A DNA stretch of 64,000 nt from NCBI RefSeq assembly GCF_964355755.1, contig NC_092675.1, positions 22,856,412 to 22,920,411 on the forward strand, in the 5' to 3' direction. The stretch is from Antedon mediterranea. Taxonomy: Eukaryota > Echinodermata > Crinoidea > Comatulida > Antedonidae. Of the stretch, positions 1 through 64,000 are shown piece by piece (the first letter of the stretch is position 1; the number at the start of each line of letters is the position of its first letter). Made by a program: the position numbers and the translations under genes. The notes beneath the pieces were generated by a model. The model made no database searches. It was not told where the DNA came from and saw only the letters and a program-made list of their open reading frames with translations.

Positions 1-748
1 GATGGCAAGATTTTTTACTCTTGCTCAAGGTAACTTATCGTGTTCATCATAATTACTGTGTTATTTCCCTTTCATGGAGCAATAAACTTTCTTTTCATAA
101 TTATTATGTGGATTTAATATCAATTATGACGTGCAAAATACAGTCACAGCAATTCTTAAAGGTAGCTCCGTGTATAAAGTTCCTATTAATTTTGTTAAAA
201 ATAACAAAGGAACAACATTCACTTATTTTTCGTCAGGTGTAAAGATGATACGATCATTGTGAAATTACCCATTTATTTTTAAAATTGGTGTTTTTTCATA
301 ATGTTATAAGATAGGATGTTTACTGATTAGCATTAACCATTTAACTATTTCTAAAAAATAGCATTGTTCTTATTTTAAAATTGATTTTTTTTCGAAAATG
401 CCTCAAATTTACATAAAATGGCAATGAATTTTTGTGTATTTCCTATCTTAACATACTTTTTTTTATACATTTATACAAATAATGAAAATAATTGTGTGGG
501 TTTATATTTACCGCCTAATTATTATTGTTGTACGCATAATTGCTATCCCACGCAGCAGTGTTTTAATTAATTTTACATGCGACAAAGAACACGAATATAC
601 TGTAGGCTTACATGCATTTAAAAAGGTTGTATGTCTGATGTTGCTTTATAATAAGCAAATCAAACTCTGCATTTACATTGTCATCACTTTAATAATGCAC
701 TGTATTTATTATACATTTTAAACTATATAATTTGTTGTAGTTTCTAGA
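1..748. other. Upstream of STRA6-like gene A: no gene recognised
   Basis: AT-rich sequence with short open frames that lack family features. TTGTTGTAG at 732-740 looks like a splice acceptor shortly before the ATG, so a non-coding 5' exon may exist further upstream or outside the window. Confidence 0.5.
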
Positions 749-3700
749 ATGACTCTTCATGATACGGTAATTGATCAGTTGCCACCAGGGGCGGATGAGT
801 GGACACATGAAGAGTTAAGAGACTACTACAATGAGGCTAACCTCACAGAAGATCAAAGAGACTACTTTATGGATTATTTCAGTGCGTATGACTCAGACGA
901 TGCGCAGTCGGATGAATTTTGGAAGTTTACACAATCCTGGATTTTTGGGTAATATCCTCATGTTTGATTTCAAGAAATAATTTTAAACGAAATCAATGAG
1001 TATTTTATTTATTTATTCAGGTTTATACAATAAAAAAACATGCAGCCCGAAGGCTGAAATTGTTGATTTACAAATATATATATATATATATATATATATG
1101 GAAACACAAAAATTTAAAAAATACAAAAATTTATACAAAACATTAAAAAATTAAAAAGAAAATCAGTTAAAAAAATAAAATTATGTTATGTTAAAAAGAT
1201 TACAAAATTTATATACAAATGCATAGGCCTATATGTAAATATTTATAACATAGCCATCTTCAGCGTGATCAGGTACTGTTTAAATTAAGGATTCTACTTA
1301 TAGTAAGGGCAGGCGAGGTCTTAAGACGGTTAGTTCTACAAACAGGTATATTAATTAGGGGTTTATCTACCGTGGTTGATCTAAGCTCTCTAGTAATAAT
1401 GCGGTAGTCGGGCAAAATAGTTCTGTACAATTCCGATTCCAAGAGCCTTTCTCCAATTTTTTTAATCAACGTCTCTCGTCTGGATGCGAGAGTGGTCATA
1501 TCAGTAAGCTCAAGAGCTGAATCATACGTAAGGAAAGCGGGACCCAGAATAATACGTAAAACTCTCTTTTGCACTCTTTCAATGGTCGATATTTGGGCCT
1601 TATTGATGCTTCCATGCCACATAGGGCAGGCGTATTCTAAGATTGGGCGAATATAACAAACATAAACGGATATCATATCATGAACTGGTACATTGGCCCT
1701 TCTAAGGATATATAACGTATACAACCTTTTGGATGCTCTTTTTACCATGTCACTGACATTGTTATCCCATTTCAAGTCATCCTGGATTATAAGTCCAAGG
1801 AGCTTCATACACGAAACAACATTAAGTGTTGTACCGCTAAGGTAATAATTAGGAGGGGGAATATTTCTTTTCAAAAAATTAACTCTCATGATATGACACT
1901 TAGAGGGTTTAGGGACCATGTGATTTGTATCACACCACTCAGTAAGGTCATCAAGACAAGATTGAAGTTTAGGGGCATTACCATGTTTAACAGTGTCACC
2001 AAGAGTGAGATCATCAACATACTTCCACCATCTGCAGCCTTCCATAGAGATATTATTGACTAATATAAGAAACAAAATTGGCCCAAGCTTTGTACCCTGT
2101 GGAATCCCACATGTGATGTTGGCATAAGGGGAAAAGGATGAACTAAGTTTAGTATTTATTTTACGATCTGTCAGAAAGCTACAGATGGTGGGAATAATAG
2201 ATGTTCTCACTCCGATGTCGACTAGCTTTCTAACAATGACCGTATGGTCAATTCGGTCGAAGGCCTTCGTAAAATCAACGGCACAAATATCCACAAAAAA
2301 ATCACCTTTTTCAATATCACTAATTACAGACTGAATCATGTCCACAAGATAATGGCTAGTAGATGAGCCTTTACGGCAACCAAATTGTTTAATATCTAAA
2401 TGTTCATGAATGTCACTAGTCACCCAATCAGTAAGGAATGACTCAAACATCTTGGCAAAGATGGGGGTAAGTGAAATTGGCCTGAAATCTTGGAATGATG
2501 TTAACATTAGAAACTTTTGGAACAGGAATGGCTGTTGCTAACTTCCATAACTCGGGAAATACACCTTCATAAAGACAACAATTAAAAATATGAGCAAGTG
2601 GGGTAGCAATTTCAAAGGCGAATTCTTTTATAAGTTTAATTGGCAAGTCATCAGGGTGACTAGACTTCTTTGACTTTAATTTATTAATCAATCGTCTGAC
2701 TTGTCCAGGAAAAATTGTTGGCGGGGGTTCAGGTGAAGGCAAATATGCAGGAAGAGCATTTACATCAACTGGGGGAAGCTGTCGGCACACAGATGCAAAG
2801 TGGTTATTGATATCATTTGCAAGATCTTGATTTGAGTGGCCAGGGAATTTTAGCATGGTTCGATTTTTTAGATTGCACAGTTTACGTACACTGTGATGCC
2901 ATGTTGCCGGATCATTATTTTTAAGGCCTCGCATTGATTTATCATAAAAAAATTTCTTTGCTGAACGAATGCTTCTCTGGACAGCATTGCGTGTTTCTCT
3001 CCATTGAGCTTTAGTACAGTTGTTATACATTCGTTGCCTTGCATCAAGTAGTCGACGAACGTTTTGAGTCATCCAAGGACGATCAGCTATTCTTTTTCAT
3101 ATTTGCTTGACAGGGAAATTGTGATTATATGCACCTTTTAAGACATTGAAAAAACCATTTACTTTCTCATTTATACATAAGTTACGATCGAACGTCCAGT
3201 ACTAGTCATAGTATGAGTGTACTTAAAGCTCAGACATTGTTAAACAAGGCCAACAGCCATAAGTCGCGTGCTAAAACGCATAGTGATACCGGACCGACAG
3301 ACAGACTGACAGACCGATAGACCCGACAGACCGACCGACCGACATAGTGAACTATAGAGTCGCTTCCACGCGACTAAAAACAGAGAAGCGTTGCTTTAAA
3401 TTACTAGAGGGTGAGCTCGCTTTGCTCGCTCCCCCTCTAGGAAGTGTAGACGATGGTTCTCGGAATGATAATGTTCTCCTTATACGTTTTCTGTCGGTTA
3501 CCATTATTGAAAATGCTTGACATTCGTAAAACTAAACTACTTCGTTTCATAGTGTTAGATGATTAATAACATTTGAAAGTATGTGTTTTATTGTTTTGTA
3601 GGGCCCTTTGTGGAGGCGGATGTCATTTGAGGGAGGTGCTTATTCGAGGGATATATGTTAAATTTTTTAGTTTTAATAATGGTAACATTTATAATCAAAT

Positions 3701-6700
3701 GAAATCCTCTAATAGATATGAAAAGTGGTAAAAAAGAATAACAAATGCTTGGTAAATTGTAGATAACAGTGCGGTGAATTCTACTACAAATAGTATAATT
3801 GTGTTATTATAAATATGTGGATGGACGTTTATTAGATAGTTGGGTAGGGGGTGGGGGTGGGGGTTATTATTCAAAGTGATGTTTTATTGGAGAGGCGTTT
3901 ATTCAAATGAATACCATCCTAATAATTATTAATACATTATTTAATTTAATCATCTTTTGAAACTAACTGCCGTGACAGAGTGGGCCCAAGAAAGAAGACA
4001 TGGGCAGACATGTCGGTCCTAACGGGACACAGGAAGATAGCCTACAGTTATTCCTGCAAGCTTACTCAATAAAACTCAGCTATCGGGATTTCACTCGAAA
4101 AATGTCTTATCATCAAATCTCCCTATGTAATTTTATAATACTATTCCCCACAATATATTCTGATTCTTTATGGCGTATATTGAATTTGATCTTTATTAAT
4201 TTGCAGTATAATTCCTATTATTTAACTACTGTACCTTCACACATGCGCGCGGTATGTTTTAAAATAAACAAAAAACTGAAATGGATATATCTGATTTTTT
4301 TTTTCGTCTTCCAAAGGGACACTGTATTGATTGATGGAAAGTGCCTGTTTCCAGTCACCTTTAGGGTCAAATCTATTATTTTAACTGCTCCCTTGTGTTT
4401 AAAAGAGAGAAAATATTTGAAACCAGGTCGTTGCAAGGTGAACTTATCTTAAACCCGGAAATTACTTTGACCGGGAAGAATTGAAATTGAGAGGAAAATC
4501 TAATGTTGAAATCATAAATGTTGTTAAAAAACTCTTTATAATATCTTCCTAAGATATAAATATGGAACAATAGCGTCGGCGTGCACACTAATGTTATCAA
4601 ATCTACGTTTCGCGGTACATCTCGGATAGATAAGGTAGGTATCCAAGGCGGAGATTTGTACCGAAGTTTTTGCATTGTGCTCGCCTATGTCAGAATTAAC
4701 CATAATTTATATATAGATGCTCTTTGTGTGTTTTTTTCTCGTTGTTCGGTAAAACGGAAAGCAGTAAGATCAAATATTCTCTAAATTGATAAACGTACTG
4801 GCTTATGACACTAAAAATAGTTAAGAACCCGAGGATTTAAAATTAATTTTAACTTAATGGTATTGCTTATATTCAATAAGAGTGATGGTAGTGATATTGA
4901 ATATTTTTCTATGATAGTTATATTGATGACTAGGAAAGATACCCGTCCCGAGGTGCTTAAATACCATACCCATCTTACTTCCATCCACTAAACATTACAG
5001 TACAATTCCGGTCAATCCACGTGCATATAGCAACTCTCCCTTTATCTTAGGATTTAGATGATGAAGATCATTATGGTGAAACACTAACGATGTTAGTGAC
5101 AATGATTGCAACAATTAGTTACAGTAAGGGTTGTAAACATGATTGCAACAATTAGTTACAGTAGGGGTTGTAAACATGAGGAGGACAGTTAATGAAGATT
5201 TTTACAAAATGGTTTTATTGTATTTATTTATTTATTGTAATTTTTATTTGTTGTTATTTTAATCATCTGATAGATTATATGTTTTTTCCTAACTGCTATT
5301 CAAACTTTGGTTTTATATTGTGTATTTATTACATTAAAGATCTACTGGTGAATACGGTTGCGATAATCCAAGATTTAACTTCATTGACTATCTTGCGTGG
5401 AATTTAGCACCAGCAGTAAGTATTATTTACTTCATTCTTTATTTTGACTGATATTTTAGTTCCAATAAAGCAGTACTGACAGTAGTCACTTTTTACATGA
5501 ATTTTAGCTATAAACAATGTTTCAAGTTATAAAGATGTTTAAGCTTACTCAATCGTTCAGTGCTTCTATTTTGGCACTAGATTCTCATTCGGTATCATGT
5601 CAGGTGACAATAAACTACCCCAAGTACCGTGTCTGCCGACGGCGACGTTTTTCTTTAAGTCTCCTGATAATAATAATATAGTTTGCCTATTCTTCAAAAA
5701 CTGTTACTGTAGGCTGAATGGATATTGCGTTTGAGCTGTTTGGACGCCAATTTTGGCAAATGTTATGTAGTGTAAAAGTCAATTATTATTTTGAAATGTT
5801 TTCACCACGGAATTGCTTGCTTTGGTCTGTGTTTTTGTAAAGGGTGGCTACTGAAGTAAACTAAATTTCTACGAACGAACAGAAATCACTCATAAGCTTG
5901 TCAGTCTATAATATGATACTTTATAATAATTTAAGATAAAAAATAGATGAACGATAAAATAAAATAGATAATATTACTATCTATTGTACATTGCATTGGC
6001 TTTTACCGGTAATTCAGACAATATTGTTAAAAGCTGATTATTTCCATGGATTGTTTTGTCTTCGTTAGTGTTTAATTAGCTGGCTCGTTCACAGTATTTT
6101 GTGACCGTCAACAAGTCTATTATAATGATATAAGTACCGATTATTCATCTCTTTCTGTTTAAGCCAAACAAAAAACTATCACTTTACGTAACTTCACTTT
6201 TAATCAATTGACATTAATCTTGTTACAGTAATGTCTCGTAAATGACTAAAGGGGAGTTACATTCAAGCTTATTGTCTCCTTCAACGTTTCTATTGACTGT
6301 CTTATTTGTATACCTTACATGTTTATTGCTCAGCTATTTTTACTTTTCACTTTTAATGAATAAAAGGAAATATATATCGAGTCCAATTCCTGATATTCCA
6401 GAACCACATTGTAAAATAGAAATCACATTTTTTAAAATTATTTTTATCCAGTTAAATGCAGTTAGATTAATAAGGCTTTCGGGCATGATTAACTCTGATA
6501 CAAAGATAACTAAATCTATGGGTCAACTTTTTGGTTTGATTTTTCAAGTTGAAAATAACTAAGGTACAGTCATCATGTCAACAATCTGCTGTATATTTGA
6601 CAGTATGTGTCTAATAATTTACTATAAAAAGAAATGCAGTCATAAAAGACACGAATCGGTACTTAAATTGATTAGAGAAAGTTATACACGTTTTATTCAA

Positions 6701-9700
6701 TTACATGGCTCCTTCTTTCATAGTTCTGGATAATTGTCTTTCTCTCATTCTGGCAACCGAGGAAACGAATGTGTCCTGGATGCTGTGGCAAACGACCAGG
6801 TATTGCTTTGTAGGTATCAAATTGTTATTAAAATTGGTTTGAACATTAAAATGCTCTTTTCATACAAGTTGAGTTTTGTCAAACCATGAAAACATGATTA
6901 GTGTGTCTTGTAGGCTAAGTAATTTTACTACTAATAAAAACAAGTTTCTTATATTTGTTGTTCACATACAATTCTTAATTAATTTTAATTCTTGTCTCAA
7001 TCTTATCATATTTGATACTATATTGTTTTGCTTTTTTAGCATTGATGCGTTTTATAACAATATATTTTTAATACTACTTTTCGTTTTTCTCTTTAGCCCA
7101 GTAAATTTAGTAGACGCGTATGATGATCGCCTTCCATTCGCGTGTGCGTTCGCTGTAACCTCTACTTGTATCTTAGACCTTTTCACTGGTTCATTCTACT
7201 ATCAACCCGATGTCAGTGATATTCCGTCAATGCTATCGGGTATGTATATTACATTAATACATTTGACGCCTAATGTCACTATAGTTCTTGTTGCTTCCCA
7301 CCATGAAACAAATCGTTGCCAAAAGACTGCGATTACGTTTCAGGCATCTTTAAATTAGATTAGTTAATAAAAACCAGTCACCTAAATAAGTAGGTAAATA
7401 AAATACACACATTCCCAATGCCCATACACATACATTATACCAATCAAACACAGAGATGTGTACGTACCTAAAGTTACATGGTAAAAAAAAAATCAAATTT
7501 AATTAAAAAACTCAATAATTATAAAATCATTAATTACATGGAAAACATAACGACTTATTTTAGTAGTTAATACTCAAATGGCAGCTTCACACCAATAAAA
7601 ACATAACGTAATCATTATAATGTGGAAGAGTTAATAAATGAAATGATTTACGACCATAACCCAAAGATTGAGTGGGTGAGTGGCCGAGCGGTTAAGACAG
7701 TGGAACCGCAATTACGTAGCCATAACATCGGCATGGGTTCGAGGCTCACTCACTCCATGGTTCTGGTGGTAGAACGAGTCTTCTCGGATAAGGACTATAA
7801 ACCGTAGGTCCAGTGTACACATCTAGCTCGTGTGCACTTTAAAGAACCTAGTACATCTTTCGAGACGAGTAGGGGGTTACCCCGGTGTATTAGTACATCA
7901 CAACCACTGATCACCAACTGGGCCCTCTGGGAGACCAGTCTTTGACTGAAGAGGTTAACTTACCCAGTATAAATATATATTTCAATTCAATTCAATTGAT
8001 CTACCTTCGAAGAGTGCATTATATACCGTACCGTTACTGTAATTTGTAATAACGTCACTTATTTCATGAATATGATGTTTTGACATCAGTTAGAATGTTA
8101 TAGAATTGATCCCAAGTGAATGCTTTGTATAAAGTTCAAACTGTCATTAAAAAAAATGATAATATTATTCAATTGGATTTGATTAATAATAATTCTAATT
8201 CTTTTGACTCATACTGTTTATCTTTTATGGAAAGATAGTACAATATAATTGATTTTTAGTGAGATTTTGTTTGTCTTTTGAGATTTTTTTGTTCATTGTT
8301 CATTAGATCATTCAGTCATCTTTATTACGATTACCTATCATTGTCCTTTCAATATGCATTATTATTTTTTACAAAAAAACCCTGTTTTTATTGCTTTTTT
8401 TGTTTTTCTTTGATTCTTTATGTTTGTTAAATGTCATTTTACATTAAAGACGTCCTCTTACACTTTATAAAAGACATTCATGCATAGATGAAAAATGTAC
8501 ATATAAAATATGCAATATATCATTAATACATTAAAAAAACTCTTATACCTGTAACTGTTATATTTTTATTTTCCCATACGTTTTTTTTCTTTTTATATAT
8601 TTCACATTATATAAATATAATAGATCAGGTATTAGGCTACGACCTCCAAGAGCAAATCTTTGTAGAACTAGAAAATCCTTCGTTGTAAATAGCATTCATA
8701 TTTTTAATTCTAATGTAAGACGATAATGCAATTTTTAAATAGTTTTACATTTTTAACAGTTTTTTTTTTATTTTTAACTTTTTATCTTGTATTTTAATCT
8801 GATATAATACTGCACGTTTTAAATTGTGGCAACATTTTTTATGTGTGTTTTTTTATTGTTGTTTTAATCTACCAAGCAAAGTGAATTTCCATTTTTATGG
8901 ACAAATAAAATTTCTTGAATCTTGAATCTTAAATATATATGATTTATTGGCTTTTTTTACTGTCCTCAAAAGCATGATAAATAAAGATGAATACAATCAA
9001 ACTTTGATTAGGTAATTTTTGTACTTTTAATCAAGCTATTCACTTTCGCTAAAAATAAACACCAAAAAGACAATATATCTTAAAACAATAAGAAAAAGAT
9101 ATGTTCTCAAGAGTAACCTAACAAGTTCACACTATGCAATCTACCTTATTTCATTTCATTCTGCAATCTATATATAGAAATTTATTCTATAAGTCTATCA
9201 TCTTGTGACAGTTTATTATCCGAACTAATTGATAGTTAGTCATTTCGCCCACATGATCACAGTAATTTATCAAAGGAAAAAAAAACTCTATGTAGCCGGC
9301 AATGTGCATTAAACACTTCAGATTAGGTAATTATCACATACGAAAAAAAGTGCAAGCCTTTAAGAAAAATAAAACATTAATTTTAATAGTTAAAGTCAAA
9401 TAAATTATCATTTCCAAACACTATAAACACTATTTGTTCGAACAATCACGTTTAGGCTTACCTGTATCATTAAAAAAGATTGGCTGGTGACAAATATATA
9501 AGCTAATACTTAATAACAAATACTGTAAATAGTACACACAAAGTGAAAGGTAATAAGAATTAACTATTTATGACAACACTTTAACTTAAATTTACTCAAT
9601 AATACAGATGTTAGAAATTAGAATATAATACTAGTATATCGAATAGAGGTTACATTTGAGCCCAAGTAAACAGCGGATACCCTGCTCCAACAGGATAACA

Positions 9701-12700
9701 ATTTATTTAACTACTGTCACGGAGTAGCTTTGCGTCAGAAAGTTTAGTAATTTTAAGAACACTTTGACGTAATTGTGTATTTTATACTACTCTAAGTACA
9801 TTAGGAATACTTGGGAAAATGGTTAATAAAAAGGTTAGTAATGACATAGAATTCGCCGAATTTCAAAAAGATTACTAGGGTCAAAAGGACACTAATAAAT
9901 ATGTTTTTTTCCGAGAATAGATATTAGAGTTTAAAATAACATACATCTACGAGTCGCAAACGCGTTGCTTGTAATGCTCTGTCTACACTATCAAACTAGT
10001 TTTAAAAAAAAATTGTGATGTGCTCAAATATGGTAGTGATATGCCCAAATATGGTAGTGATATGACATCATCATGTCCATATGGGCACATCATATTTTGT
10101 TGTCACAAAGTTTGACAGTGTAGACAGAGCTTTAGACATGACATTAGGCATCTTTCGCGGTCATTTTAATGAGACGACAAAGATCACAACAACGCCAGTT
10201 CTAACAATTCTTTTCGTTTTAAGACGCAGTACCAGTAGCCTAAGTCAGGATAGGTTTAAAAAGTCTTGGACATTATTCTCCAACTTCCACCAATTTCCGA
10301 ATACTGATCTCTCTTCGATCTAGTAATGAATTAATTACCCTTTGTCAGATTTAACTAAATATTTAATTTACTAATGAAATGTATAATCATCAACAAAACT
10401 AGCTGTCTCGTCCAAAATGTCATCTTGATTGATTTTAATTAACGTATTTGAGACGGGTTAAAATGACAATGAATAAACTCAAATGGACCTTTATTGACCT
10501 GATGGTGAACTTATTTTATAAGGCGTTCAATCATGTTATACATAATTCTAATCTCGTAAAAATCTGAAAATGAAACAGTAGACTAAACATTTCCCAGAAA
10601 ACTCACATGAGATTATATTAAACTTCATTTAAAATCTAAATTCATATCTAAATACCATCATTGTTTTCTCCACACGAACCAAATGAAAGAACGTTGACGT
10701 ATATTACCAGATTCAGTTTCAGATTCGATTTATTAAGTCATTCATCCATTTCTTGGCAGAAAAACACAAGCAAAACAATACACACATAATATTTACATTC
10801 GTGATCAACTTGGAACTAACTGATCAAGAAATATAAAATACAAAAAACTTCATGACCTATCTTTGGAACTCATTGTTGAGTAGTGTAATATCGCTATGTA
10901 AGAATGAAAATTTATGTCTATTGGTTTTAACTGGAATTGTTGTTAATCATGTCCTAATGCATGGTATTATCGTTCATTTTAGGTACAATACAGGTGTTGA
11001 TCTGTTTCGTAAACGTTATCGAAGTATGCATTGTATATTACCCTCTCTTACTTTGTTTATCTACACCTGCATCTTTGCTTGGAAACTTCATTGGTTTCCT
11101 TTACACGGCAAATTGGTAAGCTTCTTAGAATGTCAAGCAGATACTATACTCTGTTTGAACAATTCTAAAGCTATGTCCTACACTATCAAACTTGATGTGA
11201 CAAACAAATGTGATGTTCCTATATATGGACATGATGATGTCAGCACTACCATATTTAAGTATATCACTTCCATATTTGGCCACATTATATTTTTTTTATA
11301 GTGTAGACAGAGCTTTACCAAGTATATCACGTCAAAAGCATTTATTCAAATGGGATAATTTCATGGTCATTATACCTAAACTATTTCAATAATATGTAAC
11401 CTTTTTTTTCTTGTGAATTTAAACTTAGAATAATATATTTGATAAATTATGTATGATACCACCACCAAACTTTCCAGTTAAAAATCAAAATTGTGAAGCA
11501 TTTGATGAATATGTAAACTGCCTTAAAATACCGTGACATGTTTCGAGAATACTATTCTCATCATCAGAACTGAAATCAACGCCTAGAGTACTTTTATATC
11601 AATAACACAGGTTGTATTTAAATGAGGCAATAATTAGCATGATAAAAAAGCGAGGTAAACGGACAACAAACATCATATGGCAAGCGTGACGCCTAATGTA
11701 TTGGTAATGGCCAGTCTTAGGCTGTGTTTATATAACACCCTACATTTGAAGACGTCTTTAATTTTTAGCACTTTTAGCACTGTTAGTAGGTTATCGTTTA
11801 TTCACTATTACTTTTTTTACTATTAAATATTTAATGAGTTTTAAGTTCTTTTTTCTCTTTAGGTTATTTTTCTATATTATACGCTTCGCAGACTGTCCAG
11901 TTGATTCCGGGGTAAGCATCCTTTAAAAACATTTAAATGCAAATGATACCGTAGATGATATAACTTCTCTCGTGGTAGGTCTAAGGTAAAGTAAAGTATG
12001 ATGTAGACTTACCACGCTACCATAACCCTATCATGCCACACATACAGCATGAAGGAAGTAGCTGGTTAGCTAATACTGTACTGTATGACGATTATTTAAA
12101 GATCTAAACAATAATTACATTATAACAGGATTTATCTCCACAATTTCGGGTATAAAACATTCATAAAGTTATAGAATGGTAGCTTTTCAACTTCAACTTC
12201 AAATTGTTTTAAACATTAAGTACATCACTGTATTAAGTAAATGTAAATGTGCTAGATCTACATGTGTCTGATGTTCTGGTGTTATTAATATAACATTGAC
12301 AATTTCATAAAAAATTCTCTCTCATTAATGATAGAAATTTGATTTGGTTACATTAATAATTTATATTATAGAAAAAAAAGGCCATATACACATGGCCGCA
12401 GTCGGTGCTCAAATTTGAGCTAGTGTTTACCGACTGACCAACCGACCGGTTCAAAAAACGATATTACGTATACTGAAATACTCTACTAAACACAACGAAA
12501 AGGTGTGGTGGTGTTTTCCATTCCGAGAGAGCCTGTTTGTATCTTAGAGCACTTCAGACCATCTTACGATCCGACGAACAATCCTTTAATGCATTCAACG
12601 TCAATAAGTTTATAGTAGTCTTTTGATATAGTGATTCAAGTATATTCTTCAAGTAAAGTGCTTGTTTTTACTTATCAATGATTGTAATCGATTACTTGTC

Positions 12701-15700
12701 GCTGTTCGGTGTAAATGTGTTTCATCATTGTTACTGTTCTAAGAACTCGTGGTAATTTTAAGTATATACATACCGCAATGAAAAGTAGGCAACGGGATGA
12801 ATATGCATATATACAAATGTATCTCTAGGCCTAAACAACAGTTATTAGTCCTAAGTGATCAGTATGTATTTTTAATTTGCTTTTTTAGGTTGTAGGTGAC
12901 CTGTACGCAGAAATACTGGGTCCTGTGTATGCCTGCTATGTAATTCTTTTAGTTCGATTTGCATGGGGTTTATTCAAAGACGTAAAACTTTGGTATCAGT
13001 CATATAAAGAAACAAAGGTTAGTTTGTCATTTTCTTACAGAAATTAATTGATACTTCTCTGTTTGGAAAGAACATTCTTGATGTCTGTAACATTCCATCA
13101 AGGATTTTTTGGGGATCAGTTGGATCACAATATGCATAAATAATTCTTGGAGTTATGCAATTTTGTAAGAGAAGCTACAGAACAAGTGTTGTTCCCTTCA
13201 GTGTCATCAATAAGGAGGTATATGCGTGTATGCTTCTTTGAATGTCTCACTGGAAATGAGGTCGGGCTAGGAAAATGATACAAGAGGAAACAGTGTTTTC
13301 AACATATGGGTTGCCACAGTTGGTAGGATTTGTTGAAGACGTAATGATAATAGTCAAGTAGCTTGCTATATGTTTAGTTTAAACATGCTGTTAACATTTT
13401 CTTTACTGGTGAAAGTCTATGCTATAAGAACGACTAGTCAAACAATGGCGTCACATAATAAGTGATTCAAATTAATTAGATTTTTCCCCCTTGTTTCGGT
13501 TTGTCTTGTTTTCACTAAATAAAAAATACGATCACTTAGCGAGAGCCAAAATATAGAAAAAATTCACAAAACACCTAAAATGTTCACTCATATATCTTCA
13601 AAAAATCAATTTATACAAAAAATATAGTGCATAAAAACTTAACACTACACTATTTTTATCTTGGTAATACAGTATCTCATCTGTATCATATGTGTTGTCA
13701 CATATTATATTACTGTAACAAAATATTCCTATAATGAGATTTCTAGATACAGTAGTGAGATTCGAACTGCAAACGAACTAAATCCAGTCACCAAATATGC
13801 CTTAACCTGATCTTAACAGAAGAAATTTACACACGTCATAGACATTAATTGTCTACGTCCGTCTACTGTAAGTTACAGTGCCGCTGTTACATATATATTC
13901 TGGTCTTATGATATTTGAAATAATAAACTGAATTGAACTGTTATTTTTTATAGAATGCATGTATTTCTTAATACCTTCATCGTTATTATTTGCACAAATT
14001 AATGTATTCTTTTTAATTCGAGGATAAATTAACTAAAAATAGACATAATGACCACATTACACAAAGGAAAATTCACCAATATAATAGACTTCAGTTAATA
14101 TATTACGTGACTTGATATTTTAATTAATGAGTACCATTTTTTCATGAGTTTATTACGTCAATACAAATACAAAGTAAATAGGGTATGAAGATCTACTAAC
14201 TAATTGTATATGACTATAATGCACTGGCATTTCCCATCTAGTAGTGTTTAATAGGTTTTCATAGACAGTTCCGTTTAAGCTACTTAGTGTATTATTTTGT
14301 TCATCTTTTGAGGTAGGTCTACTTGATAATAAACATCACGGCATTATAGTTTACTGCAAAACACGCAGAAACGATTAATTTGTTGCGAATTATTGCCATC
14401 AATTATTGGTTGAAATATTGAAAATGTGCTATAATTCCATAATTATGTGAGTATGCACGTTTTTATGTTCAAATATTTACGTTTAATGTATGTTTTTGGA
14501 CATTTTAATACATTCAGTACGATTAAATGACCCAAATAAAACATCGACCTTATAATGACCCGACACTGATATAGCCAATACATTAAAATCTGTCTTGCTG
14601 CTTTTCCCCAAATTACTATTAAAAGACAATTCTGGTTTTAAATGTAAAAATAAATGATATATAATCACAACTTTGATAGCATTTTCCGGAAAAGAGGTGA
14701 TGGTTTGTGAAATCATTAAACAAGAAGAACATATATTTTACTCACGTTAATATTCCTCTCAAGTAAAACATATTGACATTTTAGTTGGAATACAAAGAAC
14801 GTATTTGCGCGACAATAAATAATTACACACCGGTTTATTTTACTTTAAACTTCCGATCACATTGTTCGTATCAATACATTTTAACGGTTTATTTCCTTGC
14901 CTTTTATGATTTAGTCTTTAAAAAAAGTACGTAAATTAATGAAATGTTACCTTACTTTGGACATGAAACGTAATAATACGGTGATTATATTGTTTCATAA
15001 CAAATACGATTATTAAACTTAAATGATTATTTTAGTGCATTTCGTAGTCGACTGCGGTGTTTATGCGATCAATTTGGTTATTATACAGATCAAACGTTTG
15101 CGTATCATCACGTGGGGGAGGGGGGGGGGGATGACATCAATTTTCTACTGTACGTGTATCGTTGCCTTTTGATGGGTGATTAAGTGCGTGTCACGTGAAG
15201 TGAATTATTCGGGTATTACTTTGCAAGTTCAGATGGTTCATTGCACGTTCAGTTTGCACGTGAGGCTGGTGTATCCCGTCTATGCAAGCGGCTTAATGAT
15301 ATTCACGGTAGATGTATGTAGTTAGTTAGTGCGTGGCCGAGCAGTGGAACCATATTGATTACGTAGCCATAACATCAGCTAACATTCGACCAACCAACCG
15401 ACATACTGAGCTGTAAAGTCGACCAGAGTATCTTTCAACATATACCACTCATAAATATTCATTAGTTGTTTACTATTTAAATTAATTCTTATTTTTTCTA
15501 TTGAGCCGCTTAAGTACAGACGATTTACTTACGCCATAAATGCCAGTCAGTCAACAACAGTACTACATCAACTTCATTATTCAATACCAATGAAATAGTG
15601 GACATTGAACTCATTTAACTTTAAAACAAATCTTATATAAGACAATTGTGAATGTTGCACTCAAATATACGAATATATAGTTGAATGTACCCATAAAAAA

Positions 15701-18700
15701 TAACAACAATTATAACCCACATTGACGTGAATGACAATGAAGGTAATAGACAAAACGAACTCGATGCTGACAGTGACAGAAACTAAAATAAAAATAATTA
15801 AATATAAAATAATTTTAAAAAAAAACTGTTTATCGTGGGTTTTAGATTCATTTTCGTCGTTTCCGTATCCGTGATTCATTTTCGTTTTTGTCACTGTTAT
15901 CTTCCATTTTTTGGCTGTTTGTCTTCATGGTCGTCGTTTTCATCTCCGTACAACATGCCATTTTTGTTCGTTTGTCGCTATCATTATAGCTGTTACCGTA
16001 GCTATTATTGTCATTGTCGTCGTTTTCGTCTCCGTACAGTTTGTCATTTTCGTTTTTGTCACTTTCATCGTCGGTGTTGTCTTGGGTATTATTTTCATTT
16101 TCGTCGTTTTCATCTCCGTAGAACTTGCCATTTTCGTTCTAGTCGCTATTATTGTAGTTGTCACCGTAGCTGTTATCGTCATTGTCGTATTTTCATCTCC
16201 GTGAAGTTTGTCATTTTCGTCCTTGTCACTGTCATTGACGGTGTTGTCTTGGCTATTATTTTTATTTTCGTCATTTTCATCTCATCTTAGTTGTCATCGT
16301 AGATATTATCGTCATTGTCGTCGTTTTCGTCTCCATACAACATGCCATTTTTGTTCTTTTGTCGCTATCATTGTAGTTGTCGACGTAGATATTATCTTCA
16401 TTGTCGTCGTTTTCGTCTCCGTACAGTTTGTTATTCGGTCTTGTCAATGTCATCGTCGCTTTTGTCTCCCCATGTCCCTTTTCGCATTTGTCACGTCATT
16501 GTCGGTTTTGTCGTGAGTATTATTTTCATTGTCGTCATTTTCATCTCCGTACTTTATTTTTAGTTTTGTCACTGTCATCTTATTTTGGGCTATTATCGTC
16601 ATTGTCGTCATTTTATTATCGGATTCTCCTCCGCCTGAAGTAATAGTTGCCGCTGCAATCTTCAATCTCATTATTTGTTGTTGTCAAATTTTTCAAGTTT
16701 TTGTCTTTGTTACCGGTGTTAATTGATCATTATCTAATTATTCTTCATTTTTAGTTTCACGGTCTAGTCTTTTTTTGTTACAATTCCAATGTTGTCTTTG
16801 CTTTGTAATAATATTACTAATATATAACTTTATAATTGTGCTTTAACAGACAATGAATGTGGTGTTGTCTAGAAGCTCAATTACTCCAATAGCTGCTGCA
16901 GACATGGTAATTATTATTTTTTGTTTAAACATTTTATCAGAATATCGAACATTAAAAATTCTATTCCGTAAAAATAGCAGGAACTATAAATACATTATGT
17001 TCATACTAAAATGACGAACAAACAAAAACAAAAGAAAAAGTAATTATTATGGATACATTCGAAGAAAACCAATTTATTAAAGAGTTTTCTAGACACCCGA
17101 AAGAAGAAGGTAAAACCTTCAAATGGCAAACCTGGTTTGGAAGAGCCAAAATGCATACGGAATGTTTTATTCCATATGTACCGACTGCGAGTTGTATAAC
17201 TAATGCATGGTTATTTTTAGTTTTTTCGCTTGGTTATAAGTCGGTTATAAAAAAAAATTGATTTAGACTGATATATCGCATTGGATGTAACTTTTATGTT
17301 ATTACAGTTTATACAACCTATTTTCAGATTGAGGATAATGACCCGATCTTCTGTGCTTTTACTAAAAGTCATTACTATAAGTATGTGCTGACTCTTCTTC
17401 ATAAACCAAAAGAGTAAGTATTCTGCGTTTACAATGATGAATCCAGGTTTTAGTTAATTACTCCTCATTTTAGGATCCACTTTTTTATTAGCTGCCAGTC
17501 ATTGATACAGTATACAAATATTACCTACCTGCTTGGAGATATCATCTGAGAGAATGGTGTGTTTTTCTTGATATTGATTGATCTTGCAAGTCGGGATTAT
17601 TTTCTAATTTGAAAGTTAATTAGGCCTATATTTAGACAATATAAAAAAAGAAATAATTGTGATTTTGTTATCTAATGTGTGACAAGGCATCTGTAAGAGT
17701 TTTTAGACCTAATTAATTTAATTTTAATACACGTATTCCTAACAGTCAGCTTATAATATACATATATAAAACTTTAGCGTCAGTCACGTTGTATCCTCTT
17801 TGTAAAAATTAAATTTACAAATTTAAAGGCACAGGCGTTTTACTGAAGAGTATTTTTCATTGTTATAGCACGTTTCAAAAGACAAGAACATTAATTTTAT
17901 TTGTAAAGCAAATTCTTTGAGATATAAAAGTACTTTATTCAGATGGTTAGGTATACGTTAGGCGCCGGTAAGCTATCTTGTTTTTGTCTTAAATGTATGT
18001 ACCTGTATCTCAACGCATCCGAATACACGTGTATTCCAATTGGTACGAGTTGTACTATGTTGAAATTATTAAAAAATTGCAATATACGTTATGCTTGTTT
18101 ATGTTAACTTTGTTAATGTTGTCATTAGGGAAGATGTCGGAAGATGTCGAAAGTATATATCCAAAGTATACAAGAACATACCTTGTGAGTACAATTTGTC
18201 CTTACTCATCTTATTCATACTGCTTCAAATCATGATTTACCATAATTGGTCATTATGGATCTATTCTGAGCAATATATTTATTAAGTATCAGATTATGAT
18301 GTGATGGATGCTAGTCAAGTCACTCCTTTTCAAAGTCACCTCATTGAATGTCGCCCCTTTGAACGTCAACCTTTCGCCCCTTAAGCTTGGTTCCCACTAG
18401 AACGTAACGCAAGGACGTAAACGCAACGCAAGCGTTTTAACCAATGACAAGCGAAGTTATAGACAGTTAGAAATCACAAGCGAATAAGCCATCACTTGTG
18501 ATTGGTCAATTCACTTGCGTCGCGTCACGTCACGCTTTAGGATGTTAGTAGAAATATAACTGTTGTGAATATTTTGTATTCTATATGGTTATGAATTTCA
18601 TCATAATTTTCTTTATCATAATATAAATTTACATCCTAAAAATGTACCGAACTCTTTTTTATTACGCCATTTTTAGTTCACGATGTGTATTATTTGGGTA

Positions 18701-21439
18701 TTCCTATCACAAGTGATGTACGTTGATATGTACGTTTTTCTAATTAGGCCTACGTGAACTTGTAATACGAATTATTTGTAATTGAATGTTCTTTATTGCT
18801 TACTTTGAACTTTTTTTTAGATTTCAGATATTCAACACGATTTATCTGTACATTTGTCTTATCTGTTTTAACGCTACACCAGGTATGTTACAATGTTTGA
18901 GCCCGAAATTAATGTTTGTTTAAATGAAGACATAATGCTTATTATATACAGTATAGTCATCTTAAACATACTGACATTAAAGTAACGTAATGTATTATAG
19001 AAATTTGTAGAATGCTTTAAAGAAAACACTAGGCCTAATACAAGATGACACAAAAACTGCAAACATTTCTAATCATATGTACTAGATAACCAGTCATTTA
19101 TATGAATGATCAATTGCATTGTAGAGATTGGTGATGACAATCACTTTCAATTATCCTTCTGGTCACTTTTTATTCAATTAATAGGTTGGTATTTTATATA
19201 CATATGCTGTGAAAGAAAAGTTGGATGAACTATTTAAAACATTGTTTAACGATACGTATATCCCGGAAGAGGACCTATCACGCCCTGATGGAAATATTAC
19301 AGATGATTACAATTATGCCAAAGAACTCTTCCAAGTTGCATCAGGTATGTATTTTTCTCTAAATAAAGTTGTGATAGAAGATTTTCGTGATTTTACAATA
19401 TTATGTGGAGTTGTGGCTTGATGGTTATGATGCTTGGTGGTTATGATGCTTGGCTACCACTCCAATGGTCCTGGGTTCAAGTCCCGTCACATGTCAGGAT
19501 TTTTTCTAAGAACAAAATTACAACTCTAATCCCAAAGACTTGTAATAAGACTTTGTTCATCGTTAAAAAAAATTGAATTGATTGACTTGCAATTTGTTGC
19601 AATGCGAGTAGAATTTTCTATTGTAAATTGACTTTTTTCTTAAAATTGTTCTCTAAGAAGAACAAAATTTACTCAAATTTACATAAATGAGAGTACATTG
19701 TTTAATCTAATCTTTTCTGTTAAAACTAAAAGAAGTATATAGCACCGCTTTAATAACATTCTTATTTTACGACGCTCTATCAGAAAATGCACCCGATTTT
19801 GCAGCTGTCAGTAGGTTGAGTCCAACTGACTATCGCATGTCATTTAGAAACGAGACTAGCTGTATTAATATACTTTTAATACACAATATCTCAGTACAGT
19901 TATAAGGTTGTTAATAAACTATATAAAATGTTAAACTTGGTGCTACTCTTAAATCTACTGACGTATTAGACTTTAATTATTACGAATGATCTTGCATTGC
20001 CGAAGGCTTCACTACCTTTACGATTTAACGTTAACGTTACTGATTTGTCGGAATCACATCTTTCCGGTTAGTGTTACGTTTTAAAGTGTTGTTTTCCGAT
20101 TATTATAATGAGGGGAGGAATTAATACAAGAACATACTGTTATTATTGATTTTAATTATGTATCTTCAATAAATCATGTGAATTGAATAATTTCCGAATT
20201 TGTTCATATTACTTTTTAAAAATGTGGGATAATTCCATAAATCTATAGTTTAAAATACCAACTATTCTATGTATGAACGTTTATGTTGCTCTACTCATTA
20301 CAATCTTAATGTTAACACTTACAAACACACTTTAAGCACAAGATGACGAGATCAAACATACAGTACTTGTAAACGTAATGTTATAATCGTTACTCATGTA
20401 GATTCGTTTTACGTAACAAGTTGGATATCGTACACTATAGGAATGCTGTCTCTAGTCCATAGTCTCGTTGTATACAGGTTAGTTATTCACAATACGTTTG
20501 GATTTGGAACCATTCGATCGACGAACTGTTTCATAAACGTATTTTTTATTTCATTTAATTAAAACAATAACAAAATCTTGTACACTTTGACATGTTTACC
20601 GTATTATAATGCAAATCATCACTATTTATTTAATTCCTGCCATACAAATTTCAATTTACTTAATTAGTAATGTCAACTTCATCTGCCAAACGTCGCGCAT
20701 CAAATAGTGTTCACCTAATTCTACATGAAGTTCACACTGATTATGCTTGACTTACCTGAAAACAAAACTAAAATTATGTATAGCTATTGATATTATAAAC
20801 ATTAGTGTGGAATATGTTACTTGGATTCGAAATGCCTTCCTACCGCTATCAAAAAACCATTAACATCATTAGTATCGTTATTATCACCATTAGTATATTG
20901 CATAGACGGCCTCCGTGACCTTTTCCTGATTTGAATAATATTGAATGTAATGTTACATTTTATTTATCATTTTATTTTATTTTGTTTTTGCTTTTGTTGA
21001 CCTTTCTTGTCTGTTGTTGTCTGGTTAGGAGGCACCGGATCCCTGAAAAGATCAAGACTTAACCGATGCTAACTGGGGTAATTACACACTGATCCCCAGT
21101 TAAGCTTGGTTCCCAATAAAACGTAACGCAAGGACGTAAACGCAACGCAAGCGTTTTAACCAATGACAAGCGAAGTTATAGACAGTTAGCAATCAAAAGC
21201 GAATAAGCCATCGCTTGTGATTGGTCAATTCACTTGCGTTGCGTTACGCCCTTGCGTTGCGTCGCTAGTGGGAACCACGCTTTAGCCTTGATGGTGTATC
21301 CCCATACTCCAGTTTGGGTGCTAACTTGGTGTTTTTGTCTTTTTGTTTTCTTCCTTTTTGTTTCCCCTCTTTCTCTTTATTGTTGAGCGCATAGAGACAA
21401 CTTTTATTTGCGATATATAAATCTGTCTATCTATCTATC

Positions 21440-21473
<34 letters not shown>

Positions 21474-24400
21474 TGCTAGACGGAATTCACAGTTGTTATA
21501 TAAAGGTGACAGATCATCATTTCCTCAAGAATTTTCAAACCCATCTATTGTAGTAAGTCAATTGTTTAATTTAATTTCTTTTTCTTTATATAAAAAGTTT
21601 GCAAATATATGTTATTGTTTATTATTTTAGACAACCAGCATATTTTCCATCCAGTATTTTATTGACAGATTATCAACATACTTTTCAATTTGTCTTGGTA
21701 AACCGGGAGAATTAAAATATCTTCTTCAAAGCATAAATATACATCCGTTGAACTTCAGTTTATAAAAATACATTTTTATCTATTAGAAAGATATTGCTAT
21801 AACTTTTAAACAGTAAAAAATAATAATAGTATAGAAAAAAACAAAAGTCACTTGGTACTTCTTCTGCGTTACTTCTTCGGGCCATAACTGTTTACCAATG
21901 TGTGAGAGTGTTTTTTAATCTTTGCCGTTTCTTCTAACATACTCATAGTCACAATTTAATTAATATGCAGCCATTGACGTACTTGTACGGAAATGCCTAT
22001 GGTCAGTTTAAGCATGATCTATTCGTTACGGACAAAACTAATAATTGAAACACAAATAGATGTTACTCTCAATTAGACTAACATGCTAGTAACAACATCA
22101 GCACAAATATAAATTGACGTCTTTACGGACATTGTTTTTCTTATGACCTGTTATGTGTGAAGTATAGCAACAACAAAAAAACTATATTTTCAACAATTGA
22201 ACTGCCACCGCAGAATGATACACGTTCAGATGTAAATTTAGGCGCTTTGTTTAAAAAATATAATCAATATTGTTCTTAAGCTCTGTCTACACTATCAAAC
22301 TAGTGAGACAAAACACTGAGAATCGGGTGATTTTAGACAATTTCAAGGAGAAACTGAACCAATTTCTGTATTTGTAGTTTGTGTTGAGAGTTTATTTGCA
22401 TGGACTGTACAGTTTTTATCTGCGTTTACTTCTATAAAATGGTGATATGATTTGAAGATATTTTAAAAATCACGATGATTTATTTTATAACTTTTTACAA
22501 ACAAGACACTTGGTACTTGATTGATCCCTTTGCAGCTGAAAACAAATCTTTACTGAGAATAGTATTTTAATAGCACGTGTTCTTACAACTTAAGGACCAT
22601 GTGTAATTCTTAATGTTTTTTATCAATTTGGAACTAATTAATATGTATAAGTTATCCATGTAGAGAGCCACAATAATTATATAAATACCAATTAGGCCTG
22701 TTAAATAAACTGTTCAATGCTTTATAAAACAGTAAATGTTACATAATTTTGAACTATTTTCCAATTAATCTAATTGTTTAATAACTTTCAAGTAGATCAA
22801 TTTCTATTTGGGTTGATTGAATTATGGAACCGAAAATGTATGATGGAAGCGATAGAACCGATCTGATTTGTTGACGTACCTTACAAATATTTGTAAAATA
22901 AAACGACATTTTATATTAATGTTGTTCAGTGTAAACCGTATTCAATATTACTATAAACGTTTTATAGATTGCTAATGATTCATCTGTTTTGTAGGTTGCA
23001 AGTATGCGCTATTCGGGATACCAAATCGGATACACGCTATGGGGTAAGTCTTTTGTTCTGTAACATTCTCTTCGCACATTACATAAAGTTGTATAGCCTT
23101 TCGTAAGACGTCACGCTTAAAACGTTAATTAATACAATATAATACATTTCGTAATGGATAGAAACCATATCGCTGATTGTATTTTGTATAATTTAGGTAA
23201 AAGCTGTCGTAAGTTGATTAATAACATTCCGTCATTAGATTTAGTTAAATTTAAATTATTACAGCAAACAAAATATTACATGAAACGTAACTTAAATTTT
23301 TAATTACTTTTTTTTTCTCCCAAGAGTTTTTAATTTTTCAAATCACTGCTTGGGCCTTTGTATTTCTTGTATTCTTCACAATAATACTACCAATCCGGGA
23401 TGGCTACGATACTATCGTATTAATTCTTATACGAGATTATTGGTAAGTTTAATCACCGAGTTTAATCTGTTTTGAGTCGTTCAGACCAGAGGCATTGTAA
23501 TTATGAAAAAGTAATCACGATTATGTTTGAATACCATAGTTGTATTCGTTATGGAAAACAAATTCATAATGATAAAAAATGTGTCTTATTTTTGATAGGC
23601 TAACATTAGTTATCGGATATGCGTTTTTCTACGGACAAGTATTTGCAATAAAATATTGTTGTCTACAAGAAAAGGGAAAGGTATTGGGTCTTGATAACAG
23701 GTATGCAATTATTATTTTATTTAATCAGTTAAAATCACTGATATCTTCACTAAAGGTCTGATTTTAAAACATATTGATAAAATCTCATGACTCTTTCTCT
23801 CTGATATGTTAGTATGAATGAATTTAGTGTCATCTTATAAATTAAAAAATGATTACTGTTATTTTGTATTTGGAGTTTTACGTGTGTTTATATACAGACA
23901 TAGTGATGTCCGATTTATTTACATACGCAACTTGTACCGTTTACAGTGACGTCATAAGCGTTACAATTTCCCTATAACATTATTAAGATTATAATCACAG
24001 GGTCATAATAACTATTCATATCAACCAATAAAATGAAATCCATTAGGCTTAGTTGATTAATTTATTTCATGATATTGGAAATTCCAATTCAGCTATAATA
24101 GAACGTCAATACGCTGTTGCAACTTCCGAAATATAATAATCAATAGAAATAAAGTCTTAATAATGTATTCATGGTTATAAATCAGTTCCGATATTATCAA
24201 GATTTCAGTTCAAAAAATGTATAGTCTTATTATTCAAATTGAAGGGAAAAACTGTTTCCATTCCCCTAAAGCTGAATTTGTATTAACTTTTAATTTTCAC
24301 ACAAATGATTAATTCATTATAATGACAAGTATTTATATCCTTATACAATGAAATTTAAAACGTTTAAAGATGTATTGTCCCCCTGAAAAAAATAATTTTT

Positions 24401-27022
24401 GACAATTTTTTTTTTAATATGCCATTTTAATGTAACATAATAGTTATCCACTTTGACCAAAAATTGGATCGAAAAAAATGTGTTTACCTGAAAAAACTGT
24501 AATCTAAAGTCACAAATTGTCAAATTGGCTGCCATCCAATGGTTTTTGGTGAATTTTAACAATATATTTTGTGATTTTATAAGTGAAAACATTATTTTTT
24601 TTCCTTTTTTTTTTCTACAGAAGTGATTAACTTTATAAAAACTACAAAACACATATTCAAAGTCTGATTTAATTAATCTTCATTTTTCATGTTTTTGAAG
24701 GACAATACATCTTTAATGAATGTATTAATATATAATATTTAACATTTTCACCTAAAGGCGTTGGTTCCACGTAGCTACATACACGTTGTTTTTCTTTCAC
24801 GTCATCACGGGCCTCGTCTCGTGTCTTTTACGGATAATTAAAAGCTTAATCTTCGGCGCAATTTTTATTGGACGTATTGATCGATGTGTTCTTATGAGAG
24901 GGTTTGAATTGTGGGATTCAGGTAACATAAAGTTATATTATAATTATGTTTTAAATTAATTTATATTGGCGGATGTGAAATAACAACCACTTGGCGTAAA
25001 TGTACATTATTATATGTTCAATTTATAAAGAAGCTGCTTGTATATTTTTTATTGCAATATGATAAATAATAGGAAAAATACTAAATAAATCGAATCAAAA
25101 TGTATTTACAATGTTTGAAGTTTTGAAAACAATTCTTTTGACATTTCAAGATAAAGATACGAAACACTATCATATGGTTTTACATATTAATGTTCTCAAA
25201 TCTACGTTTCGCGAAACATCTGCGTCCGCTTATTTAAATTATTCCTTATAGGCCTATTTACACTATTTTTATTGTTTTTTTCATCACAGGATACAAAGCA
25301 TATTTTGGATTTTTAAATCTTGAAGTTTCCCACACTCACCCGGTTTTGGTTACATTTTGCCATCTTTTGTGGAGTTCAACAAGAAGTAAACGATGGGAGT
25401 CTATAGTGTCTAAAGACGGTATTGTTGTTTAATTTATTAAGTAAAGCTGTGTTCGCTAAAACGCGACAGACCATAGATTTGCTTTGGTCCACACTCCCAT
25501 GTGTTATAACTGCCTTGGTGGGTTTGAATACATGTAGATAGCACACCGTCTTTCGGATGAGACGTTAAGTCGTTGGTCCCTTCCTTGTGCAACATGGCCC
25601 ATGTGCACCTTAAAGAATAATCTTACACACTTCGAAAATAGTAGGGGATATTAGTGTAGGCCATTATACTGCCTAAGTCAATATCAGAAGGACCCCACCT
25701 AATGAGAATTTCTGATACATAAATATTAAAAAGAACAAAGAATTTCCACTTCCAATTTTGAAAAAGAAATGGAAAATGCATGAAGCGTGATATCATGTGT
25801 TTATATTCTATTATACTTTTTTTGTAAAAGAAACCAACTATGGAGCGGTTCGCCTAACAAGTACTCAAAGTCGAAGCAAGGTAGCACGGAACCGATGGTT
25901 CGTTGCTATTACCCTGATGCGCAACCAACACGTGTTCGTGAATCGTGCAGCGCTACTACCAGAACTGGAACGGATACGTAATGACAAGAAAGAAGAAAAA
26001 AAATCAGTAAGTTACATTTAGCAAATATATTTATTCATGCCTTGTACTACTACAGTATATCTTCTCCTCGGATAAATTTCAGTCTAAAATCAAGAGCTGT
26101 TTGTTCTACTAAATACTACACACTGTGGGTGAAATAATACAAAGAAATAGTATGAAAGCAACCATGATGATAATGTTTAAGCAGAATCGGATCTATTTTG
26201 AAACGGAATTTATACTTTCGAAGATTCTCTCATCTAGTGATACAACGGTTCATAATCATCAGGCATTTGCTCTTGTATAATATTGTGCATAACTCTAACA
26301 ATCTGTTTAGAAGGTAAATTATTAATGTGGGTATGCAAACGATACAAAACTCTGTGCTCTGTACGCTATCTGTAATTAGGGTAATGGTTAGCATACTGCC
26401 TGAGGTTAAACATATTGTATTTGCAACATGTAACTACATTTTTTAATAACTCTGCACCAACCCGTTTTGTAAGTTATGACGGGGTTTCTTAGTTATAGAC
26501 TATAGACTACATGGAATTATGACGACAGATAAATAATTAGGCCATTTATTACTATAGAAAAAAAGAGTATGGTCCGTCTCTTAAACGCCTTCAGTTTTAA
26601 AATAGCAGCAAGCATCGGTGATAAAAACTAACTGTGACATCCATGATGATAAATAGGCCTATACATTGGATTTAACATAAAAGGGAAAGTTAAGAGAAAT
26701 GACGAATAACGACGATTATTACCAAGTATAGAAATACAGAATCCTAATAAGTTATTGAATTTTATTTTCCTTGGCGGCAGGATGTTTACAATGAGAAGAA
26801 CATCAATTCTAAATCTTAATTGCAGTATTGATTTAGACGCAATGTGAAATTTCTCATTTCTCAACGTCCAGGACTCTGTTCTGAAATTGATTGCTCATAT
26901 TATAAATGTAACCGTTTAACAACATCTTCCAACAGAAAGAGAAGTCAATGGTGTCGACGGCCAATGATGTGTTGGATTCTGTTGCCACAGCTACAGTTAT
27001 AGCAATGACAGGTGGTGATTAG
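749..27022 (+). CDS. STRA6-like: STRA6-like retinol/RBP-receptor family protein A, 20 exons, 721 aa
   Basis: Polytopic membrane transporter of the STRA6 (RBP_receptor) family. The vertebrate member moves retinol across the plasma membrane; the ligand here is unknown. Exons: 749-948, 6334-6450, 7097-7239, 10983-11115, 11863-11911, 12889-13017, 16850-16906, 17328-17413, 18129-18184, 18821-18882, 19185-19344, 20402-20477, 21480-21552, 22995-23043, 23325-23442, 23599-23700, 24758-24921, 25290-25418, 25831-26006, 26936-27022. Every phase matches and the sum is 2,166 nt. Landmarks shared with gene B and human STRA6: PVNLVDAY (about residue 107), YYPLLLCLST, FAWGL, RYSGYQIGYTLWG (about 452), LGLDNR, GRIDRCVLMRGFELWDSGY (end of exon 17), LEVSHTHPVLV, VARNRWFVAITL. 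The N-terminus is acidic and extracellular-like. The exon 2 donor (CA|gttaaa) is weak. Exon 7 (19 residues) has no counterpart found in gene B. Exon 19 could instead read through its donor to a TAG at 26019-26021, giving a shorter tail. A 5' UTR intron may end at 740. Confidence 0.9.
1003..3185 (-). mobile_element. 5'-truncated, frameshifted non-LTR retrotransposon (CR1/L2/jockey-like LINE)
   Basis: Minus-strand reverse transcriptase relic. Readable segments are 1269-2507 and 2443-3072 (extending to about 3185), in different frames with the break near 2497-2506, so the element is dead. Seen: linker RIADRPWMTQNVRR; RT motifs DFRPISLTPIFAK, DFTKAFDRIDH, GIPQGTKLGPILF and WWKYVDDLTLG (a YVDD catalytic box); LGLIIQDDLKW; and a C-terminal region with LEYACPMWHGS. 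An in-frame TGA lies in the linker at about 3095. The endonuclease domain is absent, which fits 5' truncation. The 3' end sits at a TTTA-repeat tail at about 1004-1017. It lies in intron 1 of STRA6-like gene A, antisense to it. Confidence 0.85.
1074..1099. repeat. (AT)n microsatellite
   Basis: Thirteen AT units inside the 3' region of the antisense LINE. Confidence 0.85.
3186..3480. repeat. Composite repeat: GACCGACCGAC tract, AGTCGC..GCGACT stem and TCGCT-rich hairpin
   Basis: Contains a GACAGACC/GACC-rich tract (3290-3345), then ACATAGTGAACTATAGAGTCGC with an AGTCGC/GCGACT stem (3358-3375), then a 37-nt hairpin 3404-3440 (CTAGAGGG..CCCTCTAG) around GCTCGCTTTGCTCGC, followed by GATGGTTCTCGGAAT. 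Parts recur at 15386-15424 (CCAACCGACATACTGAGC) and 31284-31345. It begins where the LINE breaks off. No coding potential. Confidence 0.6.
3481..6333. other. Rest of intron 1 of STRA6-like gene A
   Basis: AT-rich. Apart from the 37-bp tandem duplication I see nothing supportable. The open frame at 4000-4452 has no recognisable features. The hydrophobic frame at 6242-6562 overlaps exon 2 (6334-6450), but only the exon part fits the family. Confidence 0.5.
5102..5175. repeat. 37-bp tandem duplication
   Basis: Two adjacent 37-base copies of ATGATTGCAACAATTAGTTA followed by CAGTA(A/G)GGGTTGTAAAC, differing at one base. Intron 1 of STRA6-like gene A. Confidence 0.85.
7671..7998 (+). mobile_element. 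tRNA-derived SINE, apparently full length
   Basis: The head resembles a Ser/Leu-type tRNA: A-box-like GTGGCCGAGCGGTTAAGAC and B-box GGGTTCGAGGC. A core domain at 7779-7875 is shared with the element at 25440. The 3' tail is TTCAA repeats to 7998. It sits in intron 3 of STRA6-like gene A. It is not a functional tRNA gene: the anticodon stem region does not fold cleanly and a long non-tRNA body follows. Confidence 0.75.
8600..8937 (+). mobile_element. LINE 3'-end relic with TTGAATC repeat tail
   Basis: An AT-rich segment ends GGACAAATAAAATTTCTTGAATCTTGAATCTT (split here only by reading), the form of a CR1/L2-type 3' UTR tail. The upstream boundary is not visible and there is no coding sequence. 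It lies in intron 3 of STRA6-like gene A. Confidence 0.45.
9973..10134. mobile_element. MITE family 1, copy 1
   Basis: Inverted-repeat element. The left end is GCTCTGTCTACACTATCAAA; the right end is its complement, ending GTGTAGACAGAGCTTTA. The interior (ATATGGTAGTGATATG) is also partly palindromic. Five related copies occur in the window. It has no coding capacity; an open frame starting at 10081 is part of the element. Confidence 0.8.
11167..11317. mobile_element. MITE family 1, copy 2
   Basis: AAAGCTATGTCCTACACTAT on the left and GTGTAGACAGAGCTTTA on the right, with the same interior motifs as the other copies. It starts 51 bases after exon 4 of STRA6-like gene A (donor at 11116). Confidence 0.75.
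13018..15324. other. Intron 6 of STRA6-like gene A, unique part
   Basis: AT-rich with no supportable gene. A run of G near 15115-15130 stands out as a local base-composition shift. Confidence 0.45.
15325..15424 (+). mobile_element. Truncated SINE fragment joined to the CCGACATA repeat
   Basis: GCGTGGCCGAGCAGTGGAAC and TTACGTAGCCATAACATC match the head of the 7.67-kb SINE with small deletions. The match stops near 15385, where it meets CAACCAACCGACATACTGAG of the composite repeat family. It lies in intron 6 of STRA6-like gene A. Confidence 0.55.
15835..16640. repeat. Degenerate minisatellite of GTC/TTC-rich units
   Basis: Repeats motifs such as GTCGTTTTCGTCTCCGTA, TTGTCATTTTCGT and ATTATTGTCATTGTCGTC with higher-order units of roughly 90 and 190 bp. 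Open frames exist in several frames on both strands (repetitive Phe/Val/Ile/Cys or Thr/Lys/Met), which is expected of such a repeat and is not evidence of a gene. Intron 6 of STRA6-like gene A, 210 bases before exon 7. Confidence 0.75.
18381..18540. mobile_element. MITE family 2, copy 1 (right arm shortened)
   Basis: Starts TTAAGCTTGGTTCCCACTAG, contains CAATGACAAGCGAAGTTATA and ATCACTTGTGATTGGTCAAT, and ends CACGCTTTAG. The right arm lacks most of the GCTAGTGGGAACC part seen in other copies. Intron 9 of STRA6-like gene A. Confidence 0.75.
19407..19590 (+). mobile_element. tRNA-derived SINE, second family
   Basis: The head GTTGTGGCTTGATGGTTATG contains a small internal duplication, followed by the B-box CTGGGTTCAAGTCCCG. 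The tail is A-rich, then TTGAATTGATTG. The same family occurs at 27337. It lies in intron 11 of STRA6-like gene A. Confidence 0.65.
21101..21284. mobile_element. MITE family 2, copy 2, complete
   Basis: TAAGCTTGGTTCCCAATAAA on the left and CGCTAGTGGGAACCACGCTT on the right, with arms palindromic along nearly their whole length (AACGCAAGGACGTAAACGC against GCGTTACGCCCTTGCGTTG). No coding capacity. Intron 12 of STRA6-like gene A. Confidence 0.8.
21426..21475. repeat. Compound (CTAT)n(TTA)n microsatellite
   Basis: CTAT repeats pass into ATT/TTA repeats and end only a few bases before the acceptor (TTTGCTAG) of exon 13 of STRA6-like gene A, so the repeat supplies most of the polypyrimidine-poor branch region. 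Confidence 0.85.
22276..22314. mobile_element. MITE family 1, solitary left end
   Basis: TTAAGCTCTGTCTACACTAT followed by CAAACTAGTGAGACAAAA. No matching right end is seen nearby, so this is a remnant. Intron 13 of STRA6-like gene A. Confidence 0.6.
24364..24716. mobile_element. MITE family 3, copy 1
   Basis: Terminal inverted repeats TTAAAGATGTATTGTCC and GGACAATACATCTTTAA enclose about 320 bp of AT-rich DNA. TTAA at both edges fits a piggyBac-type target. The element ends 41 bases before the acceptor of exon 17 of STRA6-like gene A. Confidence 0.75.
25440..25735 (+). mobile_element. SINE-like element sharing the core domain of the 7.7-kb SINE
   Basis: The core at about 25550-25647 (TCGGATGAGACGTTAAG, then GTGCACCTTAAAGAA and TTCGAAAATAGTAGGGG) lines up with 7779-7875 (TCGGATAAGGACTATAAACC, GTGCACTTTAAAGAA, TTTCGAGACGAGTAGGGG). 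The head differs or has decayed. It lies in intron 18 of STRA6-like gene A. Confidence 0.65.
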
Positions 27023-27336
27023 ATACACATGTTATCAAATACGGTACGCTATAGAAACTACACAACGTTATATTTTGAGGGCGCGTGCTTTATTTCCACA
27101 TTATGGATTTTAAAAACAGTTACTTGTTACTTGAATTATGTTATTGCTGTGAGTAAGATATTTACCTACTTTTTAATAATTTTCTGGACATTAAGCTATA
27201 ATAATAAGTGAAAAATACTATTATGATCATTGTCACTTATCCAGGATAAGGTATTTATAGTCTCGACTTTTGTTTGTTGAAACAGCGACGATTCACGTAG
27301 GAAGTACAGTATCATCAGGCCAAAGGAAGGAAATGG

Positions 27337-27545
27337 AGCTGTAGCTTGGTGGTTAATGTGCCTTCCAATCCCAGTGTCCGGGGTTCAATTCTCACCTAGT
27401 GTCAGGGTTGTAACTGACTCTTTCAACTCCACTCCCTAAGCATCAAATGAGACTGACTTTTATAAAGTAGTTTATCCATCCTGTAATTGGCGGGTTACTC
27501 GCTGTTGGATGTACACGATACCGTAAATAAAATAATGATTTACCG
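27337..27545 (+). mobile_element. tRNA-derived SINE, second family, intergenic copy
   Basis: The head GAGCTGTAGCTTGGTGGTTA and B-box CGGGGTTCAATTCTC match the 19.4-kb copy, with a short body ending AAATAAAATAATG. It lies about 300 bases downstream of the stop of STRA6-like gene A. The terminal AATAAA (27526-27531) could double as a poly(A) signal for that gene. Confidence 0.65.
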
Positions 27546-29169
27546 GCGATTGGTCTGTGACCCTTGATGGGATTGAAAATACTAGCTATGACATTATGAG
27601 ATTTTAACCATCAATAATTAAGAATTAAGAAAGTTATATCTAGGCCTACTATTTATTGATTTATTATACGCTGTTCATATCGTTTGTTTCTCTCTATACC
27701 GTACTTGTTGATAGATTAGAATTGTATTGGTGAAATAATGTACGCAATAAGAACAAAATGTCATAATAATCTTTAATGATAACAAATCATTGTCAATTAT
27801 AATTAAAGATTAGTGAAATGGCATTGGCTAAAACATATAACAAAGATTAGGCAATATCAATCAAGTTGTCTGTTATTGGAGCGAGCAAAAGTATACAGCA
27901 TTGGTTGATTTTATATAACATATCCACGTGATAAATTAAACCTTATATTACTGTAAATATCCGAACCAAAAAATGCGAAATTAACGGGGTTTTATTTTAT
28001 CGGGACAATTGTTACATTTTAAAATTATTATTCGGAAATTAAACCATTGCTTCAAATAGACCTACTGTACGCTGACTGAGATAACAAATTACATCTCATT
28101 TTTCAAGTTAAATCTACTTATTACTTGCTTCAATCCTTAGGGCATACATGGGCATATCAAATCAATAGTTATTCATACAATAAAGCTAAATGTTACATTA
28201 TTTTACTTAGAACAAAGCAGTCATAAAATTGACATACCGTAATGTGGTAAGATTAATTGCTTTAACTTCTTATTTTTGATATTTTACAGTTGATTTACTA
28301 TTCACATTAGTAAAATTTACAAGGTATGTTTATTGTTTGATTTAAGTCAAATAAATTGTGTTTTAATCAGTATCCAGGGACGTCGAATGACGTCATCAAA
28401 CTAAGAAATCTCTATGGGCAGTTAGTGGCATTACGCCGGAAGTTTCTAAATAGTTTACCAATAATTTTAAATACCGAAGCATTAAAAAGCTTCTTATACA
28501 GTCCCCTTACATGAAAAAAATGATAACATTTATAATAATATTGTCTTACGATAATATACATTTTCTAGTCGTTTGAGAAACTAAAATAACTGGAAATAAA
28601 TCGTATTAAATGTAGAGTCTAATAATGTAAAAATATTCTATTCTGTGTGTAAAATCGGATGTAAAAAGAGTGCGTTTATAAAACTGAAATTTGATATTAC
28701 TATTTGTTTTATTTCTTTTTTTCTGGTCATGATATTCAACCTTGACAATGAATAAGTCAATTTGCTATACTGGAAGTTCGGACTTCCTCGTTTCCGATAG
28801 AACATGACTTTACAAATATATTCAGCACATCACGTGTAGGTTGTAGGCCTATGTAAAATACATCAAACTGTAGGCCTAAGACGGCTGACAAACAATAATT
28901 TAAAAGTGATAGACATGTGTACATAAACGAATGCGCTTACATGGTGTTGTTTAATTGCAAATATTAGGCCTACTGTAGCAAATTCATTCGTTGTTAATAA
29001 CAAAGGCTGTGATGCTATCACTATCTCAGCTATAGTATTGTACTGTGGATTGAATTTCATATGCTTCATTACACATTGTAAGCAATACCGCCTGCAGTAT
29101 TGTAATATTAATGGCAAACAACACCGCTAAAGCATACTGAGTCAAAGAGCAAGCAAAATACTTCTGGCG
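27546..29169. other. Intergenic region between the two STRA6-like genes
   Basis: AT-rich, with several AGGCCTA motifs (27642, 28847, 28874, 28968) and no convincing exon or RNA gene. It should contain the promoter of gene B; no clear TATA box was identified. Confidence 0.45.
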
Positions 29170-29206
29170 ATGGTCGTTGTTGTCGGTTTTCATCATCGAT
29201 TCCTAC
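29170..29206 (+). other. Alternative first coding exon of STRA6-like gene B
   Basis: ATG at 29170 opens 12 codons plus one base (MVVVVGFHHRFL) to a strong donor C|gtaagtg. The phase equals that of the modelled first exon (29228-29255, donor A|gtaagat), so either could be joined to exon 2 at 29912. The modelled start is preferred because its hydrophilic Thr/Asn-rich N-terminus suits the extracellular end of this family. Confidence 0.35.
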
Positions 29207-29227
29207 GTAAGTGATTGGGAAGATAAT

Positions 29228-32200
29228 ATGGCGTCGACGATGGTACAAACCACAAGTAAGATATATCTATCTATCTATCTATACTTATAACAACTACTAT
29301 ATGTATATCGAGGCTTGTACACAAGCTTTCTCATCAGTAAATTGTCACCCATCATATTCCTCCGCAGTCTGGCATATGCAGATGCAGAGCAGAGAAACTC
29401 TTTAATGTGATATTGCCCAGTTACTTGATTTATTTTACTTTTTTTTTAACTTTTTATTATACTTAATTTAGATTTAACGTAGGTAGGCTGTTTTAGAACG
29501 ATACATCAATGTAGTTATTATATGAAATCGTTGATATATACCGGTATAGATGTCATTAACATGTACAAATAACAATTACAATTATTCAAACTGTTGATGA
29601 ATTAAAAAAAAACAATCCACAACATAAACAATTAATTGTAGTCCAATATAAGGCCACCCTGACAGATAATTTAGATTTAACGTAGGTAGGCTACTTTAGA
29701 GAGGATACAACAACGGCTGGTTATGATATGACATTTTTGATATAATGATGTCATTAACATTTAGAAATAACGATTACAATTATTCAAGGTTTGGATGAAT
29801 TAGAAAAAAAACCACCATAACATAAACAATTAATTGTAGTTCAATATAAGGCCACCCTGACAGCCATCTGCATTGCAAAATGATAATATGTTATGTTTTA
29901 TCTAAATGTAGACACCGGTGGTGTTTTCTTTGAGTTATCAGCATCAATTCCAAATAATTTGACAGATGAAGAAAACCTTTGCTTAGAAGCCACTTACAGC
30001 TTCACCGATTGGTTGAAATGGAGTCAACTTGCTTCCGTAAGTGTCGTCAAATATGAATAATTACATAATGGGCTGGTTTCACATTTAATTGAATTAAGAA
30101 GAACATAGAAATGGTCAATACAATAACATCTGCACCAGTCAAGGAAATACTGTATAAATATTGCAGTTACTCGCGTTTAAAACAATATTAATAGCATTTT
30201 GACAAAGTACTGTTTCGCCTTTTCGTTAAATTCGATGGTTGAAATACATTTTTTTCGTTTGTAGATATGTATCATAGTATTATTTACCCTTCTTCAAAGA
30301 CGGAAGAGACTTTATTTGGAATGTAATTCTGGTATTCCAGGTGTCATATAGTAAGTAGATCAAAGTGGCGTCTCATTCAAACTTCCATAGTGAATATCTT
30401 CACAATCATGGGCAACATTAGTAGTAGGCTTAGCAAATCCTTTGAACTTGAATTTGAAACTAAAAATGATGTTTAAAAAAAGTGAATTAGGGGTACCAGC
30501 TCTTATTCCTGTAAGTTGAAATACCTTCAGTGCCCGGAATGGTCCTATACAGTCCTATACAGTAAAACCTAATCGATAAGTATATGTTGCTTCATCGATT
30601 TTTCTTATGAATACTGTGGTCGTGACGATGTTTTTTTATCTGTAGCTAATCGTATTATTCATTCTTGTTACAGCCCTGTAAATTTAGTGGACGCCTACAG
30701 TGACAGATTCACATTTGCAAGTGCTTTTTGTAGTTCGTTGAAATGTGTCCTAGATTTGTTTTCGGGTGTTAGTTATTTCGAAATAGATACTACACATGTA
30801 GCTGATATATGGAAAGGTAAATCAACAAATTAACATCACATTAATGTATATCTGTTATGTATGTGTGTTATCCATATATCTAACTAAAATAGAAATAAAG
30901 CATTTGATTAACAATCAATCATTTAAACACTTTTACAATTAGTAAAATGGGAAACGGAGATGTTACTATATGTTACATCATAATATAAATAATCATCAAC
31001 TCTTTTCTCCGAAATACACTATGAACAAACAATTAATTTTATTTTGTGAGGGGATTAACTCTAAATGTTCCCAAACCTTTTAAACTGATAACTATGTTTT
31101 ACAAATTATTTGTATATTCTAGGAACGGTGAATATTATCACGATAGCATTTAACGTTCTTCTCATCAGTGTAGCTTTCTACCCAATATTTATATGTCTTT
31201 CAACGCAATACAGACTCATAGGGAACGCTATTGGACTCATGTACACTACATACTGGTAAATACACATGCTTAAATTACTTTTACTAGATGGCACGCTCGC
31301 TTCGCTCGCGTACCATCTAGGTCGTGCCCACAGATGGTTCTCGAATACACAGTATTTTCCAGCGAGAAAAAAATGGAGATTTCAAATGTACGTACTGCAG
31401 GACTATAATACATTGTCGTTTACAGAAACGAATAAATATACACGATGATTTATGTAGTCAGCTAAAATTAGCACCCTGGGAATTACTTCCGAGAGAGAAA
31501 CAAAATGAGTCAAATTTTTTTATTTGGACTCATTTAAACAAACCCAATTTGTGTTTTGTATGTAACATTAAGGGTTGAGGGATGGGGGAAGAAGAAAGGT
31601 ACAAAGAGGAAACATTTTAAAATATATTCTTATCCACTCAGTAACGAAATATTGTTTTTAATGTTTTATAGGCCTATAAATAATATACCACTAAATACAG
31701 TAAAACATTTACGATTTAATACTTTGTTAAAACTCTCACTGTCATAGTCGATTGAAATAGTAAAGTACATGTAACGATACACCACTACGTACGTTTATAT
31801 ATTTTTAAATTATTAATTAATACAAACGTTGAGAAGCAACTGTCAGTAATAACGTTTATTTATTTGTATATTATATGTTTATAATCTAACAGTAGGGCCT
31901 ACCCACACTCACAGTAATAAAGTTTATTTGTATATTTGTTTATATTATATCTAACAGTACCAACACTCACAGTAAGAAATTTGCGATTCAAATTGCGATC
32001 AAAAGTGCATTACAATACTATTTATGTTTATTCTCCAAGGGGGCCCATAAATCTAAATCTATACCTCTATGGTTAAACCAAATAATTTGGAATGTTCCAT
32101 TCATCACAAATCAATACATTTGTAAAAACGTATATTACATTTTTTAAAGAAAATCGGCCTGTCTTCAACATTATGATGCTGTACTCGAACTGTTCAACCG

Positions 32201-35200
32201 GTTTTCAGCTATTAAAAACAATTATCGTAGGAGGAGATAGGAAAATGCGAAGTGTCCTCGTATTATTGTGTGCGGGTATTTTTCAAATTGACATCCATTA
32301 GACAGTGTATACCACGATCGGAAAACACCCCTATTTGGGGCAAATCGTTGAACCTAAATTTGTTCTAATCGTCAATAACTAATTATCGAACTCAATTTAA
32401 TTAGTAAACAGGGTTACATCAGGTGGTTAAAATTAGTACCGAAAGTACGAACCAACTTTATATACCATCGAGTAAACATTCTAGAAATAACGCACGATTT
32501 ACCGATTTTTGCCCTTACGTAAATTTATATATAGATGTATGGTTACTCTTTATCATATTCTAAAAAGAAACATTACTGTAATGGACCTACATGCAATTTG
32601 AATCACTCGCAAGTAAATAAAATAAAATAAAAAATAAAAGACGCCACGGATCATCCGAACTGTTGCTGGTGATTGGTCAACTCATGTGCGTTGCGCCTAC
32701 GTCTTTAGGGTTTCGTTGAAACATTATTATCAGGAGTGACAGTGCATTATTTAATATAGCATGACGCAGATGATTCCTTGTTAAAGCTTGGTTCCCACTA
32801 GAACGTAACACAAGGACGTAAACGCAACGCAAGCGAGTTAACCAATGACAAGCGACGTTATAGACAGTTAGCAATCACAAGCGAATAAGCCATCGCTTGT
32901 GATTGGTCAATTCACTTGCGTTGCGTTACGTCCTTGTGTTGCGTCGCTAGTGGGAACCACGCCTTGGGACTATTTGTACAGTTCGTATTCTGATAAGTTT
33001 TTCTTTGGAGCTTCTGAATGAACTGCTCCTTTCTTTATTCTAGAGTTTGCTATGCATACGTTATGTAAATGTATATTGTTGTACAATGAAACGCCTTGGT
33101 CGTCTGTGAAATAAATATTTGTACTAATTATTTGTAATAATTGTACTACTAACAGTCCCCATTATTGTCGGTTCAAGATCTTCCAGCAGAGCACTATACT
33201 TATAATACAATAAAAACTGTGTAATTAGCATAACTTAGTTTTTAAAGCGAGACCTGTTTAATTTTAATAAATTGTTACAAAATAATGAATTCCTATTAAT
33301 ATTACATTAATATTAAATTAATTCACGATGAACTGTTTTGTATTATAATTTATTATTAAATTGTATACATTTCTTTTTCCAGGGCATTCTATTACACTTA
33401 TAATCTAATTGCGTGTCACGATTTAGTAGAGGTAATTTTTTACTTAATTTATTTTATACTAATAACGGTACCTACTTATTAATTTTAGATTTGATATTGA
33501 TAAAACATATTGCATCATAGGATGAAAGGGCAGCTACAGAATTACTTGTATACACATAACGATCTCCATTACACAAGAAGTGTACAGTAATACAATAGGT
33601 TTACCACAAGCGTGTTATAAATTAGTAATTCGAAACATCTGCAAACTGACTGGGTGCGCTGTTTAAACATGAATTTAGGTTAGGTTCGTGAAGGTTTTCG
33701 AAAATCACGATGTATGCTCTAGCCAGTTCAGCTAGCCTAGAGGATATAGAATCATCCATCATTGTTGAATTATACATTGACATTTTACTGTGTAAAAAAC
33801 ACAATTAATCGTTTACGGTATATTGTGAAGAGAATTTAACTGTGTCAACATGTTGCAATTCTATTTTTATTTTTACTATAACATGTAGCGTTCAATAATT
33901 TATTACAATTCCAATATGTCATGTTTTCATTGTAAATGATGACTTTACATTGTTTGACTTATACCATAGTTAAAACGTTTCTTCAGTTTTTAAGTAATAC
34001 AAAAATGAATACAGTTATTCCCGCTATTATGATTACATTGTTGACACAATGTTGTTACACTATGTGTAGCTCTTGAAATATTACTTTTCAGTTGTTAACT
34101 ACAAGATATTCTGGAGAATGCTATGCAATTAGCATGACTCTACTCTTAAAACAATATGATAAAATAGTAGTAGTATTTTAATGTTTTATTTTCCAGGTCA
34201 ATGGTATGCCCAATACGTTGTATTTAAATTCTCCAGTGTTGGTGTGTTATGTCATTCTATTAATCCGGTTTACATGGGGTCTATGTAAAACTGTTATAGA
34301 AATATACTTGAAAAGGAGAACACAACAGGTAATAATCAATCAACAATATCAAATAAATATTCATTATAAAATAAGAATGTCAATTTGATATTGGTATTCA
34401 TCAATAACACAATCTTTACAATTATTATCATTAATAAGTTGGATAAAAATTAAGTTGCTTTGATTAAACTCACTTACTTTTATCATATTATTTTGTTTTC
34501 GAAAACCAAGTCTAATTAATTACGTTGTCTATATTTTGAAGTACTTTTCATTATGAAAACCATTTCAGATGCAAGTGAAGCATTGTTTTAGTTATTAGCT
34601 AATACATGTAATATGACATCTCCAATTACAACATTAATAACACCACCTCTTTACTCAACCCATACTCTTAATAATTTATTGAAACGCTTAAATTACATAT
34701 TTTAATATTGTATACGGTAACGTTCGGGATTATTAGCAACCACGACGATAGATAAATCTTGCACTGTAATCTTTTTTGTTTTTTTTTTACTTTGATTTTT
34801 CCTAATATATTTGTCTATGTGTTGTACTAGTAAAATGATTGTATTGTTTTCTTAATACTATTATATATGTTTGTTTTACCGAACAGCGTCAAATAAATAT
34901 TGTCTATAACATAGCCTATACTTTTTAAATAAAAGCCCTGTAGAACAAGATAGTTTGTAGTAGTGATGATATGATGGAACTAATTTTACAGTTACATACT
35001 AAAATAACTTTCACATTAATATCTCTCCATCTCTCTTTAAAAAACTCTTTATAATTGTTGTTTTCCAAACTAAAAACACGTTTTCTCAGAACTAAAAATA
35101 CTTTAACATAACGTTTTATTCCACAGCACAACCGCCACCAATATATAAACACTCTCCGAAAATCGCTTTCATCCAAAAAAGAAAATTGGCCTGCATGCAT

Positions 35201-38200
35201 TTTGAAATCTCAATTCCAAGATAAACAGGTTCACATATATTTTCTTCCAGTAGCCTAGACGAGTAAACATGTACTCGAAAATTTAAACGAATGCTCCCTC
35301 CGAATTTTATTTCAAATGGATGAATATTATAATCCACACCTTTATTTTATCACAGTGCCTAATGACTAATTTTTAAATTAAATTTATTGTAATTATATTA
35401 CAAAATACGGATCAAGAATCGAAATTGACATCGAAAGTATGCAAAAAAATGAACTTAAGTTTGTTTAACTTTGAACTTCTCAACTATTTTTATCAAACAA
35501 GATATAAAGCAAATTGTAAGTAACTGTTTCTTATTTTTCAGTTGTTTTTTCCCAAAAACACAGAAGTTGATTTTAATGAAACTCATTATTATGTATACGT
35601 CAATCAGTTGTTGACAAATAAGGATTCAGCGTAAGTAGGTTATTATTTAACTTGTTTGCTAGTCATAAACTAATATAGTTCGCTCTAAAAAGAAAATGAA
35701 ATTTTGAATTTTCTAGGAATTCACTCAACCGGCCGTAAAATGTAATGGTTTAAAAAACATTTCCACTTATAATTCAGCTCCTCTCGTGCATCCACTCTCA
35801 CTGTGTGTCAAACTCGATACCGCTCAGTCCCTCTGTTACTATAAGCACATGAATGAATGAATAGTTTAGTAGTGATATCCAGGAAATTTTTATTGTCACT
35901 ATTTTTTTCAGGAACTCGAATCTCAACAAAACATAGGTGGATGTTTTTTGTTGTTTTTGTTTTGTATTTAGGCCTATCCTTGTAAATATGTAAAAATTAT
36001 GATAAATTTATTCTAGTTTTAATAAAGTATTTTGAATTATTTCTCATTAAAAAAGTAACTATGAGGCTTGTTCATTTGTTTTTCTTATTATTGTTTAAAA
36101 AATGTTTTCTTTACCAAAACTTCGTATAACTAAAACATATCATAAGTGCACATATTGAGTAGGCCTACAAAACTAAATTTAAATAAAAAATAAAAATACG
36201 CGGTTTTAAAAGATGAACAACTGTATAAGAAATATATAATTCCGTAAGTGCTAACAATGTTTTTCATTTCAGGGATGATGCTCCGATTTCCAAACTTCAG
36301 CAATTTGCACAAATATTTTACAAATCTGTTCCAGGTAAAGCATTAATATAAAAAAAGGTTATGGTTGTAATCAGGATTATTGTAATGTACATAATTGTTT
36401 AAAATCGTACTTATAAATTGAATATTTTTTTTTGTAACTACGATGTCACCTTGGTAATAATGGAAAGCGCTTAGTTAGGAGCTTTGACCATAAACGCTAT
36501 GACATCAGCCACTAACTATTACACCCGCACCAACACAGAAATTTGTTTTAAAATTGAAAATCAAAGTGACGCCATACTTTTTAAATTACAAAATAAAAGT
36601 AAAATACAAAATAATTTACCTACAAATATACCACACGTATTAAAATGTTTCTTAAATTATGTTGTAGGTTTCAAGTATTCGAGAAGATTTGTAAGCACTA
36701 TTGCACTATCATCTTTAGCCATTTATCAGGTACAATACTTAATTTATTGTATTTATAATGTTGGAATTACATCAAGCATTGTCCATGTTTGGATTGATAT
36801 CGGCGTCTGCAAGCAAGAATGTAGACGTTTGGAGCGACTCGACATGGAGCCTGGAAACACAGACGCTGATAAAAACAACATACCAGTGGTATCATACAGT
36901 TTGTTCTGTGATGAATTGTTTTTGGACTCGGAGATTTCTTCATTTTAGCAGTTTCTAAAGCATTATTGATTTCAATATATTGTTGGCAAATTTAGGTCTC
37001 TCTTCTAATGTATATAATCAAGGAATAGTGAATTTCACTCTTTTCTGATATAATCTAAAAGGTAATTTTGAGTTAGCAAATAGGAGTGGGAGCCTGTAAA
37101 CATGGCATATTTTATTACTACGGTACTGTTGCAGTCATTTCATTACACAGGTGTTTTTAAAAGAATGCATCATTTCTACAGAAATTGTAAAGACCGTTTC
37201 GGTATTTTTAGGTATGGATTAGCTACGTGTCAATTGTTTCAGATAGTCTTCAAGAATTTACAGATGCGGTATCCGACAACAGTACGTCATACAGTGAAAT
37301 TGCCGAACTCCTAAATCTGACTATACTTATTTCTCTAGAAGAAGGTTTTAAGATTTCGAAAGGTAAACTAAACACTTTTGGTTAAGTTGAGGGTGTTACA
37401 CCGACACCAATTTCAAGAATGAAAGAGAAAACAATACAAAGGAATTTTGTGAAATAATTGATTGTTTGTTTGGTAAGATATGAGATATGGTATGGAGCCC
37501 TTTCCAGGTATAGTCGTAGTACATCCAAAATGGTAATATCTCTAATATAACGAAGTACGATGGGTGTAAATTACTTTAGAATCATTCTCACTGGTTTGGC
37601 TTTTGTGAACTTCATACACAAAACAATGGGTCGAAGATACACCCTTCTGATTCCCAATTGTCTGGATTAATAAAAGGTATGTTTGTGTTAAATGTAGATG
37701 TTGAAACTTTTTGTAACGTTAAGATAATTCCATTTATTTTCATTTCAGATTCATTTCTTTTTACTTCATATATCGCCATTGGTATTACAGTGTTTTTTAT
37801 TGTTCGTGCTGTTCTATCATACAGGTGTGTATCATTTTCAAATTTTGTTTCATTGTCTAATAAATTAAACTAATATAATGTTGTTCTTTGTGTAATTATA
37901 TAGAATAGTGATATTAAAAAAGAAGCACCAAACATGAAAAGCTAACATAAAGGTATAGGCCTTTGTAAAGGTTGTACTTATTTTGTTTTCAGGCGGGATA
38001 CGTTAATGATGTACAAAGGAGATTTTTCGTTCTGTCCCAATGAACCGTTTCCGAATTGGATGGTTATAGTAAGTAGCTGGGAAATTTCTTTAAATATTAG
38101 GTATCAACTATTGTTATAATATTTTATAATAATAGATATTACAGAAGAACACAACTTCAGTGGGATATTTTATTTGCTTTCAACCCGATAGGTTTCTGTC

Positions 38201-40942
38201 TTATACATGCTTCCATTATTGAATAGGATGCAAGTCTATGTTTAATTGTATTTTTTGGCACCGACTGAGAGAAAGTATTATAGTAGTATAGTTTCCAGTT
38301 ATTTATCACGATTAATTTTCTTTTTTCCAAGGTATCTGGCTTCCGATATACCGGTTACCACATAGCATATACTATATGGGGTAAATACAATTGTAACATA
38401 TTTATATCGAAAATAATGTATAGTTTAGTATGTACAATAGGCCTACTTTAAATATTAACATATTTTTATAATATTTATACTACAATCGGTACTTTCATCA
38501 TCATCAAACATATTACCTGATTATCAGTGCTGTGTCTCCACATAATGCAATATTTATAGTAAGGACTGTTTGGTAAAACAGCATCTTATTTGTATCACAT
38601 GTGGTGCCTGTAAAGCTAGGTTGAGGTATAGGTTATGGTATATGATACTAAGATACGGTATGCATATGAAACACATGTGATGATGTATTATCAAATATTT
38701 CTATAATACTGGAGACTAAATACAGTTACCGAGAATTGGGTGACCATATTAGAAGTGGTTATAGTTCACTATATCAAAATAAAAATAAATTGTGTAGTTG
38801 TACATAGTTCCAGAGACATAGTTTCGAATCCTGGTTCAACCTAAATTTGTTCCGTTTGTGGATTTTCTATTGTATATGTATAATCATTAAATAAAAAAAA
38901 AATGTACTTTCTATTTCATTGGAAGCTATGATAACGTAATATGCATATGTTTTAGATTTTAAAAAAATCATATAAATACATAATTATTATACTTGTATAT
39001 TTGCAGGTTGTTTTCTTCTTCAAAGTACTTTGTGGTTGGTTAGTCTCTTTTGTATATTCTTCATCATTCATCCGTTTCAAGATGGAAGGTATACCGTCGT
39101 TACGCAGTTTATCAAGGAATATGGGTAAGTTTGCTTTTTTTCTCAAATCTATTTGTGTTAAGATTGAAAGAGATTTGTATTAGGGAGTTTCCACAAGAGC
39201 ATGCAAACGTTAACCTAATGCTATTTCCAAACATGCAACGTGCAAGCTCCGCACACTTGGTAAACAATCCCCTAGTTACGTCGTCAGGAACATTTTCTAA
39301 CATGGAAGAATTTTTGCAGAAAAGAAAATGATAACTTAGACCTATGTTTTTAATTCCAACAATACGAATTGTGAATTGTTTCATTTTACATGGTTTGTCT
39401 TTAATACGAGCGGCGTAAGCTGCATGCGCGATACATGCGTTGCGTTATAAGTTTCGTCCTTAGTGCAGTGTATTGGCTAAATTACACTGTTATACAAACT
39501 ATCCTGTTGATGTCATCTGTTAACGCTAATATTCTCGTACAAAAATGTATTATTTATGATTATTGTTTAGGTTGAGTTTGGTAGGAACGTATGCTTTCTA
39601 CTACTTGCAAGCATTAGGAGCTTTCCTGTTTTTCCTTCAAAATTATGGTGATGGTGTACTTGGATTAGACAACAGGTATTTACTATTTATGGTCACATTA
39701 TTTACAACTAAAACAAGTAGCCCTAACATTACTAAAGAAGGACGAATATATTGTATTATCAAAGAAACTCCAGTAGGCCTTTCACAATGTCTGTATTATT
39801 TTTTCGTTTGTAGAAGATACTTTCACAACGCTACATACGTGCTTATATTTTACAATGTCGTAATCGGGTTAGCCTCCTGTCTAATGCGCATTGTGAAGGC
39901 AGTGCTTTTTGGTTTATACTACCTTGGACGGCTGGATCGGTGTTTATTAATGCGAGGCTGGGAACTCTGGGATACAGGTAATATATAGCTGTGCCATAGA
40001 ACATATATTTTATCTAACACTACATGAATATACCATAGAGTCAATCTCGTCAATGGCTTTCAAATCAAGTTTCAGCTGAAACAGTACAATCGATTATACT
40101 TTTAATTTAAAAACAAATAATGATAATAATAGATGTCATTGATTATTTGATCATAGATATTCGACAACACGAAACTTTTAAGGACAGAAATTTCAAAAAA
40201 ATTCTTACAACTCACTGAACACCCTGGTTTAGTACACTGAATTTTAAGTTCTATATTTTAGGTTATCGTTCTTATCTTGGTTTCTTGCGTTTGGAAATTG
40301 TCCACACACATCCAGTTCTTGTATGCTTTTGTCAATTCATTCATACAAGTGCGTCTCAGAAAAGGTCAACCAATTCAATCTCCCAGACTCCAGGTAACGT
40401 ATATAATGTTTCCTTGGGTTTCTATAGTAAATCTTACTTTAAAAAATATAGATCCATCCCAACTTTAAAGTTCCTTACCAATTTTAATATTTAAAATTCT
40501 GCAGCTGTTTTTCTGTTTTGAAAGCTCTTTTTATTTCCTGGACGTTCAGTTTCTTCTGGACTCAATAGAGTCATATCATCGCTATTTGATGACGACATAC
40601 AAGCAACGATCTGTAACTAAATTTTGTTGTATTATAAATCAATTAGGTATAACAGGTCCGTATTACATGGTGTTTATTATATGTCTAGGTAAAATTGTTG
40701 CAAAGGTTAGTTTTCTTATTAACAGAGCTTTTTCCTGTTTTACAGATGTCAAGCTTAGGTACTTTTCAAGTAAAAGGCCTACTAACAGTGAGACTGTAAC
40801 CCCAGAGAAAGGTGAAAGTCGTCGAAAGGTAGCGCGTAACCGGTGGTTTGTTGCCATTACACTGTATCGCAACCGAAAGCTTGTGGCATATAGATCTCCA
40901 AAAATAAGTGATTTGAAGAAAGAAGAACCAAGCATAGTGTAA
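29228..40942 (+). CDS. STRA6-like: STRA6-like retinol/RBP-receptor family protein B, 19 exons, 658 aa
   Basis: Tandem paralogue of gene A, with a length close to human STRA6 (667 aa). Exons: 29228-29255, 29912-30036, 30265-30350, 30674-30816, 31123-31255, 33383-33431, 34197-34328, 35542-35630, 36273-36334, 36668-36729, 37212-37362, 37749-37824, 37993-38068, 38332-38380, 39007-39124, 39571-39675, 39814-39977, 40262-40393, 40746-40942. The sum is 1,977 nt with all phases closing. Seen: PVNLVDAYSDR, FYPIFICLST, FTWGL, RYTGYHIAYTIWG, LGLDNR, GRLDRCLLMRGWELWDTGY, LEIVHTHPVLV, VARNRWFVAITL and a basic tail ending at TAA. Hydrophobic helices lie between these motifs, as in the family. The start ATG (context AATATGG) opens a 10-codon exon. 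An alternative first exon at 29170-29206 has the same phase. Inference: membrane uptake of a retinoid-like ligand. The tail is shorter than in gene A because there is no counterpart of A exon 20. Confidence 0.9.
29262..29283. repeat. (ATCT)n microsatellite
   Basis: Five ATCT units, a few bases into intron 1 of STRA6-like gene B. Confidence 0.8.
29464..29863. repeat. Two tandem copies of an about 200-bp unit
   Basis: Unit 1 (29464-29665) and unit 2 (29667-29863) both open with TTAGATTTAACGTAGGTAGG and close with AATATAAGGCCACCCTGACAG (21 bases, split AATATAAGGC/CACCCTGACAG). They differ by scattered substitutions and small gaps. They fill most of intron 1 of STRA6-like gene B, ending 48 bases before exon 2. 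Confidence 0.8.
31284..31345. repeat. Second copy of the GCTCGCTTCGCTCGC hairpin element
   Basis: The perfect-ended hairpin CTAGATGG..CCATCTAG at 31284-31320 encloses GCTCGCTTCGCTCGC and is followed by GATGGTTCTCGAAT, as at 3404-3470. It starts 29 bases after exon 5 of STRA6-like gene B. No gene is apparent in it. Confidence 0.6.
32781..32964. mobile_element. MITE family 2, copy 3, complete
   Basis: TTAAAGCTTGGTTCCCACTA on the left and GCTAGTGGGAACCACGCC on the right, with a body nearly identical to the 21.1-kb copy, suggesting recent spread. A shorter related fragment lies just upstream at about 32655-32711 (TGATTGGTCAACTCATGTGC). Intron 5 of STRA6-like gene B. Confidence 0.8.
33000..33382. 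other. End of intron 5 of STRA6-like gene B
   Basis: AT-rich with a possible relic tail (GTGAAATAAATATTTG near 33110). Nothing else supportable. Confidence 0.4.
34329..35541. other. Intron 7 of STRA6-like gene B
   Basis: This is where a counterpart of gene A exon 7 (19 residues) would be expected. None was found by eye. Otherwise AT-rich and without features. Confidence 0.4.
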
Positions 40943-41070
40943 CAGCTTAATTAGCAGTATTATCAGGTGTGCCGATGAGAACCCATTGGTTGTTTTGTAA
41001 AATTGTGGACGGTTCGCGCTTTTTCTGCAAGAAAGCTGTATAGATTGATATGTTTTTGATTTTCAATTCT

Positions 41071-41261
41071 TCAACAATTAATCAAATTGCACTCAGAAAA
41101 ACAGACTTTCAGAAAAACAAATTATTCAGAAAACCAGATATTTTTCGGTTCGGTTGTGTTCATACTTCGTATCAACTCTTCCAAAAACCGAACCAACAAT
41201 TTTCGAGTTTTGTTTTTCTGAAAGTCTGTTTTTCTAAATGCAATTTAATTCATTGTTGAAC
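41071..41261. mobile_element. Long imperfect hairpin / MITE family 5
   Basis: About 50-nt arms pair: TCAACAATTAATCAAATTGC and CAGAAAAACAGACTTTCAGA on the left against their complements at 41213-41261. Inner arms CGGTTCGGTTG and CCGAACCAAC pair as well. It lies about 130 bases downstream of the STRA6-like gene B stop. Confidence 0.7.
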
Positions 41262-42153
41262 TATTATTAAAAAAAACACATCAACAGTAAAAACAGTAAA
41301 TATTTATAGCGACTAACACCTATTTCATTATCTGACAACAATCAATAATATAAACCTATTAATATATTGATCTAAACAGTAAACTTTAATTTATTTCCTG
41401 CTTTTTTATGAAAGTTTTTGTTATCTGTGCTCAGATAACAACGTGTTATATAACTATATTAATTTTTTATTTCAACACATAATTATTTTGTGAACAGAAC
41501 TGAACGTTCACAGTGAATTTTAAAACAAGCAAATTAGACATAATTACAACATATTAAAGTAAACTGAGAAAGATTAGAAACTAAGAAATGTTGTTCCCAA
41601 CTTCCGCCTACCACACTGAAAGTGTTAAAGAGTGGCTATCCAATCTATTTTGAACAATATCATAAGTGGTCTAATATGAGGTAGGATGTTCCGAGTTTGA
41701 TTCTCGATTGGTTGGAAAAAAGCTCAAAGTACCTCACCTTTTTTTATATATTCTCCAATTTACTTTAATTGAAAATAGTGGACGTTATCGTACAAAGAAA
41801 CTTCACATTCATACACTTTGACAAATGTTTATAAAAATGTTGTTCAAAAGAAAAATACAAATACAACAGTACATTGACAGTGATTCCTTTGTCAGGTACC
41901 GTGGAGGTTCAGTCAACTTACTAAAAAAAAGCAGAGTTTGCATTGAAGCGGGACAAGCGGAAAATTTGAAGTGGACACAAAGAGTAAGGAAGTATTAGTT
42001 ATTATTATTATTATTAATTGTTTATTAAGTTTTAGGTAAACAAATAAACGACAAGATGTTGTTTAATAGGAAGTAATCTTAAAATATTATATGTAATAAT
42101 CATTTTAAAATTAAGTTATCTAATCTTTAGCGATATTACCACTTTTAAGGCTT

Positions 42154-42163
42154 CTATATAAGT
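42154..42163 (+). promoter_or_regulatory. Possible TATA box of the mosaic-receptor gene
   Basis: CTATATAAGT lies about 120 bases upstream of the ATG at 42280, with no upstream coding exon in between. Spacing allows a transcription start near 42190. AT-rich background makes chance occurrence plausible. Confidence 0.3.
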
Positions 42164-42279
42164 TGTAGAAAAAAATAAACGTCACACATTCGGTTATACA
42201 TTATTGTCGTTTTGACGACGAATATTTTCGTGAAAAGCAAATTTGTATATTAAATATTTTATATAGCCCTATTACTATC

Positions 42280-45200
42280 ATGGTGTTCGTGGTGTTTGTT
42301 TTTCTTTTATTTGTGAACAATGTTGTTTCTGTTCCAATACAAGGACGGTAAGTTATTATTGTGTTAATTTATGACTAAAAGCTTTTTTTTAAACCAGCCA
42401 TTGGCATTCACAGGTTTCTAAAACGTATGGCAATACAATCGTCATCATTTTTTATTAGTACGATTGCCATGTATTTAAGAACAATTGGTTTTGGCTAACG
42501 AAAATATAAATTTTCCCAATTTAATGCTAAAGGATATAAACCAATTATGATAATATTAAAACAAAGTCAGAATCTTCTTATAATGATAAATTGAACAATT
42601 CACTAAAAATGTTTCCTCTATCATAGTTAATTTGACACATTTCCCAGCCTTATTTTGTTAAATTCATATTCTGTGATGTTCTTAATTTGTTTACCTTATT
42701 AATTTAATTGGTCAATTAATACGCTACCTTAAGACTCTTGGTACCTATAAAATATTTCATACTGTGTAAATATATTTCATTACTTGAAAATGAACAAATA
42801 AAGCTCGAAATATTGTTTTATATTCTCACATATCAAACTTATTAATGAATCTTCTGATAAATATATGTAGGTACATAATGTAACAATACGAGCATCGTAT
42901 GGTCATTGCATTATATTTTATATTATACAATCCGACATTGATTTACTAAATACTGTAATATGATTTAATTATTTATTGTATGACTGTTTTAGAGGAGTTT
43001 TTTTTTGGGAGGAATTAGTTTACAAAAAATGTTGTCTTATACAGTACTGTTAATGTCACAGTAATAAATTTACACAGGCCTATACAAAATATATATTATC
43101 TATGCATGAACTTATAATAATTAGAGTAAAACAATGTATACGTATTTCTAAAAATGTTGATATATAAACTACAGTCCGATTTACAGTATTTACACAATGT
43201 TCGATATCATGTTACCGATGTGTAAGACCGGAATAAGCTCAGCGTTCACACGTTTATTCATTCATTCATTTATTCAATCTTTCCGAATCTCAGGTTCATG
43301 AAAGTAAAAATTACATATACATGAAATAAAATAAACAAGACTAATTACTACTAGTCACTCAGGATGCCATTCCACCTGGAGAGCATCTTCGACTTAACTA
43401 AGACGTTGCTTATAATCATTGAGACTAATACAATAATACAATTTAATAATTTAATACAAACAGAACTTCTTATAATAGAAGCTGTGTATTTTTCAATCTT
43501 TCTATACTTATACAATAGGTCAATTTACTACTATTCTTCCACTGATACATTTAGATGATTTGGGTAATTAGAATTATACTATTAATAATAAACTTTATAA
43601 ACGTTTTAGTGAAAATGTTTGCAGTAGGCAAGTATCTGTTTTACATTCACGTCAAGTATCCTACTCCGTCTCTTATCAAACCAAAGGTTACACGAAGTGC
43701 GGAGGATTTGGTTGGAACCGCTGTGCAACATATAGGTAAATTTTAATTCAAGGCATTTATTTTATTTAGAGACTTTAATTGAAAATTTAAATTTGAGGTC
43801 TATACTATAGGCAAAGAAAGTGAGGCTATCTTCTCTGGTTCCAACCATGTTGTTGTTTTGTGTGTAAAATGGATATGTTATTCTTGAACTCTTCTATTTC
43901 AAAATACCTTAGTCAACATTGAAATTGTTGTTTTATCATTACTGCTGGTACTAAATGCAATGTTTTCTTTAGTCGGCGATACAGCCGGGCATACCGTGTC
44001 CAGTATTACAGCGTGTACTCAATTAACTACTTTTGCTGTAGCGGTTGGGGTGAGGATGACTTAGGAGGATGTACACACCGTAAGTTTATGTATAAATTAT
44101 GTATTTAAATAAAAGTTGAAAACTACCACAAAATGTTCAAGTGACTGATCATTTGAGTTGCTGGCTAAGTTGTGAGGTGTTTTCTAATTCGTTATAATAT
44201 ATTATCATTATAAAGTTTTTTTCAAAAGTTCTCGCTTTTGTATGTCCTTTTTAACAATATATTATTATAGTTTATGATGAATACATTTTAATTGTATTGT
44301 ATTGTATTAATCAACCAACGAAAATCATGTACGAAAAATTCAACCCAGAGACCAACCAACATTATCGAGGTATATATGGAGATCTTTGATTAGTAAAAAT
44401 TGACGTAGTCGAGACACTGTAAACTTAATTTATTGTTATCGTAAAACAAAAAGCTTTGCCGAAATCACGCTAGATGTCAATTTCGTCTTTTAATTCGTCG
44501 GAGACTGACCGCGTCGTCAGCACGAAAGGTGCCTAATTTACATCACCAAGATTGTTGAAAATCTATTGTAAAGTGAATCTTTGTTTAAAAAAACATACAA
44601 ATTAACGGTATTTTTTTGTTTATGGATGGGTAGCATTGTGTCCACCTAATGATTGCGGCGTTGGTGGAACATGCATTGATCCTGACACGTGTGAATGCGA
44701 AAACGGATTTGAAGGCTCACAATGTCGTGGTAAGTTAATTATTCAATCGAAACCAATTCCATTTGTGTCGATTTGTTACTACATAATTATATATAAATCC
44801 AAGGGCAAATTACTGAAAAAATGACAATGATGTGGGTATCAGTTTCTGGATCTCAATGGAGATACAAAACAAAAGCGAAAAGCTAAATCAAAACGAGAAG
44901 TAAAAAAGCCAGAAAAGTTAGCAGAGCTTTCAGGCAACACTAGCCCTTCATCAGTGCAAGGGAGATCTTTGATTACTAAAAATCGACGTAGTCGAGACAC
45001 TGTAAACTTCTAAATTTATTGTTATTGGAAACACACATAATACATAATTATATATATATATATATAGATATGTATATTCGAACTGGCGTTGCGCTAAACC
45101 TAACCCGTCTTTGCGTTGCTATTGGGAACCAAGCGTAAGATATTTTCCTAGTGTAGGCTGACACAATTGTTATACAATTTTGTGATATTCTATATATTTT

Positions 45201-48200
45201 AGATATCGATGAATGTGCGGTTAACAAGGGTGGGTGCCAACATCTTTGTATTAACACCGATGGAGGTTACTATTGCAAATGTTACACAGGATATGTATTA
45301 TTGACAAATGGAAAGGACTGTGAAGGTAGTAACATAAATCACTCCTAACTATAGTTGAATGGAAATCTTGAATTTATTCTAAACTACCATAATATATACT
45401 ATTTATTTTAAACTTGGCTGCCAACAGTTTATTTGTAACAGTAAATGAATTAAACACACAATGTATTGTACGAAAACCTAATCCTGCCACATGAATATAA
45501 ATATACCTATGTAGAAAAAAAGTTGTCTCTTAAGCTTTCCTAAACCAGGCAAAACAATAGAATATGATACCGATTACACTTTAAATAATAATAATACTAA
45601 ATATACATTATGTAGGCGCAATCCAAATTACACATTTAATTAAAAAATTGAAGTAAAAAATAATACGGCTTTTGAAATATTCTATAGTTACTTGTACCCC
45701 GCCATGTGTAAACGGGGAGTGCACAGCTCCAGATAACTGTGAGTGTGAAGAATTTTATGCAGGCGATGCATGTGACGATGGTAAGTGACATTGAATAAAT
45801 AATAAATTGATTTGCCACTGGTTATACAATTTTTCTATAATAGACTAATTGTTGTTTAGAACACTCAGATTTTATAATAATATATTATTAATATTGTAAA
45901 TGATTTAAAAGTTGAATTGTCTATTAGTGGATGAATGTTGGAAAAACGTTGATGGATGTGCTCACATATGTACTAACAACTATGGCGGATTTGAATGCAA
46001 ATGCTTTCCTGGGTATGAACTTTCAAGGCTTACTGAATGTTTGCGTAAGTTGCTACTTCTAGAAAATCTTGTACCAACATTTTCATATTTCACATTAAGC
46101 AGAAATATAACAAGAGTTTGCATGGAGCAATCTATGCTTACTAACCCATTAGAAACAAATTGTACCCTCTATAATTAATTCAAGCATTCTGAGGAATTGA
46201 GTACAAGTATTTCAAGAATCACGTATTCTAATTGTATGGCTATATAGCCTAAGTAACTATAATTTGGGTTATATTAAAAATTATTTTTACAGCTGTTTGT
46301 GATCCTTCTTGCGAGAATAACGGCCAGTGTACGGGACCCAACAACTGTGTCTGCCCGGATGGATACGAAGGAGAGAGATGTGAAATTGGTATATATTATT
46401 ACACAATATATTTTTTTTTATCTTATGTGGGTTCATCCCACTTTTATTTCCATACAACTGTTCTCTTTACATATATTTTTCACTATACACTATACATATC
46501 ATTATATTTACAATGTTTGTTTAATCATCTGTTTACATATACTTATTTAAAGAGTTTTATTCATTTGTTTACATATTATCACATTGATTACATAGCTTCC
46601 TCCTTTTATACATATTATCTGTAACACATTTTCATTAAAATTAAGATTTTATAATGTAGTCATTACCAGACTATTGTATTGAAAACCGTTGAAAATCTCG
46701 AATTAATTACCACAATATTATTGTTTCAATATATTGCATTTCATTATATATATTTATTATTTATATTTATTTATATGTTTATGATAGATATTGATGAATG
46801 CGAACTCAACAATGGCGACTGCGAACATTTTTGTGAAAACCTTCCTGGAACATTTAGATGCTATTGTTCAGAAGGATATTCTGGCACCACTAACTGCACA
46901 GGTATGCAGACGCATTACCTACTTTACCTGTAAATATTCAATACACATTAGAAACATCTGTTAAATTTACTTTTTATACAAGAACTATGTCTTGTGTTGC
47001 TCATACTGACATTTTCTTTTGTATTTGATTCCATTGTTTATATTAAGCATAGTTTGTGTTTACAGCAATATTTCAAGAAATTGTTTTGATGTTGATCGGG
47101 ACGTTTATGATGGTTTTAAGTTTGTGTTGTGTTTAGAAAGTATTCGATTATTATCATCTTTTTTAAATGTTGTGTTTTGTACTTTTTAAATTGATGTGAT
47201 AGATTCGTTGAAATGTATTTTGATATTATAAAATAAATAGGAATTATTACTACTACTTACTAGAAGTAGATATGTAATAGAACAGCAAGAATGAGTTATC
47301 TTACTCTCAAATGGGGTGAGTGCCTTGATTCTAACTTCTAATCATTTCAACAGATATTGATGAGTGTTCCTTCGCCAATTGCCATAGATGTACAAATTCA
47401 CATGGTAGTTTTGAGTGTTTTTGCCACACAGGATACGAAGCCTACGATCTATACAACTGTGAAGGTACACATATTATGTTGATTTTGTTAAATTTCTATT
47501 AATTTTAGTTTCGTTTTTATGTTTATTTCTTTGTGTGTTTTGTAATACTTTGTCAGACTCGCTTACTTTTATTTTCAATTTACATCGCAAACACTCATAA
47601 TTTACATTGTGGTTATATCATACATTTCATTAAATAATATATTTTTTAAACAGAAACAACTTGCTTCTTTTTTATTTGTGACTTTTTTATGAATCTCTTC
47701 AATCTACTGTTATTGTTTCATCAGATGTTAACGAATGTACCAGTGGTATTGACGAATGTGGACAACTATGTTTAAACTCTATCGGTAGCTTCAGATGCGA
47801 TTGTATTGACGGTTGGACAATTAATAAAGATCAGAAAAACTGCACAGGTAGGCTATAGAATAAATAAGCATGATGATGTAGTTCTTTTTTGTGTCGTTTC
47901 GTTTATGTATTTGCTATTCAATACAATAAAAAAACAATACATAAAGAGATGTAACGTACTGATGCAAAATACTTCGCTGTAACTTAAAGTAATACATTGA
48001 TACTACGTTTATGTAAATACAGTGTCTTCGTCTTACATTATGTAGGCATATTATCAATTCGCATGAAATATTTTAACAGAAAGTATAATTATTATGTGAT
48101 TCTGAAAAAAAAAATAACCACACTTTAATTTCTATTTTCAAAAAAAGTATACAATTAATATAAATAAAATATAATTTCAATCATTATGTATTTTCAGCCA

Positions 48201-51200
48201 ATCCTTGTGTTGAAGTCGGTCTACCGTTTAATGGAAATCGAACATGTACAGGATTTACAACAGGCGAAATATGTCTTTTTTCATGTGAATGGAACTACCG
48301 TTTATTAGGATCCAATCTGAGAGAATGCTTACCGAATGCTATGTGGAGTGGTCATACAACACTCTGTGAAGGTTTGTTTAAACTGATTTTTAAAGCATAG
48401 TCTAGCCTAGACTATCAAACTAGTTTGACAAAAAGGTGTGAAGTACTCAACTTTGGTAGTCATATCATCATATTGATATAAGGCACATCACATTTTTTTG
48501 TCACATAAAGTTTTATAGTGTAGACAGATCTTTAATCGTTAGTAGTAGTTGGTAAACTATAATAATTTAGGCCTAATGAATTCATGCTGCACTCCTGAAT
48601 TGAACATATTTTCTAGACTTGCTTTAAGTTTCTCGTTATTGTTTTCTTAGCATTCCTTTACGATTTTCTGCCGTAACTACATGTAGATTCCAGCTTAAGT
48701 ATACATATGACACGCTATTTGTGCCAAAAGACAAAACATTCAAATCTTGTCTACAATATTAAGCCGAATCGCCGTCTACAAACTATATTATTATAAAATT
48801 GTTATATTTATGTAACATTTCGTTATGCAATAAATAAAGCACTCAATGGTGCTTCATTGCAGCATTCGACTTATACTAAGTTTCTGTATGTGTTAATCAT
48901 AGTACCGTGTTTTCCAATATAAAACCCGTATGTATGGCCCTTGCATAAATAATAAACAAAGATTCTTTCTCTTGTGAAAATACAATAACATAGTATTACC
49001 GTATTACCTTTACAGAGATGCTATGTCCTAACATTCCTTCACCTAACAATGGATACATCCTTTTTCCATGCGAGAATCAAATTGGAAGTCAATGTAGTTT
49101 TGGTTGTGACCCAGGATATTTCCTAGAAGAAAGTATTGTTACAGAATGTCTATGGCCTGGAACATGGAATAGCACTTTTCCAAAATGTATTGGTAAGATA
49201 CGGTAGTAACCTGTTCATATGTTAAAGATACCTGGTAATACTATATAAGCTAATTTCGTGTCACAGTAGTTCCAATGCTATTGTCAGATGTTTGTAAACA
49301 TTTTTTAGAATGTTGTGCAGCTGGTTGGGAACAAACTTGTAGCGTGCGGCGTCTACTGTTCAATATAATACAAAGAATATAATGACAACATCCACTATCA
49401 TGGGTTACCATACCAACCATTACACATCTTGCTTCTCTTGATCAAATGTATAGTCTGATGAAATACTAAATGTCTTTACATTTAGAAATGCAGGTGTGTA
49501 CGCCATCTCCATGTGCAAATGGTGTTTGTCGAGTATCGCAAAATGAGGTAGGTGGATTTCAATGCGACTGTTCCGGGACTGGTTATACAGGGAAGACCTG
49601 TGCAGAAGGAGTTGTAACAACACCAGATTGGCCTGACGTTTGGGTAGGAGATGTGTATGATTTCGAATTCATTGCCAAACCAAAGCAAGCACTTGATTTA
49701 ACTATTGAAGTAGATTCAGATAACGTGTTTGTTGAGCCCTATGAGTTATCATTTTCGTTAACAACAAATAATATTACATGTTCTATTCATGGGGTTAGTC
49801 AGGGGTTTGTAAAAATATCATATGTCTTGAGAGGAAATGAAGCAGCTGATTTCGTCACACCAGACGATGACGAAATATTCGTGTTACAGAACAACTCGTT
49901 GAACACTGTTGATGAGAAATTTACACCGGGCTATCGTCTGCCCTCGGGTTGTTTTGTACTTTCTGATCACTCCACCTGTAAAGGAATAGATTATTCATCT
50001 ACCGAGAAATGGACGAAGGTAAATAACGTTTATATGGAAACTAATGGCGTTGTATCATTGGCAACTGAGACATTCGAACTGCCTCTTTGTCTTGACGGAC
50101 AGGAATTTTCAATCGGTAAGACACCGTTGTCTCAAAATAATAACTGTCAACGTAAAAATGTAACATTGGCTAATATTCAAAGCTTTGTTAAGTTTAACTC
50201 TTTGTATCGTAATTATACGCGTCAGCTTGAAAATATTCTGCCAGACTGGATGACTTTCTTATCCATCGATATAGATCCAATGAATGCTATATCATCTTTG
50301 TCAACATTGAGTCTTAGCGGTACTGATGTTAAATCAATCGACTGGTGTTCAGCTGCTCCCGTTGTAAGTGATAGCCAGTATTCTGTCTTCTTACTCTCTA
50401 AGGCAGAGTTAACTATTGGTGGCAGACGTGTATCTCTGTCAGTACCAGCATTCAAAAGAAAATATTGTTTAGTAGTGGGTGTATGTGATATGACATCTGG
50501 AACTGTGATGATGGTGTTTCCCGAAGGTTCAAGAAATATCTTAAGTTTCATCAAGAACGTATATTATAATGATGTCCTTGCAGTGGATGTCAATGTTCTT
50601 GCATTTTCAAAAACGGATATGCTCAATCCAGAGAAGAGTAATACAACAGAACATCAGTCTTCTCTGTCAAATCTGAGTGAAAAACACAACACTAACATTT
50701 TGGCAAGTCTACAATACTCCTACTACATCAACAACACAGTGTTGGCAAAAGTCGAAGGCAGTGGAGATATCCATGTATCCCTTGAAAATATTACACAGGT
50801 GTGTTTTGTTTTAATTTATTATTTTTATTGAGGAGAGAGGTAATGTATTAAATAAATACAAATCGTTACCTTTATTTGTATTTGTATATATTTGTGTTTT
50901 TACAGTTATTCAGTCATCTTTTTATACAACGTTGGGAGTTTAAACAGTTTGGAGATTCCCAAATTACCTTATTCTGGAGAATGCTTGGTGAAGACGTAGA
51001 ACTAAATTTCATTTCAATTCAAGGGAGTAGACCGATATTGAGCTCAATCATTGGTGGTTAGTTTATTTTTAAATTAAATAATTAATACAACGTAACAATA
51101 TGAGAAAATGTAATGATTCACCAAAACCATATAACAATAATAATATAAAAATAATGACATAACCTCCTATGTTATAGAAGTAAATCTGATTTATTTTGTA

Positions 51201-54200
51201 GGAAGATCCTTTTCATCTGATCAAGGAATAATATTGGAATCATCGACGTCATTTGGGGTTTTTGACGACACGCCGTTTTCATGGTTGCTTAAGACCGACC
51301 AAGCTGATGTTGGCCTAGAAGTGTTTGTAGATTATGATTTGTCACCGAAACTTGAAATTCCAAGAGATCTTAACACCATGACGAAGATTATAAGTGATCT
51401 ACAAACCCTACCGCCTAAACTAAGTGCATTGGCTTGGCAGTTACTTTTTTGTGGATATGTTGATTTATATTCTGATCTACTAGCTGCAGCCACAGATTTG
51501 AATGTCAGTATAATGAAGTATTTCCCCACTTTAACTCAAACAGATTTGAAAGTAATTGCTAACGCTTTAGCAGAAATACGCATGCAGTGTAAAAGGAGTC
51601 TATTAACTCTGTGGAATGTTAACGATGAACTGATTAGCAACACGAATCAAAGTGATTTGCGAAGTGATGATGTATTAAATGTTACAAGACATTTGGAAAG
51701 TCTCAGCAATAACATTCTTATTGAAGCACAGAATATTTTCGCTTATGAAAGTACGTCTGGATCTGGTTTTCGCATGATTTCAGAAGTTTGTTTGTCATCA
51801 CATCTCTGCTTTCCATCGTTAAAGATAGAAGTATTGAATTCTGTGAATAATTCTCTTCCATACAGAGATCTTCAATCAATTTTTCAACCAAAACCTTATG
51901 TTTGCATAACAGGAGAATACTCCAATGCGATAATCCTCAATAAATTCATCAGTATCCAGACTGGATCACGATTAAATTTAGCTTTTGAATCTAACAACAA
52001 CTATTGGCAAGGAAGTATTCCAGTGTTTATCGCATTTCTTGGAATTGAACAAAAGACAACTATGCATCTTACAATGACAGGAACCTGTTTCAGTTTTTCT
52101 GGTAAGCTTTGGGGTCTATATGATATGGTTGGAAATGCTAGTTCTGAATTGAGCTCGTTCGAGTCGATGGTAATATCTCTATATGGCAACATTGCTGCTG
52201 AAGGGCCATTATCATTAGGAAAAATTCTAAAATATAAAGTTATTACGTTTTCCCAGAAATCTGCTGACGATAGCGAACAAAGACTGAGCCAAGCTACGCA
52301 TTCTGTTGAATTAGCAACAACACAATTACAGGATGCTTTAGATGACGAAGCTATACAAAATACTAACGTAGTTGAAGCTAGAAAAAAACATGATCATGCA
52401 GTAGAAGAGGTTATGGAAGCCAACATCGCAGTTGAAAGTGCACGACAATCATTGGAAAATGCACGCGAAGATACAAAAGAGGTTGAAGAAAGCTTGAACA
52501 GTGTGTGTACAATTACTGAATGCACTGGGGTATGTTTACCTGGCAGTAGAATTGTTACTTACTTGGAAGACGTTTATGCATACGTGCCATATGAATGTTG
52601 TAGTAACAGAGACATATCAACAGTTGTTTCTGAGACAACTAGTTGCTGCTGGAGTTGCTGGATCCCAACTGAGGTTAAGGGCGGTTTTAAATTGCCAAAG
52701 CTTGTTAGGGGTGTTGCAAAAATAGCAACTGGTAGATACGTTAAAGGGACAATACAAGTAGTAAATTCTGTAGGTAAAGACAGTGAAACATCGTGGACAC
52801 TAGGCGAATGTTGTGAAGAGTGTCAAAAACCTGTTTTAATAACAGTCACGTTTGAGTCATGTAGCACATGTGTCAGTTATGAAGTCGTTGGCCAGATAAA
52901 AAAGATTAAAACCGAAGAAGTTTCTTGCAGTGTACAGATCCCGGATGCTGAATGTGTAAACAACAACGAGCAATGTCGAAAACAGCGAACTCAATTATTT
53001 GATATAATACAAAACGTATCTCCTGACCTCACTGTACCAATTGAAGAGTTTGATGATGCTGTTTTACTTGCATCAATTGCAGATGCAGAATTGAACGAAG
53101 CTATAATCGAACTAGATGATGCATTAAACCAACAAAAGGTAGTATCAGACAAGGTATTGGCGTTACAGAAACATCTTAACAATACTCAAGAGGCGCTGGA
53201 CCAAATACGCATACAGGTTTCAGCAGGGCTAAATGTAAAGCAGCACCAAATCAATGGATCACTTGAAGGAAGTTTATACTTCAAAGACCTGACATTTAAC
53301 ATTGATCTAGTTACAGAAGATATTTCCGTGCTTCCTATAGTATGCTACATAACGCTATCATCCACTCCAGTATATATACAAATATTTCTTGACGTCACCA
53401 ATTTAAATTATACAATTGAAAATGCTGCTCTTTTCATTACGGAAGAGTTGTTTGGTGATATAACAAGATCAATTAGAAGAAGAAGAGACACAAGAAACAT
53501 TGGCCTTCACATAGAACGCGACGCTACTACCATCATTGAACAGCCACCTATTCAAACAGTAGATTATGTTCCGACAAACGACTCACTAGATACCAATATT
53601 ACTAGTAACCTTTTACGAGATCAAAAAGTTGTCCAAAATGAAAAGAAGTGCACAGACTATAACAATATACTAGATTTTATCGAAAATTCATTCCAAACAC
53701 TTCTGGAGATTGTAAATAACAGCAAATCTGGCAATACAGAGGCATTAGAAAATGAAGAGAGATTTCAAAATGACTACTTGTACAATCTATCAGCATCATC
53801 GTCACCACATGTTGTAAACAGTAGTGTATTTTCATATTTGAATTTGACTATGGATGATTTCGAAGACAGCAACTATACAGAACAAGACGATGGATATGAG
53901 CAAATTGCTTTAACAAATGTCATCGATTCTGCGAGGATAAAATCAAACAACACAAGATCACTACTTGAGATTGATGTATTTTTTGAGTGGGAAACGGTAA
54001 TGAACACATACATCTGTAATTGCAGTTGTATGACGGATTGCCAAGGTTTCTACGATTGTCTTACAACTGAATTGAATTCTTTAAAGTATTTGTCAGAAGG
54101 TAGAGACATTTATGAAGATGTTGTTGTCCTCGATGAATATATATCCATATTTGTTAGAAGTAATGCAACAAGTGCTGATGAAGCAGAGACAAGTGCGATA

Positions 54201-57200
54201 ATTGTACTTGACCAGGTTAGTTTTCTGAAAGATTATAATGATGTATGCTTAGAAGAACCTGTCATTACAGAACATCCTGAACCAATATTAATAACAACTG
54301 AAGGAGCTGCTTTTACTCTGACATGCAAAGCTTCTGGGAATCCCTTTCCAACATTTGCCTGGACGTTTAATGGAAACGTGCTGAGTGGCATGACTTCAAA
54401 CACATTGACACTAAAGCAGGTGAACGCATCTGATTCAGGTACTTATACATGTCAGGCTATCAATGCAGTAACAACAGTTTCGTCATTGCAATGTAACGTC
54501 ACTGTTGAATTTGCACCGTGGATCAGAGAACATCCGCAAGACGCTGATACTGAATATGGTAATAGTGTAGGATCGTATTTCGATTGCAAAGCGTCAGCTC
54601 AGCCACTAGAAAACTACCAATGGTATTTTCAGAACAAGTTGTCATCCGACATGGAACCCCTCCCAGGTCAGAATGTTTCGAGTATTCAGATATTAAGCCC
54701 GGGATTTAACCAAGATGGATGGTATATTTGTGAAGCATGGAACAAACATGGGCGCGTATTATCGAATCCTGCAAGATTTCAAGTTCTTGGGATATCGATG
54801 CCTGAGTTTTCAAGCACTATAACCATCGGACTTTATCAAGGAACCAATTCCAAAACACCTAATGCATCTTTGGAAGAAACCATTGCGAATGTTATTAGTA
54901 ACGATGACCCAGAAATAGAACTTCTCAATTACCAAGAGTCCAGTCCACACGGCAAAACGTTTATAACTCAGATAACATTCGAAATAAAAAGTACTGATGT
55001 CACATCCATTGATATTCTGACTGAAAGTCGATATGACTCAGCACAAACGGTCAAATATAAGATTGACAATATCACTGACAAGGTTGTTCAGCTTCAACAT
55101 TTACTGAGTCCAGCAGACCTATTTGAACATCATGGTGAAGTAGTGGAAGTAACAACGTTTATTTCAGATTTGAAAGGCCCAATCTGTCCCAACAATCAAT
55201 ACGCTCATATTGATGGATATATTTGTGGTGAGTTGTTTAGATTACTGTGATTAATGTTCATGATTGATTTTGTGTTCATTTTTCACATTTAACATTTTAA
55301 ACAACATTTGTTTTTTATTTTGGTATCAATAGGCCTAATTATTCGCTTTTTAAATCTCTATTTTGAAAAACAAGTACAATAAATAATATGCTTACTTTGT
55401 TGATTTTAGTAAACTGTCCACCTGGATCATATCGTGGGAATAATAACTTGCCTGCGATCTGTCAACTATGTCCAATAGGATTTTACCAGCCCCAAGAAGG
55501 ACAAACGACTTGTCTGAAATGTGATGGTAACACTAAAACTGATGTTGGATCAAGAACCTGCGGTACATTATAGTTGTTATGTTGTTAAAGTTAGCATTGT
55601 ATGATGAGTTGTTATATAATAGCCTATTGTTTCCTTGCGTGCCTGATTTTATAAGATAAATTACCCTATGTTTCTAAAGTTTTTAAATAATTGTATGTAT
55701 GTATACCGTACAGTATTAGTTTTACATGTTTACAGTGCATGTTATTCACTAAGATACTTACTTTGTCACACATTATTCATTTGTCACACATTTATCAGTA
55801 GACTGTGCTCCCGGATCGTATCGTGGAAATGATGGAATTTGTGAGCAATGTCCAAAAGGGACTTACCAACCTGAACAAGGAAAAAAGGAGTGTCTGCAAT
55901 GTGATGGTTATACCGATGTTGATGTTGGAGCAAAAACATGCAGTGAACTAAAAAGTACGCAATAAACCATAGTTTTAATATTATTCACGGTTTAAGCGAT
56001 GCGAAAGGAAAAATAAATTATCATTTAGACCATGGAGGTATATACCTCCATGTTTAGACCTTACAAAGTTTTGGGAAGCCGTATAAACAAACAAGCCTCG
56101 CCGACGGGAACGGGGGACGACGGTGGGCATGTCTCTTCCTAACATAACCATTGTTGGAAAAACATTCCTTGTCAGGAATACATTCAGACCGAAAATTGTA
56201 CCAATGTCACGTGTCACACATCCTGAATAGCATGAATGTAAACATATATTTAATACTAAACTATAGACTATAGACTATTGCCATAAAGATAAACAATATT
56301 TTGATGTATATTCTGTTAATTTTTGCTAGTGCCTTCGAGTACGTCTAAGACGTCACCACTAAACACACCACTACCAAAAGAGAAGTCAACGGCAAAGGTA
56401 AATACAATTATTTTCAAACCATCTTGGTTGGTTTCAGTAAGCAAATTCAATTTTGCTGGTTAATATTCCTGTTTTTTCTCTCATAACAGTGATACCGTCA
56501 AACGGTACAAAAATACAAAAGGGTCATTTTGGAGAGAAAATAATCAGTCCACCGAAAACTCATAATTTGTTGTGTATACATTGAAACACTATTCATTCAT
56601 TAACATTTAAACTGGTTTCTTTCTTTCATTGAAATTTTGTTTTGGTCATAAAGGAGGGCAACAATGTGGCCTACATCGTCGGAGGTGTTTGCGGAGGATG
56701 TGTTGTTGTCATCGTGGTATTCGTATTCATCATCAGAAGAAAAGTGACGTATAAAAGTAAGTGGTTTTTACCTAGCCTGACAGACATTTTATTTTTCGAC
56801 ACAAAATTAGGTAGTATACTATAAATTACGGTTTGACGGCCTGGAGATAGTGGAGATGTTGCGATTGTACACTAAATTGAACTATAAAGTGCAAGTCATT
56901 AATATTTTCTTAAGATTTCAGTGTTACTGTTAAAGATATATTGTCACCATCGCAACAATATAATTGTTTAGAATAGGCCATAATATCACATTATAGTTAT
57001 TCAATTGGAAAATAAAATTATTTACTTGAAAATACTGCAATCTAAAGCAACAAACAGTCAAATTGTCTGTCAGACAAATATTTTTATTTAAGCTAACGTT
57101 TTACTATTATCAGAGTTTTTATTTCAATTGGTTTGTTAAAAAGACATTTCAAAATTCGATTTCTACTACACACCATATAAGAGCAATATTCAATCATAAT

Positions 57201-57864
57201 TATAGGAATAACACCAAAGAACTTATAACACAAGAATCTCCTGTTCTTCAATTTGCATTCAAAACACAGTATCGGAAGTACAGGGTTAAAAGGTCAAACT
57301 GGGCGACGCCATTTCACAGCATGGAGCAGCGCCCCCTCCAAACTATGAAGTCAATTACTCTACCCCTCTAGAGAGTATTAGCAGATCCCCTCTATGATTT
57401 TGACTTTCTAATTTGATGCGGGCGCCCTACTCCTCAGTCAATTACTCTATCCCCCTCCCCCCCTAGAGCATTAGTAGATCCCCTCTATGATTTTGACTTT
57501 CTAATTTGATGCGGGCGCCCTACTCCATGGCTCACAATGGCGCCACCCATAGCTCTATTCTATCCCACAATGCCTTTCGAAATTGTTACGCGCTTCGGAC
57601 GAACAGGAGATTCTTGTGTTATAAGTTCTTTGATAACACGGGATACGATGAAAGTAACTCACTGAAAGTATAGTCATTCTTCATAATGTTTGATACTCAT
57701 TTGTTTCTATAGTTATGAAGACGACCGAAAATACTGACATAGATGAGACTGGGGATTATTTTGAAATCAAGTGGGAAGAAGAAGAGGAAGCTGTGGAAAC
57801 TCCACAAGGCTTTACGAATATTCAACCGTCAAATGAAAACATATATTCAACATCTGAATTTTAA
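42280..57864 (+). CDS. Large mosaic type I membrane receptor (EMI-EGF-sushi-Ig-ephrin-receptor-like), 21 exons, 2,543 aa
   Basis: Not recognised as a named protein. Exons: 42280-42347, 43625-43735, 43973-44079, 44634-44729, 45203-45325, 45688-45780, 45928-46044, 46293-46388, 46788-46901, 47354-47464, 47725-47847, 48198-48371, 49016-49192, 49486-50798, 50906-51056, 51202-55227, 55410-55562, 55799-55954, 56330-56397, 56654-56756, 57713-57864. The sum is 7,632 nt, in frame to TAA. Domain order with approximate residues: signal peptide 1-18; EMI-like 45-95; EGF 96-386 (eight copies); sushi 387-503 (two); EGF 506-545; unrecognised 546-2007; Ig 2008-2187 (two); linker to 2333; ephrin-receptor-like Cys modules 2334-2436 (two); stalk; membrane helix about 2466-2486; tail of about 57 residues. 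The architecture predicts a secreted-pathway, cell-surface adhesion or recognition molecule, which is inference. Many N-x-S/T sites are present. Confidence 0.88.
42348..43624. other. Intron 1 of the mosaic receptor
   Basis: AT-rich. A TTCATTCATT-type simple repeat at 43256-43280 is followed by a possible reversed LINE tail. Nothing coding recognised. Confidence 0.4.
43625..44079 (+). CDS. EMI-like domain of the mosaic receptor (exons 2-3)
   Basis: Two exons spliced phase 2 to phase 2 encode a cysteine pattern typical of an EMI domain: [14 protein letters not shown], then a basic stretch, then NYFCCSGWG and a final Cys. EMI domains sit at the N-terminus of extracellular multimeric proteins, directly after the signal peptide, and usually precede EGF repeats, as here. 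The domain is short and was assigned by eye. Confidence 0.7.
44634..47847 (+). CDS. Array of eight EGF domains, one per exon (exons 4-11)
   Basis: Each exon is phase 1-1 and encodes one six-cysteine EGF domain. Exons 4, 6 and 8 are short EGFs (for example [16 protein letters not shown]). Exons 5, 7, 9, 10 and 11 are calcium-binding EGFs with the D-I/V-D/N-E-C opening (DIDEC, VDEC, DIDEC, DIDEC, DVNEC) and the aromatic-rich middle (GGYYCKC, GSFECFC). Types therefore alternate short/calcium three times, followed by two further calcium-type copies. Confidence 0.9.
45082..45139. mobile_element. MITE family 2, right-end fragment
   Basis: GGCGTTGCGC, then CGTCTTTGCGTTGCTATTGG and GAACCAAGCG match the right arm of MITE family 2. 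No left arm is visible. Intron 4 of the mosaic receptor, about 60 bases before exon 5. Confidence 0.5.
48198..49192 (+). CDS. Two sushi (CCP) domains (exons 12-13)
   Basis: Each exon is one phase 1-1 module with the sushi layout: a first Cys, NG and G-x-x-C-x-F-x-C in the middle, and a W two to five residues before the last Cys ([20 protein letters not shown]). Both carry six cysteines rather than the usual four, as in selectin-type sushi domains. They follow the EGF array and precede a ninth EGF at the start of exon 14. Confidence 0.85.
48391..48534. mobile_element. MITE family 1, copy 4
   Basis: A diverged left end (ACTATCAAACTAGTTTGAC), then GGTAGTCATATCATCATATT, and right end TAGTGTAGACAGATCTTTAA. 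Lies in intron 12 of the mosaic receptor, just after the first sushi exon. Confidence 0.7.
49486..50798 (+). CDS. 1,313-nt exon 14: EGF domain plus unrecognised ectodomain
   Basis: The acceptor ATTTAG is followed by an EGF ([14 protein letters not shown], then [15 protein letters not shown]). The rest, from [18 protein letters not shown] onward, is about 395 residues of soluble beta-rich-looking sequence with many N-x-S/T sites that I cannot assign. The donor CACAG|gtgtgt is phase 0, unlike the phase 1 modules before it. This exon is over ten times longer than the surrounding EGF exons. Confidence 0.8.
50906..51056 (+). CDS. Exon 15 of the mosaic receptor, unrecognised ectodomain
   Basis: Phase 0 to phase 1 exon of 151 nt after the acceptor TTTTTACAG, reading [18 protein letters not shown] and continuing to a GTTAGT donor. 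It links the two long exons. No domain is recognised. It is included because the phase and the open frame are required for the full-length model. Confidence 0.75.
51202..55227 (+). CDS. 4,026-nt exon 16: novel ectodomain with coiled coils, Cys cluster, RRRR site and two Ig domains
   Basis: A single open exon of 1,341 full codons. In order: about 350 unrecognised residues; a heptad-like helix at 52255-52500 ([20 protein letters not shown] onward); a region of Cys pairs at 52501-52990 ([24 protein letters not shown]); a second heptad stretch at 53055-53230; a basic RSIRRRRD site near 53470, fitting furin cleavage; a Cys-containing segment near 54000 ([12 protein letters not shown]); two I-set Ig domains at 54254-54790 ([16 protein letters not shown] and FDCKASA..W..DGWYIC); and a linker with [14 protein letters not shown]. 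Every other domain exon of this gene except exon 14 is under 200 nt. The reading frame is intact throughout. Confidence 0.88.
55410..55954 (+). CDS. Two ephrin-receptor-like (GCC2/GCC3-type) cysteine modules (exons 17-18)
   Basis: Two phase 1-1 exons read [30 protein letters not shown] and [30 protein letters not shown]. This is the repeated pattern C-P-G-x-Y, C-x-x-C-P-x-G-x-Y-Q, G-x-x-x-C-x-x-C. The two exons are clearly duplicates of each other. Such modules occur just outside the membrane in ephrin receptors and in SVEP1-like proteins. Confidence 0.85.
56330..57864 (+). CDS. Stalk, transmembrane helix and cytoplasmic tail of the mosaic receptor (exons 19-21)
   Basis: Exon 19 encodes a Ser/Thr/Pro-rich stalk. 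Exon 20 encodes [20 protein letters not shown] followed by FIIRRKV, a single membrane helix with a basic stop-transfer. Exon 21 encodes an acidic tail with a run of five Glu after KW, a YFEI motif (fits Y-x-x-hydrophobic endocytic signals) and a C-terminal YSTSEF. This sets the topology as type I. No kinase or other catalytic domain is present. Confidence 0.85.
56930..57080. mobile_element. MITE family 3, partial copy
   Basis: TTAAAGATATATTGTCACC and the inner stretch TTACTTGAAAATACTGCAAT, CTAAAGCAACAAACAGTCAA match the 24.4-kb element (TTACCTGAAAAAACTGTAAT, CTAAAGTCACAAATTGTCAA). The right terminus is missing. Intron 20 of the mosaic receptor. Confidence 0.6.
57215..57632. mobile_element. 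Inverted-repeat element with perfect 32-bp ends (MITE family 4)
   Basis: The left end 57215-57246 and right end 57601-57632 are exact reverse complements (CAAAGAACTTATAACACAAG and so on). The interior carries a tandem duplication, 57350-57434 and 57437-57526, around CCCCTCTATGATTTTGACTT. It is GC-richer than its surroundings. It lies in intron 20 of the mosaic receptor, 80 bases before the last exon. Perfect ends suggest recent insertion. Confidence 0.8.
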
Positions 57865-58210
57865 AAGAAACTATATTGTTTACATAATTATACTCATTGA
57901 TATGAGTTTTTATGTATTTGGGTTTATTTTAAGTGTCCACCAATTATTAGTGTTCATCATAACATTCCTTTTTAATGATATTCTTTGCCGTTTACTAGTT
58001 TTCACGTAGCTTTTCAAAGATAAAAGAACAAAAGCACGTTATATCTATATATTTATAATAATGTACTTAGCTTTCTTATAATTAGAAGCATGAATTACCG
58101 GTACTTAACAATTTCATTTATATATTTAGGAATAGTCTACCCTACTTCATATACTTTGTTTAATTGAGATTTTAAAAACTTAAGTTATACTAAATATTCG
58201 GCCCTCTGTT

Positions 58211-58348
58211 TTAAGCTCTGTCTACACTCTAACATTAGTTAGTGTGATGTGCCCAAATTACAAATATGGTAGTGATATGACATCTTCATGTCTATATAAT
58301 GGCACATTTTGTTGTCACATACAGTGTGATAGTGTAGACAGAGCTTTA
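58211..58348. mobile_element. MITE family 1, copy 5
   Basis: TTAAGCTCTGTCTACACTCT on the left and GTGTAGACAGAGCTTTA on the right, with the ATATGGTAGTGATATGACAT interior. The TTAA/TTTA edges fit a TTA(A)-type target. Lies about 350 bases downstream of the mosaic-receptor stop codon. Confidence 0.8.
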
Positions 58349-58540
58349 CACCTGAAAGTCGTATGGAACTAGCCTATATCTAGAGACAATAAACAACCGC
58401 ATGGTGAATCGATTTTGTTATAAAAGTATATCCTGCGATTTCCAAATGCTACAGTAAAGCGCTTTATTTGACATCCCAAAATATAAAAGTAGAAAGTGTT
58501 TGAAATTTTAATACATCTTTGGATAGCCGAATATTACTTG

Positions 58541-58737
58541 TTACTCAAATTAAGATAGTAATATTGACTTTCTATCATTATATAGACAGTATAATACTTT
58601 AAGATATGATTTCGTTTCATAATAGGCCTTGCACGCTTACTTTTACTCAAATTAGGGTAGTATTAGCTACCATTGATTTAATTTCTATCATTATAAGTAG
58701 CCACTGTATAATACTTTAAGATATGATTTCGTTTCAT
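58541..58737. repeat. Tandem duplication of an about 80-95-bp unit
   Basis: TTACTCAAATTA and ATACTTTAAGATATGATTTC plus GTTTCAT occur in both 58541-58620 and 58643-58737. Intergenic, between the mosaic receptor and the SLCO-like gene. Confidence 0.75.
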
Positions 58738-59109
58738 GCTATATGCAATCTATATACATATTTTCATTATTTATAAAATGTTTGATACAATAAAAAAAAA
58801 TTGCCTTTAAATAAAACGCTTTAATACTTATATTGTTTATCTGAGCCTTCATTGCTGATTTCCGTGCCATTATGTCACACACATTTAAAATCCATGACCG
58901 TTTATCACCAAGTTTGATAATTAACTGTGTATGCCTGTCACAATGCATAGATTAGATGCTTGAATGCATGTATGCAACATTACGTATTATGAATCTAGTT
59001 CCTATTAATGGAACCAGGTCCTTGGATATGTCCATACTTTTCGTCAAGATACGCATAGAGGAAAGGCATGGTTTACAGAATAATATTGATTACTTTTTCG
59101 ACCCAGTGT

Positions 59110-59145
59110 CATAATGTAATAACATTCTTACATTATTACATTATG
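59110..59145. repeat. Short hairpin CATAATGTAAT..ATTACATTATG
   Basis: Perfect 11-base arms around a short loop that itself repeats AACATTCTTACATT. About 660 bases upstream of the SLCO-like start codon. No known function. Confidence 0.5.
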
Positions 59146-59806
59146 TCAATCTTTCGAGCATAACATTATTTATTATTATAATGTATTATACGGTCGAGGC
59201 GGTTTTAAGAAAAATTAATTATTTGTATACGCCGGTGACATTATCATTAGTATTTATAAACTATAAGATTGAATCTATTTAAGCCGTGTATTATCCCTTT
59301 TTATACTGGCTATCCGGTTTTATAGAAATGAGCGTGACATAATCGATGACGTCACGTATCTGAAATGCTAATGATGGGAGAATTCACTGGAAAGCTAATA
59401 ATCATTACGGAGCTACAATCTATATCTGCTCTATTGCTTTAGCGATGTTGTGTAGCATACATCGGGTCTAGTGAATTCATAACCAGCCATTGCTTATTAT
59501 TTACACAATAGTTTGGTCCGGTCATATCGGTAGGCATACGTACACGTAAGTAGTTCATGTACATTACACGCAAGGAAGGGAGTATAATGCAAACGACTCT
59601 ATTGTATTTTAACGGCGGTCTACATATTCCGCCTTATTGATTTCTATAAGTAACGTTCGGATAATAATGTATTGTGTATTAACGTTATTCTTTGACCATT
59701 TATTATGCAGATTCTTTTCAACAATACATCTGCTTTACCAGGTTAAGCCTGTAAATATTATTGTCGTGTCAGTACTGTCATTGATTGTGGTGTGTGTTTA
59801 TTTAGA

Positions 59807-62800
59807 ATGGCAGACCAGCATGAAAGATCGGGGTTTTCTTCTGCAAAATGGTTTACATTCTGCTTATGCTTGGCATACTTGAGCCATGCTTTCAATATCG
59901 GGAGTTTATTCAGCATCATAACGACAATAGAATTCCGGTTCCAGCTCAAGACATCACAGGTAGGTTCTTACTCCAGTCAAATCAACATCTGTAGGCATAT
60001 ATGCCTGTCCGGTGCGTTTTTTTAGGTATATATTATAGTATGGTCATTATTCATTTCATATTTTATTCGGATTGACTGGACTGTATTTTTTACTTTTTTT
60101 CATTTACCTTTTGATTTATATAAAATATATAAATCAATCAATCAATCATACTGGGCCTATGATTATATTTTGTATTGCATTTAGTTGGGCCTACTATTAT
60201 TATTCATAAAACTAAGACAGAATGTTTGATTTTTATGACTCATGATTACAATAATTGCAAACTCCTCTAATTTTTTTAGGCCTACTGTATCTTAAAACGG
60301 TTATGTAACACATCTCCAATAGCAATATGCGTAAGATGGTGACAAATGCACATTCTGGAATTATGTACGAAATAGTAAAATAAGAACAACTGATGTGTTT
60401 GATTTCATGAATTTAGAAAAAAACAACTGTATGCCTACGTGGGATTATAACGAATGATTAATGTTTAAACCGTAAACGCATTTTGCGTCAGGCTCGTAAA
60501 GCGAGGATTCTCCTCGTGGCAAACATGTTACTAATAGCACATAGGCCTACAATGCGTTGGTAAATATATCAGCATTACCAAAGAGTTCTAATAGTTCACC
60601 TCAAAAGACTTACTAATGTTCACAGTATGATTAACATAGCATACATCAGTAGGCCTACACATTAGTACAAAAAGACATGACTGTCTCTACTGAAACGTCT
60701 ACTAATGAGCGTAGTATTTTAACCGTATGATATGGCATCATGTGTTATTTACATCAATATGCATCGATCTGAGACAAAAATTGTTCATCAACTAAGTTTG
60801 GAGAAAACTCGAATACTGCTCTATCACATAGCCCAGTCAGAAAAAGTTCAGACCTTTTGTTCTTTGGTCTAATAATGTATAGAGACTCTTTACCTTGCAA
60901 ACGTTATTTGTTACTGATTACTTTCAATGATAGTAAAGTCTTTAAATGGCTTCCTTTGATAATTGTTAAAAGTTCTTGTAGACTTTTTCAGCAAGCGTTC
61001 GTATTAGACTGTAATTTTTACTATTTCTGACGAAATGTAAATAATTACCATGCTCACAATATGTTATCAGTTAATAAAGAGTTGTGAGTTATTTTAAAGA
61101 AAACCTTAATAGCAAAATGAAATGGAACAACCGAATCGCTCCAGAATGCAATATATTTGATCCGAGCGCAATCTGCATTCTCTTTCACAATCAGCCTGTA
61201 GCATTTCCAGAAAAAACAGATCTTGCAACATGTCGTTTTCATTCATTTTAATTCCTCTTCACAGTGCCACATAATACCCTTTATTTACCATCTACCATAC
61301 CATGCGATTTATCATGCGATACACATCAGTTTATATAATAGAAATTTGAGACATCAGCAATTGTTAGGATAGCAGAACAAATAATAAAGCTATTTTCTTA
61401 TTCTATTATTGTCCATTTTTCAGGTTTGGTTTTCGGTTACTTGAAACCTACTTCTTGTCGCTATCCTGTGCAGTATCTTTTAGCTCCACTAAACATAATT
61501 TTATAACACATAACCCACTTTGTTTTTTGTTTTGTATTTTATATATGCTTTTTGCATTTCTAAATAAGTAATGAAGGATGTGTGTGTAGGCCTATGTATA
61601 TATTGAATTTATTCATATTTGTATAAAACTCATTAACAGACCATATAATCTCATTAATATTTTATTTCAGGGAAAATAAATAGTAGGCCTATGCACTATC
61701 AAATGAAATTGTTTTTTTGGTATTTCTAAAAAGGTTTTTGATACCACTAACACCTAGAGATATTATTTACGTTTACCAATAGATTAACAAAATAGGCATT
61801 AATAGTTTTACAATATTCACAGGTGGGAATAATAGCTGGCATGTACCAAGCAGGTATTCTGGTAGTATCCGTATTTGTAACATATTTTGGCGGGAAGTCA
61901 AGCAGTCACAAGCCTAGATTGGTGTTTGTCGGGTTGATTATTGCAGCGATAGGAAGCTTCATTACGGTACTATCACACTTTATTGTAGACGAATATGACT
62001 ACAGAGTAAGGGAGGATTCGAACGTATCAACCTGCATTGTGGAACCACTTGCTCTTGATGATGGTTGTACTACAATTGACTCTAACGAACAAGCAGACAA
62101 TAGACTGGCCTACGCATTGGCAATCATTGGTCAGTTTTTTGTTGGAGTCGGTTGGACATTTGTAGCGACACTGGGGTTGGTTTACATTGATGATAATGTT
62201 TCAGAGACAAAATCAGCATTTTACTCTGGTAATGTACCGTGTTATTTTGTGGCTATAAATCAGCATACTATACCCTTGAAATATTAATAACAGAAAGTTA
62301 TCCTTTAGATTTATCACCGTTAAAGCATGGAGGAAATATATCCTTCATGGTAAAAGTATCTATAGAAATCAATATGTTGCTGTAATTTGTTTAATTGTTT
62401 TAATAAGCTTATTTTCTTACTATTATTTTTTGTTCAGGAATTGCAAATAGTATGTATGGACCTGGAACAATTATAGCTTTCCTTGTCGGCGGATTTTTTC
62501 TTATACTCTGGGTAGACGTCGACAGTGTTGATACCTCGACGATTACTATCGATGATACTGATCCACGCTGGGTAGGAGCATGGTGGATAGGTCTTCTAAT
62601 CGGTTCTTTTATGTTCATTGCCTCGTCAATTCCCTTTTTATGTTTCCCAAAGAAGTTACCGATATCTTCGTCTGAACAACATAAAGACAGTAGTAACGTT
62701 CAAAACACAGAGATGACACTAGCCGGTGAAGTTGTGGCTATGAAAGAAAAGGGAAAATGTAAGTTTGTTCCAAATTGACTGAAGATGTATCCATCATCGT

Positions 62801-64000
62801 ATGCTTACATGTGTTATAAACTAACATGTATCGTCTAGGCCTAATTTGAATTCTACTTCAAGAACTTCATGCTGTATCTATCTACTCCTGCTGACATGAT
62901 CATCTTTGCACTACAACTCATGCCCTGCTATTACTTCTACTCATTTGTTTCAGCATTGGGCAAGTCAATATTGGCTGTATGTTCGACACCACCTTTCATA
63001 TTTGTTGCCCTAGCAAATGTTACTATATCTGCACTGACTGCGGCAATTGGTAGCTTTACACCAAAGTTTTTTGAAACCCAATTTGGACTTACTGCAGCCG
63101 ATGCCAGTATTCTGACGGGTTAGTAACGTCGTTTATTAAATAACTACACAAAACCCATGTTTTCCACCGCATCATTATAGAGCATCGCTTTTAAGACAAA
63201 TTCTGTTTTTTGTTTGTATAATACTACAACCAAGCCTAACTATTCTACGAACAACAACTTTTTAGTATTGCTCTCGTTTTGTTTATGGAATGTATAATCA
63301 AACGTGTATATAATTAGTCCTACATTATAAGTTATATAACAAAACAAATTTGATTTCTTAATTAAGGCTTGATACCGTTGCCAGCATATGGTATAGGAAT
63401 AGTCATTGGTGGTTATCTGGTGAAGCGATTCGAATTAAAAGCCCAAGGCATCGCATTGCTGTCTCTCTTGTTAAGTATATGCGCCACGGCATTCGCTTTA
63501 ATAACTATGTTCCTCGGCTGCAGCCCGAATAAACTTATTGGTGTGACTCACGACCTACAACTTAATGAGTAAGTTTTTGTTGTTTATTATGTATTTTAAG
63601 GACTAGATTATTTTCTACATGGTTAAGATAAAGACCATAAACATGGTTAAATCAGGGAGTTGTTATTTTACAACTCCCTGGTTAAATCATAAGCGATACA
63701 CCCTATTTAAACTAAGGAATAGTATAAACTGTTTTCCTGGATCAGCGAGTTTATTGGGATTATTACGAACGGAAATAATATGTCATAATTTAACCAATAC
63801 TAAATTAAGCAGTGATTCTCTCAGTAGACCATAATTATGTAAACTCTTCTTTTTTCAGATTAGATGGAGTTTCATTAACTTGGGAATGTAATGCTAACTG
63901 TAGTTGTACTGAAAACCAATACAAGCCTATCTGCTTAGAAGAACGAAATTATTTTTCTCCCTGTCACGCGGGATGTATTAACGAATACTCGAATATGGTA
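59807..64000 (+). CDS. SLCO4-like: Organic anion transporter, SLCO4-like (OATP family), 3' end outside window
   Basis: Twelve-helix plasma-membrane carrier of the OATP family, which exchanges amphipathic organic anions such as steroid conjugates and thyroid hormones. Exons: 59807-59959, 61823-62228, 62438-62758, 62954-63118, 63367-63568, 63859 to beyond 64000, all in phase. Seen: TTIEFRFQLKTSQ after the first helix; FVTYFGGKSSSHKPR, matching the SLCO4 loop; the family signature DPRWVGAWWIGLL (exon 3); FFETQFGLTAADASILTG (exon 4); and a cysteine-rich Kazal-like stretch starting WECNANCSCTENQYKPIC (exon 6), the large extracellular loop 5 of OATPs. The start ATG follows TTTAGA and gives a short cytosolic N-terminus typical of the family. 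The rest of the loop and the last helices lie beyond the window. Assignment to SLCO4 rather than another subfamily is from remembered motifs and is less certain than OATP membership. Confidence 0.92.
59960..61822. other. Intron 1 of the SLCO-like gene
   Basis: AT-rich with five AGGCCT sites (60279, 60543, 60653, 61588, 61686) and no supportable exon, RNA gene or transposon. Confidence 0.45.

Follow-up and report, generated by a model that had tools for sequence, protein, structure and literature searches.

Gene structure and genomic setting

The window, a 64,000-nucleotide stretch of genomic DNA from the crinoid Antedon mediterranea, carries on its forward strand a large receptor gene at 42280-57864, which we rebuilt exon by exon by hand. 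The gene comprises 21 exons with AG/GT at all internal exon edges, and its reading phases agree from end to end, exons 4-14 all entering in phase 1. Its coding sequence of 7,647 nt including the stop specifies 2,548 residues without internal stops. A first-pass annotation had arrived at exactly this start and stop and at the same number of exons. It had also described a single reading frame of 7,632 nt and 2,543 residues: the single frame stands, while the length is replaced by ours, and the 15-nt gap between the two thus reflects splice choice only.

On the reverse strand at 1272-3096, a reverse-transcriptase ORF (RVT_1, 72 bits) is accompanied by another ORF in an overlapping frame, the two representing a decayed retrotransposon. 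Downstream of the receptor gene, at 61796-63120 on the forward strand, lie exons belonging to an organic anion transporter gene (OATP/SLCO, Pfam PF03137). Two forward-strand ORFs at 6873-7355 and 30573-30830 share a PVNLVDAY-type stretch and have no Pfam match; they have the appearance of exons from a gene that was duplicated and is perhaps STRA6-like. Elsewhere in the genome, a compact Hox cluster at C2:7827797-8206132 contains twelve homeodomain genes, of which a single one is inverted relative to the other eleven. From homeodomain reading rather than a tree, we take these to be Hox1-8, Hox9/10 and three genes of Hox11/13 type; a posterior set with Hox9/10 and three Hox11/13-type genes indicates Ambulacraria. 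The contig sizes point to about eleven chromosomes and some small pieces, in keeping with a crinoid. A single 3,044-residue open frame at C8:12532856-12535357 includes four homeodomains, as in ZFHX-type genes.

Domain order of the receptor

The protein is a mosaic of well-known modules around a large centre. Exon 1 (42280-42347) encodes a hydrophobic start, [17 protein letters not shown], recognised as a signal peptide from hydropathy and the exon model. It is followed in exons 2-3 (43610-44079) by an EMI domain at residues about 25-98 (Pfam PF07546, 35.1 bits, cut-off 25), and the lengths of these two exons are identical in paralogues. Each of exons 4-11 (44634-47847) is of class 1-1 and encodes a single EGF module; of these eight modules, three are non-calcium and four calcium-binding (IDEC/VNEC), that of exon 7 being of the DECW type. 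Both Pfam (EGF_CA with 91.9 bits over 5 stretches, plus further EGF models) and an exon scan identify this array, and the scan finds exactly eight class 1-1 EGF exons ahead of the sushi pair, the number originally proposed. The two sushi modules occupy exon 12 (48198-48371, 27.2 bits) and exon 13 (49016-49192, six cysteines, 38.4 bits; Pfam Sushi cut-off 20.7). A ninth EGF at 49494-49607, likewise anticipated, opens exon 14 (49486-50798); in the window copy it is matched only weakly (E 0.004), and one paralogue reaches E 5.6e-5. The rest of this exon forms a beta-rich region without known family (residues 550-946).

Exon 15 (50906-51056) adds 50 residues that are kept in paralogues. The 4,026-nt exon 16 (51202-55227) encodes the helical and beta regions, the coiled coils and the 16-Cys segment of the centre, a basic site, a linker, two Ig domains and a post-Ig region. 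The Ig pair spans residues 2016-2194 (54258-54794) and is matched by Pfam Ig_3 (92.9 bits over 2 stretches) and I-set, two models that recur in all eight family members scanned. Two ephrin-receptor-like modules follow in exons 17-18 (55410-55954; PF07699, 63.4 bits in 2 stretches), and a Ser/Thr/Lys-rich stalk in exon 19 (56330-56397), to which similar exons exist in two of the tandem copies described below, C10c (by tblastx) and C10a (by reading). The membrane helix [23 protein letters not shown] was read from exon 20 (56654-56756), and according to the exon model exon 21 (57713-57864, stop included) encodes an acidic tail ending in [10 protein letters not shown]. The last intron contains two 62-nt direct repeats, 97% alike, at window 57372-57526.

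Pfam thus bears out the layout given in the first-pass annotation for the EMI, EGF, sushi, Ig and ephrin-receptor-like modules. Its signal peptide, single membrane helix and short tail agree with ours as well, these being read from the sequence and not from Pfam.

A conserved centre

What lies between the EGF/sushi array and the Ig domains? Residues 550-2015 gave no convincing Pfam match in any member when seven to eight paralogues were scanned, in line with the earlier estimate of about 1,460 unrecognised residues, and a profile search of the centre against the PDB returned matches, of any strength, to the Ig and EGF parts only. Scans of prokaryote and viral contigs found no relatives. In a search of the 354-Mb genome, the module encoded by exon 14 was restricted to ten family loci and two decayed fragments.

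The middle had previously been regarded as merely unrecognised. It does lack a known family, yet its approximately 1,470 residues are conserved between copies and follow a recognisable plan. From the sequence and weak models, the order reads as beta-rich, helical, beta, coiled coil, 16-Cys, coiled coil, short beta and basic cluster. Within exon 16, a first predicted coiled coil (52260-52505) comes after the helical and beta regions, followed by a segment of 160 residues with 16 cysteines (52506-52985) and a second predicted coiled coil (53034-53228). Single-sequence structure models of two central pieces reached a mean pLDDT of only 33 and 36, too low to support a fold search.

The basic cluster contains a convertase-like RRRR site at residues 1755-1758 (53475-53486). 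Its motif, R-x-[KR]-R, is kept in eight of the nine non-frameshifted copies (window, C10a-c, C5a, C5c, C1 and C9) and is absent from C10d, and the neighbourhood around it is variable. In C5a the first basic cluster is GRRR, and the full motif stands about ten residues further on. This pattern suggests cleavage into two chains by a furin-type protease.

A family of ten loci

Searching the animal's own genome (354 Mb, 18 contigs) with exons 14 and 16 uncovers ten loci of the receptor gene on five chromosomes. The gene in the window (C6) is thus one of ten paralogues with a common layout, a point that had escaped the first-pass annotation. Three copies lie in tandem on C10 near 4.10-4.15 Mb (C10a-c) and another on the same chromosome near 24.25 Mb (C10d). 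C5 has three copies near 20.71-20.79 Mb (C5a-c; C5a near 20.77 Mb), and single loci are found on C1 near 24.08 Mb and on C9 near 22.13 Mb. Two decayed, near-identical exon-14 fragments about 1 kb apart on C4 near 14.23 Mb (L043:1029-2187) suggest a tandem repeat containing a gene relic.

Aligned exon by exon, the loci share exon order and phases, and the exon lengths are mostly equal. The central region is 52-90% identical among copies, one frameshifted copy being left out. In a tree of exon 16 the window copy groups with the C10 tandem copies and two C5 copies group with each other (100/100 each). EGF number varies from 6 to 13, with six in C10c, eight in the window copy, C1 and C10d, and thirteen in C9. 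In the C9 copy, six additional calcium-binding EGF exons, mostly near-copies, sit between the two sushi exons (C9:22117101-22127100) and apparently arose by in-place exon duplication. Apart from the window copy, a second ephrin-receptor-like exon was found only in the tandem C10 copies. The glycine-rich membrane helix was also found in C10a-c, C1 and C10d, the C9 sequence being ambiguous on this point.

Some members may have lost parts or activity. The upstream exons of C5a lie beyond a large intron, and the first exons (EMI) of the C5 copies were not found within the surrounding DNA examined; a search of about 3.4-3.9 kb downstream of these copies likewise revealed neither the membrane exon nor the second ephrin-receptor-like module. 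Secretion or decay of some members is therefore possible. C5b carries a frameshift, and its joined frame is interrupted by many stops. In C10d a single in-frame stop lies in exon 16, so this copy may also be inactive, although the remainder is well preserved. For C10c one stop stands at a match edge and none inside the exon model.

Across eight copies and about 1,800 codons, dN/dS lies between 0.23 and 0.36 in every pair. Windows among the young tandem copies reach at most 0.76, in the Cys-rich region, and none exceeds 1. Positive selection across the gene finds no support in these values, which overall are well below 1.

These comparisons also bear on the gene model itself. It was built from genomic sequence, and small exons flank very large ones, features that could be expected if two neighbouring genes had been fused by the model. 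We regard such a fusion as extremely improbable: the N-terminal exons and the central and Ig exons are collinear on several chromosomes with matching phases, and no second start was recognised within the receptor span. The purifying dN/dS together with the shared exon lengths and phases therefore marks the span as one real gene, not two joined, which upholds the original one-gene claim. Nor can the model have arisen by chance, for its exons reappear elsewhere in unchanged order, many with exactly the same length, and with dN/dS of about 0.3.

Possible function and alternative explanations

Our preferred reading, of middling confidence, is that each of the ten loci encodes a large type I surface receptor with a single membrane span, for which adhesion or scavenging/phagocytic recognition would be the most likely role. 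Extracellular ligands would be bound by the EMI/EGF/sushi N-terminus together with the unnamed central modules. A furin-type protease may cut behind the basic cluster. The large outer chain would then stay attached, through disulfides or non-covalent contacts, to a membrane chain that comprises the two Ig domains and the ephrin-receptor-like modules, one or two in number. Oligomers could form through the coiled coils and the 16-Cys segment, and upon ligand clustering the tail tyrosines might dock signalling adaptors. Coelomic or epithelial cells would be the probable site, with specificity spread over the paralogues. Cleavage, oligomerisation and signalling are here readings of motifs. For signalling, the tail tyrosines provide a suggestion: the window copy has YFEI and the terminal stretch given above, C10a ends in NENVYTTSEI, and for C10d one downstream frame contains VYLNP, VYAEP and, at the C-terminus, VYSEI.

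The main rival, which we judge rather unlikely, is a membrane-tethered structural adhesion or matrix protein in the style of fibrillin or polydom, without a recognition role. Many matrix proteins contain calcium-binding EGF, sushi and ephrin-receptor-like modules, purifying selection is in keeping with this, and a multimer would fit the coiled coils and the cysteine-rich segment. Against this, ten dispersed paralogues, a varying EGF number and tail tyrosines kept in a paralogue are generally more receptor-like. In the parts of a review of echinoderm matrix proteins covered here, EMI is mentioned only with collagen XXVI and a keyword search yields no sushi or Ig-like match (PMC10381214). The multigene family with its tandem clusters, the combination of Ig, sushi and EGF and the variation in domain number might also bring to mind a diversifying immune or allorecognition receptor family. 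This is improbable, as dN/dS stays well below 1 overall, even the highest tandem-copy window reaching 0.76, and the nearest parallel, Botryllus fuhc, is a much smaller protein that has three Ig domains (PMC3691228). The purifying dN/dS lends no support to a hypervariable recognition molecule.

Adhesion or recognition by a surface receptor is compatible with a further possibility, to which we give an even chance: that the gene belongs to a widespread unnamed invertebrate family whose central module exists in other phyla. The beta-rich region and the pattern of coiled coil, Cys-rich segment and coiled coil seem to resemble uncharacterised mollusc, cnidarian and amphioxus proteins, a likeness that serves as a lead only. 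It makes it less probable that the module is new to the lineage. The first-pass annotation had proposed a lineage-specific recognition or adhesion molecule at the cell surface: the single-pass surface protein is borne out, recognition or adhesion is a plausible role, and the family may or may not be confined to one lineage. A long shot is the boldest version, an undescribed class of oligomeric receptors that a convertase would cut into two chains, whose centre would adopt a new fold, and whose paralogues would form a recognition repertoire expanded within ambulacrarians. The ten conserved copies of this receptor gene share a large region to which neither Pfam nor PDB has a counterpart, and they belong to a branch that matters for the study of immunity and adhesion in deuterostomes. 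Targets for further work are the fold of the centre, the putative cleavage site and the places where the copies are expressed.

Comparison with known systems

In SVEP1 (polydom), a long sushi array is accompanied by VWA and pentraxin domains. With SVEP1 the receptor shares sushi, EGF and ephrin-receptor-like (GCC2/GCC3) modules. It differs in its EMI, Ig and membrane parts and in their order, has only two sushi modules, and shows no Pfam match to VWA or pentraxin in its N-terminal, central and C-terminal parts, so that the distinction from SVEP1 drawn in the first-pass annotation holds. MEGF6-type proteins have EMI plus a mixed EGF array, as does the receptor, which in contrast adds sushi, centre, Ig, ephrin-receptor-like and membrane parts. 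A partial literature search found no named protein with this domain order.

Botryllus fuhc-tm likewise is an Ig-bearing invertebrate surface protein with a tail that lacks known signalling domains. It has 531 residues and three Ig domains, and no EMI, sushi or central region is described for it (PMC3691228). As a relative fuhc was rejected, since layout and size differ.

The engulfment receptors CED-1/Draper/MEGF10 are single-pass proteins in which EMI is followed at once by EGF, and for CED-1 a single YxxL is reported in addition to NPxY (PMC8092387). The tail of the window copy has one YxxI (YFEI), without NPxY and without a second YxxL/I or paired ITAM. Unlike in these proteins, the receptor's EGF modules are mostly EGF_CA, not pure NIM repeats, and a sushi pair, the centre, an Ig pair and ephrin-receptor-like modules are added. 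The missing NPxY and paired ITAM and the many extra parts are the reasons why we do not place the receptor in this family. What it has in common with CED-1/Draper/MEGF10 is an N-terminal EMI domain leading into an EGF array, one membrane helix and a cytosolic tail with tyrosines.
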